A DNA stretch of 46,114 bases. Source: an uncultured Bacteroidales bacterium (GTDB lineage: Bacteria; Bacteroidota; Bacteroidia; Bacteroidales; UBA932). The notes below the pieces were generated by a model. It saw only the letters and a program-made list of their open reading frames with translations. It made no database searches and was not told the DNA's origin. The position numbers were made by a program, and so were the translations under genes. The stretch spans positions 1-46,114 of the forward strand of contig CAMCFO010000022.1 of assembly GCA_945874155.1 (NCBI GenBank), written 5' to 3'. Below, piece after piece: positions 1 through 46,114 of the stretch (within the stretch, counting starts at the first letter, position 1; the number at the start of each line of letters is the position of its first letter).

Positions 1-279
1 TGTGGTTCAAATAAACTGAAAAATTTGGATGTTAGTATGAATACAAGTCTGACAACACTATCTTGCTACGAAAACCAACTAATAAATTTGAATGTCAGTA
101 AGAATACAAATTTAACAGAACTATGGTTCCAATATAATCCAGGTAACGGAAGTGTATTCTCGGTAAAAGCATGGTTTGACAACAACAGCATTCCTAACTC
201 ATTAAATACAAATTCACCGTCAGGAACATGGCTATATGATGGTAATAGAATTAGCGTTAACTTTTACAAAGCGAAATGA
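1..279 (+). CDS. Leucine-rich-repeat surface protein, C-terminal fragment
   Basis: The frame is open from the first base of the window, so the gene begins upstream; only about 92 residues are visible. They carry the repeat style typical of Bacteroidales leucine-rich-repeat proteins, with LDVSMNT and LNVSKNT units spaced about 21 residues apart, followed by a non-repetitive tail ending in SVNFYKAK. Such proteins are usually exported and thought to bind host or bacterial surfaces, but no signal peptide or sorting tail is visible in this piece. Its TGA stop overlaps the ATG of the next gene (ATGA), which suggests translational coupling with a second leucine-rich-repeat protein. A TTG at 25 is an internal codon, not a start. 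Confidence 0.75.
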   Translation, partial: CGSNKLKNLDVSMNTSLTTLSCYENQLINLNVSKNTNLTELWFQYNPGNGSVFSVKAWFDNNSIPNSLNTNSPSGTWLYDGNRISVNFYKAK

Positions 280-1289
280 GAATAATGAAAAGAATCAAAT
301 ATTTTCTGCTGACGTGCGCAGCAGCCGTTGCGTTCGCTGCGTGTGGCGGTGAACTGAATCCGGGAATGGATGATAACGGGAACGGTAAGCCGGACAACGG
401 GGAGACGAGCGGATCTGATGAGGAAAAGCCGTCTCCGGAGGAATGTTGCATCGAGTACACGACATTGGCGGAGGAGATATTAGTATTTGAGAAGGAGGCG
501 TTTGACTCCCCTGTCGCCAGCCACACATTCGAGGGCGGGCATGGCAAGATTGTCTTTGAAAGTCCCGTTTCGGAAATAGGGAAGAGGGCGTTCCGGAGCA
601 AGAGACTGACAGCGGTGACGATACCGGAAAGCGTGAGGACAATAGGCGAACGGGCGTTTGACGACAATTCAATCGATGAGATCATCATCCCGGGCAATGT
701 CAGCATTGTCGGCCCGTCATCATTCTGCGGACAGCTTTCCTCACTGACAATCCGCAGCGGAGTGGACTCCATCGCGGACTATGCCTTCACAAAGAATCTG
801 CTCAAGGAAGTCTTTATTCCGGGCAGCGTGCGCGGAATAGGTGAGCAGGCATTTGACGACAGCCTCTTGGAGAAAGTAACCGTAGGCGACGGGGTGAAAT
901 ATATCCGCTACGGGGCATTCCAGAATTGCAGCATAGGCGAGCTGGTGCTTCCTGATTCTGTGGAGGAGATCGGGCAATTTGCCTTTGCCGACAACGGTAT
1001 TGCGTCTGTAGACATTCCGGCAGGTCTGAAGGTGCTTGAAAATTCTGTGTTCAAGAACAATGCGCTCGTCTCCGTCACACTGCCGGAGGGGATAGAACGG
1101 GTCTGCATATTCTCGTTTTACGGGAACAGGATTGCAGAACTGAAATGCAAGTCGGCTGTGCCTCCCGTTCTTGAAGAAAGGGCTTTTGATCCGCTTCCTG
1201 AAAGGGTTTTTGTCCCTGCCGCAAGTCTTGACACCTACAAGGCGGCTCCAGTCTGGAAAACATTCGCCGACCGTATGCAGGCTTTGTAA
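276..1289 (+). CDS. BspA-type leucine-rich-repeat lipoprotein
   Basis: 337 residues. The N-terminus is a lipoprotein signal (basic MKRIK, hydrophobic stretch, lipobox ending FAAC), so the mature protein should be anchored in the envelope. An acidic, Gly/Asn-rich linker (about residues 28-55) follows. About eight LRR_5 repeats of roughly 23 residues then cover residues 85-300, with the recurring pattern IGxxAFxxxxLxxVxIPxxV that marks BspA/TpLRR proteins. The C-terminus closes with a short cap. In this family the repeats mediate adhesion to host matrix or other bacteria; here that is inference. The start at 276 overlaps the stop of the preceding LRR gene; an equally good start is the ATG at 285, which gives a more typical lipoprotein leader. 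Confidence 0.85.
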   Translation: MRIMKRIKYFLLTCAAAVAFAACGGELNPGMDDNGNGKPDNGETSGSDEEKPSPEECCIEYTTLAEEILVFEKEAFDSPVASHTFEGGHGKIVFESPVSEIGKRAFRSKRLTAVTIPESVRTIGERAFDDNSIDEIIIPGNVSIVGPSSFCGQLSSLTIRSGVDSIADYAFTKNLLKEVFIPGSVRGIGEQAFDDSLLEKVTVGDGVKYIRYGAFQNCSIGELVLPDSVEEIGQFAFADNGIASVDIPAGLKVLENSVFKNNALVSVTLPEGIERVCIFSFYGNRIAELKCKSAVPPVLEERAFDPLPERVFVPAASLDTYKAAPVWKTFADRMQAL

Positions 1290-1397
1290 CCTTACATAAA
1301 GGCTGAATAAATTTCGGGGCTGGCGGATATTTTAATCGAAAACGCTTATATAACAACGATACGGTGTTTTCTTTTCCGAGGATATTTTCTATCTTCC

Positions 1398-1405
1398 TAT
1401 CTTTG
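1398..1405 (+). promoter_or_regulatory. Candidate -7 promoter box (TATCTTTG)
   Basis: Matches the Bacteroidota TAnnTTTG consensus. It precedes a stem-loop with a T-run at 1438-1484, so it could drive a short untranslated transcript of about 70 bases. No convincing -33 TTTG is seen, so the call is weak. Confidence 0.35.
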
Positions 1406-1437
1406 ACACTTGTATTTAGTGTAATATGTCATATTTC

Positions 1438-1474
1438 GAGGCTACAGAACGCTGTAATTGCGATTTGTAGCCTC
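1438..1474 (+). terminator. Stem-loop, candidate terminator
   Basis: Perfect 9-bp inverted repeat GAGGCTACA / TGTAGCCTC with a 19-base loop, followed by AAGATTTTTT. It may end the LRR operon or the short transcript starting near 1410. The long loop makes it less certain than the other terminators here. Confidence 0.5.
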
Positions 1475-1590
1475 AAGATTTTTTCGGGATATGTAATATA
1501 TGTGTACCCTTCCCTATGGTCCATATAGTTTTTGCCATAGTGATTGAATTTTTGGGATGCAAAATTCGGAATATTTGTGGAATATTTTCT

Positions 1591-1629
1591 GAAAAAATTT
1601 GGAGAATAAGAAAAATTGCGTACCTTTGC
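1591..1629 (+). repeat. 39-bp promoter repeat, copy 1
   Basis: Identical over 39 bases to 2060-2098. It contains TTTG (1598-1601), a 19-base spacer and TACCTTTG (1621-1628), a textbook Bacteroidota primary promoter. Copy 2 drives tRNA-Glu; copy 1 precedes a short transcript ending at a strong terminator (1668-1697) and, beyond it, a 50-codon ORF. Identity extending through the spacer points to a recent duplication rather than convergent promoters. Confidence 0.8.
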
Positions 1630-1635
1630 GTCATC

Positions 1636-1697
1636 ATGTTTGGTCAATTTATTGGCTCACGAAATAGGCACTTCAGCCCCAACTGAGGTGCTTTTTT
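1636..1697 (+). ncRNA. Putative short transcript or attenuated leader
   Basis: Bounded by the promoter at 1598-1628 and the terminator at 1668-1697, giving a predicted RNA of about 60 bases. It has no meaningful ORF. It could be a free small RNA, or the terminated leader of the 50-codon ORF at 1776 if the terminator is leaky. I do not recognise its family. Confidence 0.4.
1668..1697 (+). terminator. Rho-independent terminator
   Basis: Nine-base-pair stem GCACTTCAG / CTGAGGTGC (one G-T pair) with a six-base loop, directly followed by six T. Confidence 0.8.
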
Positions 1698-1775
1698 CTT
1701 TCTCAACGAGATTAATCCGGAGAGTAGCTGATTGAAACCTCCGAAAGTTCTTTCACAGAGTTAATTAGATCAAAC

Positions 1776-1928
1776 ATGAAAAAACAGAAAGAACATTTCT
1801 ATGATGGTATCAGGATGCTCATTGAGGTCAGAATACCAATCCTTATCAAGGTCAAGGGTTATACCAGGATTCGTTATGGTAAGGTTGAAAAGGTTCATTC
1901 ATATTACAGACGCGTTTGGGGACGCTGA
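1776..1928 (+). CDS. Small basic protein, 50 aa, unknown function
   Basis: ATG to TGA encodes 50 residues, rich in Lys and Arg, starting MKKQKEHFYDG and ending HSYYRRVWGR. The C-terminal half contains the pattern GYTRIRYGKVEKV followed by aromatic and arginine residues. This resembles short basic tails found in many Bacteroidota and phage small proteins, which may contact nucleic acid; that is a resemblance only. A strong terminator follows 55 bases downstream, and a promoter lies about 150 bases upstream with a terminator between them. The defined downstream terminator and absence of rare-codon oddities support a real gene, but the function is unknown. Confidence 0.5.
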   Translation: MKKQKEHFYDGIRMLIEVRIPILIKVKGYTRIRYGKVEKVHSYYRRVWGR

Positions 1929-1948
1929 GTAATATATGATGTAACCAG

Positions 1949-1964
1949 AACTCAGTACTGAGTT
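1949..1964. repeat. Perfect 16-bp palindrome
   Basis: AACTCAGTACTGAGTT is fully self-complementary. It lies between the 50-codon ORF and its terminator. It may be an operator or an extra hairpin in the 3' UTR. Confidence 0.55.
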
Positions 1965-1981
1965 GCCTTTTGCTCCGGATG

Positions 1982-2006
1982 GGAGTCGCCTTCGGGCGGC
2001 TCCTTT
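1982..2006 (+). terminator. Rho-independent terminator with TTCG loop
   Basis: Stem GGAGTCGCC / GGCGGCTCC (one G-T pair) closed by the stable TTCG tetraloop, followed by TTTGTTG. It ends the transcript carrying the 50-codon ORF. Confidence 0.75.
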
Positions 2007-2059
2007 GTTGAAACCATATAGTTTTGTCTTATCTGCAAAATTATTCGGTTAAATGTGCA

Positions 2060-2098
2060 GAAAAAATTTGGAGAATAAGAAAAATTGCGTACCTTTGC
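2060..2098 (+). repeat. 39-bp promoter repeat, copy 2 (tRNA-Glu promoter)
   Basis: Exact copy of 1591-1629, with TTTG at 2067-2070, a 19-base spacer and TACCTTTG at 2090-2097. It lies 15 bases before the tRNA, as expected for a tRNA promoter with a short 5' leader. Confidence 0.85.
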
Positions 2099-2112
2099 AA
2101 TCCCAAATAAAT

Positions 2113-2184
2113 GCTGGGTTCGTATAACGGTTAGTACTCAAGATTCTCAATCTTGCAATAGGAGTTCGATTCTCCTACCCAGTA
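2113..2184 (+). tRNA. tRNA-Glu (anticodon CTC)
   Basis: The 72 bases fold as a tRNA: acceptor GCTGGGT / ACCCAGT (first pair G-T) with discriminator A, a D arm with GTA / TAC stem, anticodon stem CAAGA / TCTTG with loop TTCTCAA (anticodon CTC, Glu), and T arm AGGAG / CTCCT with loop TTCGATT. CCA is not encoded. It has its own promoter (2067-2097) and a terminator at 2191-2220. Confidence 0.93.
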
Positions 2185-2190
2185 CAAAAA

Positions 2191-2220
2191 AGAGTCAATC
2201 AATCGATTGGCTCTTTTTGT
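2191..2220 (+). terminator. tRNA-Glu terminator
   Basis: Stem AGAGTCAATC / GATTGGCTCT (one G-T pair) with AATC loop, followed by TTTTTG. It begins six bases after the tRNA 3' end. Confidence 0.8.
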
Positions 2221-2249
2221 TGTTCGGAAACGCCGAGCCTTCATTACAT

Positions 2250-2390
2250 TCACTCAAGTACAAACGAAGAGCAAAGCAGCGAACGGGAGTCTGATGAAGG
2301 GCCGACCATTATCTCGAATTCATCCGGCTCCACAACATATTTCAGGTCCGAATTGTAGAAACCGAGTTTGGCGGAATTCAACACTGCCTT
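2250..2390 (-). pseudogene. GH3 beta-glucosidase C-terminal remnant
   Basis: Minus-strand translation ending at the TGA at 2250-2252 reads LGFYNSDLKYVVEPDEFEIM followed by VGPSS. This is the signature of the fibronectin-III-like C-terminal domain that closes GH3 beta-glucosidases. Only about 40 residues are recognisable; upstream of about 2385 the similarity stops where the GH101-like fragment begins on the other strand. No start codon or the 700 or so residues of a GH3 enzyme are present, so this is a broken leftover. It lies directly behind the tRNA-Glu terminator. Confidence 0.7.
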
Positions 2391-3456
2391 GAAGAGGGAT
2401 TGTGATGCTTCAGCAAAAGAGTCCTATCTGTGGCTGCAAGCAGAGGCGCGAAAGTACAATACCTATATTTCCGCCCATATCAATTTGAATGATGCATATG
2501 AAGACAGTCCATTATATATGTACTATCTCAACAACGATATGCTTTTGCGCTGGAACGACGGTACGTTAGTGACATCGGAATCAGGCGGACACAAAATCCT
2601 TATGACCAAGGAGTGGAATGCCGGATGGCTTCAGAAGCGAATAGATGATGTGATAGAACTCTTGAATCTGAAGGATAGTCCAAGTGTGCATCTGGATGTA
2701 TTCCTGCCTGTTGCCAGCCCTTTTCACGGGATTTCTGCTGACCAGGAACTGGAGACTTTGCGCAAAGTTGCCCGTTATTGGAGGGAAAGAGGAGTGGATA
2801 TAACAGTGGAGACTTGGCACAATCTTGGGCAAAGGCCAGACCCTATGTTCGGACTCATACCCGCAGTATGGTGGAATGATATGAGCAAGGATGAACTGGC
2901 ATCAATCCCGCCTTCATTGGCGACGGGGAGCAGAATTTTCCCTGGTTGGGACTATTATGACACTTATCCCGGCCCTAAGGAGATTCAGGATATGGTTTTC
3001 CTTTTTGGAGAGAATGTCCACGGGGAGGATATTGTGGGAAAAAGTACGGATTTTGACGTTTTCAAATACAGATTCTGCATAAGTGCTCTCCCTTATGTGT
3101 ATTTTTCAGCGCATTCTGTCCTGGACTATGACAAGGTTCAGAATATTGTGACCTATTCAGATGGACTTGTGGCTGATGCGGGAAATAGACTTGTAACTGA
3201 AAATGGCAGGTTGCTCAGAGATGGGAACGATATGCTCTTCCCGGCAATATGGAGGAGTGACAGAAAAGAATTGATTGCTTATTCGGAATCCGGGTACAAC
3301 AGCCGTGAGTGGACATTGCCGGATGATTGGGCAGGGGTCTCAATGGTGAAACATTCATTTTTTGTCTACACTGTCGTCATGCCCGGCCTCGACCGGGCAT
3401 CTCAAAGGAAGGGGACTCAGAACAAAGAATCCATATCGATTTTGGCAATAATCTGA
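2368..3456 (+). pseudogene. GH101-like glycosidase catalytic-domain remnant
   Basis: The open frame (TTG at 2368, with an in-frame TAG at 2356) holds about 335 residues resembling the TIM-barrel core of GH101 endo-alpha-N-acetylgalactosaminidases, which release O-linked glycans from mucin. Candidate catalytic residues are the nucleophile Asp110 (in HLDVF) and the acid Glu148 (in ITVETW). There is no signal peptide, no ATG and no N-terminal beta-sandwich, and family members are usually far longer. After about 3370 the frame runs through a GC palindrome and into the antisense of the ATPase gene, so its last 25 or so residues are not native. Both ends are therefore missing. The family call is by motif only; a related unclassified barrel is possible. 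Confidence 0.6.
3379..3400. repeat. REP-like GC palindrome
   Basis: ATGCCCGG / CCGGGCAT, 8-bp stem with a CCTCGA loop. It sits exactly at the junction between the GH101-like remnant and the 3' end of the ATPase gene. A shorter relative, GCCGG-CCTTGA-CCGGC, occurs at 30966-30981. Confidence 0.5.
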
Positions 3457-4838
3457 TCGCTGTACATTCCTTCCTTCATACCGAATGTGGTAATCATAGT
3501 CGGGATGATACTGCTCCGGGTTCCCGTAACTGTCCTGAAAACGCCTATGCGATTCTGTATTTTCAGAAACTCCTCTTTGTCAAGACTGTACAAGCCTTCG
3601 CAATATTTAACCTCGCAAAGGTTTATGGTGTTGTCAGCGCGGTCTAGTATGATATCGATTTGAGCTCCGCTTTCTATCTTATCTGTCTTCCATGCGTAGA
3701 ATTCAGTTGATACACTTGCTATCCCCAAAGCAGCTTTAATCTGTTGGATATGTGCCTTGCAAATGCGCTCAAAAGCGAGACCATACCAGGCTGTTATTTC
3801 AGGAGTATTTATATTCCTGGTCCAGAAATGCTCTTCCACGATGTTCTTGCTTGCGAAGCAGTTGTAGAAAATTGTGTAGAAATCAACGAGCTGGAATATC
3901 GCCGAATTCTCCTTGATTTTTTTCTCGCGGACATTGTACTTGCGCAAGAAGTCGCAATATACAAGGTCGGTCAGCATATCTCCCAGTTTTCCGTTATTTG
4001 AGGTTTTCATTTTTACGCTCAACTCCTCTCTGGTGAGTCCTTTAGGGTGTTTGGCCAGCAGTGAAATTATTTCGATGTAGGGTTGCGGATTCTTGAACAG
4101 GGAAGAGAACAATCTGCGATATTCCTTCTTCAATTCTGCATTTTCACTGAAAAACAGTCTGTCCAATCCGGTTGCGGGGCTGTCAGTCTTTTCAAACAGA
4201 CTCATATAATATGGAATACCGCCAATTGCCATATATGTCTGAAGGATACTGAGACGGTTCCAGACAAAGCCGTTTTTTGCGAAAAATTCTTCCGCTTCAC
4301 CGAGTGTGAATGGATGCAGGTGGATTTTGTGAGTGATACGGTCGTGAAGCCCTCCGTGATTGTCTATGACATTCCGTACCATCCACGATGTGGCAGAGCC
4401 GCAGACAATGAGCATAATTTCCGGCTGCCAATTGGCCCAATTGTTCCAGAAATGTCCCAGAGCATTTACAAACCCTGCCTTGGGAGTATCAAGACAAGGC
4501 AATTCGTCGAGAAAGATTACGCACCGCCTGCCGTGTTCTATCTTCGATTCCAACAGTTGCCGAAGTGCGAAGAATGCGTCAATCCAGTTCTGATTCTTCC
4601 TGCCTTTATAGCCATAAGTTTTCAAGGCAGTATGGAATGCAGTCATCTGTTCGGACTTGCTGCCCTCCATAACACCAGTCATATCAAAAGAAAATTGATT
4701 TTTGAAGTGTTGGCGGATGAGATATGTCTTGCCGACCCGTCTTCTGCCATAGACGGCTATAAATTCAGACTTCCCAGAATTGTAATATTGATCAATCAGT
4801 GCCAATTCTTTTTTTCTTCCGACTATAATCTGTTCCAT
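3417..4838 (-). CDS. ATPase_2/DUF234-type ATPase with PD-(D/E)XK-like tail
   Basis: 473 residues from the ATG at 4838; an upstream ATT/TTG extension to 4883 covers the promoter and is rejected. The N-terminal P-loop ATPase has Walker A GRRRVGKT (about residues 29-36) and Walker B VIFLDELPC, followed by a winged-helix-like middle part (LAKHPKGLTREELSV). The C-terminal DUF234 region carries QIDIILDR...LCEVKYC, the Asp and Glu-x-Lys pattern of the PD-(D/E)XK nuclease fold. Proteins of this type are highly multiplied in Bacteroidota and archaea; their role is unsettled (mobile, toxin-like or DNA-processing functions have been proposed). It is divergent from a second ATPase/nuclease-fold gene at 5051. 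Confidence 0.85.
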   Translation of the reverse strand: MEQIIVGRKKELALIDQYYNSGKSEFIAVYGRRRVGKTYLIRQHFKNQFSFDMTGVMEGSKSEQMTAFHTALKTYGYKGRKNQNWIDAFFALRQLLESKIEHGRRCVIFLDELPCLDTPKAGFVNALGHFWNNWANWQPEIMLIVCGSATSWMVRNVIDNHGGLHDRITHKIHLHPFTLGEAEEFFAKNGFVWNRLSILQTYMAIGGIPYYMSLFEKTDSPATGLDRLFFSENAELKKEYRRLFSSLFKNPQPYIEIISLLAKHPKGLTREELSVKMKTSNNGKLGDMLTDLVYCDFLRKYNVREKKIKENSAIFQLVDFYTIFYNCFASKNIVEEHFWTRNINTPEITAWYGLAFERICKAHIQQIKAALGIASVSTEFYAWKTDKIESGAQIDIILDRADNTINLCEVKYCEGLYSLDKEEFLKIQNRIGVFRTVTGTRSSIIPTMITTFGMKEGMYSDQIIAKIDMDSLF

Positions 4839-4861
4839 ACGACCGGTTTTGAGTATGGCAA

Positions 4862-4869
4862 CAAAATTA
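4862..4869 (-). promoter_or_regulatory. Candidate -7 box for the minus-strand ATPase
   Basis: The minus strand reads TAATTTTG (TAnnTTTG consensus), 24 bases upstream of the ATG at 4838. Confidence 0.5.
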
Positions 4870-4887
4870 GTGATAATTTTCAAGAAA

Positions 4888-4944
4888 GTGTCGATAGTCT
4901 GCGAAAGTTGTAAGAAAATAGTAACTTTCGCAGACTATCGACAC
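4888..4944. repeat. Perfect 22-bp inverted repeat between divergent ATPases
   Basis: The left arm (4888-4909) starts GTGTCGATAG and ends GCGAAAGTT; the right arm (4923-4944) is its exact reverse complement. The loop is 13 bases. It lies between the two divergent promoters (4862-4869 minus, 5016-5023 plus), so it is a shared operator, a cruciform, or the mark of a mobile or repetitive element. Confidence 0.85.
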
Positions 4945-5015
4945 CTGTGTCATCAAGGAAATGGACACCCGGTCAGTCAGGGTGTGAAGAAGATGGTCAA
5001 TTCAAAACTTTTGCG

Positions 5016-5023
5016 TAAGTTTG
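5016..5023 (+). promoter_or_regulatory. -7 box (TAAGTTTG) for the plus-strand ATPase
   Basis: Matches TAnnTTTG, 28 bases before the ATG at 5051. The TTG at 5021 that could extend the ORF lies inside this box, which argues for the ATG at 5051 as the true start. Confidence 0.6.
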
Positions 5024-5050
5024 CAGAATGATTGTCAAAACGGCTTGATT

Positions 5051-6592
5051 ATGCTTTATCCTATAGGAATACAGAACTTTGAAAAGGTTCGCGAAGGTGA
5101 CTATGTCTATGTGGACAAAACGGCTACGATATACCAATTGGTCACTACGGGAACCTATTATTTCCTGTCCCGTCCCCGCAGATTCGGCAAGAGCCTGCTG
5201 GTGAGTACCCTGGAGGCATATTTCCAAGGCCGGAAGGAACTGTTCAAGGGATTGGCAATCGAGAATCTGGAAAAGGACTGGCTGGAATATCCGGTGCTGC
5301 ATTTGGATTTGAATACCAAGAAATATGATTCGCATGAAGCATTGAGCAGCATTTTGGATATTGCGCTTTCCGGGTGGGAGAATATTTATGGTACTTGGGA
5401 AAAAGAAACAGACTTCTCTTCCCGTTTTGAGGGCATCATCCGCCGTGCGAAGGAAAAGACAGGCCGGAATGTGGTGATACTCGTTGACGAATACGACAAG
5501 CCGATGCTGCAGGCAATAGGCAATGAAGAGCTCGGGAAAGAGTACCGCAACACTCTCAAGAGTTTCTACGGGGCATTGAAAAGTTGTGACGGCTACATCA
5601 AGTTTGCCCTTCTCACGGGAGTCACCAAGTTCGGTAAGGTAAGCGTATTCAGCGACCTCAATAACCTGAACGACATTTCGATGGACCATCGCTATTATGA
5701 CCTGTGCGGCATATCCGAGGCGGAACTGTACAAGTATTTTGAAGAGTCCATCCGGGGTCTTGCCCAGGCCAACGGTCAAACTTATGAGCAGGCTTGTGCG
5801 CAATTGAAACAGGATTATGACGGTTATCATTTCACTTATGACACCCCGGGGATGTACAATCCTTTCAGTCTTCTGAACACCTTCGACAAGCAGCGTTACG
5901 GCAGCTACTGGTTTGAGACCGGCACTCCGACCTTCCTTGTGGAGCTGCTTCAGAAATACGACTACAACCTTGAGGAGATGGCGGGTATAGAAACAGATTC
6001 GGATGTCTTGGGAAGTATCTTCACAGACGATGACCCTATCCCAGTCATCTACCAAAGCGGTTATTTGACAATTAAGGACTACGACAGGGAGTTCGACTTG
6101 TATAAGTTGGGATTCCCGAACAGGGAAGTGGAAAACGGATTTATGAAATTTTTGCTTCCATATTACACTTCCACAAATAAATCCAGCGCCCCTTTTGAAA
6201 TCAGAGAATTCGTGAAGGATATCAAATGCGGCAATGCCGAAGGTTTTATGCAGCGTCTCCAGTCCTTCTTTTCCGGAACGAAATTCGACCAGATTGCAAA
6301 AGACACAGAGAACTGGTTTCAGAATGTGGTGTTCATAGTCACAAGCCTTTGCGGCCTGTACATTGAAGCCGAGCACCAGACCAGCAACGGTCGCATAGAC
6401 CTGCTTCTGAAGACCGACAAGTACATCTATGTGATGGAGTTGAAATATGACGGTTCTGCCGAAGATGCTCTCAGGCAAATTGACGACAAGTCCTACGCCC
6501 TGCCGTGGCAGCAGGATGGGCGGACGGTCATCAAAGTCGGAGCAAATTTCAGTTCCTCTCTCCGCAGGCTTGACGGGTGGATTATAGCTTAG
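5051..6592 (+). CDS. AAA-ATPase-like protein with PDDEXK_9 (DUF1703) domain
   Basis: 513 residues. The N-terminus MLYPIGIQNFEKVREGDY, continuing VYVDKT, is the standard opening of this large Bacteroidota family. Walker A is the variant RPRRFGKS (about residues 38-45) and Walker B is VVILVDEYDKP (about 145). The C-terminal DUF1703 domain holds GRIDLLLKT...VMELKY, the catalytic-type Asp and Glu-x-Lys of the PD-(D/E)XK fold. The length is full for the family and no frame is broken. Function is unknown; large copy numbers and strain-to-strain variation are typical. It is divergent from the ATPase at 3417-4838, sharing a 212-base intergenic region with a perfect inverted repeat. Confidence 0.9.
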   Translation: MLYPIGIQNFEKVREGDYVYVDKTATIYQLVTTGTYYFLSRPRRFGKSLLVSTLEAYFQGRKELFKGLAIENLEKDWLEYPVLHLDLNTKKYDSHEALSSILDIALSGWENIYGTWEKETDFSSRFEGIIRRAKEKTGRNVVILVDEYDKPMLQAIGNEELGKEYRNTLKSFYGALKSCDGYIKFALLTGVTKFGKVSVFSDLNNLNDISMDHRYYDLCGISEAELYKYFEESIRGLAQANGQTYEQACAQLKQDYDGYHFTYDTPGMYNPFSLLNTFDKQRYGSYWFETGTPTFLVELLQKYDYNLEEMAGIETDSDVLGSIFTDDDPIPVIYQSGYLTIKDYDREFDLYKLGFPNREVENGFMKFLLPYYTSTNKSSAPFEIREFVKDIKCGNAEGFMQRLQSFFSGTKFDQIAKDTENWFQNVVFIVTSLCGLYIEAEHQTSNGRIDLLLKTDKYIYVMELKYDGSAEDALRQIDDKSYALPWQQDGRTVIKVGANFSSSLRRLDGWIIA

Positions 6593-6603
6593 CATCGGAC
6601 ATT

Positions 6604-6640
6604 ATTTCAATAATGAAATATCATTGTCAAAAAACATAGG
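6604..6640 (+). promoter_or_regulatory. Rhamnose-regulon box, copy 1
   Basis: Contains the inverted repeat ATTTCA-N4-TGAAAT followed by ATTGTCAAAAAACATAG. Near-identical copies stand at 8040-8075 and 24255-24291. In all three, the first base lies exactly 58 bases before the T of the -7 box. No good -33 element is present, as expected for activator-dependent promoters. Confidence 0.85.
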
Positions 6641-6661
6641 TGCAACAGTTCCGGCAAAACA

Positions 6662-6669
6662 TATCTTTG
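6662..6669 (+). promoter_or_regulatory. -7 box (TATCTTTG) of the GH37 gene
   Basis: TAnnTTTG match 29 bases before the ATG at 6691. The same 29-base distance separates the -7 box from the ATG of rhaB. Confidence 0.75.
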
Positions 6670-6690
6670 CAAAAAGGAACACTGAAACTG

Positions 6691-7992
6691 ATGGCACATC
6701 AAAGAAAATTACTTGCAGCAGCTTTTTTTGTCGTAGCACTTAATCTCGCTGCCCAGCCGGATTCCGTCCGTGAACATATACGCAGGCAGATGCCTATGTC
6801 CACCCGCACACGTGAGGTCGACTCTGCCGGACACCTTGCCCTGCCATATCCTTACAGCGTGCCGCAAGCCAAAGGTACCACATTTATGAATATGTTCTAC
6901 TGGGACACATACTTCACCAATCTTGGGCTCCTGTCCATAGGTGATGTGCAGCAGGCTAAAAACAATGTGGACAATATAGTATATTTGATAGAGAAGTTCG
7001 GTTATATGCCCAATGCTTCAAATGTCTCTCTTCTGAACCGTTCCCAGCCTCCATATGCCAGTATGATGGCCAGGGATGTGTATGAGAAGACGGGGGACAA
7101 GGAGTGGCTTCTGAAAGTGCTCCGGACCCTCGAGAAGGAATATGCCTGGTGGATGAGCGAAAGGGTTGCTCCCAACGGTCTTAACAGGCACGGCAACAGC
7201 GCGACTGAAGAGGAACTGACAGAGTTTTTCATCTATCTGCGTGCAGAGCGTTTCCCTTTCCTGCGTGACCGGGATTTCAGCCGCGAAGATATACTCAGAA
7301 TTGCTTCCGGCTACCTTTCCGAAGCAGAGAGCGGCTGGGACTTCAATCCTCGTTTCGAAGGCAGATGTGAAGACTTCAATCCTCTGGACCTGAATGCCAA
7401 CCTCTATCTCTACGAAAAGAACTTCGCCTGGTTCTATAGGGAATTGGGGCTAAAGGGGGCTTCTGTCTGGGAGAAAAAGGCTGCAGCCCGCCGCAAGCTG
7501 ATGCTCAAGCTGTTTGTGGACCCCAAGACCGGTCTTATGTATGATTATGACTATGTGAACGGCAGGTTGTCAAAGGTATATAGCGCTGCTGTGTTCAATG
7601 CCCTATGGGCTGGAATACCTTCCCGGGCCCGTGCGGCTGCTATAGTCAGGGAACTTGGACGGCTGGAATGCGAGCACGCCGTGTCAGCGTGCGAGGAAAA
7701 TGATGCTCCTGTTGTATATCAGTGGGACAGGCCAAATGCGTGGGCCAGTTTCAATACTCTTGCCGTGGCCGGTCTGGACCGTTACGGCTACAAGGCTGAG
7801 GCCCGCCGCATAGCTTCAAAATATGTGGAGTCGGTTTCCGCCATCTTCGGGCGCACTCAACAGCTGTGGGAAAAATTCAATGCAGTCACCGGAGATATCG
7901 ATGTCAAGGACGAATATGCGATGCCCGGCGATTTTATGGGCTGGACAGCTGGAGCCTTCATTTATTGTCAGGACTATCTGGCTGAAAACTAA
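6691..7992 (+). CDS. GH37 (trehalase-family) periplasmic glycosidase
   Basis: 433 residues from the ATG at 6691, fixed by the promoter box ending at 6669. A signal peptide (MAHQRKLLAAAFFVVALNLA, then AQ) sends it to the periplasm. The (alpha/alpha)6-barrel signatures of GH37 are present: FYWDTYFTNLGL, NRSQPPYASMM, ESGWDFNPRF with the presumed acid Asp217, QWDRPNAWASFN, and LWEKFNAV with the presumed base Glu394. It is about 100 residues shorter than classical trehalases, and the signature 1 leader PGGRF is replaced by KGTTF. Trehalose is therefore only the family default. Its control by the rhamnose box suggests it cuts a glycosidic bond in the rhamnose-containing substrate. It is monocistronic, before the SusC/D operon. 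Confidence 0.82.
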   Translation: MAHQRKLLAAAFFVVALNLAAQPDSVREHIRRQMPMSTRTREVDSAGHLALPYPYSVPQAKGTTFMNMFYWDTYFTNLGLLSIGDVQQAKNNVDNIVYLIEKFGYMPNASNVSLLNRSQPPYASMMARDVYEKTGDKEWLLKVLRTLEKEYAWWMSERVAPNGLNRHGNSATEEELTEFFIYLRAERFPFLRDRDFSREDILRIASGYLSEAESGWDFNPRFEGRCEDFNPLDLNANLYLYEKNFAWFYRELGLKGASVWEKKAAARRKLMLKLFVDPKTGLMYDYDYVNGRLSKVYSAAVFNALWAGIPSRARAAAIVRELGRLECEHAVSACEENDAPVVYQWDRPNAWASFNTLAVAGLDRYGYKAEARRIASKYVESVSAIFGRTQQLWEKFNAVTGDIDVKDEYAMPGDFMGWTAGAFIYCQDYLAEN

Positions 7993-8039
7993 GTTCGGAC
8001 AGTACATTCCTGCACCTGCATAATGATATGGAGCGAAAA

Positions 8040-8075
8040 ATCTCAATAATGAAATATCTTTGTCAAAAAACATAG
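8040..8075 (+). promoter_or_regulatory. Rhamnose-regulon box, copy 2
   Basis: Differs from copy 1 at three positions (ATCTCA instead of ATTTCA, CTTTGTC instead of CATTGTC, and a final T). It is placed 58 bases before TACTTTTG. It controls the long SusC/D operon. Confidence 0.82.
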
Positions 8076-8097
8076 TATGGCAGATTGATTTATCCTG

Positions 8098-8105
8098 TAC
8101 TTTTG
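8098..8105 (+). promoter_or_regulatory. -7 box (TACTTTTG) of the SusC/D operon
   Basis: TAnnTTTG match. Transcription from here gives a leader of about 270 bases before the first gene at 8384. Confidence 0.7.
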
Positions 8106-8133
8106 CCCACGAAGATAATGACACAAGACTGAT

Positions 8134-8202
8134 ATGACCACCTGCAGAAATATATTCACCACTTCTGTATTCCCGTCCGTAATCTGGGGGGGGACTTGGT
8201 AA
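8134..8202 (+). CDS. Possible 22-aa leader peptide
   Basis: ATG to TAA encodes 22 residues (MTTCRNIFTTSVFPS then VIWGGTW). The ATG follows ACTGAT, the same bases that precede or include the start codons of the GH37 gene and rhaB (ACTGATGGC), so it occupies the corresponding place after a rhamnose-box promoter. The eight-G run lies in its Trp-Gly-Gly codons. It may be a true leader peptide or a fossil start site; there is no other support. Confidence 0.25.
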   Translation: MTTCRNIFTTSVFPSVIWGGTW

Positions 8203-8261
8203 TCTTATTGCAATTCTCTGATTCACTATCATTTATAAATAATACCTCTGGTATATGCATC

Positions 8262-8287
8262 GCTGACGGACTATTCCGTCGGCTTTT
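8262..8287 (+). terminator. Terminator-like hairpin within the leader
   Basis: Nine-base-pair stem GCTGACGGA / TCCGTCGGC with CTAT loop, then TTTT. It is positioned about 95 bases before the first gene, as an attenuator would be. Confidence 0.55.
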
Positions 8288-8383
8288 CTGTCGTGTATCC
8301 CGCCTTGCCCTGCGGCCTTTCATCCGGACCGCAGCGCAATCTTATGCCGCATAATTCAAAAACCAAATAACATTCCCAAGATT

Positions 8384-9889
8384 ATGAAAAGAACATTTAT
8401 GACTATGGCGCTCAGTGCAGCCCTTGTTTTGGCATTTGTTCCTTCCTGCAAAAAGGAAGATATCAAACCTGGTGGACAGGACAAGCCTATCGTAGATCCG
8501 GGTGACGATCCGGAAGAACCCGAGGCAGGCAAAGCGGCCATCCTGTCTTTCTCTCCGGCTGAAGGCCCTGCCGGCACAGAATTGAAAATCGTCGGCAAGA
8601 ACCTCGGCAGTTCAGTTGACGATATAGTTGTAATCATCAACGGCCGCAGAGTCGATGCTACAGACCTTCAGGACCTTGAAAATGAACAGCAGCAGGTCAG
8701 CTGCAAGGTTCCGCGCGGCACCACTGACGGAGTGGATGTGGAAGCGGAAGTGAAGCTCAGCATCAAGAGAGACGGCAAGCGTGAAAACGTTACGGCCAAG
8801 AGCAAGTTCAAGATTCTGATCAAATCTGTTGTAGAGACATTGTGCGGTTACGGTTCGCTCCAGAACGGTACAATAGAATGCAAGGTGCAGGACGGAAGTT
8901 TCGGAAAGACCATTAATGATGCGGGCTTCGGCGAAAATATGCAGGACCTGTTCTTTGACCCGGTGAATCCTAACATAATATGGTGCCTTGAGGCCTGGGG
9001 CAATCTCAGGAAGATTGACCTGAATGCCGAATATGTTTCAACAGTTGCAAAATCAAGCCTGTTTTCCGGTGAAGACAACTTCTATTCTATGGCCTGGATG
9101 GATCAGAATACTCTTCTTCTTGGTGTGTATCAGGACAAAAGCGAAGACAATACAGGGATTCTCAAATGTACGCGTGATGGAGATTCTTTTGTTACCGAGC
9201 CTCTTTTGAATGATAAACTCGTCCGTGCAGTTGCTGTTCATCCTATCAACAAGGAAGTTTATTATCTTCAGGACCAGAACGCCGGCAACAATGTCAAGAG
9301 GTTTGACCCGGAAACCAAGGAGACTAAGACTTTGTTCCAGTATGAAGGTGTGCCTCAGCAGGGTCAGGAGGATTGGAATTCATACACGGGCGTCAAGATG
9401 GTATTCCATCCTACAGGCAAGTATGCATATATCATCCACGCAAAGTCTTGTCTGATTGAAAGGGTGGAATATGACGAGGTGAACAAAACTCTTCAGCCGA
9501 CCTTCGAGAAAGTTGTAGGAAACGGCTCAGGAGAGTGGGTGGACGGCATAGGAACATCTGCACAGCTTTTCAGACCTTATCAGGGTGTCTTCGTAAAGAA
9601 TCAGCGCTATGTTGAAGAAGGGCTTGAGGATCAGTACGACTTCTATCTCTGCGACTCCTGGAGCGGCTCAATCAGAAAGATTACTCCTGACTATGTGGTG
9701 TCCACTTTTGCTGGTCGCGGAAGCGAGCAGCTTGGCGGAAACCTCGGAGTCGGCGACCAGGACGGACATCCGAGACTCGAGGCGAGATTCACCCACATTC
9801 AGGGTATAACCTATGATGAAGCAACTGAAACATTCTATGTTGCAGATGCATACTATCGCAAAATCCGTAAAATACATTACATTGACTGA
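8384..9889 (+). CDS. TIG/NHL-repeat lipoprotein of the PUL
   Basis: 501 residues. A lipoprotein signal with Cys22 (lipobox FVPSC) is followed by an acidic Pro/Asp linker. An IPT/TIG immunoglobulin-like domain (about 47-130; SFSPAEGPAGTELKIVGKNL) and a beta-propeller of NHL type (about 150-500) come next, with the repeated pattern of VDGIGTSAQLFRPYQGV and ARFTHIQGITYD. Proteins of this architecture are common as surface-exposed first or accessory genes of Bacteroidota utilization loci; a glycan-binding or scaffolding role beside SusC/D is inferred. Its TGA overlaps the ATG of susC (TGATG), so translation is coupled. It is the first gene of the operon running to 24224. Confidence 0.85.
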   Translation: MKRTFMTMALSAALVLAFVPSCKKEDIKPGGQDKPIVDPGDDPEEPEAGKAAILSFSPAEGPAGTELKIVGKNLGSSVDDIVVIINGRRVDATDLQDLENEQQQVSCKVPRGTTDGVDVEAEVKLSIKRDGKRENVTAKSKFKILIKSVVETLCGYGSLQNGTIECKVQDGSFGKTINDAGFGENMQDLFFDPVNPNIIWCLEAWGNLRKIDLNAEYVSTVAKSSLFSGEDNFYSMAWMDQNTLLLGVYQDKSEDNTGILKCTRDGDSFVTEPLLNDKLVRAVAVHPINKEVYYLQDQNAGNNVKRFDPETKETKTLFQYEGVPQQGQEDWNSYTGVKMVFHPTGKYAYIIHAKSCLIERVEYDEVNKTLQPTFEKVVGNGSGEWVDGIGTSAQLFRPYQGVFVKNQRYVEEGLEDQYDFYLCDSWSGSIRKITPDYVVSTFAGRGSEQLGGNLGVGDQDGHPRLEARFTHIQGITYDEATETFYVADAYYRKIRKIHYID

Positions 9890-12800
9890 TGAAAAGAATC
9901 CTTCTTGTCATTCTTCTGCTGTGCGGCATCACATCTGCGGTGTCGGCACAGCAGAAAATTACCCTGAAAGGACACGTTGAGGATTCCAACGGAGAACCTC
10001 TGATTGGAGCCGGAGTCATTGTAAAGGGTAAGATAGGTATGGGTGCCGTCACCAATTATGACGGAGACTTTTATCTTGAAATGGAACCTTACAACCGTAT
10101 CGAGGTTTCATTCCTCGGCTGCAAGACAGTCGAAGTGCTCATAAAAGAGGAAGAGTTTGTAAGCATCGTCCTCGAACCTGAAACCAACCTTGTCATAGAC
10201 GAAGTCGTTGTGACAGCCAGCGGTTCGCAGCGTAAACTCACCCAGACCGGTGCAGTTACCCCTGTGAGCGTGGATGCGTTGAAAACAAGCGTGACCGGTA
10301 GCCTCACAAACTCTCTTGCGGGAAATGCTCCGGGAATTATCGCCAGACAGACCAGCGGCCAGCCGGGTTACAACAATTCAGAATTCTGGATCCGAGGCAT
10401 TTCCACTTTCGGAGCAGGTTCCAGTGCCCTTGTGCTCGTGGACGGGTTTGAACGCGACATCAACCAGCTCAATGTGGAGGATATCGAATCATTCTCTGTC
10501 CTCAAGGATGCTTCCGAAACCGCCATCTATGGTTCCAGAGGTGCAAACGGTGTCGTTCTCATCACCACGAAGCGCGGCAAGGAAGGCAAAATCAATATAG
10601 ATGTCAAGATAGAAGGTGTATATAATACAAGAACATACACCCCGGAATTTGTGGACGGCTACACCTACGCCAATATGGCCAACGAAGCCCGTATCACCAG
10701 AAACGAGAAAGCTTACTATACGGCTGCGGAACTTCGGACCATAGCGGACGGTTCCGACCCTGACCGTCTTCCGAATGTGGACTGGATGGACAAGCTGATG
10801 AAAAAGGGAGCGTTCAATGGTCGTGCAGCAATCAATATCGATGGCGGTGGTGAAAAGGTAAGATACTATATATCCGCAAGTTATCTCAATGAGGGCGGTA
10901 TGTACAAAGTCGATGACGAACTCAAGAGCAAGTACAGCACCAATGCCAACAATGAGAAGTGGAACTACCGTATGAATGCCGATGTCAACATCACCCCGAC
11001 CACTCTTCTCCAGATGGGTGTGGGCGGTATGTACCAGAAACTTGATGAGTCGGGTTCCACCTCAAGCGAAATATGGAATTCCGTAATACGCCAGAATCCG
11101 GTATCGGTTCCGGCAGTATATTCCAATGGTCTCTTCCCTGCCACCAAAATTGACGAAAACAATTATTTCGTCAACCCTTGGGTGCGTTCAACTCAGACCG
11201 GTTACACCCAGCAGTGGTGGAACAGGATCCAGACCAACTTCACTCTCAACCAGGATCTGGACTTCATAACCAAAGGTCTCAAATTTGTGGGCCGTTTCGG
11301 CTACGACACCAACAGCTACAGCCAGATACGCCGTTACAAGATGCCTGAACTCTATCAGGCCAAGCGTGTGAGGGAACTTGACGGATCCCTTGTCTATGAG
11401 CACGTTGCAAATCCGGTTGAAATGACCCAGACATCCTACAGCACAGGAGACAGAAAGGTCAACCTGGAGGCTGAACTCCGTTACGACCGCATATTCAACA
11501 ATGCCCATAATGTGAGCGGTCTGCTCAAATACCTTCAGGACTCCTGCACTGAATCCACTTCTGTGGACGGTTCGGATATGAAGAAGGTGCTTGCAAAAAG
11601 ACATATGGGAGTTGTAGGCCGTGCAGCATACAACTGGAAATACCGCTACTTCATTAACTTCAACTTCGGTTATACGGGTTCCGAGAACTTCGCCACGGGA
11701 AAGAAATTCGGTTTCTTCCCGGCAGTGTCAGTGGCCTGGAACCTTGCAGAAGAGCCGTGGATACAGAAAGCAATGCCTTGGATGAGTATGACCAAGTTCC
11801 GTTATTCCTGGGGCCGTGTCGGTAACGACCAGCTTATGGACTCCTACGGAAATGCCTTGAGGTTCCCTTATATGTACACTATGGGTGAACTCAATGGCTA
11901 CTACTGGTCTGACCACAAGATGTCAAATGCTTACGAGGGAAACGGTCTGGGCTTCGTAGGGGTTGCTCCTGTGCCTGGTGTTACCTGGGAAATTGCTGTC
12001 AAGCACGACGTGGGAGTTGACCTCGCCTGGTTCCAGGACAAATTCACTCTCACTCTGGACTGGTTCCACGAGACCAGAAGCGGAATTTTCCTCCAGAGGA
12101 AGTATCTCCCGGGCTCGGTCGGAGTCGATACCGAAGTTTATGGCAATGTCGGAAAATCTCTCTCCACCGGTTTTGACGGCAACTTCGCCTACAAGCAGAT
12201 GCTCGGTCCTGTGCAGATGACAATCCGCGGCAACATCACCTACTCCTACAACGAGGTGCTTGAAAAGGACGATGAGTACAGCGCATATCCATATCAGATG
12301 GAAAAGGGCTACCGTATCAATCAGGCCAAAGGTCTCATAGCATTGGGACTCTTCAAAGACTATGATGACATACGCCAGAGTCCGAAGCAGACTTTCGGAA
12401 CTTACCAGCCCGGTGATATCAAATACAAGGATGTAAACGGAGACGGTGTCATCGACGAGGGAGACTATGTGGCAATTGGTGCCACCACTGTACCTTCCCT
12501 CATCTACGGCGCGGGTATAGCCTTCAACTGGAAGGGGCTTGAACTCAATCTTCACTTCCAGGGAGCCGGCAAATCATCCTTCTTCATCAATGGCCCGAGT
12601 GTCTATGCGTTCAGCAACGGGGCGCAGGGCAACATCCTCAAGGCCATAGCTGAATCGGACAGGTGGATAGACGAGTCAATTTCCGGCACCTCTGCCACTA
12701 TGAATCCCGATGCGGAATATCCGAGGCTTTCTTTCGGAGGCAATGAGAACAATTACCGCCCTTCCACATTCTGGCTCAGGGACGGTTCGTATCTCAGGCT

Positions 12801-13002
12801 CAAGACTCTCGAGCTTGCCTACACCCTGCCTAAGAAATATTCCAACGCAGCCAAGATGTCAGATGTGAGATTCTTCCTTATGGGAAGCAACCTTCTCACA
12901 TTCTCCAAATTCAAACTCTGGGACCCTGAGCTTGGCAGTTCCGACGGTGCGGCATATCCGCTTTCAAAATCCGTTACCCTCGGTGTAAACATTAAATTCT
13001 AA
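9889..13002 (+). CDS. SusC/RagA-family TonB-dependent outer-membrane transporter
   Basis: 1037 residues. Signal peptide (MKRILLVILLLCGITSAVSA, then QQ), an N-terminal carboxypeptidase-regulatory-like domain (about 24-105; GHVEDSNGEPLIGAGVIVKG), the TonB-box-like IDEVVVTA, a plug domain with SALVLVDGFERDINQLN and AIYGSRGANGVVLITTKRGK, and a 22-strand barrel ending in the required aromatic residue (VTLGVNIKF). It imports oligosaccharides across the outer membrane with energy from TonB/ExbBD, working as a pedal-bin complex with the SusD lipoprotein encoded directly downstream. The substrate cannot be read from sequence; operon and regulon point to a rhamnose-containing glycan. Confidence 0.96.
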   Translation: MKRILLVILLLCGITSAVSAQQKITLKGHVEDSNGEPLIGAGVIVKGKIGMGAVTNYDGDFYLEMEPYNRIEVSFLGCKTVEVLIKEEEFVSIVLEPETNLVIDEVVVTASGSQRKLTQTGAVTPVSVDALKTSVTGSLTNSLAGNAPGIIARQTSGQPGYNNSEFWIRGISTFGAGSSALVLVDGFERDINQLNVEDIESFSVLKDASETAIYGSRGANGVVLITTKRGKEGKINIDVKIEGVYNTRTYTPEFVDGYTYANMANEARITRNEKAYYTAAELRTIADGSDPDRLPNVDWMDKLMKKGAFNGRAAINIDGGGEKVRYYISASYLNEGGMYKVDDELKSKYSTNANNEKWNYRMNADVNITPTTLLQMGVGGMYQKLDESGSTSSEIWNSVIRQNPVSVPAVYSNGLFPATKIDENNYFVNPWVRSTQTGYTQQWWNRIQTNFTLNQDLDFITKGLKFVGRFGYDTNSYSQIRRYKMPELYQAKRVRELDGSLVYEHVANPVEMTQTSYSTGDRKVNLEAELRYDRIFNNAHNVSGLLKYLQDSCTESTSVDGSDMKKVLAKRHMGVVGRAAYNWKYRYFINFNFGYTGSENFATGKKFGFFPAVSVAWNLAEEPWIQKAMPWMSMTKFRYSWGRVGNDQLMDSYGNALRFPYMYTMGELNGYYWSDHKMSNAYEGNGLGFVGVAPVPGVTWEIAVKHDVGVDLAWFQDKFTLTLDWFHETRSGIFLQRKYLPGSVGVDTEVYGNVGKSLSTGFDGNFAYKQMLGPVQMTIRGNITYSYNEVLEKDDEYSAYPYQMEKGYRINQAKGLIALGLFKDYDDIRQSPKQTFGTYQPGDIKYKDVNGDGVIDEGDYVAIGATTVPSLIYGAGIAFNWKGLELNLHFQGAGKSSFFINGPSVYAFSNGAQGNILKAIAESDRWIDESISGTSATMNPDAEYPRLSFGGNENNYRPSTFWLRDGSYLRLKTLELAYTLPKKYSNAAKMSDVRFFLMGSNLLTFSKFKLWDPELGSSDGAAYPLSKSVTLGVNIKF

Positions 13003-13009
13003 AGTAAAG

Positions 13010-15127
13010 ATGAAGAACAGAGTATTCATATTTTTGCTTGCTTCGTCCGGACTGCTCGCCTCCTGCAATTTCCTTGAGGTGGACAAGTATTTCGATGAGC
13101 AGCTCACTCTTGAAAAGGTGTTCAGCAGCAAGACCTACACTGAGCAGTGGCTGCGGAATACATATTCATATATGAACTATGTCGTGGATGTGTCGAGCCG
13201 TGAGGGTACAATCGAGAATTTTGCCGATGACCTGTGCTTCAACGATTTCGGAGAGACGAGCATTCTGGGCGATGCTGAGGAATACGGTACATTTCTCACC
13301 GTTGCTTATGACGAAAGCTACCGTCAGACAACCTGGACATATTGCTGGCAGGGCATAAACAAGGCCTGTACCTTCCTTCAGCATATCGACTCCAACGGAG
13401 CCTATTCAGACGCAGACAGAGCCGACCTCAAGGCTCAGGCAAGGTTTGTCCGGGCATATTACTATTGGGCTCTTCTGAAGAAGTACGGTCCCATTCCTCT
13501 TCTTCCCGAAGAAGGTCCGGATTATGGACTGTCTTATGACGAACTCTCCATTCCGAGACGCCCATACTGGGAATGTGCCGACTACATTGCCGATGAATTC
13601 GCAAAAGCTGCAGTGGACCTTCCTCTCAAGCGTGACGGAACCAACATTGCACGTCCGACCAGAGGCGCTGCATTGGGTTACAGGGCCAAGGTTCTGCTCT
13701 ATGCCGCATCTCCGCTTATGAACGGAAACAATGATTCCTATGCGGCCAGACTTGTGGATGACCAGGGAAACCGGCTCATCAGCGCGGAATATGACGAGAG
13801 ACGCTGGGCTCTTGCCGCTGCGGCTGCCCTCGATGTTATGGACCTCAATGTCTATGAACTCGTACACTCTCCGGTAAGGACCGTGTCCATGGGCAGGAAA
13901 TATCCCAAGACAGTAAAACCTTTTGCTGACGGGGAATTTTCCACCATGAACTGGCCTGACGGTTATGCAGATATCGACCCTTTCGAGTCATACAGGTCCG
14001 TATTCAACGGTTCTGAGTCTGCAAGCACCAATTCTGAACTCCTTTTCACAAGAGGCAAGAACGGCAACAACGGCTGGGACGCTTCAGAGCAGTATGACAA
14101 GAACTTCTCCATTGAAAAAATGGTTGCAGACCTGCTTCCGAAGTCGGCTCAGGGCCGCAACCGCATCTCGATGACCCAGAAACAGTGCGATGCCTACTAT
14201 ATGTATGACGGGAAAGATGTTCCGGGAAAAGACAGCGAAATTGGAGGAGGTGACGGTTCCGTCCGTCCGGGCATCATATCAGATTCTGAAGCCTCCGACC
14301 TCAGTTTCGCTCCGGCTCTCGGAGAGGATGCATCAGTCAGAAAGGGCATCTCGAAGCAGTACGCCAACAGGGAACCGAGGTTCTATGCATCCGTGGCATA
14401 CAATGGCAGAGTTTGGGGCAGGGGAAGTGAGGTCTATACCGAGTCCAAGCCTATAACATATTACCAGAGCTGGTACTACAGGAATTCGGACAACGGCAAA
14501 AAGAACGGTTACGAATTTCCTCTCACGGGCATAGGATTTATGAAGTATGTGCATCCGGATGATTCCCAGCAGGGTGATGCATCCGCGATTGTGGCCAAGG
14601 TGGAACCTGCTCTGCGTTATGCCGACATCCTCCTGTGCTATGCTGAAGCCTTGAATGAGCTCCAGACTTCATACACTGTTCCTTCCTATGACGGCAGGAA
14701 GATGCATCAGCTCAGCAGAAGTCAGGACGAACTCGAAAGAGGTGTGCACCCTGTGCGCATACGTGCCGGCCTGCCTGACTGGCCTGACGCCGCCTATGAA
14801 AACAGGGACCTGTTCCGGGAGAAGCTCAAGAGGGAGCGTCAGATTGAATTTGTTGGTGAGTGTCAGCGTTATTATGATCTACGCCGCTGGAAAGATGCCG
14901 AAAAGGAATACACCAAGCCTATTTACGGTTGCAATATGAATATTCCCCTGAGCGGCTCTTCAGAAACTGAAAAGGAAAAGTACAGAATCCTTTTCCATAC
15001 TCCGGTCGAGGTGCCTAATGTGCCTGCAGTCTTCGTGGACAAATCCTATTTCTGGCCGTTCTCCAAGACTGAACTCAAGAGAAACAAGAGACTTACCCAG
15101 AATCCGGGATGGAACATATACGATTAA
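13010..15127 (+). CDS. SusD/RagB-family glycan-binding lipoprotein
   Basis: 705 residues, starting seven bases after susC. The lipoprotein signal ends at Cys19 (LLASC). The N-terminal helical TPR part includes WRYCWQG-type sequence (TYCWQGINKACTFLQHID) and ARFVRAYYYWALLKKYG-like motifs shared by all SusD proteins. The C-terminal part has RQIEFVGECQRYYDLRRW, the RagB signature, and ends with FWPFSKTELKRN then TQNPGW. It is the surface lid of the SusC transporter and captures oligosaccharides. At 705 residues it is longer than the usual 500-600, with insertions around residues 290-450. Confidence 0.95.
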   Translation: MKNRVFIFLLASSGLLASCNFLEVDKYFDEQLTLEKVFSSKTYTEQWLRNTYSYMNYVVDVSSREGTIENFADDLCFNDFGETSILGDAEEYGTFLTVAYDESYRQTTWTYCWQGINKACTFLQHIDSNGAYSDADRADLKAQARFVRAYYYWALLKKYGPIPLLPEEGPDYGLSYDELSIPRRPYWECADYIADEFAKAAVDLPLKRDGTNIARPTRGAALGYRAKVLLYAASPLMNGNNDSYAARLVDDQGNRLISAEYDERRWALAAAAALDVMDLNVYELVHSPVRTVSMGRKYPKTVKPFADGEFSTMNWPDGYADIDPFESYRSVFNGSESASTNSELLFTRGKNGNNGWDASEQYDKNFSIEKMVADLLPKSAQGRNRISMTQKQCDAYYMYDGKDVPGKDSEIGGGDGSVRPGIISDSEASDLSFAPALGEDASVRKGISKQYANREPRFYASVAYNGRVWGRGSEVYTESKPITYYQSWYYRNSDNGKKNGYEFPLTGIGFMKYVHPDDSQQGDASAIVAKVEPALRYADILLCYAEALNELQTSYTVPSYDGRKMHQLSRSQDELERGVHPVRIRAGLPDWPDAAYENRDLFREKLKRERQIEFVGECQRYYDLRRWKDAEKEYTKPIYGCNMNIPLSGSSETEKEKYRILFHTPVEVPNVPAVFVDKSYFWPFSKTELKRNKRLTQNPGWNIYD

Positions 15128-15138
15128 GCAGAAAGAAT

Positions 15139-16152
15139 ATGAAAAAGCATATTATTCACTACTTGGGACTTGCGTCAGTCCTGTTCGCTCTCACCGCCTG
15201 CAACAAAGACTGGAAAGAGGAACAGTATGAGCACTATGTCTCATTTGCCACCACTCTGGACTACACTACCGGAGTCACTACCGTCTATGTGCCTTACCGG
15301 GAAGACGGCAAGACCACTTATGAGATTCCTCTTGTCGTCAGCGGTTCAACCGTTCCGGACGTGGATTTCGATGTGAAGGTCAGGGTGGACAAAGACACTC
15401 TCGCCCTCATAAATGACGACCATTTCAAACAGCGTACTGACCTGTATTACAAGGTGTTGCCTGAGTCCATATACAGCCTTGGAGAATCAGTTGCCCATTT
15501 CACGGCAGGAAGCTATCAGACCACACTCACCGTCAATTTCGATTTCAACGGAATTGATATGAGTGAGAAATGGGTGCTTCCTCTCGCGATTGACGACACA
15601 GACTCTCCGTTCAGGGCCCACCCGAGAAAGGACTATGACAAGGCCATACTCCGCATCATTCCTTTCAACGATTACACGGGCACCTACAATGCCACCCCGA
15701 TGAAGGTCGCCATCGGTGACATTCCGATTAATCAGGGCGTGTCCGTGGAAAAGAGAACCGCGTATCTTGTGGATGAAAACACTCTCTTCTTCTATGCCGG
15801 CCTGACAGAGGAGGCAAACAAGACGGAAATCCGCAACAAGTACAAAGTTTTCGTAGAATTCGGTGAGGATGAATTCGGTGACGGCAGCGGCAAACTCAGG
15901 CTTTATTCCGATGAGCCGAATCTTCATTTCCAGGCAAACAGCGCCGTCCAGAAATACACCATCACTGATGTTCAGGATGCAGTGCACCCGTACCTTATCC
16001 GGCGCACCATCACCCTCAATATGGATTATTACTACGACGACTTTACCACATATCCGGGTCAGGTGCTGAGGTATCACGCCCAGGGCAGTATGACTATGGA
16101 ACGCAGAATCAACACCCAGATTCCGGATGAAGATCAGGCAATTGAATGGTAA
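15139..16152 (+). CDS. SusE-position surface lipoprotein (DUF4973/DUF4361-like)
   Basis: 337 residues from the ATG at 15139; an upstream frame overlapping susD lacks a signal peptide. The lipobox is LTAC. An N-terminal beta-sandwich (about 30-150, with VYVPYREDGKTTYEIPLVVSG) resembles DUF4973, and the C-terminal domain (about 170-320, NDYTGTYNATPM) resembles DUF4361. These pairs occupy the SusE position in many utilization loci and bind glycan at the cell surface. It is 11 bases after susD and followed within two bases by the GH97 gene, so it is firmly in the operon. Confidence 0.8.
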   Translation: MKKHIIHYLGLASVLFALTACNKDWKEEQYEHYVSFATTLDYTTGVTTVYVPYREDGKTTYEIPLVVSGSTVPDVDFDVKVRVDKDTLALINDDHFKQRTDLYYKVLPESIYSLGESVAHFTAGSYQTTLTVNFDFNGIDMSEKWVLPLAIDDTDSPFRAHPRKDYDKAILRIIPFNDYTGTYNATPMKVAIGDIPINQGVSVEKRTAYLVDENTLFFYAGLTEEANKTEIRNKYKVFVEFGEDEFGDGSGKLRLYSDEPNLHFQANSAVQKYTITDVQDAVHPYLIRRTITLNMDYYYDDFTTYPGQVLRYHAQGSMTMERRINTQIPDEDQAIEW

Positions 16153-16153
16153 T

Positions 16154-18202
16154 ATGAGAAAACTGATTTACATACTGTCCGCGGTTTCGCTGCTGCTGCT
16201 TTCCTGTTCCAATGTCAATCCTGAAGACAAAAAGGACGAGAAGCCGCAGGAGACGCCGGATCCGAAGCCGGAACTCGTGCTCGAATCTCCTTCCGGTTCT
16301 GTCAAGGCGGAAATCCTTGTGGACAATACCATAAGATACAGAGTGTTCAAGAACGGAACCGCAATAACCCAGCTTCAGCCTCTTTCCATCTCTCTTGAAG
16401 ATGGAAGAGTGCTGGGCCGTTACTGCAAGCTTCTGGACACAAAGCTGTCTTCTGTCAGCGGGACAATCGAATCTCCTTTCTATGTTAGGGAGACGGTCCG
16501 GGAGTCCTACCGTGCAGCCAGATACATTTTCGAAGAAGGTTTCGAGGTTGAATTCCGCGTGTATGACGATGCCTGTGCCTACCGTTTCCGCAAGACTTCA
16601 GACGAGGGCTTCACGGTCCGCAGTGAGGAGGTGAGGTTCAATTTCACCGATGTCATTGCAATGACGGCTGCCCCAAGTCCCGGCTCTACAGACAGTGACC
16701 GGATTAATGCAAGTACCTGTTTCGAAGGCTATTATTTCACCGGTATCGACCAGTTCCCGGACAGACGGCTCGGAATGATGCCCCTTTATGTGAAGACCTC
16801 CGGAATCACCGTTTGCATTGCCGAGGCTGATGTGAAGAACTATCCCGGAATGTTTCTCAAGAGAGGCTCCGGCAATATTCTTTACGGCTATCACAGTCCC
16901 CGTGTGAAATCCTCCCAGAGGAACGAGTACACGACCAAGGTGCCCACTTCGTGGTATGACGACATAGCGGTATGTCAGGGAAAGATGGATTTCCCTTGGC
17001 GTGTGATGCTGCTGCCGGATGAGGATACGGACCTGCTCTGCAACGACATCATCTACCGTCTGGGCCGCGAAAGGCAGCTTAAGGACATATCCTGGATAAA
17101 GCCCGGAATGAGCACCTGGGATTGGGAGACCTCCTTCACCCTCGACGGAGTCAGCTTCTCTTCGGGACGCAATCTGCAGACATACAAATACCATATAGAT
17201 TATGCCCAAAAGATGGGTATCCCGTATATCACCATTGATGCAGGCTGCATTTCCGCCTACGGAAAATCAATCACCTATGCTCCCTGGCTGAAAGAGGTCG
17301 TGGACTATGCGAAATTCTGCAAAGTAGGTGTAATGATATGGATAGAGGCAGCCTGGTTCTCGGATTTGATGGAGGTCGGGGATGAAGCCTCTATGGATGC
17401 TGCACTTGACAAACTCTCTTCCGACGGCATTGCCGGAATCAAGGTCGATTTCTTTGAGCGTGCAGACCAGGATTTCATCAACCTCCAGTGGAAAATTGCG
17501 GAGTTGTGTGCCAGAAACCGTCTGGTGCTCAACCTGCACTCCACTCCGATTCCTACCGGCTTGAACAGAGCCTGGCCGAATGTGCTGTCTTTCGAGGCGG
17601 TCAGGGGACTCGAACATCTCAAGTATGGCAATACTGATCCTGTGAGCGGAGCTTCTCCTGCAGACCAGGTGGTCTATGATGTCACCTTCCCATATCTGCG
17701 CGGCTTTGCCGGTCCGGCGGACTACACGCCCGGTCTTATGCGCAATGCAGACCGTTCATCCTGGTATGCCGATGACCCGCGTCCGATATCTCTCGGGACA
17801 CGCTGCCGCCAGCTCGCTGCCTTTGTCCTCTATCATTCAGGCATAGGCACTATGGCGGACAACATAACCACTTATGAGAAAGAGTCCGAGTGTGCAGAGT
17901 TCATTGCTTCTGTTCCTTGCGAATGGGACGAAAGCATCGCTCTTGACGGCAGAATAGGGGAATATATCATTGTGGCACGCCGTCGCGGTGATGAGTGGTT
18001 CCTTGCCGGAATGACCGACTGGACTCCGCGCAATGTGGTGGTGGATTTGGATTTTCTGGATGCATCCGACTGGAAGATAGAGATTTTTGAAGACTCCACC
18101 TCGCCTCAGGCATACCGGAAGTCGGTCAAAGAATACTATGGAGAGCCTTTGAGAGTCACAATGAAGTCAGGTGGTGCATTTGCTGCCAGAATTACAAAAT
18201 AA
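16154..18202 (+). CDS. GH97 glycosidase lipoprotein, retaining type
   Basis: 682 residues from the ATG at 16154. The lipoprotein signal ends LLLSCSN. The N-terminal GH97 beta-super-sandwich (about 45-290; LESPSGSVKAEILVDN) precedes a TIM barrel with MSTWDWETSF, PYITIDAGC and VMIWIEAAWF, and a C-terminal beta domain. GIKVDFFERADQDF places Asp432 where retaining GH97 members (alpha-galactosidase-like) have their nucleophile; the inverting SusB-type enzymes have Gly there. FEAVRGLEH may supply the acid/base. It therefore more likely removes alpha-galactosyl, or the stereochemically related beta-L-arabinopyranosyl, residues than alpha-glucosyl. The lipid anchor suggests periplasmic or surface placement. 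Confidence 0.88.
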   Translation: MRKLIYILSAVSLLLLSCSNVNPEDKKDEKPQETPDPKPELVLESPSGSVKAEILVDNTIRYRVFKNGTAITQLQPLSISLEDGRVLGRYCKLLDTKLSSVSGTIESPFYVRETVRESYRAARYIFEEGFEVEFRVYDDACAYRFRKTSDEGFTVRSEEVRFNFTDVIAMTAAPSPGSTDSDRINASTCFEGYYFTGIDQFPDRRLGMMPLYVKTSGITVCIAEADVKNYPGMFLKRGSGNILYGYHSPRVKSSQRNEYTTKVPTSWYDDIAVCQGKMDFPWRVMLLPDEDTDLLCNDIIYRLGRERQLKDISWIKPGMSTWDWETSFTLDGVSFSSGRNLQTYKYHIDYAQKMGIPYITIDAGCISAYGKSITYAPWLKEVVDYAKFCKVGVMIWIEAAWFSDLMEVGDEASMDAALDKLSSDGIAGIKVDFFERADQDFINLQWKIAELCARNRLVLNLHSTPIPTGLNRAWPNVLSFEAVRGLEHLKYGNTDPVSGASPADQVVYDVTFPYLRGFAGPADYTPGLMRNADRSSWYADDPRPISLGTRCRQLAAFVLYHSGIGTMADNITTYEKESECAEFIASVPCEWDESIALDGRIGEYIIVARRRGDEWFLAGMTDWTPRNVVVDLDFLDASDWKIEIFEDSTSPQAYRKSVKEYYGEPLRVTMKSGGAFAARITK

Positions 18203-18226
18203 CTGAACTGTTAAAACTTTATAATT

Positions 18227-19840
18227 ATGAAAAAGAAATTCTTATCATTGATTTTTTTTGCCGCTTCCTTGGCCGCTGTTTCCTGCAACAAGGAAACCAA
18301 TAACCCGAATCCGAAGCCGGAGCCGGATGATCCGCAGGTTGTTGACGACAAGTTCGAAGTAAGTGCAAGCATACAGCAGACCAAGACTGCTATGTCCGCA
18401 AATGTTACAAGCTGGACAGAAAACGATGCCCTTCTTGTCAGCCACAACGGCATTTCAGACGGTAAATTCGACCTCAAGGATGCGGAAAAAGGTATCTTCC
18501 AGGGCGAACTTGCTGCAGAACTCACCCAGGCAAGCAATGACTGGACTGCTGTGTATCCTTATGCAGCCGATGCGTCTTTGTCAGAATATCCTGTAACCAT
18601 CACCAAGGAACAGGCTCAGAGCGGTGTGAATTCAATGTCCCACCTCTGCGGCAGCAATGCTCCTCTTTATGCTGTGGCTGCTGCTGTGGCAAAGGATGAG
18701 ACTCCGGCTTTCGAGATGAATCACCTTGCTTCATTCCTGAAGGTTACTGTCAAGAACGGACAAGACTTCCCTTACAGCGTTAATCAGGTTGAGTTCTGGA
18801 ACTGGATCGGTGACGGCAGCCAGAATGCGATTCTTACAGGTGCATTCACTGCAGATCTCACTGCACAGGCTCCGGTTCTTGCAAAAGTGAGCGGTGAGCC
18901 TTGTGTAAGCCTTTCTGTCGAAAATGCAGTCATCGAGGCCGGTGCATCCGCAGATTTCTTTATGGCTGTGGCTCCTTGCACTCTTCCTTCCGGTGCATCC
19001 TTCACTGTATATGTAAACGGCGGTCCGGACCACGGCGGTTTCCAGCAGGCTGTTACTTTCTCTGACCTTGAGTTGAAGGCAGGAGAAATCAAGGCTGTTG
19101 AAGTCGAGGTCAGCACAAACAAGGTTCAGATTGCCGGAGATGCTGTAGGCGGTTGGGATCTCAACAAACAGCCTGCAATGACCCCGGTTGCCCAGGGACA
19201 ATACACCTGGACAGGTAAAATCGGAAAAAATTCATTCCGCTTCGTTCTGAATAATGATTGGGAAAAACAATTCATTCCTGCTGACGGAGACCACGAACTG
19301 AGCTATGCCGAGCAGAAACTTGCACTCAATTTCTCTTCTAAGCCAGGTGACCATCTTTATTGGAACAGCATAGCGGGTGTGTACAAAGTGGATATTGATG
19401 TTATTGCCGGCACTATGAAAGTCACCAAGGTCAGCTTCGACAAACCGATAAATACTGTGTCTGAAATTTATCTTACAGGAGATTTCAACTCCTGGGGAGA
19501 AAAAGGTGCCGATTCCGCAGAAAAAACTCCGGCCCAGTTCACTAAGGACGGCGATGTATATACCCTCACCATTGAACTGGCAGGCGGAATCAAGAATGAG
19601 GAAAAAGGAGAGTATTATAATACCAACCTGCTCCTCTATGGGGATGAAATCACCGATAACTGGACAGGTGTGGCAGGTTCAGCTGTCTATATGTCCAAGG
19701 ACAACGCCGTGGTCAAGAAATACATTCAGGGCGCAGGAGTGGACGGATTCAACGGCATCAATGTGCAGGATAGCGGCAAATACAAGATTACCGTAGATAT
19801 GGCAGTTCAATGTGTGTCAATTGAAGCTGTAGCAGAATAA
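18227..19840 (+). CDS. Fimbrillin-like/SusE-F-like lipoprotein, tandem copy 1
   Basis: 537 residues. The lipobox is LAAVSCNKE. The N-terminal part (about 40-300) looks like fimbrillin/Mfa-like domains (TSWTENDALLVSHNG, WTAVYPYAA, NHLASFLKVTVKNG). The C-terminal part has two modules of SusE/SusF carbohydrate-binding style: VQIAGDAVGGWDLNKQPAM at about 300-400 and EIYLTGDFNSWGEKG at about 410-535. This suggests a surface protein that presents glycan-binding modules. It is strikingly similar to the gene at 20042, and both end with a VQDSGKYKITVD segment. No catalytic residues are seen. It is 24 bases after the GH97 gene, in the same operon. Confidence 0.8.
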   Translation: MKKKFLSLIFFAASLAAVSCNKETNNPNPKPEPDDPQVVDDKFEVSASIQQTKTAMSANVTSWTENDALLVSHNGISDGKFDLKDAEKGIFQGELAAELTQASNDWTAVYPYAADASLSEYPVTITKEQAQSGVNSMSHLCGSNAPLYAVAAAVAKDETPAFEMNHLASFLKVTVKNGQDFPYSVNQVEFWNWIGDGSQNAILTGAFTADLTAQAPVLAKVSGEPCVSLSVENAVIEAGASADFFMAVAPCTLPSGASFTVYVNGGPDHGGFQQAVTFSDLELKAGEIKAVEVEVSTNKVQIAGDAVGGWDLNKQPAMTPVAQGQYTWTGKIGKNSFRFVLNNDWEKQFIPADGDHELSYAEQKLALNFSSKPGDHLYWNSIAGVYKVDIDVIAGTMKVTKVSFDKPINTVSEIYLTGDFNSWGEKGADSAEKTPAQFTKDGDVYTLTIELAGGIKNEEKGEYYNTNLLLYGDEITDNWTGVAGSAVYMSKDNAVVKKYIQGAGVDGFNGINVQDSGKYKITVDMAVQCVSIEAVAE

Positions 19841-19842
19841 TA

Positions 19843-20028
19843 ATGACAAACAAAAATATTATGGAAATGACAAACAAAAGGGGGAGGGCAGAATATAACT
19901 CCCCGGTATTCAACTCGATAGCTGTGGCCCAGCAGTTCAATATCTGCTATTCTGAACAGCAGAACTCAAATGCGTATTCTTTTGATGCCTTCAGCGATGA
20001 GGATTCTTCACAGCAATTGAAATTTTAA
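19843..20028 (+). CDS. Small peptide of the fimbrillin-associated type
   Basis: 61 residues, between the two tandem lipoproteins, with its ATG two bases after the preceding stop and its end 13 bases before the next gene. After a polar start that repeats MTNK twice (the ATGACAAACAAAA string occurs at 19843 and 19867), it reads EYNSPVFNSIAVAQQFNICY, then S and an Asn/Ser-rich stretch, then DAFSDEDSS. It has no signal peptide. The pattern (Tyr-x-Ser-Pro, an Ile/Val segment, Cys-Tyr-Ser, acidic tail) resembles short uncharacterised peptides often found beside Bacteroidales fimbrillin-like lipoprotein genes. Starts at 19843, 19861 or 19867 are all possible. Function is unknown. Confidence 0.6.
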   Translation: MTNKNIMEMTNKRGRAEYNSPVFNSIAVAQQFNICYSEQQNSNAYSFDAFSDEDSSQQLKF

Positions 20029-20041
20029 ATTTTTTAGACTT

Positions 20042-21634
20042 ATGAAAAAGACATTTTATATAGCTTCGGCAGTTGTTGCTGCTTTGTCTGTGCTTTCCTG
20101 CAACAAGGAAACAGTTCAGCCTGTAGAGAAGCCTGTTGGAACTGTGGAGGGCGATTTCGTGGTCAATGCCTCAGTTGCTCCGACTCAGGATACCAGAACC
20201 TCAATAGACAACTATCAAACTTCCTGGTCAGAAGGAGATGCCATCACAATATTCCACAACGGAAATTCCGACGGCAGGTTCATTCTGAAAGAACCCTATA
20301 CGACGGGCGAATTCACCGGAACATTGAAATCCGAATTGAACCAGACCAACAGTTGGGTGGCAGTCTATCCCTATGCCGCAGGGGCAGGACTCAATGCCTA
20401 TCCTCTGAATTTTGTAACGGTGCAGACTCAGAAAGGTGCCAATTCAACGGCCCATATCTGTGGAGAAGGTGTACCGTTCTATTCAAGCTTGGCTGATGTT
20501 GCAAAGGATGATATTCCGACATTCACTATGCACCATATGGCAGCAATGCTCAAGGTCAATATCACCAATCCAAACTCATTCCCTGTGTCTGTCAGAAATG
20601 TGGACTTCTGGAACTGGATTGGTGACGGAAGCCGCAATGCGGCGCTTTCCGGTGCTTTCAATGCTGATTTGACAGCAGGGCAGCCGTCTCTTACAAAAGT
20701 ATCAGGGGAATCCCATGTCCGTCTCAATGTGGAAGGTGGTGTTCAAATTGAGGCCGGAAAATCAGCTGCTTTCTATCTTGCCACTGCTCCCTGCACCATT
20801 CCTTCCGGGGCCGGCCTTACTCTCTACATCAATGACCACTATAATTATGAAGGAGGTATTAACAAGACTATCAAGCTTGCAGAGGAACTCCCACTGGTTG
20901 CAGGCAAGGTAAAGACTTTGAACATTGACCTGGAGTATCCTGTTCTTTATGTTCTCGGCGATGCAGCAGGTTCCTGGAATTTCGATGACAATTTGAGAAT
21001 GTCCAATGATGAGGATCCTGACATTTACACCTGGACCGGTCATTTGAGTAATGATACCTTCCGTCTGGTCTTCGCCAATGACTATGACAGGGCATACATC
21101 CCTAATGATGGTGATCACGAAATCAGTTATGCAAATCAGGCCCTTGGATATCAGTTTTCAACCGCCCCGGGAGAAAATCTGTATTGGAACTCTGTGGCAG
21201 GTACTTATACACTTGAGTTTAACCGTAAGGAGCAGAGACTTTATGTAAAAGCTAACAGTCTTGATAAGGAAATTCCGCTTGCAACTGAGGTTTATCTTAC
21301 CGGAGACTTCAACAGTTGGGGTACGAAGGATGGAGGTACTGCTCCTCTTCAATTCACTAGTGCGGGCAATAATATGTTTACCCTTACTGCTGACCTGGAA
21401 GGAGAAAACAAGCAAACCCAACTTCTGCTTTATGGAGATGGAATCAAAGATAACTGGGCAGGTGTAGCAGGCACAGAGGTTTATATATCCCGTGGCAATT
21501 CTGTTACCGGTAAATACATCCGGGGCGCAGGCACGGACAGCTTCAAAGGCATCTATGTGCAGGATAGCGGCAAATACAAGATTACCGTGGATTTGACCCC
21601 TCCGGCCACTATCTCAATAGAACCTGTAAAGTAA
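20042..21634 (+). CDS. Fimbrillin-like/SusE-F-like lipoprotein, tandem copy 2
   Basis: 530 residues, a paralogue of 18227-19840 with the same order: lipobox (VLSCNKE), fimbrillin-like N-terminal half (TSWSEGDAITIFHNG, WVAVYPYAAG), then two SusE/F-like modules (LYVLGDAAGSWNFDDN and EVYLTGDFNSWGTKD). About 30 bases near the 3' ends (19766 and 21557 onward) are identical, which suggests recent duplication or gene conversion. The N-terminal residues after the lipid anchor diverge most. The likely role is binding a second site or variant of the same glycan at the surface. It is followed 11 bases later by the rhamnosidase gene. Confidence 0.8.
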   Translation: MKKTFYIASAVVAALSVLSCNKETVQPVEKPVGTVEGDFVVNASVAPTQDTRTSIDNYQTSWSEGDAITIFHNGNSDGRFILKEPYTTGEFTGTLKSELNQTNSWVAVYPYAAGAGLNAYPLNFVTVQTQKGANSTAHICGEGVPFYSSLADVAKDDIPTFTMHHMAAMLKVNITNPNSFPVSVRNVDFWNWIGDGSRNAALSGAFNADLTAGQPSLTKVSGESHVRLNVEGGVQIEAGKSAAFYLATAPCTIPSGAGLTLYINDHYNYEGGINKTIKLAEELPLVAGKVKTLNIDLEYPVLYVLGDAAGSWNFDDNLRMSNDEDPDIYTWTGHLSNDTFRLVFANDYDRAYIPNDGDHEISYANQALGYQFSTAPGENLYWNSVAGTYTLEFNRKEQRLYVKANSLDKEIPLATEVYLTGDFNSWGTKDGGTAPLQFTSAGNNMFTLTADLEGENKQTQLLLYGDGIKDNWAGVAGTEVYISRGNSVTGKYIRGAGTDSFKGIYVQDSGKYKITVDLTPPATISIEPVK

Positions 21635-21644
21635 TAACAACTGA

Positions 21645-24224
21645 ATGAACATCAAATCTTTTATCGTGACAGCGGCTGTGTTTTCGGCCGCTGTCATAAG
21701 TTGCCGGGATGTCCCCGTCGGAAAGCTGACAGATGCTCTTGATTGCAGTCTGTGGGAATGCTCGCAGTGGATATCCGCTGCAGATGCCCCGGTGGTGACC
21801 GGTCCGGTCGATGACCTGTCAAAGGCTGCGGACGGAGCAAGCTGGTTCGTTTGCCGGTTCACTAATGAAAAGCGGCTTGTCAGTGCCGTATGGATGACAA
21901 GCGGACTTGGAGTCTATGATCTCTATGTGAACGGCAGACTTGTCGGTGCCGAGGTTCTCAAACCCGGTTTCACACATCCGCGGAAGACTAAAATATCCTA
22001 CACCTACGATGTTACCGAAGCCCTCGACCGGGGCCAAGGACGTGAGAATGTCTTTGCTGCCCAGGTGACTCCGGGATGGTGGGCGGACAAAATCGTCACC
22101 CCTACAGGAAGTGAAGGTATGGCAGGAAAGAAGTGTGCATTCCGTTCTGTGCTTCAGCTCCGCTATTCAGACGGCAGTACCTGCGTAACAGGCACGGACA
22201 CTGTCAATTGGAAGGCAGGAGTTCTCGGCCCGGTAAAGCACGCGGCTATATTCGACGGTGAAAGTTATGATGCCCGCGAGTTGCCCGGCTACGACTGTCC
22301 TGACAGACTCGGTACGCCTGAAATCAATGATGAGTTCCACGGGGAAATATTCCCGACTTGCGGAGCTGAAATCTATATGCGTGAAGACCTTGCACTTGCG
22401 CCGAAGGAGGCCTATGTGTGGAAGGATGTGGAAGGGGCGTGTGAGGGAGAATTCGGCAGGGTTGTCAAGCTTCGCAGCTGGTCAGACGGCGACAGGATGG
22501 TGCTCAACCCGGGAGAGACTCTTGTGGTGGATTTCGGCCAGAACTGTGCCGGCGTTCCTTCGTTTGTCTTCCGTTCAGAAGAAGGTGTAAGGCTGACCTG
22601 CCTTCCTTCGGAAATTCTGAATGACGGAAACGGTGCGGTGAGCAGGGGAATGGACGGCCCTGAAGGAAGCTGCCACAGGAAGAACCTCAGGATAGGCGAC
22701 AATTTTATGCGTCTTGAATATGTCTTCGGCCCTGAGAAGGGATTTGTGGAATACCGTCCCCGTTTCACCTTCTTCGGCTACCGGCTCATCTCGCTTACTG
22801 CCACCGGCAAGGTGGAAATCCGGAGCATAAGGTCAGTCCCGGTCACTTCGGTTTCTGCTTCTATGGAAACCGGTACTTTGCTAACCGGCAACGAGTCTAT
22901 AAACCGGCTTGTCTCAAATGCAGTGTGGGGACAGAGGTCCAACTATCTTTCTGTTCCAACCGATTGTCCCCAGAGGAATGAGAGGGTGGGCTGGACTGCA
23001 GATGCCCAGGTGTTTTCCGCCACAGGTTCATTCTTTGCCGACACCCGTGCTTTCTTCCGCAAGTGGATGCGGGATATGCGTGACACGCGCAGTCCGCGCG
23101 GCAGTTTCCCGGCTGTGGCTCCTCTTGCCCATTGCGGAGGTGACCCTGGTGCCGATATGATGCGTGTCGGTTGGGCCGATGCCGGAATCATTGTGCCGTG
23201 GACTGTCTGGAAGCAGTTCGGAGACACTGAAATAGTCAACGAAAACTGGGACGCGATGGAGAAGTTTATAGGCTATGTCAATGCATCGAAATATGACCAC
23301 TCGGCCCTGACTGCGGACAATGCCAATTTTCAATGGGCCGACTGGCTCAGCTATGAAGCACTTGAGAGTTGCAGCGGGAGATACCTTCAGGACTGGCCTT
23401 CAACTCTGGAGTACTGGAACTATCTCGGGGCATCCTACTGGATTATAGATGCCGGAATGATGCTGGATATGGCCCGGGATACAGGCAGGGACACGGCCAA
23501 ATACGAGAGAATGGTCCGGGAAGCGAAGTCCTATGTTAGGGAAACATTCCTCAATGATGACGGAAGTTTCAAAAACGGCGTGCTCAACACTATGCAGACA
23601 CCTGCTCTGTTCGCTCTCAAGAACGGAATAGTCGAAGGCAGTGCAAGGCAGAATATGATTGAACGCCTGAAAGCGAATTTTGCAGAGCACGACGGCTGCC
23701 TCCAGACAGGTTTCCTCGGCACTTCCATCCTCCTGAACACCCTGTCTGACAACGGAATGGAGGATTTGGCCTGCGACCTGCTTTTCCAACGCAAATGTCC
23801 CGGATGGCTCTATTCAGTGGACAACGGGGCGACAACCATCTGGGAGCGCTGGAACAGCTACACCATAGAAAGCGGAATGGGGCCCCAGAGTATGAACTCT
23901 TTCAACCATTATGCATACGGATGTGTGTGTCAATGGATTTGGGAAAGAGCTGCGGGTATTTGTGCGGATCCTGCCGCACCGGGTTTCAGACATATACTGA
24001 TGCGGCCTGTTCCGGACAGGAGAATGGGAAAACTCAAGGCCGAACTCAAGGTTGTCTCAGGAGTGATACGCAGCGAATGGGAGTTCGAAGGGGATATCTG
24101 GAAATGGGATTTCAGTATTCCCGAGGGTTCAACAGCCAGTGTGAAGCTTCCCGGGGAATCCACTTATGCAGAATATGGTCCGGGAACATACAGCCTAGCC
24201 GTATCACTCCCTCAGTCCCGATAA
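21645..24224 (+). CDS. GH78 alpha-L-rhamnosidase lipoprotein
   Basis: 859 residues. A short lipoprotein signal ends VISC. The architecture follows GH78: N-terminal beta domains (about 60-380; WMTSGLGVYDLYVNGRLVG, VDFGQNCAGVPSF), an (alpha/alpha)6 catalytic barrel (about 410-760) and a C-terminal beta domain (FRHILMRPVPD). The family hallmark DCPQRNERVGWTADAQ begins at Asp440 and carries the candidate general acid Glu446; the candidate base is Glu734 in TIWERWNSY. It hydrolyses terminal alpha-L-rhamnosides, supplying L-rhamnose to the RhaT-RhaABD pathway encoded immediately downstream. It is the last gene of the SusC/D operon; the next gene has its own box and promoter. Confidence 0.95.
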   Translation: MNIKSFIVTAAVFSAAVISCRDVPVGKLTDALDCSLWECSQWISAADAPVVTGPVDDLSKAADGASWFVCRFTNEKRLVSAVWMTSGLGVYDLYVNGRLVGAEVLKPGFTHPRKTKISYTYDVTEALDRGQGRENVFAAQVTPGWWADKIVTPTGSEGMAGKKCAFRSVLQLRYSDGSTCVTGTDTVNWKAGVLGPVKHAAIFDGESYDARELPGYDCPDRLGTPEINDEFHGEIFPTCGAEIYMREDLALAPKEAYVWKDVEGACEGEFGRVVKLRSWSDGDRMVLNPGETLVVDFGQNCAGVPSFVFRSEEGVRLTCLPSEILNDGNGAVSRGMDGPEGSCHRKNLRIGDNFMRLEYVFGPEKGFVEYRPRFTFFGYRLISLTATGKVEIRSIRSVPVTSVSASMETGTLLTGNESINRLVSNAVWGQRSNYLSVPTDCPQRNERVGWTADAQVFSATGSFFADTRAFFRKWMRDMRDTRSPRGSFPAVAPLAHCGGDPGADMMRVGWADAGIIVPWTVWKQFGDTEIVNENWDAMEKFIGYVNASKYDHSALTADNANFQWADWLSYEALESCSGRYLQDWPSTLEYWNYLGASYWIIDAGMMLDMARDTGRDTAKYERMVREAKSYVRETFLNDDGSFKNGVLNTMQTPALFALKNGIVEGSARQNMIERLKANFAEHDGCLQTGFLGTSILLNTLSDNGMEDLACDLLFQRKCPGWLYSVDNGATTIWERWNSYTIESGMGPQSMNSFNHYAYGCVCQWIWERAAGICADPAAPGFRHILMRPVPDRRMGKLKAELKVVSGVIRSEWEFEGDIWKWDFSIPEGSTASVKLPGESTYAEYGPGTYSLAVSLPQSR

Positions 24225-24254
24225 GTAATCCTCAAAAAATAAGTTGCATCCGCC

Positions 24255-24291
24255 ATTTCAATAATGAAATATCATTGTCAAAAAACATAGG
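24255..24291 (+). promoter_or_regulatory. Rhamnose-regulon box, copy 3
   Basis: Identical to copy 1 (6604-6640) throughout its 37 bases, including ATTTCAATAATGAAAT and ATTGTCAAAAAACATAG, while the bases directly flanking it differ. It starts 58 bases before the -7 box of rhaB. Confidence 0.88.
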
Positions 24292-24312
24292 TACATCAGG
24301 TTCATTAAGGCA

Positions 24313-24320
24313 TATATTTG
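24313..24320 (+). promoter_or_regulatory. -7 box (TATATTTG) of rhaB
   Basis: TAnnTTTG match 29 bases before the ATG at 24342. The untranslated leader resembles that of the GH37 gene (CAAAAA, ACACTGA and ACTGATGGC are shared). Confidence 0.75.
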
Positions 24321-24341
24321 CAAAAATATACACTGAGACTG

Positions 24342-25817
24342 ATGGCGCTGCACAATTTCTTCACGGTTGACCTCGGGGCTACGAGCGGCCGTACCATCCT
24401 GGCTTCATTCGATGGAGCGAAAATGGAACTTGTTGAACTGACGAGGTTTGAAAACCCCATTCTGCCTCTTGGAGGACATCTGTTCTGGAATCTTCCGCAT
24501 CTCTACAACGAAATACTCAAGGGACTGAAAAAAGTCGCATCTCAGGGAGTCAGCATAGACTCCATAGGCATTGACACCTGGGGATGCGACTTTGCATTTT
24601 TCTCAGATGACGGCCAGTTGCTCGGCCTTCCTTATTGCTACCGAGACCCGCATACGGACGGTGCACAGGAGAAATTCTTTGCAAAAATGCCTTCCGGGGA
24701 GCTCTACCGCCGCACTGGAATACAGTTTATGAACTTCAACTCCGTCTTCCAGCTGGACACATTGCTGCGAAACGGCTGTTCTGCGCTCAAGGCTGCGGAC
24801 AAAGTGCTCTTCATCCCGGATGCCCTCTCGTATATGCTTACAGCTGAGGCGGTTTGCGAATACACCGTTGCCACCACATCTCAGATTCTCAATGCACAGA
24901 CCGGTGACCTCGACCCTGAAATACTGAATGCCCTCGGCTTGGAACGGTCCCGCTTCGGCAGGATGGTCCGGCCGGGAGAGAAAATCGGCGTGCTTACGGA
25001 GCAGGTTCAGAAAGCAGTAGGTATGGGGCCTGTGCCAGTAATTGCAGTAGCCGGTCACGACACCGGTTCAGCCGTTGCAGCCGTCCCTGCTGAAAGTGCT
25101 GACTTCGCATATCTTAGTTGCGGCACCTGGTCCCTGCTTGGAGTCGAGGCTCCAGCTCCTATCATTTCCGACGACAGCTTCAGGGAGAACTTCACCAACG
25201 AAGGGGGAGTGGACGGGACCATACGCTTTCTCAAGAATATTTGCGGAATGTGGATATTCGAACAGTGCCGCAAGGACTTCAGGGATGCTCCGGAAAATGT
25301 GGGGGAACTCGTCGCTTTGGCCGGGACCACGGATTTCGCCTCCCTCATAGACCCGGATGCGGAATGTTTCGCCCATCCTGCTTCAATGACCTCTGCCATA
25401 GATGATTATTGTCGTGCCACGGCTCAGGCTGTTCCTTCCTCCCCGGCTGAATACTGCCGTCTAATTTTCAGGTCTCTTGCTTTCCGCTGCCGTCAGGTCG
25501 TGGGACTGCTCGGCGAACTCACTCCGGTCAGGATAGCTGCCCTGAATGTCATCGGAGGGGGCTCCCGCAATGCTTTCCTTATGCAATGCCTTGCGGATGC
25601 GCTTGGTCTGAAGGTCATCTGCGGTCCGGTGGAGGGTACTGCGATGGGCAATGCTCTGGTGCAGGCAAAAGCTGCCGGACTTTGTGACAGCCTCTCCTCA
25701 ATGCGCAGGATATCAAAGGCTTCGGTGGAACTTGCTGAATATTTTCCAAAGCGGAATATGGACAGCGAATACAGCCGTTTCCTTCAAATTCAGAAACAAT
25801 ACAATAACACATTATAA
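24342..25817 (+). CDS. rhaB: Rhamnulokinase
   Basis: 491 residues from the ATG at 24342; the TTG at 24318 lies inside the promoter box and is rejected. It is a FGGY-family sugar kinase: phosphate-1 loop VDLGATSGRTI at the N-terminus, GIDTWGCDFAF, the catalytic-Asp segment AGHDTGSAVAAVP, CGTWSLLG and the adenosine motif GGGSRNAFLMQCLADALG. It phosphorylates L-rhamnulose to L-rhamnulose-1-phosphate in the cytoplasm. It is the first gene of rhaB-rhaA-rhaT-rhaD (spacings 2, 3 and 13 bases), the same order as the known Bacteroides rhamnose cluster. Controlled by rhamnose box 3. Confidence 0.95.
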   Translation: MALHNFFTVDLGATSGRTILASFDGAKMELVELTRFENPILPLGGHLFWNLPHLYNEILKGLKKVASQGVSIDSIGIDTWGCDFAFFSDDGQLLGLPYCYRDPHTDGAQEKFFAKMPSGELYRRTGIQFMNFNSVFQLDTLLRNGCSALKAADKVLFIPDALSYMLTAEAVCEYTVATTSQILNAQTGDLDPEILNALGLERSRFGRMVRPGEKIGVLTEQVQKAVGMGPVPVIAVAGHDTGSAVAAVPAESADFAYLSCGTWSLLGVEAPAPIISDDSFRENFTNEGGVDGTIRFLKNICGMWIFEQCRKDFRDAPENVGELVALAGTTDFASLIDPDAECFAHPASMTSAIDDYCRATAQAVPSSPAEYCRLIFRSLAFRCRQVVGLLGELTPVRIAALNVIGGGSRNAFLMQCLADALGLKVICGPVEGTAMGNALVQAKAAGLCDSLSSMRRISKASVELAEYFPKRNMDSEYSRFLQIQKQYNNTL

Positions 25818-25819
25818 CA

Positions 25820-27073
25820 ATGAAAGACACAGCAATCAATCAGGCTTACGAGCTTGCAAAAGAAAGATATGCCTCCATAGGCATAGACACCGAAAAGGTA
25901 CTCTCCCAGCTTCAGGACTTCCACCTCAGTATGCACTGCTGGCAGGCTGATGACGTGAAAGGTTTTGAGGTTCAGGCTGGAGCACTTTCCGGCGGAATCC
26001 AGAGCACAGGCAACTATCCGGGTGCCGCACGCAACATCGACGAACTCCGCGCGGACATACTCAAGGCAAAGAGCCTCATTCCGGGCAGCCACAGGCTCAA
26101 TCTCCACGAAATCTACGGCGATTTCCAGGGCAAGGTCGTGGACAGGGACGAGGTGACAGTGGAGCACTTCCAAAGCTGGATGGACTGGGCAAAGGATAAC
26201 AACACCCTGCTGGATTTCAATTCCTCATCCTTCTCCCATCCAAAGAGTGGCAGTCTCACGCTCTCAAACCCTGACAAGGGCATACGCGACTTCTGGATTG
26301 AGCACACCAAGCGTTGCCGCGACATAGCCGATGCAATGGGCAAGGCTCAGGGGGATCCTTGCATTATGAACCTCTGGGTACACGACGGATGCAAGGACGT
26401 TTCCGTGAACCACTATCTCTACCGCAGCCTCCTGAAAGACTCTCTGGACCAGATTTTTGCGGAGTCCAAGACCGATATGAAGGACTGCATCGAGGGCAAG
26501 GTCTTCGGCATAGGACTGGAGAGTTTCACAGTGGGCTCCCACGATTTCTACACTGCCTATGCAGCACAGAACGGCAAGATTCCGACCATTGACACAGGCC
26601 ACTATCACCCTACCGAAAGCCCTGCGGACAAGGTTTCCGCCCTGCTCTGCTATGTGCCAGAGCTTATGCTTCACGTGAGCCGTCCTATACGTTGGGATTC
26701 CGACCACGTGACCATTATGGACGACCCGACCCAGGAACTCTTCAGCGAAATCGTGCGTGCGGATGCCCTCGGCCGCGTACATTACGGGCTCGACTTCTTC
26801 GACGGTTCCATCAACCGCATCGGTGCATATATCATAGGCACCCGTTCAGCTCAGAAATGTATGCTTCGCGCCCTTCTCGAGCCGAAGGAACTGATTTCCA
26901 AATATGAACTTGAGGACCGCCACTTCGAGGTGCTTGCCCTTATGGAAGAGGCAAAGGCACTTCCTTGGAATGCCGTCTATGACGAGTTCTGTCTGCGCAA
27001 TTCAGTGCCTGTGGGCAGCGATTTCATTGCTGAGGTGCAGGCTTACGAAAAGGATGTACTGTCCAAAAGATAG
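25820..27073 (+). CDS. rhaA: L-rhamnose isomerase
   Basis: 417 residues, full length for the family (about 419 in E. coli). It converts L-rhamnose to L-rhamnulose using divalent metal ions in a TIM barrel. Conserved segments include MHCWQADDVKGFE, DFNSSSFSHPKSGSLTLSNP, NLWVHDGCKD, GLESFTVGSHDF, DTGHYHPTE and VHYGLDFFDGSINRIGAY, which hold the His, Asp and Glu metal ligands. It starts two bases after rhaB. Called rhaI in some Bacteroides literature. Confidence 0.96.
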   Translation: MKDTAINQAYELAKERYASIGIDTEKVLSQLQDFHLSMHCWQADDVKGFEVQAGALSGGIQSTGNYPGAARNIDELRADILKAKSLIPGSHRLNLHEIYGDFQGKVVDRDEVTVEHFQSWMDWAKDNNTLLDFNSSSFSHPKSGSLTLSNPDKGIRDFWIEHTKRCRDIADAMGKAQGDPCIMNLWVHDGCKDVSVNHYLYRSLLKDSLDQIFAESKTDMKDCIEGKVFGIGLESFTVGSHDFYTAYAAQNGKIPTIDTGHYHPTESPADKVSALLCYVPELMLHVSRPIRWDSDHVTIMDDPTQELFSEIVRADALGRVHYGLDFFDGSINRIGAYIIGTRSAQKCMLRALLEPKELISKYELEDRHFEVLALMEEAKALPWNAVYDEFCLRNSVPVGSDFIAEVQAYEKDVLSKR

Positions 27074-27076
27074 ACT

Positions 27077-28090
27077 ATGGAAATTCTATTTGGTTTATTG
27101 ATTATCGCGGTGGGAGCATTCTGCCAGTCAAGCAGTTATGTTCCCATCCGCAAAATCAGGTCCTGGAGCTGGGAGACTTTCTGGCTGGTGCAGGGCCTCT
27201 TTGCGTGGCTTATTTTCCCTTTCGCCGGAGCAATGCTTGCCGTTCCGTCCGACGCCAGTCTTTTCGGCCTCTACGCCTGCTATCCGCGAGAGACAGCCTT
27301 GACAGTGGTCTTCGGTATGCTCTGGGGCGTGGGCGGACTGACTTTCGGCCTTTCGATGCGTTATCTCGGAGTGGCTTTGGGACAGTCTATAGCCCTGGGA
27401 ACCTGTGCGGGACTCGGGACCATACTCACACCTCTCTTCCTGGGCCGTCCGGGAGACCTGACCGCTTCGGTGATTTGCGGAGTGGTTGCCACTCTCATCG
27501 GCATTGCCATCATAGGAGTGGCGGGACATCTGAAATCCAAGGGCCTGTCCGACGAAGCTAAAAAGGAGGCAGTCAAGGACTTCAACTTCCCTAAAGGAAT
27601 ACTGGTGGCTCTGTCTGCCGGATTTATGAGTGCCTGCTTCAACATAGGCCTCGGCTTCGGTGAGCCACTGAATTTCGGGGATGCGACCGCGGACATATTC
27701 AAGACCCTTCCTGCCACCTTCCTCGTGACTTTCGGAGGCTTCCTGACCAATGCCGCCTATTGTCTCTTCCAGAATGCCCGCAACAAAACCTTCGGGGACT
27801 ATGCCAACGGAAAGGTCTGGGCCGGGAACCTGCTTTTCTGCGCACTCGCGGGCCTGCTCTGGTACAGCCAGTTCTTCGGTCTGAGCCTGGGCAAGGGTTT
27901 CCTCACCTCCTCCGAGTCTCTGATGACTTTCAGCTGGTGCATACTCATGGCCCTGAATGTGACTTTCTCCAATGTCTGGGGCATAATACTTAAAGAATGG
28001 AAGGGCTGTTCCCGCAAGACCGTGGCTGTGCTCCTGACCGGCATTGCGGTGCTGATAATCAGTTCTTTCCTGCCGGAATTGTTAAAGTAG
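27077..28090 (+). CDS. rhaT: L-rhamnose/proton symporter
   Basis: 337 residues with about ten hydrophobic segments, matching RhaT in length and sequence (GAFCQSSSYVPIRKI at the start, GVGGLTFGLSMRYLGVALGQ, GFMSACFNIGLGFG, NVWGIILKEWKG). It imports L-rhamnose with protons across the inner membrane. It lies three bases after rhaA and 13 before rhaD. Its presence shows that free rhamnose, produced in the periplasm or outside, is a transported end product. Confidence 0.95.
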   Translation: MEILFGLLIIAVGAFCQSSSYVPIRKIRSWSWETFWLVQGLFAWLIFPFAGAMLAVPSDASLFGLYACYPRETALTVVFGMLWGVGGLTFGLSMRYLGVALGQSIALGTCAGLGTILTPLFLGRPGDLTASVICGVVATLIGIAIIGVAGHLKSKGLSDEAKKEAVKDFNFPKGILVALSAGFMSACFNIGLGFGEPLNFGDATADIFKTLPATFLVTFGGFLTNAAYCLFQNARNKTFGDYANGKVWAGNLLFCALAGLLWYSQFFGLSLGKGFLTSSESLMTFSWCILMALNVTFSNVWGIILKEWKGCSRKTVAVLLTGIAVLIISSFLPELLK

Positions 28091-28103
28091 TAGTGTTAAA
28101 TAT

Positions 28104-28913
28104 ATGTCTATTCTTGATTCCAGACCTGCCCTCAAAGCCGCCGTATGGCAGGTTGCAGAAACAGCCGGCTACCTTTGGACCAAAGGTTGGGCCGAGCGCA
28201 ACGGCGGAAATATCACAGTGAACGTCACCGAGTATGTGGATGACGGAATGCGTGAACTCCCGGCAATCTCGGAGGCCTTCCCGATAGGGGTGGAACTGCC
28301 CCAACTGAAAGGCTGCTGGTTCTATTGTAAGGGTACCCAGAAGAGGATGCGCGACCTTGCCCGTGACCCTATGGCAAACGGCAGCATCATCCGCATCACC
28401 GACGACTGCGCACATTACGAAATCGTGGCCGACAATCTTGTGATGCCGACCTCCGAACTTCCGTCTCACCTGAGCGTGCACAACTATCTGCTTGCCAAGG
28501 GTTCCCCGTACAGGGCTTCACTCCACACCCATCCCATTGAGCTTGTAGCACTTACCCATAGCAAAAAGTATATGGAGAAGGATGTGGCGACCAAGCTCCT
28601 CTGGTCTATGATTCCGGAGACCAAGGCTTTCTGTCCGCGCGGACTGGGTATGGTGCCGTATATGCTTCCGAGCAGTGTGGAACTGGCTAATGCCACCATC
28701 TCCGCAATCGACGACGACTACGACGTGGTGATGTGGGAGAAACACGGGGTCTTTGCTGTGGACACGGACATCATGTCTGCATTCGACCAGGTGGACGTGC
28801 TGAACAAGGCTGCCCAGATTTACATCAGCGCCCGCAATATGGGTTTTGTTCCGGACGGTATGACCGAAGAGCAGATGCAGGAGCTGTCCGATGTTTTCGG
28901 GTTGCCTAAGTAA
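28104..28913 (+). CDS. rhaD: Rhamnulose-1-phosphate aldolase
   Basis: 269 residues, close to E. coli RhaD (274). It is a class II (zinc) aldolase of the AraD/FucA fold. GGNITVNV marks the phosphate loop, HTHPIELVALTH gives two zinc-binding histidines, and VVMWEKHGVFAV gives the third. It splits L-rhamnulose-1-phosphate into dihydroxyacetone phosphate and L-lactaldehyde. A lactaldehyde reductase, which normally completes the pathway, is not found in the window and must be elsewhere. Confidence 0.95.
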   Translation: MSILDSRPALKAAVWQVAETAGYLWTKGWAERNGGNITVNVTEYVDDGMRELPAISEAFPIGVELPQLKGCWFYCKGTQKRMRDLARDPMANGSIIRITDDCAHYEIVADNLVMPTSELPSHLSVHNYLLAKGSPYRASLHTHPIELVALTHSKKYMEKDVATKLLWSMIPETKAFCPRGLGMVPYMLPSSVELANATISAIDDDYDVVMWEKHGVFAVDTDIMSAFDQVDVLNKAAQIYISARNMGFVPDGMTEEQMQELSDVFGLPK

Positions 28914-28967
28914 CCATTGCCCTGCTTGCGAAATAAAGATTAACTTTACGAAAAATTGTCAAGAAGA

Positions 28968-30878
28968 ATGAAGTATTCCCATATTGTGAACTCAGTGGCA
29001 GCACTTGCCCTTTTGTCTTTAAGTCTGAATGCCTCCAATGTTCCCGGAGAGTCTGCCCGAAAGTGCGGAAACAATGCACCTGAGGCTGTAAGCGGAATCA
29101 AGATCGGCGGTTACATCGGGTCCCGTATAGACCTGTGCAACAGCGGAATGATAATGCAGGAGAACGTGGACGAGCTGGTGGAACCCTTCCGCCACAAGAA
29201 CGACACCTGGTCCTGGAGCACGGAGTTCATAGGCAAATGGATGCTCGGGGCTATGGATATGTACCGCTACAACGGCGACCCGGCTTTGCTGGAGAAGATT
29301 TCTAAGGGCATCCACGATTTGACGGCCACTCAGGAGCCTGACGGATACATAGGCAATTATGCCCCCGATAAAAGGCTTAAGGCTTGGGATATCTGGGGCA
29401 GGAAATACACGGCCCTTGCTCTGATTTCCTACTATCGTCTCACCGGAGAAAAGCCTGTGCTTGAGGCTGCCGCAAAGTCCATCGACTGCCTTATCAACGA
29501 CTTGAATGAGAGGAATACTGACATCGCGAAGACCGGAAACTATTTCGGAATGGCAAGTTGTTCGGTGCTGGAGCCTGTTGTCTATCTATATAAGGAGACC
29601 GGCTGCCGTAAATATCTGGATTTCGCGCTGAGCATTGTGGAAAGCATAGAGCGTGAGGGCTCCTCTCAATTGATTACCAAGGCTTTGAATGGGGTGCCCG
29701 TGTCGCAGAGATCGGCTTTCCCGAAGCAATGGTGGTCTTTCTCTAACGGAATGAAGGCATACGAGATGATGTCCTGCTATGAGGGACTGGTGGAATTGGC
29801 ATCGGTTACGGGCAATCAGGAATATATTACAGCGGCTGAAAAAACAGTCGAGAGCATAGTCCGGGATGAAATCAATATCGCCGGTTCGGGTGCGGCATTC
29901 GAATGCTGGTATATGGGCAGGGAACGCCAGACCATCCCGACCTACCATACAATGGAGACTTGCGTGACTTTCACCTGGATGCAGTTCTGCGCAAGGCTGC
30001 TGGATAAAACGGGCAATTCTTTTTACGCTGACCAATTTGAGAGGACTATGTACAACGCCCTTATGGCGGCAATGAAAGATGACGGCACACAGATTTCAAA
30101 GTACAGTCCTCTTGAAGGTCACCGTTCTCAGGGAGAAGAGCAGTGCGGAATGTGCATCAACTGCTGCAATGCAAATGGCCCGAGGGGTTATGCGCTCATT
30201 CCGAAAACTGCCTTGACTTTCAAGGACAACTGCCTGTCAGTCAATCTCTATCTGCCTATGGAGGCATCTTTGTCCATTGGCCGCAAATCTGTGCAGGTGA
30301 AGGTGGAGACAGGCTATCCCGTGGATGGAAAGGTACGCTTGAGTCTCGATGCCCGCAAAGCTTCGGAGTTCAGCCTCGCCCTGAGGGTTCCGTCCTGGTC
30401 TGAAGGCAGCTTTGCCGTGACTGTGAACGGGGAGACCTGCGCTTGTGCAGCCGAAAACGGCTTCGTGAAGATTTCCCGCAAATGGCAGAGCGGTGATGTG
30501 GTGGAAATAGATATGGAAATGAAGACCAAGGTGGTCGAACTGAACAATATGCAGGCTGTAGTCCGCGGCCCGCTGGTGTTTGCAAGGGACAGCCGTTTCT
30601 CAGACGGATTTGTGGACGAAAGTGCTGTAATACAGACGGATGAGAATGGTTGTGTCGCTGCAGTGCCGGCTTTTGCCCAAGACTCCTTCTGCTGGCTGGA
30701 CCTTCAGGTGCCTATGATTCTCGGAGCCAATCTGGAAGACGACAGGGAAAAGGCCGTGCGCCTGATTCATTTCTGCGATTTCGCATCCGCCGGCAACGAC
30801 TGGGACCCGCACGGACGCTACCGTGTATGGATTCCTCGCACACTCCACGTTATGTCTGAGCCTTATCACAGGTATTGA
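28968..30878 (+). CDS. DUF1680 (GH127/GH146-like) glycosidase
   Basis: 636 residues from the ATG at 28968, with a signal peptide (MKYSHIVNSVAALALLSLSL, then NA). The (alpha/alpha)6 barrel includes GKWMLGAMDMYRYNGD, QEPDGYIGNY and WDIWGRKYTALALISYYRLT; C-terminal beta domains follow. Glu330 and Cys332 (METCVTF) and the cluster Cys396-x-x-Cys399-Cys400 correspond in kind to the zinc/cysteine site of GH127/146 beta-L-arabinofuranosidases, which use a Cys nucleophile. The spacing CxxCC differs from the CxCC I recall for GH127, so the exact family is open. It is 54 bases after rhaD with no terminator between, so it may be read through from the rha operon; a weak TAACTTTA lies at 28941. Confidence 0.82.
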   Translation: MKYSHIVNSVAALALLSLSLNASNVPGESARKCGNNAPEAVSGIKIGGYIGSRIDLCNSGMIMQENVDELVEPFRHKNDTWSWSTEFIGKWMLGAMDMYRYNGDPALLEKISKGIHDLTATQEPDGYIGNYAPDKRLKAWDIWGRKYTALALISYYRLTGEKPVLEAAAKSIDCLINDLNERNTDIAKTGNYFGMASCSVLEPVVYLYKETGCRKYLDFALSIVESIEREGSSQLITKALNGVPVSQRSAFPKQWWSFSNGMKAYEMMSCYEGLVELASVTGNQEYITAAEKTVESIVRDEINIAGSGAAFECWYMGRERQTIPTYHTMETCVTFTWMQFCARLLDKTGNSFYADQFERTMYNALMAAMKDDGTQISKYSPLEGHRSQGEEQCGMCINCCNANGPRGYALIPKTALTFKDNCLSVNLYLPMEASLSIGRKSVQVKVETGYPVDGKVRLSLDARKASEFSLALRVPSWSEGSFAVTVNGETCACAAENGFVKISRKWQSGDVVEIDMEMKTKVVELNNMQAVVRGPLVFARDSRFSDGFVDESAVIQTDENGCVAAVPAFAQDSFCWLDLQVPMILGANLEDDREKAVRLIHFCDFASAGNDWDPHGRYRVWIPRTLHVMSEPYHRY

Positions 30879-30893
30879 TTCATATCTTTTTAC

Positions 30894-30901
30894 TAAATTT
30901 G
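30894..30901 (+). promoter_or_regulatory. Candidate -7 box (TAAATTTG) for the GH31 gene
   Basis: TAnnTTTG match 122 bases before the GH31 ATG. The leader between contains two small hairpins (GGAAAA-GCG-GTTTTCC, and GCCGG-CCTTGA-CCGGC at 30966-30981). No rhamnose box is present here. Confidence 0.5.
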
Positions 30902-30965
30902 CACCGGTTTTGGATATAGGTGCTTGTGACTGTGTGGAAAAGCGGTTTTCCATCGCCATATAGTC

Positions 30966-30981
30966 GCCGGCCTTGACCGGC
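30966..30981. repeat. REP-like GC palindrome, short form
   Basis: GCCGG-CCTTGA-CCGGC in the GH31 leader, related to 3379-3400 (CCCGG-CCTCGA-CCGGG). Confidence 0.4.
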
Positions 30982-31022
30982 AATCCGAATATGAATATGA
31001 ATTGATAAACTGTAATAATAAT

Positions 31023-33455
31023 ATGAAGAGATTATCCCTGCTACTAACCGCATTCTGCCTCACAGCAGCCCTCCTGTCCGCAAATGACACCAACCCCAAG
31101 GCCGATCCGAAGGCCGAAGTCGTATGCGGCAACGCCCGTTTCACAGTTCTGACCGACCGTCTGATAAGGATGGAATGGTCCGAAGACGGAAAGTTCGAAG
31201 ACCGTGCCTCCCTTGCCATAATCAACCGCCGTCTGGATGTGCCGTCATTCACCGTTTCCCGCAAGGCCGAGTCCGTGACCGTCAAGACCTCCGTCCTCAC
31301 TTTGAACTATAGCGGCAAAGGCAAGTTTGCTCAGGACAACCTCAGCGTAAGTTTCCGCCTGAACGGCAAGAACGTCAAGTGGACCCCGGGCACAGCTTCC
31401 ACAGGCAACCTGAAAGGCACCACCAGAACCTTGGATGAAATCGAAGGCCTCGTGAAGCCGGGAGTTCTGAACAGATGGAGCCGCAGCAGCAGGACCAATC
31501 TGGACCTGGAACTTGAAGACGGAATAATCTCCCGCGACGGCTGGGCAATAGTGGACGAAAGCAAGCGCCATCTGCTCGAAAAGAACAGCTCCGACTGGGG
31601 TGAATGGGTGGTGGAACGTCCGGAAGGAGACAGGCAGGACCTCTACATCTTCGCTTATGGACACGACTACACAGCAGCCCTTGCGGATTTTACCAAAGTT
31701 GCAGGCCGGATTCCCCTTCCTCCGAAATACACCTTCGGCTATTGGTGGAGCCGCTATTTTGCCTACACCGATGATCAGCTGCTGGAAATCGCCAACGAAC
31801 TCCGAAGCCACGAAGTACCTGCAGACGTTTTCATAGTGGATATGGACTGGCACCTCACCTGGCACGAAATGGAAAAGCGCAAAGGCCGGGATGAATTCGG
31901 AGAGGGACGCGGATGGACAGGCTATTCCTGGAACCACGACCTTATCCCTGACCCGGAAGGCTTCCTCAAGGAACTTCACTCCCTCGGCTACAAGACTTCC
32001 CTGAATCTGCATCCGGCTTCCGGAATACGCCCTTATGAGGATTGCTACGAGGCTTTCCGGGAGGATTATCTCAGCCGTGCCGGAGAGGATTACGACGGTC
32101 CGAAAGAATATGTCTATGGTGAGGAACAATATAAGTATCAGGGAGTTGACAAACCGGCCGGCAAACCGGGCTACAATGCTCCAGTACCTTTCCGTATGAG
32201 TCAGCAGGCTTGGGCCGATGCCTATTTCAACAGCGTCATCCATCCTCTCGAGAAGCAGGGCGTGGATTTCTGGTGGCTCGACTGGCAGCAGTGGATGGAA
32301 AGCAGGTACGTCAAGGACCTGAGCAATACCTTCTGGCTCAACTGGACCTTCTTCAACGACAAGGTGCGCCAGTCCGCATACAAGGGCAAGGAGGCCGACC
32401 GTCCGTTCATCTACCACAGATGGGGAGGACTGGGCAGCCACCGCTATCAGCTCGGATTCTCCGGCGACACCTTCGACGAGTGGAGCGCACTCGCAATGCT
32501 TCCGTATTTCACTTCCACGGCTTCCAACGTGGGCTACGGCTACTGGGGCCACGACATAGGAGGCCACATGCAGAAGTCCTATCACGACGCAAACCCGGAG
32601 ATGTACACCAGGTGGCTGCAATATGGAGTCTTCACTCCGATTTTCAAGACGCACTCTTCCCCGTCCCCGAGCCAGGAAAGGAAAATCTGGGCCTATCCGA
32701 CCCATTACGAGTATATGAAGGAGGCAATCCGGCTCAGGTACAGTCTCACTCCTTATATCTATGATGCTGCTCGTCAGGCATTCGACACCGGAGTTTCCAT
32801 CTGCCGCCCTCTCTATTACTACTATCCTGAGGAGCAGAAGGCCTACGATTGCCACGAGGAGTATTTCTTCGGGGACAATATTCTCGCAACTGTGCTCTGT
32901 CAGCCGCTTGATCCGGAGACCGGCAAGACTGAAAGGAAGATGTGGTTCCCGTCCGGCAACGACTGGTACGATATGGCCCACCATTGTATGCACAAGGGAG
33001 GCTCTGTCAAGACTTTGTACTATGCAATCGACGAAAATCCCTGGTACGTGCGTTCCGGTGCCATAATTCCACTTGCTTCCGAGGATATATGCAATCTTCA
33101 GCAGCAGGATAACCGTCTGCGTCTGCTCATAGTTCCGGGCTCATCTAGGGCAAGTTACACACATTATGAAGATGACGGTGTGAGCCAGGCCTACGACACC
33201 GACTATGCCACCACCTTGATTGAGAAGACCGTCAAGGGCAAGACACTGCGTGTGGTAATAAATCCGCGCCAGGGCTCATATCACTCAGCCCCTGCGACAA
33301 GGCTCTACTCCATAGTTCTGGAAGGAATGGCAGCCTCTACTGTCAAAGTTGACGGTCAGCCTTGCGATTTCGAGAACAAGGACACCGCCGCCCTGATTTC
33401 CCTCCCGGAAACCTCGGCAGACAGCAAAACCATCGTGGAAATCGTCCTGAAATAG
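31023..33455 (+). CDS. GH31 alpha-glycosidase
   Basis: 810 residues from the ATG at 31023, with signal peptide MKRLSLLLTAFCLTAALLSA. It has an N-terminal beta-sandwich, then the GH31 barrel with FGYWWSRYFAYTDDQ, VDMDWHLTW, GVDFWWLDWQQW (nucleophile Asp420) and LGFSGDTFDEWSA (acid/base Asp482), and C-terminal beta domains with YVRSGAIIPLA. The family covers alpha-glucosidases, alpha-xylosidases, sulfoquinovosidases and others; the active-site WLDWQQW pattern does not decide the sugar. It is periplasmic by its signal. It follows the DUF1680 gene in the same direction with its own likely promoter and probably finishes breakdown of the PUL substrate. Confidence 0.9.
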   Translation: MKRLSLLLTAFCLTAALLSANDTNPKADPKAEVVCGNARFTVLTDRLIRMEWSEDGKFEDRASLAIINRRLDVPSFTVSRKAESVTVKTSVLTLNYSGKGKFAQDNLSVSFRLNGKNVKWTPGTASTGNLKGTTRTLDEIEGLVKPGVLNRWSRSSRTNLDLELEDGIISRDGWAIVDESKRHLLEKNSSDWGEWVVERPEGDRQDLYIFAYGHDYTAALADFTKVAGRIPLPPKYTFGYWWSRYFAYTDDQLLEIANELRSHEVPADVFIVDMDWHLTWHEMEKRKGRDEFGEGRGWTGYSWNHDLIPDPEGFLKELHSLGYKTSLNLHPASGIRPYEDCYEAFREDYLSRAGEDYDGPKEYVYGEEQYKYQGVDKPAGKPGYNAPVPFRMSQQAWADAYFNSVIHPLEKQGVDFWWLDWQQWMESRYVKDLSNTFWLNWTFFNDKVRQSAYKGKEADRPFIYHRWGGLGSHRYQLGFSGDTFDEWSALAMLPYFTSTASNVGYGYWGHDIGGHMQKSYHDANPEMYTRWLQYGVFTPIFKTHSSPSPSQERKIWAYPTHYEYMKEAIRLRYSLTPYIYDAARQAFDTGVSICRPLYYYYPEEQKAYDCHEEYFFGDNILATVLCQPLDPETGKTERKMWFPSGNDWYDMAHHCMHKGGSVKTLYYAIDENPWYVRSGAIIPLASEDICNLQQQDNRLRLLIVPGSSRASYTHYEDDGVSQAYDTDYATTLIEKTVKGKTLRVVINPRQGSYHSAPATRLYSIVLEGMAASTVKVDGQPCDFENKDTAALISLPETSADSKTIVEIVLK

Positions 33456-33507
33456 TTTTCAGTTGACCCAAGGATGCTCTGTATTTCTTAAAAAGGATAA
33501 ATATTGC

Positions 33508-33548
33508 TAAGTTTGCGCATTATTGTAACGGTGGTTACAGTAATGCGC
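33508..33548 (+). other. Promoter-like box fused to a 15-bp stem-loop
   Basis: TAAGTTTG at 33508-33515 runs into a hairpin with arms 33515-33529 and 33534-33548 (GCGCATTATTGTAAC / GTTACAGTAATGCGC, one G-T pair) and a GGTG loop. Only GTTTC follows, so it is a poor intrinsic terminator, though it may end the GH31 transcript. The alternative is a promoter with an overlapping operator. Confidence 0.5.
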
Positions 33549-33592
33549 GTTTCATTCTCCGAAACAATCCCTTGCCTCTTCCCTCAGCAGCC

Positions 33593-33730
33593 TCAGTTAC
33601 TCTTGCTCACCGAAAGCATATCCGCCAATCTCTCCTTTGGAACATCCAAAAGGGCAAGATAAACTCTCCTCTGGAACTCAGTAATTCCTGGAGCACTACG
33701 TACCATATCCTTTATCTCTTCAACAGTCAT
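33593..33730 (-). CDS. Short ORF resembling the start of an MGMT/Ada DNA-binding domain
   Basis: 45 residues from an ATG at 33730. TEFQRRVYLALLDVPKERL matches the opening helix and turn of the O6-alkylguanine-DNA alkyltransferase domain (typically TxFQxxVWxALxxIPxG). The active-site PCHRV part is absent and the ORF ends about 15 residues later. It is either a decayed fragment or an unrelated small protein. It lies in the 434-base gap between the convergent GH31 and AraC genes; no clear promoter is seen. Confidence 0.35.
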   Translation of the reverse strand: MTVEEIKDMVRSAPGITEFQRRVYLALLDVPKERLADMLSVSKSN

Positions 33731-33889
33731 TTCAATGAAATTGCATGATGCCAACCTTTTTTTAAATATTTCCAAAGGTCACTATGCCAAAGGCTCTTTC
33801 TGGTGAACTCATCCCGATTGCAAGCACTCTTGACCCGGAGAAAATCTGGAAGTCACAAAATAAGAAAGGAGACCGGGGTACTATTTCTT

Positions 33890-34762
33890 CTACCGGTTGC
33901 GGAACTCGGTGGGGGAGATGCCTGTTTTCTTTTTGAATTGCGTTGCGAAATATTCCGGGTTCTCGAACTGGAGTATGATGGATATTTCCTTGATGGAAGC
34001 TGAGGTGCTGCGGAGCATTTCCTTGGCCCTGTGTATTTTCAGGTTTATGAAATACTGGGCAGGGGAGAGACCGGTGTATTGCTTGAAAAGGTTCCTGAAG
34101 CTCGTGTAGTTCACCCCAACGTGTTCTGCCACTTCAGGCATTCTCAAATCTGTTTCCACGCTCGCCTGCATAAACGCCCTGGCTCTGTTCACTATCCTCC
34201 TGCCTTCCTCGTCGGGTTGCATACGGTTGTTGCGGTCAGTCATAAACATAAGCCCCAGCAGATGGTTCACTATTCCTGCGAGCAACTGCTGAAAATATGT
34301 CTCCTGACGTTGTGCGGTCCTTATGGCCTCTCTGTACAGTTCTATGACATTTTCATTGTAACCTATGAAATACACGGGTTTGAGTGGTGAAAAGAAACCC
34401 TCGTTTGTCCTGCTGTCCACATTGCTCCCGTTGAAGCCTATCCAATACTCGCTCCACCCCGTCTCCGGGTCGGGGAAGTAGCTGTGCTTCTCGCCTGGGA
34501 AAATCAGGAACATATTTCCGGCCTTGATTTCAAACTTGCCCCCGTGTTCCGTGACCAGCCTGCCTTTGCCCTCGGTTATATAAAGAAGCTGGTATTCTGA
34601 AAGCACTCTGCCGACTGAAGGATTGAACATATATTCCGGATTGTGCTTCTGCGGCGGATAGTCCTCTCCCGGATTCACCTTCTGGAACCCCAGGGAGCAT
34701 ACCGTCAGCCCCCATTTCCTATCCTGCTTGTTTTCAGGTATGTAGCTGATATTGTTTTCCAT
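33890..34762 (-). CDS. AraC-family regulator, probable rhamnose regulator
   Basis: 290 residues. The N-terminal cupin-like sensor (about 20-150; GRLVTEHGGKFEIKAGNMFL, IFPGEKHSYFP) is followed by two helix-turn-helix motifs at the C-terminus (about 190-288; MPEVAEHVGVNYTSFRNLFK and IKEISIILQFENPEYFATQF), ending FKKKTGISPTEFR. This is the sugar-sensing AraC layout of RhaR/RhaS-like activators. It is the only sugar-type regulator in the window and the natural candidate to bind the three rhamnose boxes. It lies on the minus strand, 35 bases after the stop of the PP2C gene, and only a poor promoter match (TATCCTTG near 34811) is visible, so it may be partly co-transcribed with the kinase/AAA+ cassette. 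Confidence 0.88.
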   Translation of the reverse strand: MENNISYIPENKQDRKWGLTVCSLGFQKVNPGEDYPPQKHNPEYMFNPSVGRVLSEYQLLYITEGKGRLVTEHGGKFEIKAGNMFLIFPGEKHSYFPDPETGWSEYWIGFNGSNVDSRTNEGFFSPLKPVYFIGYNENVIELYREAIRTAQRQETYFQQLLAGIVNHLLGLMFMTDRNNRMQPDEEGRRIVNRARAFMQASVETDLRMPEVAEHVGVNYTSFRNLFKQYTGLSPAQYFINLKIHRAKEMLRSTSASIKEISIILQFENPEYFATQFKKKTGISPTEFRNR

Positions 34763-34797
34763 ATTTTGAGGTTAAAGGATGTACCGGAAATGATAGA

Positions 34798-35532
34798 TTA
34801 CTCAACCCTTGCAAGGATAATCGAGATATTGTCGCAGCCTCCGTTTTCGCAGGCCCTGCGCATAAGGTCCACAATATTGCCGCCATCTCCGATTATGCTC
34901 TCGATTTCTTCATCCGGCACCATATCGCTCAGACCGTCGGAACAGATGAGTATCTTGTCTCCTTCCAGAATCTTACCGTCCAGGTCTTCTATCCTCAGAT
35001 GTCCTTCCGCCCCACCTCCTATGCAGTTGAGCAGGAGTTTGCTGTCTTCCGGGTTTCCGCTCATTCCCCTTTCCGTCTCGTCAGTGGTGAGCTGGCGCAA
35101 TATCCCTTCCCGGAAGCGGTAGGTGCGGCTGTCTCCGGCATTTATGAGCCAAATCCTGCCGTAATGCCACACAATGCCGGTCAGGGTGCATCCCATAGGG
35201 CGTGACTGGCCGCTCAGGGCTGCCTGTTCGTTGAGTTTTCGGCTGATTTCATAAACGCAGTCACGCAGGTCGTCCACGAAATTTTCGGCGCCGATTTCCC
35301 CGCTGTTGAATTTATCGGCAAGAGTGTCAAGTGTAAACCTGCTTGCCTGCTCCCCATTCTCGTGTCCGCCCATTCCGTCCGAAACCAGCAGATAGAAGAA
35401 ACCGTCCTCCGGAGTCGTGAGCGCGATTTCCGTACTGTCGTCCCTCAGGAAGAGACCTCCTATGCTCAGGGCGTCCTCATTGTTTTCTCGGACCAGACCC
35501 TTGTGGCAGATTGCCTGAATATCGAGTTTCAT
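34798..35532 (-). CDS. PP2C-family protein serine/threonine phosphatase
   Basis: 244 residues from the ATG at 35532, which overlaps the FHA gene stop (ATGA); longer frames to 35730 are antisense-like and rejected. All PP2C metal-site motifs are present: HKGLVRENNEDAL, LVSDGMGGHENGEQAS, INAGDSRTYRF, ICSDGLSDMV and GCDNISIILARV. It is a soluble, Stp-like enzyme of usual length that removes phosphate from Ser/Thr. It is encoded at the end of an operon that also has a Ser/Thr kinase and a phosphothreonine-binding FHA protein, so it is most likely the antagonist of that kinase. Confidence 0.94.
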   Translation of the reverse strand: MKLDIQAICHKGLVRENNEDALSIGGLFLRDDSTEIALTTPEDGFFYLLVSDGMGGHENGEQASRFTLDTLADKFNSGEIGAENFVDDLRDCVYEISRKLNEQAALSGQSRPMGCTLTGIVWHYGRIWLINAGDSRTYRFREGILRQLTTDETERGMSGNPEDSKLLLNCIGGGAEGHLRIEDLDGKILEGDKILICSDGLSDMVPDEEIESIIGDGGNIVDLMRRACENGGCDNISIILARVE

Positions 35533-35996
35533 TCCACAGTAAATTCCAAGGTTGCTATTCTGATGATGTCTCCGGTTTTGATTGCAGCGGCTTTTCCGGG
35601 TTCGAGTTTCACTCCGTTTACCTTCGTGCCGTTGGTGGAGCCGGAATCGGTGATGGTCCATCCGGAAGGTCCGCCGCCGATGACTCCGTGATTGCCGGAG
35701 ACATAGATGCAACTGGCGAGTTCCGGCCATATTCCTCCACGGCGGCCGAAGGCTCCTGCCCGCAGGATGAGTCTCATTCCGTTTCCGCTGAGGGCTACTG
35801 CCGGTTTGACATCGGTGGCCGTCTTTTTCGCAGCAGAATACCTGGTGCCGGGAACAAGGTCACTGCCGCAAACAGGACATTCCATACCCCTTTTCGGCCT
35901 CTTGCACTCAGGGCACCATTTCAATTCCTTCCCGCACTGGTCGCAGAAAGCGCTGTCGTCGGGAATCATATTCCTGCATTCGGGACATTGAATCAT
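35529..35996 (-). CDS. Zinc-ribbon/FHA-domain protein
   Basis: 155 residues. Two zinc ribbons occupy residues 1-45 (CPEC, CDQC, CPEC, CPVC pairs). A linker leads to an FHA domain (about 75-155) with the phosphothreonine-binding layout: FGRRGGIWPELAS, then VSGNHGVIGG in place of SxxH, and TDSGSTNGTKVNGVKL. It is expected to bind a threonine-phosphorylated partner, for instance the kinase itself or the AAA+ protein. It overlaps both neighbours by four bases (ATGA at each end), which indicates tight translational coupling and probably a stoichiometric complex. Confidence 0.92.
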   Translation of the reverse strand: MIQCPECRNMIPDDSAFCDQCGKELKWCPECKRPKRGMECPVCGSDLVPGTRYSAAKKTATDVKPAVALSGNGMRLILRAGAFGRRGGIWPELASCIYVSGNHGVIGGGPSGWTITDSGSTNGTKVNGVKLEPGKAAAIKTGDIIRIATLEFTVE

Positions 35997-38900
35997 AACA
36001 CATCCTCCATCTTGATAAGTTTGCGTTCTTCCGGAGAAACCTCTCCTCCTTCCTCGGCAAGTCTCGCAGCAAGGTTGCCCTTAACCTCGTCGAAGAGATT
36101 GCGTGCATCACGGCCGTTGCCGAAAGACCGTCCGCGATTATTGTAAAGCACTGTGAGTCTGCCTCGTACCGCATTCTCGGCCATTGGGTCAAGACTGTAT
36201 CCTCCCTTCCGGGCGTGAATCATAAAGATGCGGAAAAGTTCATCCGGATTGTAATCTTCGAACACAATGCGGTTCCGCTGCGGGAAGCGGGACTCAAATC
36301 CGCTGTTCTCGGAAATGAATTCCTGCATCTCGTGAGAATATCCCGCCGCGATGCACACGAACTTGCCCCTGTCGTTCTCCAGTCTGTCCACAAGGGTCTG
36401 AAGCGCTGTCTTTCCGTATTGGTCCATAGCCAGCTGATAGGCTTCGTCAATGAAAAGTATGCCACCCATTGCCGAATTGATTACATTGGTCGTAACCGCC
36501 TCGGTGTCACCCAAATACCTTCCCACAAGATTATGTTTTACCACTTCCACCACCTTAGGGCTCGGCAGGGCTCCCATAGAATGGAGAATTTTCCCCATCA
36601 ACCTCGCCACCGTGGTCTTGCCCGTTCCAGGATTGCCCAGGAACAGATAGTGCCCGAGCGGAATCACCGGAGTGCGGTTCTCCACCTTAGCCAGTTCGAT
36701 TTCGTTGTTGATGGTATGTGCCAGCTTGGTAAGGGCTGTCTTCACACCTTCGAGTCCGATTAGGGCATTGAGTTCGGCAAGGCAGTCTTCAACTGAAACT
36801 TTCGCGGCCTCTTCAAAAGGAATGTCATCCAGATATGCTGTGTGCAGGAACTCCGGAGTCCACTGCTCATAAGGAGTCGCAGAGATGCGGTTGTTGATAT
36901 TGGTCTTGGTCTGCTTGACCTTCGTCACCGCTTCCCGGGCGTTTCCGAACTTGTCGTCCTTCATAGCCACCATATTCTGGAACATATTCAGAGCCTTCAT
37001 ACGCACACTCTCGTCCGCAAGGGAGAAATTGTATTTCTTGGCCTTCGCCGCATTTTCGTAAATCTGCAGCAGTTCCTCTGCGGTGTAGTCCTCGATGTGG
37101 ATAGTGTGCGAGAAACGGCTCTTCAGGCCGGGATTGGAATTGAGCATAGTCTCCATCTGCTTGCGGTAGCCTGCACAAATCACCACGAATTTGCCGGCAT
37201 CGTCCAGCATCCTGTTCATAAGCGTGCGTATCGCCTTCTTGCCCTCCGAACTGGTGCTTTGCCCCGCAGAGTCCATTGGCTCAAGGTCGTAGGCTTCGTC
37301 GAGGAAGAGCACCCCGCCCATAGCTTCGTTGATGGCGGCATCCATATTCTTGTCGGACTCATTGACATACTTGCTTATGATGTCATTCGGCATCTTGGTC
37401 ACGACATTGTCGGTCGAAGTGACCCCGAGTGCCTTGAAAATCTTGCCCAAGGTCTTTGCCACCGTGCTTTTTCCTGTGCCCGGATTGCCGGTGATGATGA
37501 TATTGTAAGGGCTCAGACCTTCTTCGGCCTCTCCCATTTCGACGAGCCGGCGTTGCACTGCAATATCGTTTGCAATGGTCCTGATTTCCTTTTTGACACT
37601 GCCCATTCCCACGAAAGCGTCCAGTTCCTTCATCACGTCTTCTACGGATATCTCCTTCGTTCCTTCTTCTCCCGCTATGTCATTCCAGCTGAGCACATTG
37701 TCTTCCGCATTGCGGGTGTTGTGCCTTTTTACGGCCTCGTCGAAGAGATTGCGCACTTCGCGTGCGTTTCCGAAGGTGTCCGTACGTTTGAGGTACATTT
37801 TGTCGAAGATGCCGGGAAGCATTTCATCCGCCTTGGCATCCAGAGTGAATGTGGTGTTCTCATTGTTGCGGGAGAGCATACGGCGGAATATTTCTTCAAG
37901 CTCACGAGGCTTATAGTCAGGGAATTCTATGGTTACGTTGAATCGGGAAGGAGTGCCCGGGTTGATTCTGATGAATTCCCCCATTTCCTTGGTGTAGCCG
38001 GCCATTATGCAGACGAATTCGCCTTTGCGGTTCTCAGCAATGTTGAGCAGGGTGTTCACGGCATCTGTTCCGTATCCTCCTCTCTGGTCACCGCCGGCAA
38101 GAGCATAGGCCTCATCAATGAAGAGGATTCCTCCCATAGCCTTGTCCACGTATTTCTTGACATTGGCTTCCGTATCTCCCTGGAACTGGCCTATGAAATC
38201 CTTGCCGGATATTTCCACAAACTGTCCTGTTGGCAGGGCTCCTATGGCGTTGAGCACCTCTCCGAACTTGCGTGCAAAGGTGGTCTTTCCGGTGCCGGGG
38301 TTGCCGGTGAATATATAATGGTCCCGCAGCAACTTGCCGGTGATGCCGTTTTCCTTCTTTTTCTTGACATTCCGGATGATGGCTTTGATTTCGTCTTTCA
38401 CGCTCTGAAGGCCCACAAACTGGTCAAGTTCGGACAGGATTTCCTCTTCCGTCTTGGGTGTAAAACAGCGGGAGGTATCGATATCCGTCTCACATATGCT
38501 TTTGCCCGAGCGCATTGCCGCCTTGACCGCCAGGTCCTCTGCAGTTTTTTCCGCAAGATGTCCGTTCACATAGCCCATTTCCTTCTGTCTCATACACCAG
38601 GCAAAATGGCTCTTGAGTTTCTTGACGGCTCCGTCTTCCATCCCGAGCTTGTATCTTTCCTTCAGCATTGAACTTGTGAGAATGCAGAGGTCGTTGTTTG
38701 AGAAAGGTTCGAGCCTGAACTCAAAACCGAACAGACGGCGCACATCCTTGTTGTTTTCCAAAAATCCGCTCAGGTCGTTCATATGACCGCAAAGCAGCAC
38801 AATCGGAGCACCTTCCACCGTCCTCATTCTTGCAAACAGTTTGTCCAGCTGGTTCACATCCGAGGACTTGGAGGTGGGCAGCAGTTTCTGGGCATTGGTT

Positions 38901-39283
38901 ATCAGAAGTATGCCGTCCTTCAGGGAGGAGATGTTCTTGTCGAAGTCCGAGCTGAACTGATCCCAGTCTGCGGCATCCACTTCCCTTATGCCCTGCTTCG
39001 CCACGCCTGCGGCAATGATCTTTGAGGCTATGGTCTTGGCTATGAAATGCTTTCCCGAACCTGCGTCTCCGAGTATGAGACAGTCAAGGTCTATGCGGGT
39101 GCCTCCCTGTGCCAAGATTTTTGCCACCTTGAGCTTCTGTTCCAGTTTCTCAAGTTCCGGCTCTATGTTCTGCTTGCCTATGAGACTCGTTTCCGAAATC
39201 TGAACCTCAAACTTTTCACCGCAGAAACGGCAGTATTTCGCTTCTGTACGGTTGTCTTTTCCACATTTTGTGCAAGTTGCCAT
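35993..39283 (-). CDS. Zinc-ribbon protein with four AAA+ modules (CbbX/SpoVK-like)
   Basis: 1096 residues. An N-terminal zinc ribbon (CTKCGKD...CRFCGEK, residues 4-22) is followed by four AAA+ modules. Module 1 (about 45-270) is degenerate: Walker A GDAGSGKH (72-79) has His where Thr/Ser should bind the nucleotide magnesium, and Walker B reads ILLITNAQ. Modules 2-4 are canonical CbbX/SpoVK type with Walker A GNPGTGK(T/S) at 327-334, 599-606 and 883-890 and Walker B ILFIDEAY or VLFLDEAY at about 386, 658 and 942. Each is preceded by a DxxVGxxxVKxEI-like linker. Such AAA+ proteins remodel or unfold protein complexes. Four modules in one chain could form a pseudo-hexamer from few subunits. Located between the kinase and FHA genes. 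Confidence 0.93.
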   Translation of the reverse strand: MATCTKCGKDNRTEAKYCRFCGEKFEVQISETSLIGKQNIEPELEKLEQKLKVAKILAQGGTRIDLDCLILGDAGSGKHFIAKTIASKIIAAGVAKQGIREVDAADWDQFSSDFDKNISSLKDGILLITNAQKLLPTSKSSDVNQLDKLFARMRTVEGAPIVLLCGHMNDLSGFLENNKDVRRLFGFEFRLEPFSNNDLCILTSSMLKERYKLGMEDGAVKKLKSHFAWCMRQKEMGYVNGHLAEKTAEDLAVKAAMRSGKSICETDIDTSRCFTPKTEEEILSELDQFVGLQSVKDEIKAIIRNVKKKKENGITGKLLRDHYIFTGNPGTGKTTFARKFGEVLNAIGALPTGQFVEISGKDFIGQFQGDTEANVKKYVDKAMGGILFIDEAYALAGGDQRGGYGTDAVNTLLNIAENRKGEFVCIMAGYTKEMGEFIRINPGTPSRFNVTIEFPDYKPRELEEIFRRMLSRNNENTTFTLDAKADEMLPGIFDKMYLKRTDTFGNAREVRNLFDEAVKRHNTRNAEDNVLSWNDIAGEEGTKEISVEDVMKELDAFVGMGSVKKEIRTIANDIAVQRRLVEMGEAEEGLSPYNIIITGNPGTGKSTVAKTLGKIFKALGVTSTDNVVTKMPNDIISKYVNESDKNMDAAINEAMGGVLFLDEAYDLEPMDSAGQSTSSEGKKAIRTLMNRMLDDAGKFVVICAGYRKQMETMLNSNPGLKSRFSHTIHIEDYTAEELLQIYENAAKAKKYNFSLADESVRMKALNMFQNMVAMKDDKFGNAREAVTKVKQTKTNINNRISATPYEQWTPEFLHTAYLDDIPFEEAAKVSVEDCLAELNALIGLEGVKTALTKLAHTINNEIELAKVENRTPVIPLGHYLFLGNPGTGKTTVARLMGKILHSMGALPSPKVVEVVKHNLVGRYLGDTEAVTTNVINSAMGGILFIDEAYQLAMDQYGKTALQTLVDRLENDRGKFVCIAAGYSHEMQEFISENSGFESRFPQRNRIVFEDYNPDELFRIFMIHARKGGYSLDPMAENAVRGRLTVLYNNRGRSFGNGRDARNLFDEVKGNLAARLAEEGGEVSPEERKLIKMEDVL

Positions 39284-39286
39284 AAA

Positions 39287-42200
39287 TTACTTATTTTCTT
39301 TCGCTGCCAGTTCGTTGATTTTTCTGATGGTTCTTTTGTCGGCTTTGCCGGTGACCTTGATTCCGTTAGCCCTCTGGAAAGTTCTCACGGCAAGCCTGGT
39401 GTTTGTGCCATAGTCACCGTCAGCGGCGCTCTTGAGATAGCCTTTGCGTATGAGGAACTGCTGCATCTTGCGCACATTCTCGCCCTTGTCTCCGGGATTG
39501 AGGGACTGAACAGTAATGAGGTCCTTGATTTCCTCCTGGGCTGCTGGAGTCTCCGTCTGCTCCATCACCGGAGCCACCACTTTGTCGTATATCCAACTGT
39601 TAGGAACAAATGAACTCAGTCCAACCAGAATCCATACTGAGGCTATGAACACAAGGATATATCTGCGCCTCTTTTTCAGGTCGTCTTTCCAACCGTTTAG
39701 GGCACTCTCGTCCAAATCGATGCTCAAGGAGGAGTCGAATTCGTCTTCATCGCTGAAGGCATAGTAGAGAGGTTCCAGCACAAGCTCGTCAAAGCCCGGT
39801 TTCGTCAGTTTGCGCATCTGTTTTCTATGGGAGCTGGGATTCAGCAGGGTCTTCCAGGTCAGATATCCTCCCACTCCCAGCACCACGGCGAGGAAGATGT
39901 AGAGTATGAATTTGCCGAGAAGCCACACCACAAATGACAACGCTGCGGCAACTATGCCACCGGCGATGATGGGGATAATGCATCCGCTGCTGTCATCGTC
40001 TGTGAAAAAGACAATTGCAGCAACCACCAGACCCACCGGCCAGAAGAATTTTTCCAGCGAGACTCCGGAAGTGTCCACCAGAGGAGACTGCACTATGGCC
40101 ATTATCAGCATAATCACGAGCTGAATTGCGGGAAGAATGGCGAGTACGACAGTGCTGGCCAGTTGCAGAGTATTGCGCGTGTTCAGTGCGAGTATCCTTT
40201 TCTTGGCCGAGGAAACCATCGTGTCCACCTGCTGCCTTGCACTGTCGAAGCGGGTGACATAAGTGTTTTTGTCATCTATGCGCCTAAGGTCTTCAAGATA
40301 GTCCTTGAGCAGGTTTTCGTAGGTGAATTGTTGGGAAAGGTCAGCATCGGGGTTTTCGTGATGCTGGACTGCCAGCCAGCCGCCCAGACCGTTGTTTTCG
40401 TATTCATTCCTGAGCACGGACTTGGACTCGCGGAACAATTCGGAGACGGTGGTGACGGTCTTGCCGCCGTTTTCCAGCCTGTATTGGGGAGTGTGCCCGA
40501 AGCCTTTTATGATTTTCATCCAGGCCGTCTGAGCCAGGTATTTTTCGTCTTTCGGACCGGCCTTCTTCTGATTGTCAGCGCTTTCGTAGTCTGTGCAATA
40601 GTCTATCCAGGAAATCTGGGATGTAAAGCGGTCTCCCTTGGTCTTCAATGAATCGCTCAGATATGTACTGTAATCGGGATGCAGGATTGAAGCGGCCACA
40701 CAAAAGACGGTTGTAGGTATAATCCTGAGCGAGAGAGGGTCGTTGATGTAATTCTCGGACATCTCGGAGAGGTCTCCGTGGAATTTGTTCCAGACGACTG
40801 TGTAGATTTCATTCAACAGTCTGCCCAGGCTTTCCCCTGTCATAGCATACAGCTCGTCAGACGGGTCGTTTATGAGGTTGAGGTCGGACAGCGGGTCCAG
40901 AATCTGCACCCTGACCATAGCCACCTCGACGTCATCTTTCGATGCAGGGAGTCTGTCGGCCAATGCCTTGTCCTTGCATCTTACCCATTCCAGGAATATG
41001 TCCGATGAGAGCAAATCCCAGGTGGGCCCATCTGGAATGGCATCGTTGCAGAAATTGCCCACATCCTTGAAGTTGAAAATTTTTCTGCTGCAGGCTTCTC
41101 CCCCTTTGCGGGAAGAACCCTTAAATGAGAGTGGCAAGGTGGGGTTGAGAGCGTAGATTGCAGCCAGAGCTCCGGTGTTCTGGTCTTTCGGATAGCGTTT
41201 TTCGACTATCTCCTGCATTTCCAGAGCAAGTTCGGGATAGGGCTTGAGCCATTTTTCCAATTGTCCCCGATAGAGGTATCTCTTAGCCAGCTCGATGTCC
41301 TCAATCATACAGTCGGAAAGTTCCTCCGGCGAATGGGCCACCAGGTGTTTGGATGCGCTGAAAGTGATGTTGAGGTCTTCTATGATTTCGTCTTCCTCCA
41401 CCGGTACATCCTCTCCGTTGAGCGTGCGCTCGATTTCAGGATAGTCCCAGCGCTTTGCGGGATTTTTGATGAGCAGTCCCCGGCAAATCCTGGCGAGGGG
41501 GTCGGGCATATCGGAAGGTACACGTATGCGGCCCTTGACCTTGTCCATTGCCATCTGGCTTTCCTGGCTGCGGAAGGCCTTTTCGCCCATCCACATAGAC
41601 AGGATGCTCATACCGAGGGAATAGAAGTCGGACTTGGTGCTGAGTTCTACGAATACTCCTGAGGGGAGGGTGATGGTGGCGGTGTATATTTCCGGGGCGG
41701 CGTAAATGGGGGTGCGGCCCTGAACTGTGGTGCATTTCCCGTCAATGTCGAGGATTTCGGATATGCCGAAGTCGCACAGTACGCTGTCCCAGGTGGTCCT
41801 GCTCTTTATCAGTATGTTGGCAGGCTTGATGTCCTTATGGAGTATGTTCAGCTTGTGGAGCCGGTCCAGAGCTGCTGCGGTCTTGACTGTTATCGCGAGT
41901 ATGGCTTGGGCGTTGCCCTTGATTCCGGTGTCGGCTGCGTTGCCTTCAGGGATGTATTCAGTCAGTTCGAAATCTTCACCGAAGTCTATGATATCGGCTA
42001 TGAAGCCCTTGCCGTTGAGTTTCTGCAGAGGGGACAGGATTTGGCTCTTGGTCCGGCAGCCCGGGTGGTAGAGTTTGAGGGCGTATTCTTTCCTGGAGTC
42101 GGTGACCAGATAGAGTTCTCCTTCACCGCCCGAGGAGAGGTGCTTGCGAACTGTCAGCTTACGGCTTCCGGCGTTTATGCTCTGGCCAGGGGCCAATATT

Positions 42201-42517
42201 CCAGACTTTGGGGACTGAGGGTCCGGGGCTGCCTTTTCCTGGGCTTTGGCAGTTTTTTCAGGTGCAGTTGCGGTTTTTTCTGGTGCAGTTGCGGTCTTTT
42301 CTGGTGCCACTGCTGTTTTTTCAGGTGCCGTCGCAGTCTTTTCTGGTGCTACTGCGGTTTTTTGAGGCGCAGCGGCCGTTTTCTGCGGAGCCGTCGCCGT
42401 TTTCTGCGGATTGTTTAATCCGGCAAAATTCGTGTTCTTGAAAACATCCCCCAGTATTTTCTCGATTTCCTCGCTGCTGAGGCCAGGCTGTTTTTTCAGG
42501 TCTGCTGGGTCTGCCAT
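39287..42517 (-). CDS. Transmembrane Ser/Thr kinase with C-terminal peptidoglycan-binding domain
   Basis: 1076 residues. Eight 7-residue repeats (P-Q/E-K-T-A-x-A, residues 38-93) form a flexible N-terminus rich in Thr. The kinase domain (about 119-365) has Lys148 (YALKLY), HKDIKPANIL with Asp229, DFG at 249-251 and APE at 274-276, so it should be active; the glycine loop is GGEGE. A helical region of unknown fold (380-780) follows, then about five membrane segments (785-808, 824-839, 846-867, 869-888, 952-971). The tail (1000-1072) is a peptidoglycan_binding_1 domain (GDKGENVRKMQQFLIRKGYL, GTNTRLAVRTFQRANGI). Odd-numbered crossings put this tail in the periplasm, with kinase in the cytoplasm. 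The chain thus could sense the cell wall. It starts two bases after the zinc-ribbon gene. Confidence 0.93.
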   Translation of the reverse strand: MADPADLKKQPGLSSEEIEKILGDVFKNTNFAGLNNPQKTATAPQKTAAAPQKTAVAPEKTATAPEKTAVAPEKTATAPEKTATAPEKTAKAQEKAAPDPQSPKSGILAPGQSINAGSRKLTVRKHLSSGGEGELYLVTDSRKEYALKLYHPGCRTKSQILSPLQKLNGKGFIADIIDFGEDFELTEYIPEGNAADTGIKGNAQAILAITVKTAAALDRLHKLNILHKDIKPANILIKSRTTWDSVLCDFGISEILDIDGKCTTVQGRTPIYAAPEIYTATITLPSGVFVELSTKSDFYSLGMSILSMWMGEKAFRSQESQMAMDKVKGRIRVPSDMPDPLARICRGLLIKNPAKRWDYPEIERTLNGEDVPVEEDEIIEDLNITFSASKHLVAHSPEELSDCMIEDIELAKRYLYRGQLEKWLKPYPELALEMQEIVEKRYPKDQNTGALAAIYALNPTLPLSFKGSSRKGGEACSRKIFNFKDVGNFCNDAIPDGPTWDLLSSDIFLEWVRCKDKALADRLPASKDDVEVAMVRVQILDPLSDLNLINDPSDELYAMTGESLGRLLNEIYTVVWNKFHGDLSEMSENYINDPLSLRIIPTTVFCVAASILHPDYSTYLSDSLKTKGDRFTSQISWIDYCTDYESADNQKKAGPKDEKYLAQTAWMKIIKGFGHTPQYRLENGGKTVTTVSELFRESKSVLRNEYENNGLGGWLAVQHHENPDADLSQQFTYENLLKDYLEDLRRIDDKNTYVTRFDSARQQVDTMVSSAKKRILALNTRNTLQLASTVVLAILPAIQLVIMLIMAIVQSPLVDTSGVSLEKFFWPVGLVVAAIVFFTDDDSSGCIIPIIAGGIVAAALSFVVWLLGKFILYIFLAVVLGVGGYLTWKTLLNPSSHRKQMRKLTKPGFDELVLEPLYYAFSDEDEFDSSLSIDLDESALNGWKDDLKKRRRYILVFIASVWILVGLSSFVPNSWIYDKVVAPVMEQTETPAAQEEIKDLITVQSLNPGDKGENVRKMQQFLIRKGYLKSAADGDYGTNTRLAVRTFQRANGIKVTGKADKRTIRKINELAAKENK
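42239..42406 (-). repeat. Eight 21-bp tandem repeats in the kinase gene
   Basis: Eight in-frame units of 21 bases encode P-Q/E-K-T-A-x-A. The repeats are similar at DNA level (GCACCGGAAAAGACCGCAAC-like units), so the copy number could change by slippage without breaking the frame. Each unit offers a Thr, a possible autophosphorylation site for FHA binding. Confidence 0.8.
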
Positions 42518-42519
42518 AT

Positions 42520-43422
42520 TTACAATCGTTTATACACTTTCTTTTCAATTCGGTTGGTGTACATCTGAGCCCCCGGAGTGCCCTCGTCCACCACCTGACA
42601 TTCCGTGCAGGTAATCCATTTCCCGCCATATTCCTTCACTGCACATTCGGAAGGGTCCTTGTGCAGTACGTGACATTGATTGCACTCCCATCCCATAGTC
42701 TTGGTAACAGGAATCCCATACCATCTCTCTTCCATCACTTCCATCATCGCCACCTTTCGGGCTGTGGCATAGTTTCTCTGCTCCTGCGGGGTCATTCCTG
42801 CCGGAGGGAGCATTGTTTCCATAGCCTTGTTGGCCTCCTCCACGGTCTTGCGGTACTCCTGGAGCACTTCTTCCCGGCTGCGTCCCATCCTTCGCCTTGT
42901 GGCTTTGGGTGCCTCGGCAGGCGTGAATCCCACCTTTGCCATCAGCTCCTTCAGCAGAAGTTCCCCCTCGGTGGGTCCGGTCTGCTCCTCTTCTTCCTCC
43001 CCTTGCTCCGCGCTGCCCTGAAGTTCGGCCTCCAGTTCAGAAAGCTTTACCAGCAGACGGGCGGCTTCGTGAACCTTGGGGTCCTGCTTGGCCTTTTCGA
43101 CAGCCTTGCGCGCAGCCCGTGAAAGAGGTTGTCCGCATTCCCTACAGAATGCACGGAAATTCCTCGTTCCGCAACACTGGCACACCACTCCTTCCGCCGG
43201 CATTCCACATTCAGGACAATCCACATCTTCCGGAGCCATCGCCGCCCCGCAGAAAGTGCAATAGTCCACCAATTTGCCGCCGCAGACAGGGCATAATTCA
43301 TAATCCTCCCTTTCCAGGCCGGCTCCACAATGCGGACAGATTCCGCCGTCGCTTTTCTGTCTCGCTTCGCTCTTTGTAGCCGATTTCTGCTCTGTGCGTT
43401 CCCGTGTTCTATTCTGGTCCAT
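42520..43422 (-). CDS. Multi-zinc-ribbon protein
   Basis: 300 residues. After a charged N-terminus, residues 29-95 hold about six CxxC pairs (CPHC, CPVC, CTFC, CPEC, CQCC, CREC), i.e. tandem double-zinc-ribbon units. A coiled, Glu-rich middle part (about 100-220) follows, then a C-terminal domain with CNQCHVLHKDPSEC and TCTECQ, probably another zinc site. There is no enzyme motif, signal or membrane segment. The zinc ribbons parallel those at the N-termini of the AAA+ and FHA proteins, so a shared docking role is likely. It lies six bases from the MORN gene and two from the kinase gene. Confidence 0.8.
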   Translation of the reverse strand: MDQNRTRERTEQKSATKSEARQKSDGGICPHCGAGLEREDYELCPVCGGKLVDYCTFCGAAMAPEDVDCPECGMPAEGVVCQCCGTRNFRAFCRECGQPLSRAARKAVEKAKQDPKVHEAARLLVKLSELEAELQGSAEQGEEEEEQTGPTEGELLLKELMAKVGFTPAEAPKATRRRMGRSREEVLQEYRKTVEEANKAMETMLPPAGMTPQEQRNYATARKVAMMEVMEERWYGIPVTKTMGWECNQCHVLHKDPSECAVKEYGGKWITCTECQVVDEGTPGAQMYTNRIEKKVYKRL

Positions 43423-43428
43423 AGCCTT

Positions 43429-44307
43429 TTAGACAATAGTGTTTTGTTGATTGCCTGCCTGAATCCTTTCCATCAGGTCGGAATAATCCATTCCGGAGTA
43501 TTTGACTCTGCTGATGCACTCCCCGTTGGAATATTGGCAGACCTGGGCTTCATTGCCGTTTATGTATATGCTTTTCCCGTGGCGCTGGTCGTTGGCATAT
43601 TCGTCAAAGGAAACTCCTCCGTCCTTATAGAAATATACCCCGAATCCGTTCCTCTGGTCATTGCTCCAACTGCCCCTGTAACGGCTTCCGTCTTTGTAGA
43701 AGTATTCCCCGAAGCCCGTAAATTTTCCGTCCTTGAATTCTCCTACATATTTGTCCCCGCTTGGCCAGGTGTAACTGCCCTGGCCGTTGAGTTGTCCGTT
43801 CACGAAATTCCCTTCCTTCACGTCTCCGTTGCTGAAAACTATCTTGCCCTTGCCGTTGTACAGTCCGTTCCGGACCTCACCTTCATAATAGCCTCCGTTC
43901 TTGAAATTGATTCTTTGGATATGGGAATTGTTCTCGCCCTTATAGATTTCGAGTGCCTCTTCCAAAGTCATCTTACCGAAGCCGAGCCATTCGGGAAATT
44001 TGTCCCAAAGAGACTTTTCGTTAGGCCCCAAAGCCCCGTCAGCACAGATGATTGCCCCAACATAGCCGCAGATTTCCCTTTGTTGCTCATCGGACATATT
44101 GCTGATGAGCGAAAGGGCATCATTCAGACTGAACTGTTTGGTCTCTTCCAGCAAAGATTCGATATCGTTCTCCACATCAAAGCCCAAATAAGACAGTTCC
44201 TGCAGTATCACTTCGAATTCTTCATTGGTTTTTTCCTTGTCTTCAAGATTGGCTACTTCCATTCCCAGTTTGAGGATGGCAGCCAGTTGCAATTTGGAGA
44301 ATTTCAT
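43429..44307 (-). CDS. TerB-like/MORN-repeat protein
   Basis: 292 residues. Residues 25-105 are helical and look like a TerB domain (ALSLISNMSDEQQREICGYV then GAIICADGALGPNEKSLW; the ADGxxxxxE pattern is typical). Residues 139-250 form about five MORN repeats (YYEGEVRNGLYNGKGKIVFS, KYVGEFKDGKFTGFGEYFYK, RYRGSWSNDQRNGFGVYFYK). MORN arrays bind phospholipids or act as protein-protein rulers; TerB domains occur in membrane-associated stress systems. It is the first gene of the cassette, with a good promoter at 44384-44416. A membrane-adaptor role for the kinase is inferred. Confidence 0.85.
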   Translation of the reverse strand: MKFSKLQLAAILKLGMEVANLEDKEKTNEEFEVILQELSYLGFDVENDIESLLEETKQFSLNDALSLISNMSDEQQREICGYVGAIICADGALGPNEKSLWDKFPEWLGFGKMTLEEALEIYKGENNSHIQRINFKNGGYYEGEVRNGLYNGKGKIVFSNGDVKEGNFVNGQLNGQGSYTWPSGDKYVGEFKDGKFTGFGEYFYKDGSRYRGSWSNDQRNGFGVYFYKDGGVSFDEYANDQRHGKSIYINGNEAQVCQYSNGECISRVKYSGMDYSDLMERIQAGNQQNTIV

Positions 44308-44325
44308 ATCTTGTCGGTTATAGGT

Positions 44326-44356
44326 GTCAGTCGAAAAATATGATGGTCAGTCGAAA
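44326..44356. repeat. Direct repeat in the leader of the MORN-kinase operon
   Basis: GTCAGTCGAAA occurs at 44326-44336 and 44346-44356, spaced 20 bases apart (two helical turns), between promoter and ATG. The spacing suits a dimeric protein bound to one face of DNA, or it may be a leader-RNA feature. Confidence 0.45.
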
Positions 44357-44383
44357 TTAAACTGAGTCCCCGACCCATCCTCG

Positions 44384-44416
44384 CAAATATATGTATTATA
44401 GGAATAATATCCAAAA
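44384..44416 (-). promoter_or_regulatory. Promoter of the MORN-kinase-AAA operon
   Basis: Minus strand: TTTTGG (44411-44416), 19-base spacer, TATATTTG (44384-44391). This is a full match to the Bacteroidota -33/-7 layout. It gives a leader of about 70 bases to the ATG at 44307. Gene spacings downstream (6, 2, 3 bases, then ATGA overlaps) make six genes one transcription unit. Confidence 0.75.
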
Positions 44417-44475
44417 CGGCTGCCGGAGTTTCTCCATTTTTGAAACAATGCGGGGCGGACCGAAAAGTTCAACAG

Positions 44476-45489
44476 TCAGAAATCAGGATTCTCCCGTTCA
44501 TATTTGTCAAGTGCTTCGGACATCAGTTGCCGGCCGAGTTCCGAGATTTCCTCACCGCGGGCATAATCGGCAATTGAACCGTAGGCATCGAAACTCATAG
44601 TTACGAGTATATCGGGCTTGTACATTTCTATCTGCAAGCCGGAGATAGTCCTGAGCATCAGGGAGAATGTTCGCGAAAGAATGGAATAGTAATTATCCTC
44701 CCCCGCGAAAGGCATATTCTGTTTTTCAGCCAATTCGGATGCGCTTCTCAGCCTCTGGCCCGCCTCCCTGTTCTTTTCAAGGGCCTTGAGAGTCTCATCT
44801 CCAGCAATTTTTACGAAATCAAGTATGGAGTCTGTCTTGTGTTTCCTGATTTCGCCCAAAATGTCGCCAAGGTCCATCCTTCCGTCTTCTTTCCTTACCT
44901 TTTGAAGATCTTCGAGATTTTTAGCGATTTTATTGCTGTCCAGACGGTTAACATCGAATGAAACGAGTATGTCGTGACCATTGCGCCGGACTATGCTGAA
45001 AGGAGCCGTGTTTACTGCACCGCCGTCTATAAGCTTGTGCCTGCCATTAGTGACGGGACGGAAAAGTGAGGGAATGGAAATGGATGCCCTGATGGCGTCG
45101 AAAAGCTTGCCCTCTCGGAACACCACTTCCTCTCCGGTGTAGAGGTCGGTTGCCACTGCTGCGTAAGGTATGCGCAAATCCTCGATATTCACATCCGGCA
45201 CCACTTCCTTGATGGCCGAAATGACCTTGTCCCCCTTCACCAGATAGCTCTTGCTCAGGGAAACGTCCAGCAGCGACATAAGACGGGAGTTGTCAAGGCG
45301 GAAGAGCCATTTCTTGAAATCCTTCAATCCGCCGGCAGCATATATCCCGCCCACAAGCGACCCTATGGAACATCCGGCGACAGAAGTGATGTTGTAGCCC
45401 CTGCTTTCAAGTTCTTCAATAGCCCCGATATAGGCAAATCCGCGCGGTCCCCCGCTGGACAGCACAAGCGCAACGTCTTTCGTTTTCAT
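44476..45489 (-). CDS. Patatin-like phospholipase (RssA-type)
   Basis: 337 residues from the ATG at 45489; the TTG two codons upstream is less likely. The patatin motifs are complete: oxyanion hole SSGGPRGFA (residues 11-19), nucleophile Ser41 in GCSIGS, and catalytic Asp155 in IDGGAVN. The domain covers about 5-190; the remaining 150 residues are helical and unassigned. No signal peptide is present, so it acts from the cytoplasm. The family hydrolyses acyl ester bonds of lipids. It lies upstream of and codirectional with the kinase/AAA+ cassette, separated by 168 bases and that operon's promoter. It may be an effector of the system or simply a neighbour. Confidence 0.93.
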   Translation of the reverse strand: MKTKDVALVLSSGGPRGFAYIGAIEELESRGYNITSVAGCSIGSLVGGIYAAGGLKDFKKWLFRLDNSRLMSLLDVSLSKSYLVKGDKVISAIKEVVPDVNIEDLRIPYAAVATDLYTGEEVVFREGKLFDAIRASISIPSLFRPVTNGRHKLIDGGAVNTAPFSIVRRNGHDILVSFDVNRLDSNKIAKNLEDLQKVRKEDGRMDLGDILGEIRKHKTDSILDFVKIAGDETLKALEKNREAGQRLRSASELAEKQNMPFAGEDNYYSILSRTFSLMLRTISGLQIEMYKPDILVTMSFDAYGSIADYARGEEISELGRQLMSEALDKYERENPDF

Positions 45490-45726
45490 ATACAAGGAAT
45501 ATCAATATCTTCGTTAACTGTTTCCTGTCGAGCTCGAATACTCATTGGAATCAAGTCCGAAAGTGGTAATCAGGACGGGTCACTCCTTAAGAGGTAGGTG
45601 TTTGGCTGTTGCGAAACTTGAATGTTTAATTTGCTACGAATGTATAAAAAGTACATCTCATAGCAAAATAAAAGGACATTTCATTCATACATCGTCAATC
45701 CGCCGAAGAAAATCCTCAGGAGAGAT

Positions 45727-45918
45727 TCACTTGTTCCATATCCTGTCAAATCTTTCATCACCGGTAATCTCGTGGAAAGGCACAATCCCAGAGTATTTCT
45801 TAGTTTCCGCTCCCGGTCCCGAACTCAAATCCACTTTGGGAAGGAAACTGGAATTGCGGACGTCGTCCAAAGCCACAGCTCCCAGTGATGGGTCTTGCAA
45901 TGAATATCCTTTACTCAT
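45727..45918 (-). CDS. Small protein of unknown function, 63 aa
   Basis: 63 residues (MSKGYSLQDPSLGAVALDDV at the start, DERFDRIWNK at the end). No signal peptide, membrane segment or known motif is recognised. A good -7 box (TATCTTTG on the minus strand, 45938-45945) lies 20 bases before the ATG, which supports expression. The 237 bases between its stop and the patatin start carry no gene that I can support, only a 20-codon ORF on the minus strand near 45643. Whether it belongs to the patatin unit is unclear. Confidence 0.55.
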   Translation of the reverse strand: MSKGYSLQDPSLGAVALDDVRNSSFLPKVDLSSGPGAETKKYSGIVPFHEITGDERFDRIWNK

Positions 45919-45937
45919 AACTATTGTTTTAATAGTG

Positions 45938-45945
45938 CAAAGATA
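45938..45945 (-). promoter_or_regulatory. -7 box (TATCTTTG) for the 63-aa gene
   Basis: Matches TAnnTTTG on the minus strand, 20 bases before the ATG at 45918. No clear -33 element. Confidence 0.5.
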
Positions 45946-45977
45946 GGTATTTTATGTGTAATATGGGTGAATTTACC

Positions 45978-46032
45978 CGCTCGGACAACTGGTTCGAATC
46001 TTTGAGGTCTATTCAGACAAGTTGTCGGAGCG
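45978..46032. repeat. Imperfect 16-bp inverted repeat
   Basis: CGCTCGGACAACTGGT (45978-45993) pairs with ACAAGTTGTCGGAGCG (46017-46032) at 14 of 16 positions, with a 23-base loop. A further GC hairpin (GGGCC-TTC-GGCCC, near 46040) and a short GAGG...CCTC hairpin with a T-run near 46090 follow. The last 196 bases hold no gene that I can see; they may contain a terminator and the end of a neighbouring repeat. Confidence 0.5.
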
Positions 46033-46114
46033 GAACGAGGGCCTTCGGCCCGACAAAGTGAGGGTGACTAAAAAGTCCTAGTGACTATGAGGTCATCCTC
46101 TTTTTATATTATAT

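Follow-up and report, generated by a model that had tools for sequence, protein, structure and literature searches.

FHA domains favour phosphothreonine (pThr) residues (PMC3953482), and several bacterial Ser/Thr kinases are described in pairs with FHA proteins, e.g., PknB–Rv0019c, PknF–Rv1747, and PknH–EmbR (PMC4238996). In the case of StkP, seven Thr residues located in a disordered juxtamembrane segment are phosphorylated (PMC12077195). Kinase–FHA circuits in bacteria usually need to be solved one substrate at a time. To our knowledge, Ser/Thr signalling has been little studied in gut Bacteroidales.

In the window, i.e., the whole stretch of 46,114 nucleotides analysed here, five adjacent genes hold a likely writer, reader, eraser, and motor together with candidate phospho-sites, and this cassette is not recognised in any title of the open-licence literature among the matches listed. 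Its features are the following:

44384–44416, minus strand: putative promoter-like site TTTTGG ... TATATTTG, identified by reading
43429–44307, minus strand: g1, TerB-like and MORN protein, optional plug-in (MORN match; trained TerB profile)
42520–43422, minus strand: g2, core multi-zinc-ribbon protein (Pfam DZR, conserved cysteines)
39287–42517, minus strand: g3, core Ser/Thr kinase (Pkinase, PG_binding_1)
42242–42409, minus strand: Thr-repeat tail of g3, residues 37–92, with eight repeats of PQ/EKTAxA that may serve as a pThr docking array
39605–40180, minus strand: predicted membrane-spanning part of g3, approximately residues 780–971 (hydropathy, structure model)
39320–39484, minus strand: PG_binding_1 domain of g3, residues 1012–1066 (Pfam)
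35993–39283, minus strand: g4, core protein with a zinc ribbon, a degenerate AAA module, and three CbbX-type AAA+ modules
35529–35996, minus strand: g5, core double zinc-ribbon and FHA protein (Pfam DZR, FHA)
34798–35532, minus strand: g6, core PP2C phosphatase (Pfam PP2C_2)

A conserved five-gene core and its optional neighbours

The ORF coordinates bear out the six-gene minus-strand unit of the original prediction, with intergenic spacings of 6, 2, and 3 bases from g1 to g4, followed by two ATGA overlaps of 4 bases (g4/g5 and g5/g6). The start of g6 is placed at the ATG at 35532 and its end at 34798, the uncut ORF running to 35730. The promoter proposed upstream of g1 was also read again as promoter-like, which we take it to be by the Bacteroidales consensus, and its downstream half recurs in the sister locus L101, where it precedes g2. 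In that sister genome, g1 is missing behind the same promoter-like site; the TerB/MORN protein is an optional, interchangeable extra of the cassette.

The genes for the zinc-ribbon, kinase, AAA+, zinc-ribbon/FHA, and PP2C proteins are a conserved unit in scattered Bacteroidales genomes. All five core genes (g2–g6) are found in order in 64 of the 75 loci counted, while nine of the remaining 11 are cut by contig ends, one is rearranged, and one has only two genes together, which leaves the order intact in 64 of the 66 loci uncut by contig ends. Across loci, the median spacings of the core genes are 3, 2, −4, and −4 bases. The distribution is patchy, comprising 48 of 400 same-genus genomes and 5 of 393 genomes of the order. 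The 75 loci, window included, derive from 83 sequences (L022–L027, L038–L113, and the window) minus eight: five repeats of L023–L027 (L059, L072, L091, L097, and L106), two cut pieces (L022 and L101), and L038, which is near-identical to the window. Short sequences were also left out of the residue-conservation counts (n = 65, 71, and 73). Set A3 corresponds to 55 of 66 listed kinases and set A4 to 43 of 66 listed zinc-ribbon proteins, 120 of 590 proteins being among the matches listed. The co-occurrence check suggested with the original prediction thus finds the gene set not confined to one genome; five of the six genes first grouped as a cassette are conserved together, and TerB/MORN falls outside the core.

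In g1, Pfam matches MORN (3.5e-24), with TerB under the cut-off (E = 0.047), and a TerB search of its own genome gave no match above the cut-off. With a TerB profile built from related loci, g1 scores E = 3.2e-25, a value to which g1 itself may contribute through inclusion in the retrained profile. TerB-like genes lie near the core in 31/75 loci and DUF4062 in 7/75. Two adjacent genes were considered as members and rejected. The patatin gene (44476–45495) is also near the cassette in L038, L101, and L041, and is left out because about 1.56 kb of extra sequence separates it from the promoter region in L038. The AraC gene (33890–34762) begins 35 bases past the PP2C gene, but its cluster comprises the window only.

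Conserved residues and the Thr-repeat tail

In the kinase g3 (Pkinase 7.3e-23; PG_binding_1 1.6e-17), the catalytic residues K148, H227, D229, N234, and D249 are conserved at 1.00 of 71 homologs, the structure model has a pLDDT of 84, and all of the best 50 Foldseek rows are kinase domains, none of them assigning a fold to the helical middle part. A PG_binding_1-like C-terminal end is present in 39 of the 71 kinases. This end and the Thr-repeat tail had been overlooked in the earlier account of the locus. The putative reader g5 (DZR 1.3e-08; FHA 3.7e-10) retains the pThr-contact residues G84 and R85, S100 and H103, and N122 and G123 at 1.00 of 65 homologs, as well as its zinc-ribbon cysteines (1.00 of 65), and a search of its genome for FHA gave g5 as the only match, i.e., no competing FHA was found. 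In the phosphatase g6 (PP2C_2 3.7e-12), D20, D52, D199, and D234 are also conserved at 1.00 of 65.

The cysteines of g2 are conserved at 0.99–1.00 of 73 (C250 at 0.93), with the Pfam DZR match (7.3e-06) slightly under the cut-off; its model has a pLDDT of 79, and a PDB fold search with it gave no match at E ≤ 0.001. Those of the g4 zinc ribbon stand at 1.00 of 65, and the three zinc-ribbon proteins anticipated earlier are thereby upheld. The reading of g4 as a four-module AAA+ protein is fair: Pfam finds AAA in three stretches and AAA_lid_6 in three, and module 1 is degenerate, whereas modules 2–4 carry Walker residues. Module 1 keeps its Walker A (G72, G75, and G77 at 1.00 and K78 at 0.98, of 65) and is devoid of the acidic Walker B residues (LLITNAQKL), while the K and DE residues are present in 65/65 homologs in modules 2 and 4 and in 85% in module 3. 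Sequence matches include CbbX (3.3e-44) and EccA1 (1.2e-37). The family score is not discriminating because g4 exceeds the NCBIfam equivalog cut-offs of three families simultaneously (SpoVK 585 bits against 423, EccA 565 against 467, and CbbX 490 against 459), probably since the repeats add up. The T7SS protein EccA has an N-terminal TPR part; the best EccA stretch of g4 covers model positions 211–548 of 557.

The N-terminal Thr-repeat tail, built mostly of heptads such as PQKTAVA, is typical of the kinase family and new here. The T..AP motif occurs 258 times in 74 tails, against a mean of 14.5 and a maximum of 24 in 200 shuffles, and at least three copies per 70 residues are found in 50/74 kinases versus 0/845 other ORFs. 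Among 46 kinases, the repeat units show a median pS of 0.73, near synonymous saturation, and a median pN of 0.19, pN being lower than pS in 46/46 arrays, each with a Thr consensus column, with the repeat register set without use of Thr. The residue at the next repeat position is Thr in 79% of cases and Ser in 3%. In the window kinase, residues 28–104 are modelled as disordered (pLDDT < 50).

A candidate phospho-switch and its rivals

The five-gene unit, with its predicted membrane kinase, plausibly operates as a phospho-switch complete in itself: the kinase would mark its own tail, and FHA would dock there, a reading in which our confidence is evenly balanced. We infer its steps, from signal to client, as follows. 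Kinase activity would rise in response to a signal, which may arise at the cell envelope given the PG_binding_1-like end of 39/71 kinases, and the kinase would autophosphorylate several tail threonines. The zinc-ribbon/FHA protein g5 would then bind tail pThr, with multiple copies on each tail, and the multi-module AAA+ protein would be recruited to the kinase through the zinc-ribbon proteins (g2, g5, and the g4 N-terminus) to remodel a client, perhaps an interchangeable neighbour such as TerB/MORN. Finally, PP2C would remove the phospho-marks and reset the system. The original interpretation thus persists as one phospho-signalling unit in a genome without a VipB match; its core is reduced to five genes, and the N-terminal tail of the kinase itself, not another protein, appears to be the likeliest FHA ligand. 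A more ambitious version is tentative, and we lean against it: a new class of envelope switch, in which a peptidoglycan-linked kinase would self-write a multi-site pThr code on its repeat tail, and the zinc-ribbon/FHA protein would read this code by valency and load the AAA+ protein, which would act on interchangeable TerB-type plug-ins, with PP2C as eraser.

Several observations count against docking on the tail. Fewer than two TxxxP motifs are present in 10/74 tails, 28/74 lack a run of four period-7 units, and the Ala/Pro-rich composition could be that of a linker. Motif position +3 is Ala in 84%, a position at which the FHA domains studied in most detail often prefer bulkier or acidic side chains. 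In the PknQ/MupFHA pair, moreover, FHA docks on the activation loop and not on a tail (PMC4238996). It is possible, if somewhat doubtful, that the tail is only a flexible linker and that the kinase acts on another protein (g2, g4, g5, or a neighbour), on which FHA docks, as T6SS Fha binds the PpkA-made pThr14 of TssL (PMC3953482) and as neighbouring kinases phosphorylate FHA proteins themselves (PMC4238996). The conserved GSTPQEQ stretch of g2 (T211 at 0.95 and P212 at 0.99, of 73) may be a candidate for such a site. However, a mere linker has no need for Thr over Ser, nor for a constrained heptad. Against the switch as a whole count a second Hanks-type kinase in the genome, the 33/75 loci with none of six neighbour families, and the MNPxVMFD neighbour family, which is found away from the cassette too. 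Likewise, the membrane segment shows four hydropathy peaks versus five long helices in the model, a mismatch by which the PG_binding_1 domain may lie on either side of the membrane.

Two further explanations concern what the cassette serves. One, which is unlikely, is a Ter- or NTPase-like system for stress or conflict (defence), with TerB-type proteins and other neighbours as effectors under the control of the core; such a role, being about output, is compatible with the tail model. The patchy spread, the TerB-like and DUF4062 genes, and the kinase/zinc-ribbon/PP2C/vWA theme of actinobacterial conflict systems (PMC7159879) speak for it. However, ten neighbour proteins have no PADLOC match, the PADLOC matches of the core reflect shared kinase and AAA domains, and MADS6 (81.2 of 460 bits) and IteA (57.3 of 510 bits) fall below the NCBIfam cut-offs; a known defence system (MADS/IetAS, PADLOC) was rejected on these cut-offs and matches. 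At the sensitivity used, g2 is absent from viral contigs (55 pattern matches, no relative) and from plasmids (no match), and the kinase matches 13 phage records, none covering 80%, the ten rows shown all lying in the kinase domain; phage or plasmid carriage was rejected on these searches. Far less probable still is a role as the regulatory module of a T6SS or T7SS whose genes lie at another place in the genome, even with the T6SS control trio of kinase, PP2C, and FHA and the resemblance of g4 to EccA1. VipB (PF05943), the sole T6SS gene searched, gave no match in the 97.8% complete genome and control matches in E. coli, and no secretion machinery was found among 29 flanking proteins scanned by Pfam, where the one match to HrpE/YscL is weak (18.0 bits against 23.5) and adjoins V-ATPase genes. 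A T6SS part was rejected on the missing VipB match, in agreement with the sheath gene being reported absent at the outset, and the cassette is not a known system as far as checked, i.e., T6SS sheath and MADS6/IetA/PADLOC models.

Significance and comparison with known systems

A tail whose repeats vary in copy number would make multivalent pThr signalling in bacteria directly testable. The phospho-switch, if true, would also place the TerB/MORN and M48-TerB proteins in a functional setting.

As in the T6SS threonine pathway (PpkA, PppA, and Fha), a kinase, a PP2C, and an FHA protein share one locus with intact active-site and pThr-contact residues; unlike that pathway, the cassette lies in a genome without a sheath gene and adds a multi-module CbbX-type AAA+ protein, two zinc-ribbon proteins, and a Thr-repeat kinase tail. 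The cassette kinase resembles those of kinase–FHA pairs in having an adjacent FHA, with active-looking residues in both, and resembles StkP in its multi-Thr segment, predicted to be disordered. However, its threonines lie in N-terminal tandem repeats and an AAA+ protein is part of the unit. Similarly, g4 shares AAA and AAA_lid_6 modules with the CbbX/SpoVK/EccA family, but combines four such modules with one zinc ribbon on a single chain. A kinase, a zinc ribbon, and a PP2C also occur together in actinobacterial GAP1-N2 conflict systems (PMC7159879), whereas the cassette has FHA and a CbbX-type AAA+, with no vWA or GAP1-N2 in the flanks scanned. Finally, TerB-like proteins near the core recall Ter systems, from which the cassette differs in that TerB is optional.

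Layout and spread of the cassette

The six minus-strand genes that had been read from the sequence were confirmed, with spacings of 6, 2 and 3 bases followed by two 4-base overlaps, and their domain calls agree with the domain search, with remarks on TerB and on the kinase end. TerB in the first gene lies under the Pfam cut-off (Pfam search, E=0.047) and reaches E=3.2e-25 with a profile that was built from related loci and may include this gene itself. The C-terminal end of the kinase is a PG_binding_1 domain (1.6e-17) behind a predicted membrane segment.

44384..44416 (-), promoter-like site
43429..44307 (-), g1, TerB/MORN protein
42520..43422 (-), g2, zinc ribbon protein
39287..42517 (-), g3, Ser/Thr kinase
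42242..42409 (-), Thr tail of g3, residues 37-92, eight PQ/EKTAxA units
35993..39283 (-), g4, AAA+ protein
35529..35996 (-), g5, zinc ribbon and FHA protein
34798..35532 (-), g6, PP2C protein

The AAA+ gene (35993-39283) exceeds three NCBIfam equivalog cut-offs simultaneously (SpoVK, EccA and CbbX), so names assigned automatically to proteins with several AAA+ modules can be misleading.

Searching genome_contigs (described as covering 84,980 species) with a zinc-ribbon profile yielded 76 loci, titled as Bacteroidales, Bacteroidia or taxa within, mostly rumen and gut MAGs. These, together with six loci from relatives and the window, minus eight repeats or pieces, formed a set of 75 loci, nine of them cut by contig ends. 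The original prediction of a six-gene unit holds in part: g2 to g6 recur all together, in the same order and on one strand, in 64 of the 75 loci, and hence not in this genome alone, while g1 stands outside this core and is missing in the sister locus L101, in which g2 directly follows the same promoter region. Median spacings within the core are 3, 2, -4 and -4 bases. One locus (L026) has a rearranged core with the kinase in last place, and in another (L065), of the five genes only g2 and g3 are still neighbours. The cassette is real and conserved.

Flanks vary by locus; L025, for example, has metH and MTHFR on the upstream side and V-ATPase genes on the downstream side, and L024 has DUF4062. 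Occurrence is patchy, namely 48 of 400 same-genus genomes (some matches split or partial) and, order-wide, 5 of 393, the window's genome being included in both. More diverged versions are found in L118, L119 and L028; the last (G047:C520) contains a partial g2-like frame, a kinase and a partial AAA+ frame, with two small other frames separating kinase from AAA+.

A second contig of the assembly (G000:C27, 35,629 b) repeats window positions 1-35532, with 99.97% identity at one end (8,580 bases compared) and 0 mismatches at the other (1,953 bases). It departs from the window at the PP2C start codon, with a 20-base palindrome beyond, and no FHA gene lies between this point and its end; it is probably a second strain or allele. 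Elsewhere, the window carries polysaccharide-utilisation-like genes on the plus strand (9889-21634: TonB-dependent receptor plug, SusD, GH97, SusF_SusE, fimbrillin-like) and an AAA-ATPase_like protein with a PDDEXK_9 nuclease domain (5021-6592).

Thr-repeat tail and active-site residues

The Thr-repeat tail of the kinase is the most testable feature of the cassette. At least three Thr occur near the N-terminus in 74/74 kinases, and T..AP was observed 258 times in these tails versus a shuffled mean of 14.5 and maximum of 24 (200 shuffles). Two or more TxxxP are present in 64 tails; among the other ten are one with KTLKPD repeats (L027) and some that are Thr-rich but less regular. The Thr position of the next repeat unit is Thr in 79% and Ser in 3%, and the +3 residue is Ala in 84%. 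Three T..AP within 70 residues were found in 50/74 kinases versus 0/845 other ORFs of at least 150 aa from the same loci. In the window's own genome, the DNA pattern for Q/K-K-T-A-x-A-P has three matches, all inside this tail, and the control none. When a period-7 register was set without using Thr, 46 of the 74 kinases had four or more units, all with a Thr consensus column. Since median pS was 0.73 and pN 0.19, with pN < pS in 46/46, the repeats are, judging from these substitution patterns, old and maintained by selection at the protein level. In the window tail, the eight Thr are encoded by ACG, ACG, ACC, ACT, ACA, ACC, ACC and ACT, and the structure model gives pLDDT <50 for residues 28-104. 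In L078 and L080 this Thr motif sits in a 15-residue repeat, of which one locus has one unit more than the other.

Active-site residues are invariant in the kinase (K148, H227, D229, N234 and DFG; 1.00 of 71), FHA (G84, R85, S100, H103, N122, G123; 1.00 of 65) and PP2C (D20, D52, D199, D234; 1.00 of 65). In the AAA+ protein, all 65 sequences have intact modules 2 and 4 and 85% an intact module 3; module 1 retains Walker A and lacks the acidic Walker B. The genome holds one FHA match, two Pkinase matches and two PP2C_2 matches, one of the latter being the copy on C27. As the genome's single FHA match, the cassette FHA most likely serves the cassette kinase; the second kinase is a possible alternative writer. 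The latter (L036, G000:C5:80420-80971) is 303 aa long and has a hydrophobic segment at its C-terminus; no FHA adjoins it within the stretch inspected.

Variable neighbours and the proposed switch

Neighbour families were counted within 8 kb of the core in the 75 loci. TerB-like proteins were found at 31 loci, in 50 copies of which 48 share the strand of the core. A family whose members end in MNPxVMFD and match nothing in Pfam was counted at 29 loci, a Sel1-like protein at 23, DUF1963 at 20 and a fusion of M48 and TerB at 13. Of six such families, 42 loci carry one or more and 33 carry none; no family is universal. TerB is not cassette-specific, since 31/61 relatives have a single strong match, which lies in an ORF of 239-360 aa that is likely DjlA. 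The MNPxVMFD family (~190-210 aa, e.g., L055:2508-3086; no match in Pfam, NCBIfam or PADLOC) often adjoins the core and is also found elsewhere. Of 61 genomes, 6 have it: G008 and G009 next to the core, G056 at a distance of 1.3 kb, the window's genome away from the core (on C26), and G031 and G032, both without a g2 match. The M48-TerB fusion, in which a TerB-like domain is joined to an M48 metallopeptidase, adjoins the core at, e.g., L063:17032-18255. A patatin-like phospholipase gene lies upstream of the promoter (44476-45495); L038, L101 and L041 likewise have one close to the cassette.

With enzyme roles assigned from protein families, the cassette is best read as a writer-reader-eraser-motor unit, in which the kinase would mark its own tail, FHA would dock on the marked tail, the zinc-ribbon proteins would assemble, AAA+ would remodel a client and PP2C would reset the switch. 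Self-phosphorylation and docking are suggested by the Thr array, by the constraint on it and by the presence of only one FHA match; since the neighbour proteins vary around a constant core, they are candidate AAA+ clients. A PG_binding_1-like end is present in 39/71 full kinases and 3-5 hydropathy peaks in 66/71. The window kinase has four peaks versus five long helices in its model, so PG_binding_1 is only predicted to lie outside the membrane. A peptidoglycan-linked kinase writing a phosphothreonine code on its tail, read by FHA through valency to load AAA+ on TerB-type neighbours and erased by PP2C, is a tentative envelope switch about which doubt prevails, since the side of this domain rests on prediction.

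Relation to known systems

The cassette proteins fall below the cut-offs of the defence models MADS6 and IteA, and PADLOC matches are to shared domains. Earlier work describes kinase-FHA pairs at one locus, with FHA docking on an activation loop (PMC4238996), a disordered segment of a kinase in which seven Thr are phosphorylated (PMC12077195) and a kinase/zinc-ribbon/PP2C/vWA theme in actinobacterial conflict systems (PMC7159879). The T6SS threonine pathway (PMC3953482) has kinase, PP2C and FHA in common with the cassette; however, a search of the cassette's own genome found no gene for the sheath protein VipB, which bears out for VipB the lack of a sheath gene noted from the sequence. Among the matches listed in the literature searched, no published title was recognised as the cassette, which appears as a kinase-FHA-PP2C signalling variant with an AAA+ protein in the unit, new as far as searched.
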